DNA of 30,288 bases. Origin: Spirogloea muscicola (lineage: Eukaryota > Streptophyta > Zygnematophyceae > Spirogloeales > Spirogloeaceae). Under the pieces are notes generated by a model. That model did not search any database, had not been told where the DNA came from, and was given only the letters and a program-made list of their open reading frames with translations. This document shows positions 1-30,288 of the stretch, piece by piece. The DNA is taken from NCBI GenBank assembly GCA_009602725.1, contig WELB01000014.1, positions 603,555 to 633,842 on the forward strand, in the 5' to 3' direction. The number at the start of each line of letters is the position of its first letter. Position 1 is the stretch's first letter. A program made the position numbers and the translations under genes.

Positions 1-1383
1 GGGCGCGCGCGGCCGCGGCGGCGGCGCCGGTGAGGTCTGCCGGCCGGCTGGCCGCCGCCACGCGGGCTCCCGAACACTGACGGAACGGTCGGCGACGGCG
101 AGCTGACGTCCCGCCGACGGTCATCGTTTAAGCAGAAAAGAACGACTTTGCCGTTGGAAGGCAAGTGGCTGTGAGGGGCAAGGGCTGTGAAAAGCCAGCC
201 AGCCCGAAAAGAATTGACAAAGGTCTCGAATGGGCCAAATGACGGAGGGGCCTAAAGCGCTATGTCAGACCGGGTGGAGGATGGACCACTCAGCAGCGAC
301 GAGTGAGGAGCCTCAAATCCGACAGATTAGCTGCCGGAAAACGATCCCCTGTGAGAAGCCCAAAGAAGTGCACAAAGGTCTCAAGCAGACCAAGAAAGAC
401 TCAGAAGATGAAAACAGAAGAAGCTCTTACACAAGATGATGGACTCTTCCAGTAGAGGGCATTGGCTGTGACTGGCCAGCCTTGAGAAATGTTGAACAAA
501 GTTCGAAGGGTGTCAGAAAGCCCTGAAGCACACGGCAACTCAAGTGGCCACTGGGCGCTCAATATCCCCTAGTAAGCAGCCGAAGATCAGAGAAACTAGT
601 CTCCAGGTAGCAGGTCCCGTGTGTAGCCAGATGCTGCAGCCAGGGCGGGCACGCAACGACACAATGGTCAGCGATATCGGCACCAGAAAGTTGCCCTTAC
701 ACCTCTCATCAACCACAACTTGATAGTGGCATGCAATGCATATTTCGTTGCCCACTTGAATAGGACTACATTTCATAGTACAAAGCACACATCTAGAATC
801 ATATCCAGAAAGTACCACAATAGTCCACAAGTGAGCAGTATGTTGAATTGTGATAGAAATGACCTAGAGGACCCCCACAGGTACATTGTGCTTCAAGGAT
901 CCTCGACCTCCTCAAGGCAGTCTCCGTTCATTTACTTTCATGCCTTTCACCAAGCCCTCCAGATCCTTTCAAGCTGTTAGTTGTGATGCCTTAGATGAGC
1001 CACATCCAGGTTGTAGCAGGCACTAACTACATGAATGATGGCCTTCCATGAGCATCATCCTGATCACGTGCTTTGGCTCAAAGTCCAGGCCATATGTCTC
1101 TACTCAGGAAGTCGTCAACAGCGACACCCTCCTCCATTGCACTTCCAATTGTCAGGGCCTGCTCAGAGACGCTTAGCCCAGACATCAATACCTCTCGAGT
1201 AAGCTACGTCCTATTCAAGGCTATGCTGCGACAGCTAAATGTCAGACCCAATATGCAACGCTTCCAACTTACCCTGCACTCAGCTAATTTCTTCGCGACT
1301 GATTGCTCACAGAAGCAGGCCTCTGGTACACTGCTTCTCAGAGCGCAGCTTCAAGTAGTCTCTAACAGGCATGGTTATTAAAA
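1..1383. other. Non-coding 3' flank of the aminotransferase gene
   Basis: No supported gene. The first 110 bases are very GC-rich with GCG/GGC runs and could be the edge of a neighbouring GC island or exon, but nothing can be translated with confidence. Two degenerate copies of the stem-loop repeat that is common at the right end of the window lie at about 165-225 and 440-490. The remainder, about 500-1383, has only short open frames with no recognisable domain. The BAG-side-style poly(A) signal of the aminotransferase gene should lie here (transcription runs leftward) but I cannot point to it. Confidence 0.6.
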
Positions 1384-4300
1384 CTAATGTACATCTCCTG
1401 AATAATTGACCGCCGAAGAAGGGCATGATATGAGATTCAAGGTAAGTTTAGGCCCAACCTTGATCCTCTCTATAAGGTCGCTGACAACCTGACTTGCGAT
1501 TACAGTTTTCCTTGTCAGTAATATTTCAAGGCCACCTTCGTCAAGGCATGACATCTCTCAGCCACTCCAGTTCTCATGGTGATTGTGACCAGAGAAACAG
1601 CAATAGATGCAGCCGAAGGCTAGTCAAAGTGGCAAGTGACCAACATACCCCAGGGGACTGCCACTCTGTCCACTTCAGTTCAGCTGGACAGCAGCTGCTC
1701 GCGCTCACCTGAGCAACCCAGGGATTTGACATACGCACAACCTGCACGGGCTGCACGATCTGCAATGCACCTGCATCAAGCACTGGCAAGGATCAGACCA
1801 AGAGGCTGGCAAGACATCGCCTTGACCGATATGTAACATGCCTCTCAATGGGGAGTTCTCACGAGCAACTTACTGGTCAAGAATGCTCCTTGCCAGGTGT
1901 GCCTTTGATCCCAGCGTGGGGCCATCTCATCAACAACAATTCCAGCCTTATGGCAGGACCTGCGCATGCAGCGGCTCGCTTGACTTCATGATGCACAGCT
2001 ACTAAGCGGGGGAGATTGTTCCAAGATGTGAGGCTGAAACAAAACGCTCTGAGTCTCATGCCAGTGACGACCATTTCGGGCAGTGAGAGGACAAAGGGCG
2101 AGGATTGGCATGTGATGCAGATTGACAGACCTTACAACAAGTTGGCGGGCGACGCCAGGTAACACTCCGTCCACAAGGGCGGCCGTCTGAACAACGACAC
2201 TGCTGGACGTTGTGCACCCAACCACTTTGGCAGCATTGGTATTGTCACTGCACCCAAGCAATAACCAAGGCTTAGCAAAGAGCTACGAGCTGCTCTTCCA
2301 ATGGGCGACCTCCCGTTTGACACTAGCAGTGTATGGTGAAAGTCACATTCGTCTGCAGATTGCAGTGGACAACTTGGAGCACAGGTGTAAGCAGCATTTG
2401 CACAGCAAGCCTAGTCATGAGGTCAAGCCTCATCCTTGATCAGTCTTGTGACTTATGCAGCTATTCTACACTTCCTCAGACACAAACTTTCATGAAACAG
2501 CTGACTCTCCGAGCTGTTTGTGTAACACTTCAGTCAGTAACACCCCAACTAAACCCTAAACCTACCAGGATGTAATCTCTATCTTGGTGTGTGAATGCCC
2601 AACAATATTAACAAGAGGTCGCCTTTACTTCTTGCAAGCCACTTCTGACTATGAAGGTTGGCTTCAAGCTGAGCACAAAGACCTCTTCTTGACATGCTTT
2701 CCACGCCTGACGAGAGAGAGATACTAAATACTGTGCACCCACAGGATTGCTGCTTGACCTTGAAACGGCACTGTGCTTCCCTTGGTTGTCTTACTATCAT
2801 GTGACAGTCTTCCAGCACACTGTTCCTTTTCTGCTCGACAGAATATTCTTGGGGCTGCTCAGGTTGGTGACAACAACACTAGCCCTTGTCTGGCAACCAA
2901 CATGGTTCACCCTCAAACGCAAGCACCAGCCCAAACTTGGTTGCCAAGTTGTGACAGGTTTGGCTGTCTGAAGCATCATGAAAGCCTGTCTTGTGCCCCA
3001 AGTTCAATCTTCTCAAAGTCTATGAAGGACTATGTCACGCACTCTGCAGCCGGCCACTATAGCAAGCCAGACTGACCGATGCACTTGGCCTGACGTAGGC
3101 TACTTGCAGCAGAACGTTGTGACAGTAGCAAAGGCCACAAACTAGCATATTGCGGGTGACAACATGCCCTTGCAAACCATTGTACTGCTGCCCACCACCA
3201 CGCCCCTGCTGGCGCTACCCGTGATCAGGCAGAGAGATTGCTCTGAGTATGGCCAGACTGCCACTTTACTGCCAGCACATCCTTGTCACTCTTGATATCG
3301 TGGCTGGCTGCAGAGCGTGCCAAAGTACTCACAAGACCTTGGAAGATTGTAACTTCAGACTGGCACACAAGGGCCGCCAGATGCTTGCAACTTGTCGCAA
3401 GTATCAGCCTTGCTGCCAAACTTGGAATCAAAGTGATGAATTTATGGGCTGGCTGCTACGTAGGGTGACCTGGAGCAACTCTAGCAGATGAAACCAGTGT
3501 TGTTGGTGTTGCCTACCAAAGCAGGGACGTACGATAGACCTTCAAGGCTCCATGAAATGTCAAGCAGAAGTAGCTGAGTCTTAGTGTGAATGGGAACAAC
3601 CAGAGAGCAAGGGGACCTTATTTCAGGTTCCGGTGCTTTGATATAAAAGAAAGCGCTGCTCTGGGAGCACATTGCAGATTAGCACGTTGCACTCATCGAA
3701 GTCAAGCTAGCATCATATGCAGCAAGCCAGGAAGAGGTCATATGCTCAGCAACAAACAACTCCAAGCAGTAAGTTGCGAGCACACATAACTTACCGCTGT
3801 ACCATTGCAAGCACGTTAGGCTCTTCCACAGGTTTCGAAGACATCAGCCTTTTGGATGTGTGGTTGTATGAGCGGGGCAATGCCTTCAGCACAGCAACAG
3901 TTGTGACAGAGCACACTGGAGGTACTGGGGCATATGCTGGAGGAGTCTAAGCCTTGTGTGCTGACGACCTTAAGAGGGGCTTGCTTTGGATGCTCAGATG
4001 TATCTTCTGAAATTTACAAGCTGTGGTAGGCAGTGAGTGTAGGCAATGGCGTACCAGGACACTATGATGAACAAGTTTGTGACAAGGCCCTCCAGGAGCA
4101 TGTTGCCATCACTTGACAGTATGATCTCAGCAACACCATGCGGTTTTGCCTGCTCCAGCAGCTGCCGGTCCCTGCACAGCCAATACCTCATCGATGTACA
4201 ATCAATAACTAACCACTCAAGGCACCTGGAATTGTGACCACAGCGTGAAAAGGTGCACAATGCTGAAAGCATATAAAGGGCCTGGTGTGAGCTTGAGGAA

Positions 4301-5550
4301 CTTCATTACGTGGCCCAGGTGGAGCACTTGGCCAGAGGTGCCAGCCTCCCCTGGCCGACTACAGCCACCTCGACTGCTGGCGGGCAGCTTTCTTCGGGAC
4401 GGTGGGCCCGATAACGGCTGCTGTAGACGAAGACGTCAACCTGAAGAGCAATGCTTAGTCAGGTAGCCAGTACACATGCACGTAACAGCAGGCACGCTTG
4501 GCTGGAAGTCTATATGAGAGAGCAATTTCAGGCAAACAAAAGGCCATGGTGGACCAGTACCCCTTGTAGTCATAGCAAACATGTCATAAGAAGAAGCAGG
4601 AGACACGGGCTGCAGATGGGCATGGTCCCAGGAGCCTACATTACTGAGAAGATCTTTGGGGTGCTGCATCGCTGTCTCCTGGGTGCAGATGAGGATAGTC
4701 ACAGTAAGCTCCAGGCCCAGAGGCAGAGTCTGCCTCCCAATGGCCAGGGCAGTTTGCAGCGAGGGCATGACGACTGATGCAAACGCGTCTGGCGCCAGCA
4801 GGCCGACAGGGAGGCCAGGAAAGAGGGCTGGCAAACGGGCGATGGAGTCCGTGAGGCGCGCCATGTGGGCCTCCCAGCAGAGGACGACGGAGGCTCCGCC
4901 AGCAGTCCTTGTTGTGGTGTATGCGCCTGGAGGCAGGCCAGCAGCCGTGAATTGCAGCAACACAATGGGCCCACCAAAGCTCGAACCCCAGACCGTAGCT
5001 GCGACACCCCAAAGCTCTAAACCCCCAACCCTAGCTGCTCATTCCAAAGAAGACCTTGATCCCATAAGCCCTATCGTCTCAAGCGACGACGTCAGGCAGC
5101 CGCAGGACGCTCTAACGGACGTCAACGAGCCCTCGGGAGAAGGTGCAAGTGCTGGCCGAGTAAGGCTGTGCAGATACTGGCAGAAGCGAGCTTGTCGCTT
5201 GGCAGCGGGGCAAATGGTGTGCTGCGCAGAGGCCGGCCCGTCGTTGCTGAGAGCGCGAGCCGACCTGGGCGCCGCGACCGGAGGAAGTCTGCGGCCGTGC
5301 CGGCACCGCCGTCGTCCGGCATCGGCTGGCCGTTGTGCACCACCGTGCTCCACGGAGCATCGCCACTGCTTCCGCAGGTGGCTGCGCCTGGCGCCGTCGC
5401 GGCGGGCCGGCCCGCCCTGCGGCCGCGGCTGCGGCAGCGGNGGCCTCGGAGCTGGCCGCGGGCCTCGGCGCCTCTCCGCCGTGGCCATTGCCGCAGGCAG
5501 GCCCACGGCAAGCCTCCGGCTGCCGCTGCGCAGGCCGCGGCGCTTCCCAT
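1384..5550 (-). CDS. Class IV (fold-type IV) PLP-dependent aminotransferase-like protein, probably organelle-targeted
   Basis: Eight exons, in transcript order: 5550-5265, 4998-4640, 4440-4310, 4171-4055, 2202-2131, 1959-1874, 1770-1649, 1488-1384. They total 1278 nt (425 aa plus stop) and frame is kept at every GT-AG junction. It resembles the plant D-amino-acid/branched-chain aminotransferase-like family, which uses pyridoxal phosphate; the true substrate is unknown. Family blocks seen: VVHNGQPMP at the end of exon 1, GAYTTTRT (about residues 120-127), AVVGQG followed by AKCSTWA with the likely PLP lysine near 253, SSDGNMLLEGLVTN (278-291), and QTAALVDGVLPG (303-314). The first ~70 residues are Ala/Arg-rich with almost no acids, suggesting a plastid or mitochondrial transit peptide. 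Exon 1 holds one N (5441), giving one unknown residue. The start is the ATG at 5550; the exon 1/2 join is the least certain, because exon 2 has two in-frame acceptors. The gene is divergent from RIC1. Confidence 0.87.
2203..4054 (-). other. Large intron 4 of the aminotransferase gene
   Basis: The conserved block LLEGLVTN ends in the exon closing at 4055, and the next conserved block, VVVQTAALVDG, begins at about 2202. That leaves a 1.85-kb intron, far longer than the other introns of this gene. Both junctions are in phase: donor TG|GTACGC, acceptor GTCCAG with a second AG three bases on. I see no exon, retroelement domain or clean terminal repeat inside it. Open frames here are short and overlap on all strands. 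Confidence 0.6.
4972..5040 (-). repeat. 36-bp tandem duplication carrying the exon 2 splice acceptor
   Basis: Two neighbouring copies of about 36 bp (roughly 4972-5004 and 5005-5040) share CAAAGCTC, an AACCCC-like run and a TAGCTGC core. On the minus strand each copy contains a GCAG|CTA acceptor, at 4998 and 5034. The two sites lie 36 bases apart and both continue in the same frame with no stop, so use of the upstream site would add 12 residues to the aminotransferase. Confidence 0.6.
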
Positions 5551-6321
5551 GGAGGTCACGCCGCGCAGGGCTCGGAGCCGCTAATGAGACGGCCAAGGAC
5601 GTGCGCCGCACCTGCACGCCGCACGCCGCGCCGCAAGATGCGGCGGGCTCCGCGGCGGCGGAGCCGGGGCCATCGGCGGCGGAGCCGGGGTTACCAGCGG
5701 CTCAGATTGGTAGGGGCTCTCAATGGCTCTTAATGGAGATCACTTTGGATAACCCGGGGAAGCTCTTGGGGCGTCCCTTTTAGTGGTTCTGGAGACCGAC
5801 TGGCTCCTGGGACGGAGGGGGTGCCGCGTCGTCCTGTCGACCGGTAAAGCCATAATGGATGCAAAGACAGTTTTCCATTAGCGGGGGGGCTGCCCTCCCT
5901 CCCCGCCGGCAAACGGTGCCGTGTTCGGGGCCCTCGCCGGCGGCCACCCCCCCCTCTCTCCACTTAGCCCCGCCAGCTCCGAGTTCGCATGACGCCCGAC
6001 AGCGCGCCCGCGGCGGCCGCCGCCGCCGCTGGCGGGACGAGGAGAGGTGGCCTCCGGCTGCGGTGCAGGCACGCAGCTGCGGGAGGCGCGGCTGCCACGG
6101 CCCGGAGACCTGGTTTGGCGTTGTGACCTGGCGAGCGGACGAGGCTGCGGTGGCCTATGGAGCTTACGCCGCCGTGGAAGGACCTGCAGCAAGGCCAGTA
6201 GACGCCCTCTGAGGACGCAGGACGTACTCGCCTCTCTTGGTCGAGGTTGAGACCGCGGCTGGTCCCAGGAGGCTCCAGTGCCAGGTGAACAGCAAGAGTG
6301 TGGCGCTCGCAGCGGCAGATC
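5551..6321. promoter_or_regulatory. Divergent GC-rich intergenic region between the aminotransferase and RIC1
   Basis: The two start codons face away from each other and are about 770 bp apart. The region must hold both 5' UTRs and both promoters. It is GC-rich with GGC/GCC runs, including an imperfect duplication of GGCGGCGGAGCCGGGG near 5652-5690. Long frames on both strands here are explained by GC-rich composition and show no domain. No TATA box can be assigned; the TATA-like bases near 6325 lie within the RIC1 start itself. Confidence 0.55.
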
Positions 6322-9300
6322 ATGTATATAGCATATGGCTGGCCGAAGATCCTCAGGGCTGTAGAGAGAGACGGCGGCGACTGCGAGCTTCTCGCGCACG
6401 TGAGCGTCGGCGGCGGCCTCCTCGTCGTCGTCTCGTCCTCGACCATCCAAGTCTGGACTGCTGGCCAGGTGATCAGATGCTGGCTTGCAACTCTGGAGTG
6501 TGGCGCTGCTTTGCTTGTTTAATTTGGCCAGCGTCACAGTCTGCGGTAAAAAGCTGTAGGTACAGGGACATTGACATGTATCAGCACTGGTGACTCCCAG
6601 CCTGTCTGGCCACCTCTAGAATCATTTGGCGGCGTCATCTAGAGCTTCGTGCTTTCCTCTCCACTCACTCTTGTGGCTGTTGCCATGTGTGCATGTATTG
6701 TGCACGGCTGGCAGCATCGTGTAAAGCTCGGCGAATTGGTGCGGTCAGAAAAGTCCATTTCTGATGACGGTGGGAACTGTCAAGCATTCTGGAACCATGG
6801 CCTTGAGACTCTCGTCGTCGTGGTGAGTCATGGCAGAGGCTCAGCATTCTTCTATTCACCTCCAGAGCCTGTGCAGAGCATCCTGAATGTGTTCAAGGGT
6901 GCTTCAAGTGCTTAGCTGCTGCATGAGGTGCATCAGAGGAGCTGCATGAGCAAGGCCGCCGTCCAGTTAGCAACACCGGTCGCTGTATGCTGTCAAAGTC
7001 TGCGCTGCATGGTAATGCAGCTGGCAACTGTATTTAGCTTGTCATCCCTTGACTTGGATAAAGGGCAGCACCTCGAACTTTACTGTAGTGGTGGCATTCG
7101 AGGTGCAGCTCCACGACTGCCTTGTCCTGGTTGTTGGCCAAGCCGTTGTGCTGTGTCTTTTCCTGCAGACTGCTGGAGACGTGCTGCATTTCTACGACGT
7201 CAACAGGATCGACCAGCGCGCATCGCTTCCGCATCTGGCAGGCCATGATGGCACTGGTGTGAAGCTTGTCCGTATCAAGTTCCGCTCAGCCACAACCTTT
7301 CCAATCAGTGGAGGGGATATCTCAATGTAAGCACCTAGCTCTGACTATTCACACACAAGCTTCACTGTGACGTCGTTCCAGCGTCATGTGTTCGCTGTGT
7401 ATAGCAAATACTTTGAGCTAGCAAGCTTGGCGCCTCAAAGCTTGGCGCTTCCATGTTCTATTTCAACCAACAGGCTTCGCTTGCTCTACCTAGGGGCAGA
7501 TTGGGTACTTGATTGAAGATTGTCCGCTAAACTTTTGTCTTCTGAGTTTTCTTACCGCAGAACAAGTGTGGCTGCCGACGATGACAACATCCTACTCGGC
7601 CAGTCCAATGGACACCTGCAAATTGTCTCCTGGAGGGGGCAGGTATTCTCCCCTCCATCTTTGTCTTTCGTTCAAGTTCATGGTTAGCCTGCAGTAAAGG
7701 TCACTACATACTACAGGGCTGCAAGCCACAAACACTCCAGTGCTAATAAAAGTGCATCTTACCAGCTTTGAACACCCTAAAATCTTGTATATGGTATCGA
7801 GGCTTGAGGACTTAGTCCATCTCAGGTTGTCTGGATGAAACAGCTGCGAGGCTCAGCCAACCTCTGGAGGGAACACTTGCGCGATGTCATTGGCCCAATG
7901 TATGTGCCTGAAGCGAATGGCATACCATGCACACCAATGTCGCCCTTTTCGCCCCATGTGCTGCCAACTAGCAATGGGAGGCTCTTCGAGTCTCACATGG
8001 GCATTGCGCAGCTGGAGTACTCGGAGCCACTCCGGCTGCTCGTTGCAGTGTTGATGGATGGTCGAGCAGTCCTGTGCTCGGTTGGTGACAAGGGTTTGCG
8101 GCCAGTGGAGGATATTGTTCCTGAGAAGTGGGTTGGGCTCATGGATGCTGTCTGCACACAAGTGGCCGCGAAACAGCAGGTCTTGGCCGTGGGCTCGCGG
8201 AGAGGGACTGTGGAACTTTTCAATCTTGCTGAGAATGCAGCGCACCTGCGGACCATCTCCCTTCATGACTGGGGGTAAGCACTGCACAAAGACGTGCTCA
8301 ATACCAAGGCAGTATCTTCTCCACTGCTGTACAGCTAGCAAGCTCCAGCATTGCAGACTTGACAATACCAGAGAGAGCATACAAGACCTGGGCAAATATG
8401 GCCCCTATTTCCAAAAGGTTAGATTGAAGAGAGAAAGTAAATCTCAGGTGATGACTGCCAGCCTTACGACATCTCTTGGTTTTATGACAGTTATGGTGTG
8501 GAGGACACAGGAGCTGTAAGTTGCATATGCTGGTCACCAGACAATGCTGTGTTTGCAGTGGGCTGGAGACAGCGGGGGTTGGCCGTGTGGTCAGTCTCAG
8601 GATGCAGACTTATGTGCACAATACGGCAAGGCAGCTTGAGCAATGTGTTGCCGAACTCCCCTCCTCGCAATATGGTGCTTGGTGGCCCTGGAGGAGCCAG
8701 AAAAAGCACCGAACCCATGGTCCGAGGGGTTGCACAGCTGGCGTGGGGAGAGCATGCGTACCAGCTCATTGCTGGGGAGCAGGAAACTGCTTCGAGGCTT
8801 GTACAGTTCCCCTTTGCCAGGGGTTGCATGGATCGGGCTGTAGCTGGCAGCGCTCACGTCTGGCAGCTGATGCAAGCAGACGATAGGATTTTACTCATTC
8901 AAAGTGATGAGGAGGATGACTTGAAGCTGCAACATCTCGTCATCCCAGTAGGTCGCTCTTCTTTCATGGCTTATGAGCTCGTACACAGAGACTTTGGTTT
9001 CAGCAGTTGCATGTCCAGCAATCACTTGCGTTATCTCATTTCTAATTCCTGAATAGAGCATATTGGATTACTTGACGATTGAATAGGAGGTTGGAAGGGT
9101 TATGATGTCTGAGTCCTGACTGGTGTAAGCTGGTGAGCAGGCTGCTATGTAGAGCAGAATACGAATAGTATTTGACCTTCTGTCTGGGACACTTGGTTTC
9201 TCCAATCATGCAGCAAACATATATGCGGCCAAATTGGCCAGTGCGTCATGTTGCAGCAAATGATGATGGTTCATACCTGGCAATTGCTGGACAAAGGGGC

Positions 9301-12300
9301 CTCATCTTGTACAATTTAAGGCACAAGAGATGGAGGGTGTTCGGTGATGTCTCTCAGGAGAGGGCGCTGAAGTGTATTGGCCTTCTTTGGCTTGGAAGGA
9401 TTATCGTCATCTGCAACCATCGAGAAGCCACCAACACGTAAGCTTGGACATCCTGCGCTGCATGCTTGATGGTGTTCATAGCGGTGTACGTCAGGTGTTG
9501 TCAACATCGTCTGCAGGTAGGGACAGCGTCCGCTGTCCTCGTTAACTTCATTGAAGTCTGAGCTTACTAGCATACTTCTCTGCAGGTACGAGCTAAGTTT
9601 GTACCCTCGTTACCATTTGGACGAATCATCTCTTCTTTATCGTCAGCCTCTTCCACATGAGCCTATTGCAATGGACTCTTATCAGGACTTCATACTCATA
9701 GCAACTCCGCCATTTGAGATACGAGTTTTTCACGTTCATATTGATGGAGAGCTCTCTCCCTTAAAGACGCCGCCTGTCCAGGTTTGCATGAACTTTCTTG
9801 GATGATCAGTGTGTGCACTGCATCGATCTATTACCACGCACCAGGATTCAGGGTTGCACATGTCTTGTAAGCTCACAAATATCTGCACAACTATCTCCAT
9901 GCAGATACTGGTGCGTGGTACTCCTGGACTCTCATGGCAATACTTTGTTGCAATGTGCAGTTGACCACGGTACGGGAGCTATCAATCATGAGTGCCAAGA
10001 AGCCCCTGGTAGCCATGCAATTTGTGCCAAATGCTGGACCTTCTAAGTCAGATGGCTTCACCCCAACTGAGGAGGCAGTGCAGAGGCAGCCTACTAGGTA
10101 CTGTACTTTGCATCTCAGGCCACGGAGCTGCTGATGGGCTTAGTTACATGCCCTTCGTAGCATCATAAACAATGAAAACTCAGCAAAAGTACCCCACCTT
10201 AGCAGGAAGCAGTCCTAACTGTGATGACTTGTGGTTGGCGAACTCCTGCATGTTCTTGACATATGCTTGTAATTCCAACCACGTGAGCACTGCAGATGCA
10301 TGTTACTTCGGATGGACGGTGAACTTTCACTACTAGACCTTGAGAGAGGTTCGGAGAGGCCTTTAGTCCTTGGCATTGAGCATTTCTGGCTCACTCAGGG
10401 ACGGCCAGAAGAAGAAGCTGCTCTCATTGAGGAAGTACCTTGGTGGGCTTATGGTCACCGTGGCATGCAGGTAATGTCTTCACGTCCTAGCATAAGCTAG
10501 ACTGTGAAGATTGTCTCATGTGATTGGCTATGATTTCTCACCTAGATTTGTATTGCATCAGTGGGGTTGAAGCTCTGGTGACCAGAGTGTCTGGTTGATG
10601 TGACTGTGGCCACTGCTCTTGTGCAGGTCTGGTATCCATCGTCAGATGCAGATACGTCTGCTCATTCTGCTAGCCTGCAGCAGGTACCTGTCTTGAAGAG
10701 ACTGTACTGCTAGCTTAAAGCATTCCTAGATTCAAGCCCAAGCATATGAAATGTAAATTGGTCATCAAGGCATCACAGTGTGAAATCTGCTGACTCTGCC
10801 TAATGATCAGTTGCTCCTTCTGGCCGTGTGCACCGTTCAGTTGGACCCTGAGCTTGACTTCGACCGGGAAGTGTACCCAGTTGGAGTATCACCTGCTGCT
10901 GGTGTTATTGTTGGCATATCCCAGAGGCTTTCTTTGTCAGCATGTGCAGATATGCCTTGTTTTGAACCCATACCCAAAGCTCAACCTATCCTTCCCTGTC
11001 TTCTACGTCATTTACTGCAGGTGATTATCTGCACATCATGTCCACTGGCAGTCACCAATTTGCTAATACCCTTATGGGTGCAGTCTTGTGAAAAGTTGTT
11101 GCAATGCGCATCTATGCTGGTTATCAATTTTTCAGCTGGAAAATCTAGTCTGCTCTCGCCTGCATAGTAATACTTGTTCCTCAATTAGCTGTATCAAGCT
11201 TTGTAAGCACTTTTTCTGGCTTGTAAACAAACAGATTAGTATATTTCTGCGCAAGTCTATTTCATAGTTGTGCGTAAAAGTGATCAGAGAGTCAGCATTT
11301 GTAAATAGGGCATGGTTGTTATGTATGAGAGCAACGTGATAGGACTTCTGCACAATATGAGACACTGCCAATCGCTTCTCGCAGAGAAACAAAATAGACG
11401 AGGCTGTGGAGTTAGCCCACTTATCTGCCGATCGGCCACATTTTTCTCATTCACTTGAATGGCTTCTTTTCACGGTTTTCGACGCCGAAATGACAAAGTA
11501 TGTGCGTTGGTATTCCATGATCTCTTGCCTTTCTTAGGATATCATGTTCAGTAACCCCTGTTCATTTTGTTGAGGAGTACTGTGTACTTACTGACCCCAA
11601 GATAGGCAGAGTGCTGTTGAGTATGATAGTGTAGCTTCTTGTTTGCTGCTAACATGGCAGAGATCAGATGGCTCAGTTGCAATCCCTGGCTTTTGACCCA
11701 TGCAGTCCGGTGCTTAGGAAGAGGAGGAAAGAGAAGCGAGGCCCCACAATGTTGGATCGCGCTTGTGAGTTGATTCGTCATTTTCCGGAGTATCTCGATG
11801 TTGTTGTTAGTGTTGCTCGGAAAACGGACGGGCGCCATTGGCAAGAGCTGTTTGCTTCTGCTGGCAAGAGCACAGAGTATGTCGCCCATGAACTTCACAT
11901 AACTCAAATCACATCGCAAGCTGAATCGGCCGTCTTACTACTGAATCAATATTATGTATGCTTTGCTAAGAACATTGTTCTCTTCCTTCACAGTCTGTCA
12001 TGAGACGGTCATGATGTAGCTGCTGAGGAGCGTGTCGAAAAATGTCTGCAGTGGTGGTTTGAGAGAGCTGCATGCTGTTGTTTGCAGTCTCTTTGAAGAA
12101 TGCTTTGCCAAGAGACAGTACCGAACAGCGACCTGCTATATCCTGGTCTGTATTGCCTGCTCTCAGTCAAAGACTTGCTTCACATCTTTCAATCTGCAAG
12201 CTCAATCTGTCGTTTGTGTGGAGCTGCATTGACACTAAATGCGTATATTCACCCTCTCAGCAACTTATAAGTAGCTGCAGTATCGCTCTTGTATTTTTTC

Positions 12301-14459
12301 AGCTCATTGATTAGGGCTGGAGTTGACTATATTGCTGAATAGGTGATTGAGAAGTTGGAGGGGCCAACAATAGGCCAGCAGAATGCTCTGCGCTTGCTTC
12401 AGGTACAGCTTCGTGCAGCACAGGGTTTTTCTAGAAGCAAAGTGCATCATGTCGTTCCAGCTTGCATGTTTCAGAGCCAAGGCTGCTGCCAGAGGTGCTG
12501 AAGTTTCACTATTGACGCTCCTCTGTGCAGGCTACGCTGTCTGTGGGCATGTATGAACTTGCAGGAGAGCTGGTGAGCAGTTGTCCCTTACAGCTCAAGG
12601 AGATATGTCAGCTTTACTTTCAGTAGCCATATCAATCTCTTGGTGTACACTGGCCTTAGTACCTGACGGAAAATAGTGAATTTCCCAGTGACAATCACAA
12701 ACTGACTGCTATGTCCAAATTGACATACCGAAGCAATGAGCTGTTACTGAGCACAGCACCCAACATACATGCGAAGGAATCCTCATGGCCTGGTTGAGCT
12801 AGGGTTCACCCGTGGCTACAACTGGGATGTCCTTACATTCGTATGACCAAGTCTCATCAGGTCCGCTTCCTTTTACGATCTGGGAGAGAGTACAGCAGCA
12901 CCGCTAAGGAAGCGGATGGCGGCTCAGATCATCTCCTGAAGTCGTTCTTCTCCTTCGGTTTCACCACAACGTACACGACTCTTGCCACTTGCTGACGCTC
13001 TCCTAGTCATGTTGCCTGACAAGTTCCCTGATCGTTAGCGGGAGGCTCATTTCACAGCCTGCCTGTCTTTAAAGTTGACTCTTGCAAGAGTGGCTTGGCT
13101 TATCTTGCAGGGCCCCTCAGTTGAGAGCAGATGTCTTACATGCTACTGTGAAGAACATCCTAGGGGATCATGCTCTTCTCCTACTTCGGCAGAAGGACCT
13201 ACACGAGCTCGTAGTGTTTGCCAGGGGCACGCAGTTTGAGCTTGATGTATGTCTCTGGTCCAGATGTGCAGTAGTCATAAAGAGAAGGACATGCCCATAT
13301 TACAGCACCTTGTATCCATATTCTAAGACCACCAAAGCATCTAGCGACGTTGTTAGATCTCTCTGTATCACGTGCATCGATAGATTGCTGCCAACTTGTG
13401 GTCTCTAAAGAGTGGTCACTAGCTATAATCGAAAGTGTTTTGCACCTGGTGCAGGAGTTCCTGCGAACAGAGAAAGGAAGGAGTGCACGATTGGAAGACT
13501 TTCCAACAGCTCTTCGCCTTGTATACAGCAAGGTAGTGCTCCAAATGCCTCTTGTTGGGCAGACTGCTATCTCTGTGCCGCTCTGTGCATGCCACGGGCC
13601 TTCTCATAGCCAGGAGGATTGAGCATTACAGGTCTGCATCTCTGTCTGCATCTCCTTTTGCAGCTCCGCATCAACTCTCCACGAGCCAGACTAGATGCCG
13701 AGTTCGTTTTAAACCACATGAGGGCGGCTAGCTTTCACGAGTGGACCATTGTGCTCGCAACTCTTTTGCATCGCATAGAGGTATGTGGATGCTCCAAAAG
13801 CATGTCAACCAAAAGAGTGAGTGTAAGCATGTCTGAGCTCCTTGGGCTCCAGTCCAATAAGGAGACTGAGAAGGTGGTGTTGTTGCTTCAAGCTCTGCAT
13901 CATGCCAGTAGTGGTCGAACTGCAGAGAGTGAGACTGGCAGTTTGACAAGTCTAACTGTTTGCAGATACTTTTGGAGTTATTTCGTAGTGATCTCAAGCT
14001 TTTCCGTGCCTTCAGCACCACGCTGAAGGTGCTGGCAGATTGCTTTCCATACCCTCCATTTTGACCCAACAGTCCTTGTGGAAGTTAACATGCATCAGCC
14101 AGCACAACACTTTCTTGAGGATGGAAGTCCTGATGCTAGACTTGCTGTACTTCAGGGGAATCTTAGCTTTCTTCGTCACGACGACTTTGTGTTCGTATTT
14201 CTGGGGGAGTGCATAACTACAATGAAGCTAATGAACAATAAGTGCATAAGTGCTGGACTGATTTCCCACTAAAGTCTCACTGTCAAACCTTGTTGGAATG
14301 CGCATTATGCAAATGCAGGCACAGGCTAATGCTGCCCAGTACAAGGACATGCTGTCAGTACTGGAGACTGAGCTCCGGCCCTTGCTCATTGCCAGCGAGA
14401 GCCAGAGGTTGACGAACCTGGCCAGCCCCGCAAAGCTTCGTAGTGCTAGCAGCTCGTGA
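6322..14459 (+). CDS. RIC1: RIC1 homologue, Rab6/Ypt6 guanine-nucleotide exchange factor subunit
   Basis: Twenty-three exons: 6322-6468, 6715-6822, 7169-7326, 7561-7642, 7826-8274, 8491-8947, 9214-9437, 9586-9781, 9961-10097, 10296-10470, 10627-10683, 10841-11020, 11385-11497, 11706-11876, 12088-12145, 12343-12402, 12531-12572, 12861-12970, 13111-13246, 13455-13532, 13664-13780, 13966-14028, 14319-14459. They sum to 3459 nt, 1152 aa plus stop, close to plant RIC1 (about 1.1 kaa). In yeast and animals RIC1 pairs with RGP1 to activate Ypt6/Rab6 at the Golgi. The start gives the family N-terminus MYIAYGWPK. Residues ~1-650 form the WD40-like propeller half, with SCICWSPDNAVFAVGW, NWPVRHVAA and RVFGDVSQE. 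The RIC1 domain covers about 730-1000, with LDFDREVYPVG, HSLEWLLFTVFDAEM, FPEYLDVVVSVARKTD and CFAKRQYRTATCYIL. The end carries RLDAEFVLNHM and EWTIVLATLLHR. No frameshift or missing block is seen, so it looks functional. RGP1 is not in the window. Confidence 0.95.
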
Positions 14460-15346
14460 GCCGTGTCAGTGAGCTCCTTGACCTCGACTAGACGCATTGA
14501 CATGGCTGTCATTAGACCTTACTTTGACCTGGTCACAGGTTCCAAGGGCTCTGTTAGTCCCCACTTTATCTGAGCCTACAGTTCAAGAATCTCTAGTGGA
14601 GACCATAGGCAGGCATATGCACCTCCCGCTCGTGACCAGGGCTTTACGTGCTGATGGTGGTGGCAGCCCTCATTGCACCCATTTGGGGCAGATGCTCTGT
14701 CTTGCTTGCCTGCATGCAACGTAATGCCGCACCACAGCTGACTCTCCAACAAATAGGACAACCCCTGTTATATTACGTAGCATTGCGAGGTCTCGAGGTG
14801 GTCAATCCTGGTGGTAGTCATCTAAGGTGGCTGCTGGGCAAGAGGCATGTGCACTGCCGTGCAGTCACCATCACTTATTGGCAAGCTTTTGCAGTGCTGA
14901 CAGCGCGGTTGCGTAGAACCCGCCAAAGCAGATCAGCGAGAGCAGTCACTGAGTGCCCAGCACCTGCTTAGCTCGAAAGTGAGACGTGTAACAGTCGGCA
15001 CCAGCGCTGGACAGCCGGGGCCAGCTTTATGAGCACTGCAGTCGTATGCATGTATACGAGAGCGCTCAGTGCTGCCTGGCCTCAAGCTCTTCGGCAAGTG
15101 AGCCGATCCAACGCCGAGAATTTGGACAGCTCTCACTGAAATCTTGGCCAAAGTTGGCGTAGTGGCAGAGCACACGTCGCCGGCCAGTCCACTAGCAGCA
15201 AGTGGATCTCATGGGCTCGGCAATTGACAGCAGCAGGCGAAGAACAGAGATTCGATCCCTGGTCGCTCGCAGCGGGCTCTCTGTATGCATCTGGCTGGCA
15301 CTTTACAGCCGACTCTTAAATATCAGCAGCCGCATTCTCTTGTGGC
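14460..15346. other. RIC1 3' flank, no gene identified
   Basis: This stretch follows the RIC1 stop codon (14457-14459). Part of it is the 3' UTR. Short open frames occur on both strands without recognisable domains. A single TGTAA, the poly(A) signal of chlorophyte algae, lies at 14987-14991, about 530 nt past the stop, but one five-base match is weak evidence. Confidence 0.5.
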
Positions 15347-15725
<379 letters not shown>

Positions 15726-17740
15726 TCGAACCGCCGTCGGGCGAGCGGGAAAGCCGTTACCGAGAGCAGGGGATCGAGTGGATGAAATTCCGTCGCCCTT
15801 TCGGCGTTCGACTCACCCACCAGAATCAGTCAGCCAGTACCTTTACCAAGGGACTCTTCCATCCGAAATCGGCTCGGCACATCTTGAAGCCCTCCCCGTA
15901 CTAGATGTGACACATGCCGTCATGTGTACAGCCACCGACCTTTATTGGCTCACGTGTACATCTCCCACCAAGGTATCTTTTTGTCAAAGCGCAGTGGCGA
16001 ATGCGGTTACCTTTTGCCCCACAGACTACAGCAAAGCTGACGGAGAAGCTAACAAAGACAGCGAGGTGGAAAACATGTCCAGGGAAGGCTGAAACAGCCG
16101 CAAGCTCTCTTAAGGCCAAAGCCGTGGTGGGAGCCAGCGGCGCTCTGGTCGATTACTGCGTGAAGGCCGTCGCAGCTGCACGCTGGAGTCGCCTTTTGCT
16201 AAGTGACAGTAAGCTCATCCAAGAAGTAGTGTGATTAGGTGATGGAGGGCTTGAGAGGCCAAGTACAAAGGCAAACATTGACTGATGTACATCTCTTGCT
16301 GCTAAGCTGACCCGCTCAGCAGCCACGAGTCAGCACATAGAGGTCGCTGACTGATGCCCGAATGGACGTCCCAGGAAGAGGGCGAGGGCTCTGAATAGTC
16401 AGCCCGAAGAATACTGAAAAAGTTAGGAGGGGCCCGAATATGCTGAAACACACGACCTAGCAAGTGCTACTAAGTGGCCCCTTGACAGCCCACTCGGCCC
16501 CAAACAAGTCTCACAGGCTCGGCTTTGCCTCTTCTTGTGGGCTTACTCGTGCCAAGCGCAATACTCATGCCACAATCAGGCAACTGCTGCGGCCAGGCTG
16601 CACTCGAGAACTTGTGCGCCCCTGGGGCTGGGCGTTAGAGCTGTCGCCACCTTCATCCTAGCAGCAGTGCCGCAACTTGCGCCCCTACTTAGCGGCCCCT
16701 TGCCCACGCTTGCAAAACCACTGCTGCACGCAGCTTACCGCCTCGACGGCTGGTGGAGAGTCTGTCGGGGTTAACGCCCTTATGACTTGTTGCTCTTTCA
16801 GTGCCCAAGTCTAACTTCCACCCTATGCCTGCAAGCATCAAAAGGTGGAGATACCTGCGGCCAGTGGCTGCCACACTGGCCAGTGGCAGCGTCTCTTCAC
16901 ATCTGTGCCGAAGCTTCAAACCCCTGACGTCAATCATCCTTCCATCTCTGCGACTGTAGCAACGTCGGCTCGCGCAGACTTCAATCAGCTGCTGTGCGGC
17001 AGATCAGAGCTCTTGCTTGCGTGCTGAATCATCCAGATCAATGTGAGGTTCAGAATTGAGCACCTTGGTCAATGATACTATGGTCACCCCCTACAAAGTG
17101 GGAATAAGCAAACATCATCGACATCGTTCCCTTGACCTCCTTCCTGTGCAAGCTCACAACGATTAACAGCCTCCTCCTTCAGATGTAAGCTGTCACTCGT
17201 TTGGAGAACTTCAACTCAAAGTCATATGGTAAGCTCAAATGTGGTCAGTGGTGTATCCCACATGACCACTCGCGCCGGGCACAGCTCAAGACATGGTCAA
17301 GCGAACATGTGCTTCAGTCTGCTCGTGATGGCTAGATTGAGGAACATTGTTGACCACATCCCTTACTGTCCAGAATCTTGCAATTGTGGTTTTCATTCAG
17401 GATCCTCCATCTGGCTTCGAGTGCGCCTGAGGTGTCTGGTTGGACGCAATTGCAGAGGGCTTGAGGGGCTCACTGTTGCTGCCGGGGAGCCCAGCAGCAA
17501 CCTGCGCTGGCAGGTCATGTCAAGAAGTGTGCACATATGCACAATGTCAGAAACAAAGGTGGCCGACAGAAGCATGCAGAACTGCAAGTCATTGTTCTGC
17601 TACTCACACAACTGTGTACTACAAGAGCACATCATCATGTCAGGGTCCACACAATCGATAATGGACAATGACTTGTGTCCAAAGCAACGGCAATGCTACG
17701 CACTTGAGCTGGAAGTACATATGAAAAGCCTATGAGAGAA
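15726..17740. other. Convergent intergenic region without an identified gene
   Basis: This region lies between RIC1 and the BAG6-like gene. An open stretch after a CCCCACAG acceptor-like site near 16021 runs to a stop at about 16234, but nothing in it is recognisable. A short piece at about 16257-16280 (GGCCAAGTACAAAGGCAA) matches part of the LTR-like repeat at 26885, and 16380-16410 resembles the dispersed stem-loop. The 169-codon plus-strand frame at 17226-17735 shows no domain or codon bias. I see no firm gene. Confidence 0.5.
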
Positions 17741-17773
17741 CAATTACTGCTACTGTGTGAGTAGCAGTAATTG
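17741..17773. repeat. Perfect 14-bp hairpin at the 3' end of the BAG6-like gene
   Basis: CAATTACTGCTACT (17741-17754) pairs perfectly with AGTAGCAGTAATTG (17760-17773) across a five-base loop, GTGTG. On the minus strand it begins six bases after the predicted stop codon of the BAG6-like gene, so it would lie in the 3' UTR. The flank CTGCTACTCACACA recurs at about 17597, so it may be part of a small repeat. Confidence 0.8.
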
Positions 17774-17778
17774 CTCTG

Positions 17779-20192
17779 CTACTCACACATTACTACCTGA
17801 TTACAACGTATATCTGGAAGGATGCAAATAAATGACAAACGGAGAAGAACAAGAATAATTGGGTGTTGGAGGACAGAAGTGGGACAGTTGTGGACCTCAT
17901 CTTGTCCATCTGCTTGGACTTGGTAATCAGCACCACCATGGCTGTCTTTGACGTCACCATCAGCTATACTTGGACCTGCAACTGCATCATCCACGGGTTC
18001 TGATCCTCCCCCACTCCCCACCTGAACAAGCCAGATACTGTACTTAGTCATTAGAACAAAGCCACGAACTCACCCGTACTCACAGCTTGAACCCCAGGAA
18101 GTAAAAGTGCTATCATATACAGTCAGAGCTTGATAGCGATCCATGGGGTGTAGGGACACAAGATGAGACTAAAGCCAAGTCTCACCCTCTGGCGCTTTAT
18201 GGAAGTGCTATCAGACCCTCCATCCTGTGAAGAGCTCACCGGTACTTGCCTTTCAGCTTCTCCAGCAATCTACAAGTGAAGAGCTGCTGTTAAGGATGCA
18301 TTGAGTATCCGTTACAAACATCCATGACTCTGCAGAGACACGATGGGAGAAACCATGATGTCGAGCACCTCTCTCACAGGTTCCACTGCAGGTTGTGATG
18401 CCGACGGAGATGCTGATGATGGATGCGCTGCTTGAGGTGGAGGCTGTGGTCTCTGCATCAGCATGCCTCTATCCAAGAGGTTCTTAAAACCAAGTAGCTC
18501 AAGGGCCTGCACAGTGGGGGAGTGTGGGCAGATACTCTCAAGTCAAACACGTCAAACTGGTACCAAGGCCGGTACCAGCAAGTTGTGTGTTGCCATCACA
18601 ATACATGTAATGCTTGCAGTCTGCATCATGGCAAAGTAAAAAATATCCCAGCGAGTAGGAAGGTGCTCATGGAGCTGAAGCACCTCACACTAGAAGGCAA
18701 CGCAGTTATACAAAAGCAAGTGGGTTCATCATTGCTTGCAACATCACATACCTTGGCCACCTTGGGTACCATCTGGACTACTTGGCGACCAATGTCAGAT
18801 GGCTCTCCTCCATCCTGCACAATAGCGGGTTATGCATCCTGGAAAAATGGGCCTCAAGTGCCAATTTGCCATGTCTCCAAATGATATAGCTGCACAGATG
18901 CTGCTAATCACCTTCTCAATCTGATGGATTGAGTCTCCCTAGCAGGCCAAGCCAAGCGCACAAGTAGAGACCGTTCACTGCTGGCTACTCACAGTATGAT
19001 AACCCTTCCGTTGCACGTAGTCTGTAAGTGGGTCAAAGATGGCGCCCATGGTGGCAGGTGATGGCCCACTCTGGGCTTGTTGACCGTCAGCTGAGGTGCC
19101 AGCCCGTTGCTTTTGCCGCTCTGATGACCCAGGACTTTGCCCATTTGAAAGGCTTGGAGGCAATCTCTGTGCCCCAGCTTCTGGAGGTGCAGTTTCTGCA
19201 GCCTCCCTTGCCGGCTCATACATGGATTGAACTAGCTGCTAATACCATGAAACACGAGGCGCAGTGCTTCAGAGGAGTGCATGAATGTAGGACAACTGGT
19301 CCTTACTGGACAGATGCAGAATTCTAAACCTGAACAAACATATAGATACTCCGTCAGATTCTGCATTTTCAATTTCTGTCAGTGTGCCTGCTGTAGTAGA
19401 CCTGCTACAGTGAAACCAAGTCGGTCACTAAGAAACGTCACAAACTGTCACTGCTAAATAAAGGCCTCCAGCATTACCCTTGACAGCTGACGACTTCAAG
19501 GGCAAGCCAAGCCCAGATCCCAGAAGAATACCTGCTCGTCAGGGAGAAGTTGGGCTGCAAGTCGTTCCACGGTTTGACCAATGAGGGTGACAAATTCCTC
19601 GTCTACTTCTTCTTCCTCTGTGTTTGGGATTTGCTGCTGGGAAGCTTGAGGAGGGCCTTCTGTGCCATCACCTGTATAGGGGGAAGATATAGGACCATGA
19701 GCCAGCTCAAGCAAGCCACAAGAACAAACATCGCAAGATGGCATTTCAGCAGCGGGCACAGGCATGGGCTGGCTTCGTTAAGCGGCTCAAAGAGGGGGTG
19801 ACAGCAACCCCATTGAACAATTGGTATCAAATTAGCATGTATAAGACTTGCAACTTCACAAGCCTGGCAGGACTACAGGCTGCCTAAGTGCAGCAGTCAC
19901 AGACTGACCGGCATTCGGAATTGCTGGACTGCCCCGAGAAAGGGAAGCTAGCTGTGAAGGAGCTTGGAGGTTTTGCTGTGCTTGGGCCCTGGCTTGCTGA
20001 CTGGCAAGGTTCTCAGCCTGCAAGTAACGATCCTGCAATTCTAGCTGCTGAGCAATGCCCTGCAGGCAATGCCCCATGTGGTGCCAATTGTGCTGCGCCT
20101 GTCCTACAAGAGCCCTCAACTGTAGCTGATATGGTGTGGAAACTGGCGGCGGCTGCTGCTGCTGGTGCTGGTGCTGGTGCTGGTGCTGCTGC

Positions 20193-20225
<33 letters not shown>

Positions 20226-23200
20226 TGCTGCTGCTGCTGCTGAGCATTGATCAGCGTGTGTGCCTGGCTATGTGGCTGCCAATGTGCAGTTGGCTGCAGT
20301 CTTATCTGCTCTTGTCCCTGCCCAGCTGGCTGTGCCGTACGTTCTGACTGGGCTTGAGCTTGAGCTTGAGCCTGAGCCTGGGCTTGAGCCTGAGCCTGGG
20401 CCTGAAGTTGAACTTGGATATGCTGCTGTCCAGGGGCAGGAAGCTCTTGTGATGCCCGGAAGGGCGAACTGAAGCGGACATTCCCATCTTGGTCGACGCC
20501 CATGATTACCCCAGTGTGAGTGATTTGTCCAAACGTCCCAGCTTGCGAGGCTGTGGCTTCACTGATCTGGAGTGCATTACCAGGGCCAGCCCGAGGAAGT
20601 GACTGCAACAACCGATATGCATAAGTTCTTCAGACAGAGAGCATAGCTCAACTCACACCTGACTTAGCAGTAGTAAGCATCACCAAGAGTTTGATATGTC
20701 GTGCTTCAATATTTGTGAGATGCATGCGCAGACACGGTCTATGATGGTACTATTGTCATTTGATACACAAAGCACCATGTATACAAACATGCACCACTGT
20801 GCAAATTCAGCCAAGTTGATGACAAGTGAAGTACACAGGATCCAGATACCTGGATAATGAGGGGATTGGGCCCTGTTGGACTAATAAAAGCTGCTGGAGT
20901 AGTCAGGAGATTCGCTTGACCCTGACAGCCAATGAAGGGGTTGTTTACATAGAAGAAAGCCTTCCTTTTTCCAAGTATCCCTACATACATAGCAACAACT
21001 TGTACATGCCACATTGCTTATAGAGTGTGCATTGTGGTGGCTCTAGCTGCTCCATGACTTGTCACGTGATTACACTGCTAATGTCTACCCTCGATAATCT
21101 TAAACTGATGGCAACACATGAGAGTATGTGCTCTGTGCAATGAAGGCATTCTGGCAACAAGCTTACTTGAGCAAAGCCGATGCGCACTACTTGCACCATG
21201 CGAGAAAGTTCCAATATCAAGGGCACCAGTTCTTGGAATCGATTTGCCATTTGGAGCAGGTTTTGATCAAGTGTCACCCTCTGCGGCTGGCTGGTTGTGC
21301 CACAATCCATCTCAAGAGTTGTAGCTAAATTCTGCACATAATATCGAGAAGGTCAGAAAACACACTATCTATGTGTCAAGCGCTTGAGCTCAGCAAGGCA
21401 AGTATCAACCATCTTTGACAAGCATGATATTACTAGAGAACCTGCGCACAATCAACAGCTTCCGCTGGAGCATGTAGAGTGTGCTTTGCGAGGTGACATG
21501 GCCACTGCAGCGAACCTCTAGTAAAGTTGCAAATGGGCCAACCAGAAGGTCACGAGCATTGCGCAGAACAGCACCCATCTGGTGGGCCCCAGCTTGACCA
21601 CTCGGCATTCTGGCAGACGCACTATCCTCCGAAATATTCTGTTGACCCGCTGATGACGGTTCTGTACAGGCTGCTGCTGCTGTTGCTCCGCTGCTCCCTC
21701 TTGTCTCATCCTGGCCGCCATCTGCATGATGTTATGTTGTGTTGAGGATAGCATGCGAAGTATGTTGATTGTAATTATAGTGTAAATTCAGTCCAACCAA
21801 GATAGGTGGTGCAACAGAGAGGTGTGCAAAGGACTCTTACGCAATTGCATAAAGCGTCCTGGTTGATTGTCACTTGTGCTTCTGGACAACCAAGGAGACA
21901 CGAATCATGGCACCAGTGATGACAACAACTTACCCTGTTGTTGCATAGCCTGTGACAAGATTGATATGTAGCTAAGTGTCGTGGCCAAGGCTGTCGTCTC
22001 TGGGACAGTCTGCAGCTGCCCCAGTGTCACACATCAGTCATCTGAGGTGACCACACAATTTTAGCAATTATCTGCCTTGTAAGAGCTGGTCAACAAAGAC
22101 AGTCAAGCAGACGCTATGCTTGGGAGGTGCTGCAGGAACAGGTAGCGGTTGCATTTGCACCCACTTGCTGCTGACCGGAAGTTGCTTCCCTCGCTGGCGT
22201 GTTAGCTCCCTGTGTGAAACCTTGCGGCAGTACATGTTCAACTGCATTTGGACGGCCATTTGGACCAGGGGGTATTGGCTGGATTGATCCTTGTGCCAAG
22301 TTCCACATGTTTGCAGCCATTGCATTGTCTCCAACGTTGACTTGAAAGGCAGGCGCACTGCCGAATGGAGGTACCTGAAAAGCCAGATGATACCGATAGG
22401 CTTGCAATCTGGAATGTGGCATGCTGGTGGCAGAAGAAAGTGCTGTCAAGAGACTGCACAGTCCTAGAGACACAACTAATCCCCTTCCTGCCAACGTGAC
22501 GTAAGCTGAAAAAGGTATTACATTGTTGGACAGAACACACGTTTGGCAACCGGAGGAGGAAATGCCATGACAACATGCTACAAGGAGGTAGCCAACAGCC
22601 AAGTAGAAAGACTTACAAGCTCATTGACAGTAGCAGTATTGTAGCCAGCCATGCCAACAGAATTCAGAACTGTACCCAACACCTAAGAGCAAAGGCCAGC
22701 ACAAAGATGGGATAGTGAACTCAGCACAAACTTTGTAAAACTTAGGCTGATTCTTCTTCTCTGATGAGAGTTGCTTCAGGATATGAATGGTGACTCTCAC
22801 CTGATTGAAGTCTGGCGCCGTGCCGACAACGGCTGGGAATGGCATGTTCAAAGGAGGGCCCCCAAGACCCGCTGGTTCATCACCTGCCAAGTGTCCAACT
22901 ATTGCACATGTTATTTCCTCCTCCTTGATCTCCTTCCAAAGCTGATGCTTTCACAATCAGGTAGACACAAAGGTAAAGCACACTGCAAGTGCGAGTACAA
23001 TATGCTTTACCGAGCCTCCCATACCATGCATTTGCTCTGGCGAAGGCTGCTGACTCTGGGCCTGCACCGGTCGAGTAACAAGGTGCAGAGTATGCCCGTC
23101 ATCAATGCCTGTTGTGCATGCATAAGATAACAGATTGTGAGTCAGCCTTGCACAAGTGCAATACCCTACGTTGTCAGAACCCTGTGCAGACATTGAAGCC

Positions 23201-23730
23201 TTTGTGGACATGCCTGTCGACTCTGCAGCCTGCCAACATGCAGCGCTCCAAAGGCTCCAGAACTTGTATCTGCTGCAGTGTGACGAGAATTACCGAAGTC
23301 GGATAAGAACTGGTCGTCCTTCAAAACTTTCCCTTTGCAAATGAGCCGCTGCTGTGGCGGCGGCACGTTCGCAACCACTGCGATGCGCTCCTTCAACGCG
23401 TGTACCGCAATCTGATCAAAATAAGGAAGTGAAGCAATGAAATTCGGAGCTGCACATCTCTACGTCAAGAATCTGGTCTTCCATACCAGCACGTCATTCA
23501 GGAGCGAGTGCCATGGCAGCACTCTGCGTCACTTCGGGTGCCTGCAATCTCGCGTTTAGCCATCTCATGGAGCACTGGCGCTCGGACTGAACATCGGAGG
23601 CACGGCGGAACAGATGTCCGACGCGAGAGCAGCCGGCGAGGCAATTGTGGAATAAATTCTCACGCGTCTGTCCACGCGGAGCGTGTACTCCTCGGCGCCA
23701 AGCGTCTTGACGCGGATCTCCACGTCATCC

Positions 23731-23765
<35 letters not shown>

Positions 23766-23786
23766 CTGCGCCGACGACTCGGCCAT
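17779..23786 (-). CDS. BAG6: BAG6-like ubiquitin-like-domain protein (plant type)
   Basis: Eighteen proposed exons: 23786-23664, 23411-23294, 23108-23011, 22941-22801, 22682-22617, 22374-22165, 22009-21934, 21721-21516, 21331-21167, 20921-20850, 20602-19909, 19671-19532, 19235-18993, 18938-18912, 18814-18752, 18506-18378, 18269-18240, 18021-17779; 2844 nt, about 947 aa. Animal BAG6 is a chaperone holdase in tail-anchored protein targeting and degradation of mislocalised proteins; the plant homologue is less studied. Residues ~21-96 are a ubiquitin-like domain: VEIRVKTL, PPPQQRLICKGKVLKDDQ, DGHTLHLV. Plant-family blocks follow: TVPETTALATTLSYI, LRNARDLLVGPFATLLE, and TPAAFISPTGPNPLI near residues 408-425. 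Exon 11 is Gln/His/Ala-rich. DIGRQVVQMVPKVAKV near the C-terminus recalls the plant DLSRMVQQMMPIVSQVL motif. Poly-Gly at residues 8-19 comes from a GCC run. Exons 1-13 and 15 are well supported; the 27-nt exon 14 and exons 16-18, including the hydrophobic tail, are tentative. Confidence 0.87.
20150..20245 (-). repeat. CAG/CAC triplet repeat in BAG6-like exon 11 (poly-Gln/His)
   Basis: The plus strand shows GCTGGT and GCTGCT runs. On the coding strand they read CAG and CAC/CAT codons, giving a Q-rich tract with HQHQHQ units followed by PPP. It is in frame and uninterrupted, so it is a translated microsatellite and likely length-variable. Confidence 0.85.
20350..20415 (-). repeat. Hexanucleotide repeat coding (Gln-Ala)n in BAG6-like exon 11
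   Basis: Alternating TTGAGC/CTGAGC-type units on the plus strand read as CAA/CAG GCT/GCC codons on the minus strand, giving about ten QA dipeptides. It is separate from the Q/H tract at 20150-20245, with about 30 ordinary residues in between. Confidence 0.8.
23729..23765 (-). repeat. (CCG)n microsatellite coding poly-Gly at the BAG6-like N-terminus
   Basis: About twelve CCG triplets on the plus strand read as GGC codons directly after MAESSAQ in the first exon. A second (CCG) run at 23791-23811 lies in the 5' UTR. Confidence 0.85.
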
Positions 23787-23926
23787 GACGACGCCGCCGC
23801 CGCCGCCGCCGCGGGCCGGCGAAGGGGGTGCGGCCGCGTCCCGTAGAGCTGCACTCTGGCTCCGCTAGTATAGTTACCAACACCCCCCAGTAAATGTTCC
23901 TTGCTTAAAGAATATGTATTTCAGCA

Positions 23927-24666
23927 ATATTCGGCCACCGGCTCCTGGGCCTGCCGCCACCGTGCCTCCAGGGTGTGCGTCAGTGCGAATGTGGCGAGCG
24001 AGGGGCCGAGCCTGGGGAGCTGGCCGCTCATGTTCTGCGCTGTTCCCACGGCGGAGAGCGGACAGCGGCCCACGACCGCCTCCGGGATGCGATGCATGGC
24101 ATCCTGGTGGAGGCTGGCTTCTCGCTGGCAGCGGAGAATTCCGCCGTCATGCCGCTCCAGCAAAGGGCCGACGGTCTCCACGCACGTCGCGTAGACCTTG
24201 TGGCCACCCCACGCGCCGGCGAGCCACGTCTTATCCTGGACGTGGTGACCACAGACGCATACGACCGCTCACACCCAGCCCAATGTGCCATCAAGGCTGG
24301 GTATGCGGTCGCCTGCGCCGCTCGAGCTAAGGAGCTCAAATATGCTGATCATCCGCGGGAAGACGAGTTCTTCCCGCTGGCTATCGACACGCATGGGGCG
24401 TTGGGCGGTGGCTCGAGCTGCTCAACTAGCTCGCCCGCCGCGCCATCGTCCGCCGCTTCCATGGGGAGCCAGTGGACTCTCCTGCAGCCGGGTGGCTAGC
24501 GCAGGTGTACCGGGTGCGCTTGGCCGTCTTGCTGCAGAGGTCTATGGCCCGCGCGCTGCACCAGCGTGCCGGCTGAGCCCTCGCTGCTGCCTCTGGCTCT
24601 GGCCAGGGAATCCACTTCCAGGAGCCTAGCTTCTCTGACCTGAGGCTGCTTAGCAGGGGTTACTGA
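23927..24666 (+). pseudogene. Broken C-terminal part of a non-LTR retrotransposon ORF
   Basis: A short leader (HRLLGLPPPCLQGV) precedes a zinc-binding pattern, CECGE...HVLRC, then GGER...H..LRDAM, then a stretch with RRVDLVA, LILDVVTTD, KELKYAD and FFPLAIDTHGALG. This order is typical of the region after the reverse transcriptase in some algal and animal non-LTR elements, where an RVD...LDV...K arrangement suggests a PD-(D/E)XK-like endonuclease fold. After about 24400 the homology moves to another frame (LARRAIVRRFHGEPV, GWLAQVYRVRLAVLLQRSM), which also holds a TAG and a TGA, so at least one frameshift and two stops are present. No reverse transcriptase is seen upstream; the copy starts about 140 bp from the BAG6-like start codon, so it is 5'-truncated. 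Confidence 0.7.
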
Positions 24667-24754
24667 GTAGTACGTAGCTGCTTTGTTTCTTGTTGTGCTT
24701 GTTTTTCTTAGTGCTTCCCCTGGCCCCCTTCTCGTACTTTGTTCCTTCATTTCT

Positions 24755-24773
24755 GGGCTGGCTTTTCCAGCCC
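24755..24773 (+). repeat. 3' tail stem-loop, copy 1
   Basis: GGGCTGG, loop CTTTT, then CCAGCCC: a perfect 7-bp stem with a five-base loop. It is followed by CTATCCTCAATGGGCGAGC, which accompanies most copies. Confidence 0.85.
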
Positions 24774-25012
24774 CTATCCTCAATGGGCGAGCCCTTTCTT
24801 CTATGGCCCGCGCGCTGCACCTGCGTGCCGGCAGAGCCCTCGCTGCTGCCTCTGGCTCTGGCCAGGGGACCCACTTCCAGGAGCCTAGCTTCTCTGACCT
24901 GAGGCTGCTTAGCAGGGGTTACTGAGTACTACGTTGCTGCTTTGTTTCTTGTTGTGCTTGTTTCTCTTGGCGCTTCCCCTGGCCCCTTCTCGTACTTTGT
25001 TCATTCTTTTTT

Positions 25013-25031
25013 GGGCTGGCTTTTCCAGCCC
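25013..25031 (+). repeat. 3' tail stem-loop, copy 2
   Basis: Same stem and loop as copy 1, at the end of the second tandem unit. Its tail reads CTATCCTCAACAGGCGAGC. Confidence 0.85.
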
Positions 25032-25059
25032 CTATCCTCAACAGGCGAGCCCTTCCCTT

Positions 25060-25592
25060 TCTTTATCCTCTATGCACCTGGCTGGCCATTATATCCGCAC
25101 GTTTTTCTGGAGCCCGACGGCAACTGCTGCGTTGCCGCCGTCCGACGCCACGCCCACCGCGACGCCTGGCTCGTCCGTCCCGTTGAACGGGCGCGCTGCT
25201 GCAGACTCCTCCCCGGGCTGGCCTTATCGCCGGGCGTCAGACGCAGCCTCCTGAGCACACCTTCACAGACACAGCTCTTCCAAATCCATAGATGTCCCGG
25301 GCGCAGGGGCCGCCCCGCCAGCTGCGGCCATGCCGGCACTGCCGACGGCTCTGCAAGGCTCGGGGATGCTTAGCGATAACGAGCGCTCCCGCGCGTATCA
25401 TGATGTTGCTGAGAATCTGCAGAGCAGGGCGCAGCGATAAGAGAATCATTCCAGACGCCACGGCCAAGAGCAGCGTGCTGGACACTGGAGCGTAGAGTGG
25501 AGGAATACAACGGTCCAGGACTTGGGCCCCGATCCCGCTCACTGAACCCACGGGCAGGAGGCAAACGACCCGTCGGCTTATAGGAAGAGGGG
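25060..25592. other. Unassigned stretch between the retroelement tail and the LTR-like repeats
   Basis: GC-rich to about 25400. A plus-strand frame with PHVFLEPDGNCCVAAVRRH (about 25088-25150) looks protein-like but has no family I can name. On the minus strand this would be the interior following the PBS-like site at 25600-25611; the minus frame is open for over 100 codons but shows no gag or polymerase motif. Confidence 0.4.
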
Positions 25593-25593
25593 G

Positions 25594-26730
25594 GCTGTCG
25601 CTCCGATACCAAAGCGCCATCCTGGGCTAATCAATTTGACACTGTGCTCACCGATAACGAGGTTGCAGTGAACCACTTGTGTCTGGCGGTCTGAGAAGAG
25701 CTCAAACTCTCCTTCCTTCTGCTGTCACGGACTTGTCACTCCCTGCATGCCCACTGAGGACCTTAGAGGACTCTTCCTTAATACAAAAACACGAACTCCG
25801 TAGCGCTCCAGCAGGTTTGAGGCACTGCCGGGGATTATCTTGGAGAACCTCTCCCCAGAACCATGTTTCTCATACTGGGCAGCAAACCTGCTGGGCTTCC
25901 GCATTGCGCGCCACCTCCATTCTCCTCCAAAATTCTCAGAGTTTGTGGAGATGCTCAAGTGTGAGCAGGACAATCGCCAAGAGATGCCTATTGTGCCCTC
26001 CAAATTGTCCATGCAGGTGCTCAGCACTAGCTCGCTGCTCGGTTTGAACAGGCCAGTGGTCCTCAAGCCCAGCACTTTAAAGCAGGCCAGATGTCTGTAG
26101 TCCTAAAGCCCAACCCTCCACCATCATGAGCTGAGGTGCTATTCACATCATGGCTTGAAGCTGTAATAGTAGCAGCAGATAAAGTATTGCAAGCAGGCTT
26201 GACCACAGCCTCCCTACGCATTTGAGGACTTCGATGTGGCGATGCTCGTGCATGGTGGTCCCTGGCGGCTCGGACTCGGGCCTGCAGCGGTCTGAATGAA
26301 GGTTTGCTGAGCTTTGCAGGAGAGGCCCTCACCAAACGTCACCCTCTCCATCAGCACCAATGGCTTGAGCTCAGGTCACTAGTGCAGTAACTTAGCCACC
26401 TCGTGCATCTGGGTACCAGTAGGGTCCACATCATGCTGCGGCCACAATTGCTGACGCCCCTCGTTGTGCACTTAGGCTGGAGTTGATCTTGCACCCTCCC
26501 CTTAGGCCGCCCATTCAGCCAACTTCTGTCTGCGGATTGCCATGCGCCCGCAGCATGGATGATGACAGATTGATCAGGCTTCAACGGGAAGCGGAAGACC
26601 GTAGCCGTATCAGTCCTTGTAGAAACTGGACAATTCTCACAGCCCTCGCCCCTTTTGGAAAAGCTGCTTCGCTTAAGGCCCACAATGATGCTGCTTGGGC
26701 GCAACCCAGGATCCACAGTGGGGCGTAGCC
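25594..26730 (-). mobile_element. LTR-like direct repeat, copy A
   Basis: About 1.14 kb that matches copy B (26781-28247) along its whole length with many substitutions. It shares landmarks such as GGTGCTCAGCACYAGC, CCACCATCATGAGCTGAGG, the run around CATGGTGGTCCCTGGCGG, and CTGGGTACCAGTAGGGTCC. On the minus strand its 3' edge carries TGGTATCGGAGC (plus strand 25600-25611), close to the plant LTR-element primer-binding site TGGTATCAGAGC, which pairs with initiator tRNA-Met. No terminal TG..CA pair or target duplication could be fixed. Open frames are broken on both strands. Confidence 0.5.
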
Positions 26731-26737
26731 CCACTAT

Positions 26738-26781
26738 NGTTGGGTGGGGGGGGGGGGGGGGGGGGGGGGGGGTGGGGGGGG
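26738..26781 (+). repeat. Poly-G tract with adjoining N between the two LTR-like repeats
   Basis: An N at 26738 is followed within a few bases by 27 G, one T and 8 G (26746-26781). Just before it, GTGGGGC and GCCCCAC (about 26718-26734) form a small hairpin. The homopolymer and N mark an unreliable join exactly where the interior of an LTR element would be expected. Confidence 0.75.
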
Positions 26782-28247
26782 CTGTTGCTCCGATACCATA
26801 GCGCCCTGCTGGGCGAATATGTTGGGGTTGGGCACCGTTCTACTGATGCCGAGGATGCGTGTATATTAAGAGATGGGGAGGCCATGTGTGGCCAAGTACA
26901 AAGGCAAGCACATTGGACAAATGTACGTCACGAGGATGCAGTGGTTCACTTGCGTCTGCGGTCTATAAAGAGCTCAAAGTGTCCTTCCTTTCGCTGTCAC
27001 GCACTTGTCACTCCCTGCATGCCCCCTGAGGACCTTAAATGACATCCTTGAAGCGAGGCAACAAAAGTCGTGGCGCTCCAGCAGGTATGAGGCACTACTG
27101 GGCACCATCTTGGAGAACTCCTCCCCACAAGCCATGTTCCTCATATTGGGCACCAAACTGCTGGGCTTTCATATTGATTGCCTCCTCCTCTCATCCTCCA
27201 GACTCTTAGAGGTTGTGGAGATGCTAACCGTGCGAGCAGGACAATCGCAAAATACGCCTATCTGCCCTGCAAATTACCCATGCAGGTGCTCAGCACCAGC
27301 CCGCTGCTCGATCTGAATAGGCCTAAAGCCCAATACTCAAAACCAGGCCAGACGTTTGTAGTCCTAGAACCCATCCCTCCACCATCATGAGCTGAGGTGC
27401 TATTCACGTCATGGCTTGACGCTGTAGTGGCAGCAGGAGATAAGGTAGTGCAAGCAGGCTTGACCGCAGCCTCCCTGCGAATTGAGGACTTCAGTGTGAC
27501 GATGCTCGTGCATGGTGGTCCCTGGCGGCTCGGGTTCAGGCCTACAGCCAACTGTTAAGGCTTGCTGAGCCTGCATATCGTAGTCACAATGCTGAGGAGC
27601 TGTAACAGCCGTCCCCCCCCCCTCTCTCGTCGGGCGGGCCAGATTAATTCAGGTCCCCTAAGACTCGGCAATTGCGATAGTTGCCAATTGTAGCTGGCCT
27701 ATGTAGGGCCTGTTATTGCTGCGTTCACCTTTCCTCTTCACCGACGGAAAGAGGGTGTGCGCATGATTGGAGCGGGGTTTGTGATGTCGACCATGGCGGC
27801 CTGATCTGATGTCCAGGTTTTTCCAGCTCGACACTTAACTAGAGGCCCTCACCAGATGTCACCCTCTCCATCAGCACCAATGGCTTGAGCTCAACTCACC
27901 AGTGCATGTGTAAGGTAGCCACCTCGTGCATCTGGGTACCAGTAGGGTCCACATCATGCTGCGGCCACAATTGCAGACGCCCCCTCGATGTGCACTTGCG
28001 GCTGGAGTTGAACTTGCATTCTTCCCTTAAGCCGCCCATCAGCCATCTTCTGTCTGCAAATGGCGCGCACAGCATCGATGATGACAGATTGATCGGGCTT
28101 CAACAAGAAGCAGAAGACGGTAGCTGTATCGGTCCTTGTAGCGATTGACCATCTCACAGCCATCGCCCACTTTGGAAGAGCTGCTTCGTGTAAGGCCCAC
28201 AATCATGCTGCTTGGGCGCAGCCCAGGTGCACTGTGGACGCGTAGAA
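26781..28247 (-). mobile_element. LTR-like direct repeat, copy B, with an internal insertion
   Basis: Second copy of the repeat, same orientation as copy A. TGGTATCGGAGC lies at the same edge (plus strand 26787-26798) and both copies end at the far edge with CTACGC on the minus strand (28247 and 26730). It is longer than A mainly because of about 264 extra bases at 27575-27838. It also has extra sequence near 26810-26930, next to the PBS-like end. It encodes no intact protein. Confidence 0.5.
27575..27838. other. 264-bp insertion in LTR-like copy B
   Basis: Copy A runs from TTGCTGAGCTTTGCAGG straight into AGAGGCCCTCACC. Copy B has TTGCTGAGCCTGCAT, then about 264 unrelated bases, then AGAGGCCCTCACC. 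The insert holds a run of about ten C and a CAATTG...CAATTG pair around a short palindromic core (about 27670-27692). No coding signal is visible. It could equally be a deletion from copy A. Confidence 0.5.
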
Positions 28248-28790
28248 GCTTACTGCGTGGAATGCCACCGTGATGCCATTTGTGGGGGCCTCGGAATGTG
28301 GCCACCCGCGGGCAACCGGCGGGCAGCTGATGCGGTGCGGTATGCCTGCAACCCATCGGCTCCTGGTGGAGCTGCTGCTAATGGTTGGAGCCGCTCCTCT
28401 TTTTGAAGAGCTTCCTTACCTCAATCTGCGGAGTGGAGGATCTAGTAGTTGTGTAGAAACAGCTCTTCCAATGTAAGGCAATGGCCAGCCCCGAGGAATG
28501 TAAAGTCGAAGGACTCTTCCAGTAAAGGGCGATGGCTGTGATGGTCAGCCCAGAAAGTGTGAAATTAGTGCTAACGGGCCAGAAAAGCAACGAAGCATGT
28601 ACAAGCACAAATATCTGTACACGCATTGTACAAATCGTACAATGCCCTGAGAAGGTGCCGGAAGGGCGCACAGGTGGAGCGACGCAAAACGCGGCGCGGG
28701 CGCCGTACTGGCGCCCGTGGCCCGTCCGAGGCCTAGAGGAGTACGTCGGCCTAGCGGGTGGGCGCAAGGGGGGGTTTTGGAGGAAGTCAG
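28248..28790. other. Unassigned repeat-rich stretch
   Basis: No gene recognised. It contains a degenerate stem-loop copy (GGCTG 28534-28538 with CAGCC 28546-28550) preceded by GGACTCTTCCAGTAAAGGGC, which recurs with one change at 441-460. A strong GC hairpin, CGGGCGCC-GTACT-GGCGCCCG, lies at 28697-28717. Confidence 0.5.
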
Positions 28791-28791
28791 T

Positions 28792-28962
28792 GCTCGCCCA
28801 TTGAGGATAGGGGCTGGAAAAGCCAGCCCAAAAAAGAATGAATAGAGTACGAGAAGGGGGCCAGGGGAAGCGCTAAGATGAACAAGCACACAAAGAAACA
28901 AAGCAGCTACGAATCACTCAGTAACCCCTGACAAGCAGCCGCAGATTAGAGATGCTAGGGAG
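28792..28962 (-). mobile_element. Solo 3' tail of the non-LTR retrotransposon, minus strand
   Basis: The reverse complement matches the 3' UTR of the element at 24650-24800: the CTGCTT...GGGGTTACTGAGT start, GCTGCTTTGTTTC, TTGTGTGCTTGTTC, the GCTTCCCCTGGCCCCCTTCTCG run, the stem-loop at 28811-28829 and CTCAATGGGCGAGC. The coding part is lost, so this is an independent 5'-truncated insertion of the same family. Confidence 0.75.
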
Positions 28963-29060
28963 GGAATTTATTGGGCAGCTAGTCTGTCGGATTTGAGGCT
29001 TCCTCACTCGTAATTACTGAGTGGTCCATCATTCCCCTGTTACTCTGTTCATTCTTTTTC

Positions 29061-29079
29061 GGGCTGGTTGTTCCAGCCC
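29061..29079 (+). repeat. 3' tail stem-loop, divergent copy
   Basis: GGGCTGG, loop TTGTT, CCAGCCC. The stem is intact although the loop has changed, and the tail CTATTCTCAATGGGCGAGC is present. The sequence 5' of it differs from the full tail copies. Confidence 0.75.
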
Positions 29080-29425
29080 CTATTCTCAATGGGCGAGCAC
29101 TTTCTTCCCCCCGTACTGCCATCGCTTCTTCAGGCCCCTTCTTCTTGCCCTAGACTTTAGTTTACCCTAGACTCTGCCTGAACAATGTGTCGGCCTGAAT
29201 TGGCCTCCATTTCATTTCATGCGCCCCGCGCGCCTTCTCTTCTCTCTTGCCCCTTCGTAGCTGCTAAGCGCTTTTGGGCCCCTTCGGGCCCCTTCCCCCT
29301 CTGCACCGTCTTGCACTTTGTAGTGTAGTCCTTTTTCCCCTATCCTCAACAAGCAATAGCTTTTTCAGTGTAGTCCTTCTTCTTCTTTTTCAGCACCTCT
29401 TTCTTTGGCTTTAAACATTGTTTTT

Positions 29426-29444
29426 GGGTTGGCTTTGCCAGCCC
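29426..29444 (+). repeat. 3' tail stem-loop, copy with a G-U wobble
   Basis: GGGTTGG, loop CTTTG, CCAGCCC. The C-to-T change in the left arm keeps pairing in RNA as U-G. TTCTCAATGGGCGAGCACCTT follows in shortened form. Confidence 0.7.
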
Positions 29445-29504
29445 CCCTTTAACTTCTCAATGGGCGAGCACCTTCTTTCTTCGAACCTTTTGTCAATTCT
29501 TCTC

Positions 29505-29524
29505 GGGCTGGCTTTTCACAGCTC
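29505..29524 (+). repeat. 3' tail stem-loop, weaker copy
   Basis: GGGCTG with CAGCTC across a longer loop keeps six pairs including one G-U. It resembles the minus-strand copy at 182-205, which shares the CTTTTCACAGC form. Confidence 0.6.
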
Positions 29525-29545
29525 TTGCCCCCATTGGGAGTGCCA

Positions 29546-29705
29546 CTACTTCGTTTCAAAATTGGGACCGCCGATTATGGGGCCACGGCCCTTCAGCACA
29601 CTTGTGCCCATGAACCCACCTGCCGCGCTGACGATGATTCCCCATAACCCCCAGAAGGCCTCAAAACACCCCCCCACCGTCTGGTAAATAGGCTGGGCCC
29701 TCACA
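29546..29705 (-). CDS. Unassigned open frame with hydrophobic segments (possible exon)
   Basis: Reading leftward, the frame gives PIYQTVGGCFEAFWGLWG, then IIVSAAGGFMGTSVLKG, then GPIIGGPNFETK and a stop. It looks like a small membrane protein C-terminus with two Gly-rich hydrophobic stretches, and acceptor-like AG sites lie just upstream on the minus strand. I cannot name a family. Upstream is a poly-C hairpin. It may be an exon of a gene extending past the window or a chance frame. Confidence 0.25.
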
Positions 29706-29732
29706 GGCCCCCCCCATTTCGAGGGGGGGGCC
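29706..29732. repeat. Poly-C/poly-G hairpin
   Basis: GGCCCCCCCC (29706-29715) and GGGGGGGGCC (29723-29732) form a perfect 10-bp stem around the seven-base loop ATTTCGA. Confidence 0.85.
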
Positions 29733-30288
29733 GCTCCTGGACCGCACGACCTGCCGACCAATGGGGCAGGCGCCGGCGGGTCCCACAACTTGGACGGCCA
29801 GATCGTTCCCGACCAATTATCGCACGGCGTCGGATTCGGAGCAGCGAGAGCTCGACACGTGGCGCTCCGCCGCAGGGCAGGGGGGCGCCCCTTCAGGCAG
29901 TTATTCCTGGGGTGCAAGGCTCTCGCCGCCGGCGGGGAGGCGGACAGTAGGGGCCCCCATTTGCCGGAGGCGAGGCGGCCTCGCCTCATTTGGGAGGGGT
30001 AGGGAGGAAGGGAGGAAGGCGCTAGGCTCAGGCTCCATTCCCTCGTCTACAATCCCCGCTCCGCCCGCCGGCGCCGCCGCCGCCGCCGCCGTCGCCAGCG
30101 CCAGCGCCAGCGCCATCGCCAGCGCCAGCGCCTTCGCCAGCGCCAGCGCCGCCGCCGCCGCCGGGTCCTCTTGTGGTGGAAGACTGCCAGGCGGGGAGGC
30201 GCCGCCGCGGGCGAGCGAGCGCACCGCTCACTGAGCCCCTGTCGGCCGCCGCATCGGCCGCACCGCGCCGCCTTGCCAGCCGCAGAGA
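29733..30288. other. GC-rich window end with a GCCAGC repeat; possible gene start on the minus strand
   Basis: The composition matches the GC-rich 5' exons elsewhere in the window. A GCCAGC hexanucleotide repeat fills about 30095-30160. A minus-strand frame from 30224 to 29901 starts MRSLARGGASPPGSL and reads the repeat as alternating Ala-Leu. It could be a transit-peptide-like first exon, but there is no conserved domain to support it. Confidence 0.3.

Follow-up and report, generated by a model that had tools for sequence, protein, structure and literature searches.

The window that we analyzed, a 30,288-nt stretch of the Spirogloea muscicola genome (contig WELB01000014.1, C14:603555-633842), contains the 3′ end of a LINE together with a set of short, hairpin-bearing tails. 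On the plus strand, an open reading frame (ORF) fragment at 23975-24499 encodes a LINE C terminus with a putative CCHC knuckle and restriction-like endonuclease (RLE) region, and stops earlier than the copies that end in RLLSRGY. The hairpin GGGCTGG-CTTTT-CCAGCCC at 24755-24773 and a 28-nt terminal tail, CTATCCTCAATGGGCGAGCCCTTTCTTC, at 24774-24801, both of the tail family that we call A, end this LINE copy, and at 24802-25059 (+) there follows, in tandem, a second copy of this LINE 3′ end, which is 5′-truncated and has its hairpin at 25013-25031 and its tail starting at 25032. This tandem pair of LINE 3′ ends occurs on contig C12 (locus L009) as well. An ORF-less family A tail occupies 28792-28829 on the minus strand (hairpin 28811-28829, strand judged from the tail), while the family A2 tail at 29061-29107 (+; hairpin 29061-29079, loop TTGTT) appears by eye to be a tail-only insertion into a family B 3′ untranslated region (UTR), with B 3′ UTR sequence recognizable by eye on both sides upon comparison with the B 3′ UTR of locus L036.

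Other tail families share the window. A C-type tail at 29426-29475 (+) has a U-G stem pair (GGGTTGG...CCAGCCC) and is interrupted by a few bases; its hairpin, GGGTTGGCTTTGCCAGCCC at 29426-29444, is one change away from the exact form. The family B tail at 29505-29552 (+) has its hairpin, GGGCTG-N8-CAGCTC with one G-U pair, at 29505-29524 and perhaps another small one, CCC-CATT-GGG (G-U pair and small hairpin by eye). Two family E tail hairpins lie on the minus strand at 464-481 and 28534-28550, and the tail hairpin at 182-205 (−), which has a 4-nt repeat, is judged by eye to be B-like. We also observed a related hairpin at 16386-16405 (−), by eye closest to family E/F tails. More distant families are represented by ORF-less tails of family H at 15281-15333 (+; GGCTG-GCACTTTA-CAGCC), family K at 26843-26906 (−; GGCCA-CACA-TGGCC), and family I at 29179-29242 (+; GGCC-TGAATT-GGCC, then GCGC-N-GCGC).

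An earlier note on this DNA had placed one hairpin element at six positions, of which four are exact copies and the one at 29426 carries a single change, but the one at 29505 belongs to another tail family (B). What it had taken for degenerate forms at 182, 464, and 28534 turned out to be tails of separate LINE families (E at the latter two, probably B-like at 182 by eye). Its tail motif, by contrast, was confirmed behind the hairpins at 24755, 25013, 28811, and 29061: CTATCCTCAATGGGCGAGC occurs with zero to two changes at 24774, 25032, 28792 (−), and 29080, at a mean chance expectation of 0.00. The G-U pairs that it had seen in the arms are likewise present, as the U-G pair at 29426 and the G-U pair of the family B tail.

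The hairpin is highly abundant in the genome

Within the window, palindromes with up to three mismatches numbered 7 against a shuffle mean of 3.0, and at least 7 were reached in 4 of 100 shuffles; a scan against Rfam at gathering thresholds yielded no matches in the window. While this local excess is only mild, the hairpin excess is real, because the exact pattern GGGCTGG-N5-CCAGCCC occurs 7,321 times in the genome (153.1 Mb, 471 contigs) and the reversed-pattern control zero times. The oriented anchor CTMTYCTCWATGG gave 4,201 exact copies genome-wide, divided over the two strands as 2,105 and 2,096. Exact A/C tails were clustered on contig C1, with 12 gaps shorter than 600 nt among the 78 tails listed, compared to a random mean of 1.57 and a maximum of 7 over 5,000 draws.

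The hairpin is the best-conserved piece of the LINE 3′ UTR

We defined tail families by tail-anchored searches within fetched loci, a sampling that misses strongly mutated tails. Families A, A2, and C carry CTATYCTCAATGGGCGAGC or CTCTTCTCTATGGGCG.GC, family B TTGCCCCCATTGGGAG.GCC, and family D CCAGTYAATCTGGCCGCGC, and further families are E and F; fixed patterns were counted 2,029 times genome-wide for B and 1,724 times for D. LINEs of this group that are more distant, at ~30-70% identity over the matched C-terminal parts, have tails that we call G, H, I, J, and K, and two of them gave 14,741 and 19,229 first-look candidates. As the earlier note had proposed, the hairpin ends LINEs: rather than occurring far from any retroelement tail, it sits at a fixed place near the LINE 3′ end, behind the ORF, in 24 of 30 A-type loci, 14 of 15 G loci, all 15 H loci, and all 5 K loci. 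H retains GGCTG/CAGCC (15/15 loci), G has GGCC-ATTT-GGCC (14/15), K has GGCCA-CACA-TGGCC (5/5), and the arms of I and J read GGCY/GGCC. The distance from the end of the 3′ arm to the element end was 34 nt in J and 23 to 28 nt in families A to H and in K, the ends of the distant families being placed by eye where the flanks diverge.

Upon comparing one ORF-linked copy per family (A, B, C, D, and F, leaving aside J, I, K2, and E, the last with its tail behind another element), we obtained a mean identity of 0.55 in the 3′ UTR well ahead of the hairpin (0.53 when shuffled), 0.75 (0.62) in the 16 nt that lead up to it, 0.82 (0.55) in the hairpin itself, and 0.64 (0.54) in the tail. Identity thus rose furthest above the shuffles in the hairpin block, which is what is conserved in the 3′ UTR. 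Adding H, G, and K lowered the hairpin identity to 0.69 (shuffled 0.52). Hence, the hairpin is the best-conserved piece and is common to families whose earlier 3′ UTRs cannot be aligned.

In RNA folding, the minimum-energy structures of 13 of the 14 tails included the hairpin, the exception being family E, which used another pairing. In the same structures, tails of D, I, and J and one of G2 formed an additional small stem close to their end. Single tails folded mildly better or no better than shuffles (z-scores of −2.7 to +0.6). When the hairpins of the distant families were compared with shuffles, P was 0.048 for K, 0.07 for H, 0.08 for J, 0.16 for G, 0.21 for G2, and 0.13 for E; in family I, the test selected a different pairing, and the P of 0.84 applies to that pairing.

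ORF-less copies look like 5′-truncated insertions

The upstream sequence that the copies share, measured with the hairpin, varied in length across 202 tails around a median of 92.5 nt, and the breakpoints of the ORF-less copies were spread over many points. In the 155 of these tails that had a 5′ extent of 20 to 600 nt and sufficient flank, direct repeats of 8 nt or more abutted both ends in 22 copies, compared to 1.97 expected from mismatched pairs; at least 9 nt were shared in 14 copies (0.55 expected) and at least 10 nt in 7 (0.20 expected). With a slightly wider range of start positions, we counted 23 duplications of 8 to 11 nt, with an additional one of 24 nt in copy L058. Three pyrimidines stood at the start of 11 of these 23 duplications, a raw count with no background. 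The sampled ORF-less copies thus look like 5′-truncated insertions with a constant 3′ end and, in part, short target duplications, mostly of 8 to 11 nt, in line with one of the two readings offered in the earlier note.

The other reading, in which the ORF-less copies descend from a SINE family that has a head of its own and took its tail from the LINE, would account for the many copies that lack ORF sequence and have such a short 5′ extent. We mapped upstream sequences, as the note had proposed for recognizing such a family, in 180 copies with A, B, C, or D tails in the fetched loci, and found no SINE head among them. Their shared upstream sequence ended within 25 nt of the match to the LINE reference in 147 copies and was shorter in 19; of the 14 copies that extended past the LINE match, 13 continued, as judged by eye, into the tail or 3′ end of another LINE, and 1 was unclear. 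Together with breakpoints that are dispersed instead of converging on one head, this makes a borrowing SINE very improbable for the sampled copies.

The hairpin could also belong to a DNA-level palindrome, that is, a MITE end, the end hairpin of a Helitron, or a recombination site, since the inverted repeat is perfect and highly abundant. The fixed position of the hairpin behind LINE ORFs and, in the sampled copies, the single constant side, the target duplications, and the 5′ truncation all speak against this notion, to which we assign next to no probability, and the Helitron and MITE readings were set aside on these grounds. A histone-type hairpin was considered as well and was set aside.

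Copies that we inspected had no poly(A) or simple repeat at their ends. Such ends, and the closeness of the hairpin to them, would be consistent with the hairpin acting in the LINE RNA in some other way, namely as a signal for 3′-end processing, export, or stability of a transcript without poly(A). A signal of this kind alone, however, leaves the common 3′ start of the insertions unexplained, and such hairpins serve retrotransposition in known stringent LINEs (PMC4176376), so that we regard this explanation as unlikely.

Stem pairing in dispersed copies and between families

We numbered the stem pairs of A/C hairpins from the outside as 1 to 7 (G-C, G-C, G-C, C-G, U-A, G-C, G-C). The earlier note had held that pairing is kept through base changes, which the dispersed copies do not bear out. 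From 272 tails in five groups we scored 227 hairpins (45 tails had no scorable hairpin), and among their changed pairs, 18 were changed on one side and still paired, 47 were changed on one side and broken, 2 were changed on both sides and broken, and none was compensatory. A second set of 21 distinct hairpins, from 61 copies, contained no double change, and its covariation score was reached in 480 of 500 shuffles. Copies adjoining the places of the exact-hairpin searches were excluded from both sets, because they had been picked by their exact hairpin. Genome-wide, pair 4 was C-G in 4,201 copies, U-G in 513, C-A in 22, and U-A in 2 (the last two from 24 rows), where ~2.7 U-A pairs are expected under independence (513 × 22/4,223). 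The excess of compensatory changes on which the note had staked its claim was thus absent among the dispersed copies, which drift after insertion with no visible constraint on pairing. As 97 of the 100 U-G rows listed share the C-type tail CTCTTCTC, U-G is mostly an inherited subfamily instead of a series of repeated events, and the contrast between U-G and C-A amounts to one or a few source events.

Between families, we compared nine distinct arm pairs. Pair 5 was U-A in four, C-G in three, and U-G in two; pair 6 was G-C in four, A-U in two, and broken in three; pair 1 was variable and broken in five of nine; and two core G-C pairs were invariant. In all, seven cells were changed on both sides, three pairs showed double changes, and the covariation score was reached in 41 of 500 shuffles. 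The arms were anchored by hand, because MAFFT on the hairpins of 27 tails misaligned GGCC families against GGCTG families, and the letters between the arms were omitted. The set contains no row of family G and few of G2, since the short loop of these tails leaves no room for the innermost pair. The two-sided differences hint at a constraint on pairing but are suggestive only, because the nine rows represent two groups and possibly one or two events.

As the copies show no compensatory change, covariation does not prove the stem pairing, and the primary sequence, rather than the pairing, could be the feature that is recognized. The linear sequence GGGCTGG...CAGCC would then be read as such and the hairpin would be incidental, as might be expected from a core that is unchanging in families A-F and H. 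We nonetheless find this improbable: family groups differ in both partners of stem pairs (U-A/C-G and G-C/A-U), and the U-G variant was amplified whereas C-A was not.

The LINEs have a predicted R2-type protein architecture

Compared with solved structures, the reverse transcriptase (RT) matched three R2 chains best (4.9e-10 to 3.1e-8), followed by bacterial group-II-type RTs (8.7e-5) and LINE-1 ORF2 (7.5e-4), with Bombyx R2 at only 0.074. In the C-terminal region, an alignment of seven sequences (A3) contained the invariant residues C4, C6, H19, C23, D74, D89, K119, and Y123, which we take to form a CCHC knuckle and a PD-(D/E)xK endonuclease. Every top structure match of the predicted C-terminal fold was R2 (model mean pLDDT of 66). 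Pfam and NCBIfam searches named no endonuclease, whereas this structure comparison did identify one. In one copy, whose first 610 residues were searched with Pfam, no APE domain was matched, and a candidate N-terminal zinc finger, a C2H2 at residues 303-323, was weak and below the Pfam cutoff. The hairpin-tailed LINEs are thus predicted to have an R2-type architecture of RT, endonuclease region, and possibly a weak N-terminal zinc finger. No viral contigs bearing the LINE protein were confirmed, and a search with the RuBisCO large subunit for a plastid contig gave no match. Chlorophyll a/b-binding exons of the genome matched proteins of the green lineage: an Lhca4-like exon scored 218 to 267 bits against 18 Lhca4/P4-type chains, at least some of them from seed plants, and no more than 185 bits against any other chain listed, while an LHCII exon, scored over whole sequences, was highest with a 620-residue Euglena chain (349.8 bits, probably a sum over repeated units), ahead of other chlorophyll a/b proteins at 276 bits or less. 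These matches are in keeping with a streptophyte green alga.

Discussion

Our data point to the hairpin as a stem-loop that is conserved at the 3′ end across a radiation of LINEs with R2 (RLE) architecture and that probably serves as a recognition handle for the RT, as the earlier note had suspected. It has a fixed place behind the LINE ORF, which in the GGCTG/CAGCC families is ~23 to 28 nt away from the element end, and the sampled copies share this 3′ end, are truncated at many points on the 5′ side, and partly have short target duplications. RNA recognition for target-primed reverse transcription (TPRT), as in stringent-type LINEs, is most likely the role of the hairpin; we infer this from zebrafish ZfL2-1 and ZfL2-2, in which deletion of the stem-loop abolishes retrotransposition and specificity comes from the loop (PMC4176376). 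The LINE protein would bind the stem-loop, TPRT would begin at the adjacent end, and reverse transcription would usually halt early, leaving thousands of short insertions that carry hardly anything besides the tail. Families differ in their loops and in their last 25 nt, and these parts may determine family specificity.

More tentatively, a wider picture can be considered, which we hold possible though less than an even bet: a stem-loop with a GGC/GCC core, ~23 to 34 nt from the 3′ end, may have been kept as the TPRT handle throughout the radiation of LINEs with R2 architecture in this one genome, which comprises ~ten tail families, with variable loops and terminal 25 nt setting specificity, many RLE families coexisting without rDNA targeting, and tail-only insertions littering the genome.

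Hairpin-guided recognition of the tail has been studied by assay in LINEs of a different type from zebrafish and eel, and a single green algal genome now offers thousands of natural 3′-end insertions in ~ten tail families of an R2-architecture group, a comparative set that is ready for asking how an RLE LINE protein recognizes its own RNA. It also bears on specific tail recognition as an ancestral trait of green plants, which one author proposed for plant L1 elements. Among the titles and abstract openings that we found on RLE LINEs in green algae and on retrotransposons of zygnematophyte genomes, none mentioned this tail.

UnaL2 of eel and ZfL2-1/ZfL2-2 of zebrafish belong to the L2 clade and have an APE-type endonuclease. 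The Spirogloea LINEs resemble them in the short stem-loop near the 3′ end and differ in their predicted R2-type architecture and in copies that end without short repeats. Conserved LINE 3′ ends have also been described in green plants (Ohshima review, PMC3747384): a maize/sorghum L1 lineage has a conserved hairpin tail with reported compensatory changes, and the Chlamydomonas LINEs RandI and L1-1_CR share their tails with SINEX. Unlike those elements, which are of the L1 clade or RandI/Dualen and have SINE partners, the Spirogloea LINEs appear to be R2-type, with no SINE in the sample. With R2 they have in common a single long ORF and an RT and C-terminal CCHC/endonuclease region that are closest to R2 among solved structures. 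Unlike R2, whose target is the 28S rDNA (Utopia paper, PMC4640811, which describes RLE clades), their copies lie on many contigs with differing short target duplications, which does not fit insertion at the 28S rDNA site, and their 3′ feature is one small hairpin. In their dispersed insertions they resemble HERO, an RLE-coding clade with many members that insert non-specifically (PMC4640811).

Sequence features of the window

By eye, two host genes with introns can be followed in the window, one on the plus strand at about 6400-14470, putatively RIC1-like, and one on the minus strand at about 19000-23850, glutamine-rich and putatively BAG6/ubiquilin-like. Two diverged copies of one sequence, also recognized by eye, form a tandem pair at about 25590-26735 and 26770-28245. 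The pair appears by eye to be flanked by LINE tails, and its second copy contains a family K tail. Long homopolymer runs of A and G, adjoining an N, lie at 15541-15648 and about 26742-26773 and are probably assembly gaps or sequencing artefacts.

Segregation of LINE tail variants along contigs

Along contigs C1-C4 of the S. muscicola assembly, LINE tail subfamilies were separated from one another by contig stretch. We compared variants of two tail families, B (loop CTTCTCAC vs loop TTTTCGC) and D (TTAAT type vs TCAAT type), and found that they switch in step along these contigs. Counting the first 100 rows of each family list, with C5 rows and intermediate variants excluded, the nearest D tail within 150 kb was of the TTAAT type for 23 of 34 CTTCTCAC-type B tails and for 0 of 42 TTTTCGC-type ones, and neighbors were alike in 66/76 cases for B and 63/70 for D, values reached in 0 of 10,000 shuffles. 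This segregation looks like that of a polyploid's subgenomes, or of mixed contigs. In the same assembly, exons of chlorophyll a/b-binding (LHC) genes could be grouped by eye into sets (C130/C37/C98, C229/C24/C8, and C30/C76/C28), each spread over roughly three contigs that share an exon arrangement, and three LHC exons whose sequences were read were near-identical. A triplicated genome would fit these exon sets of about three.
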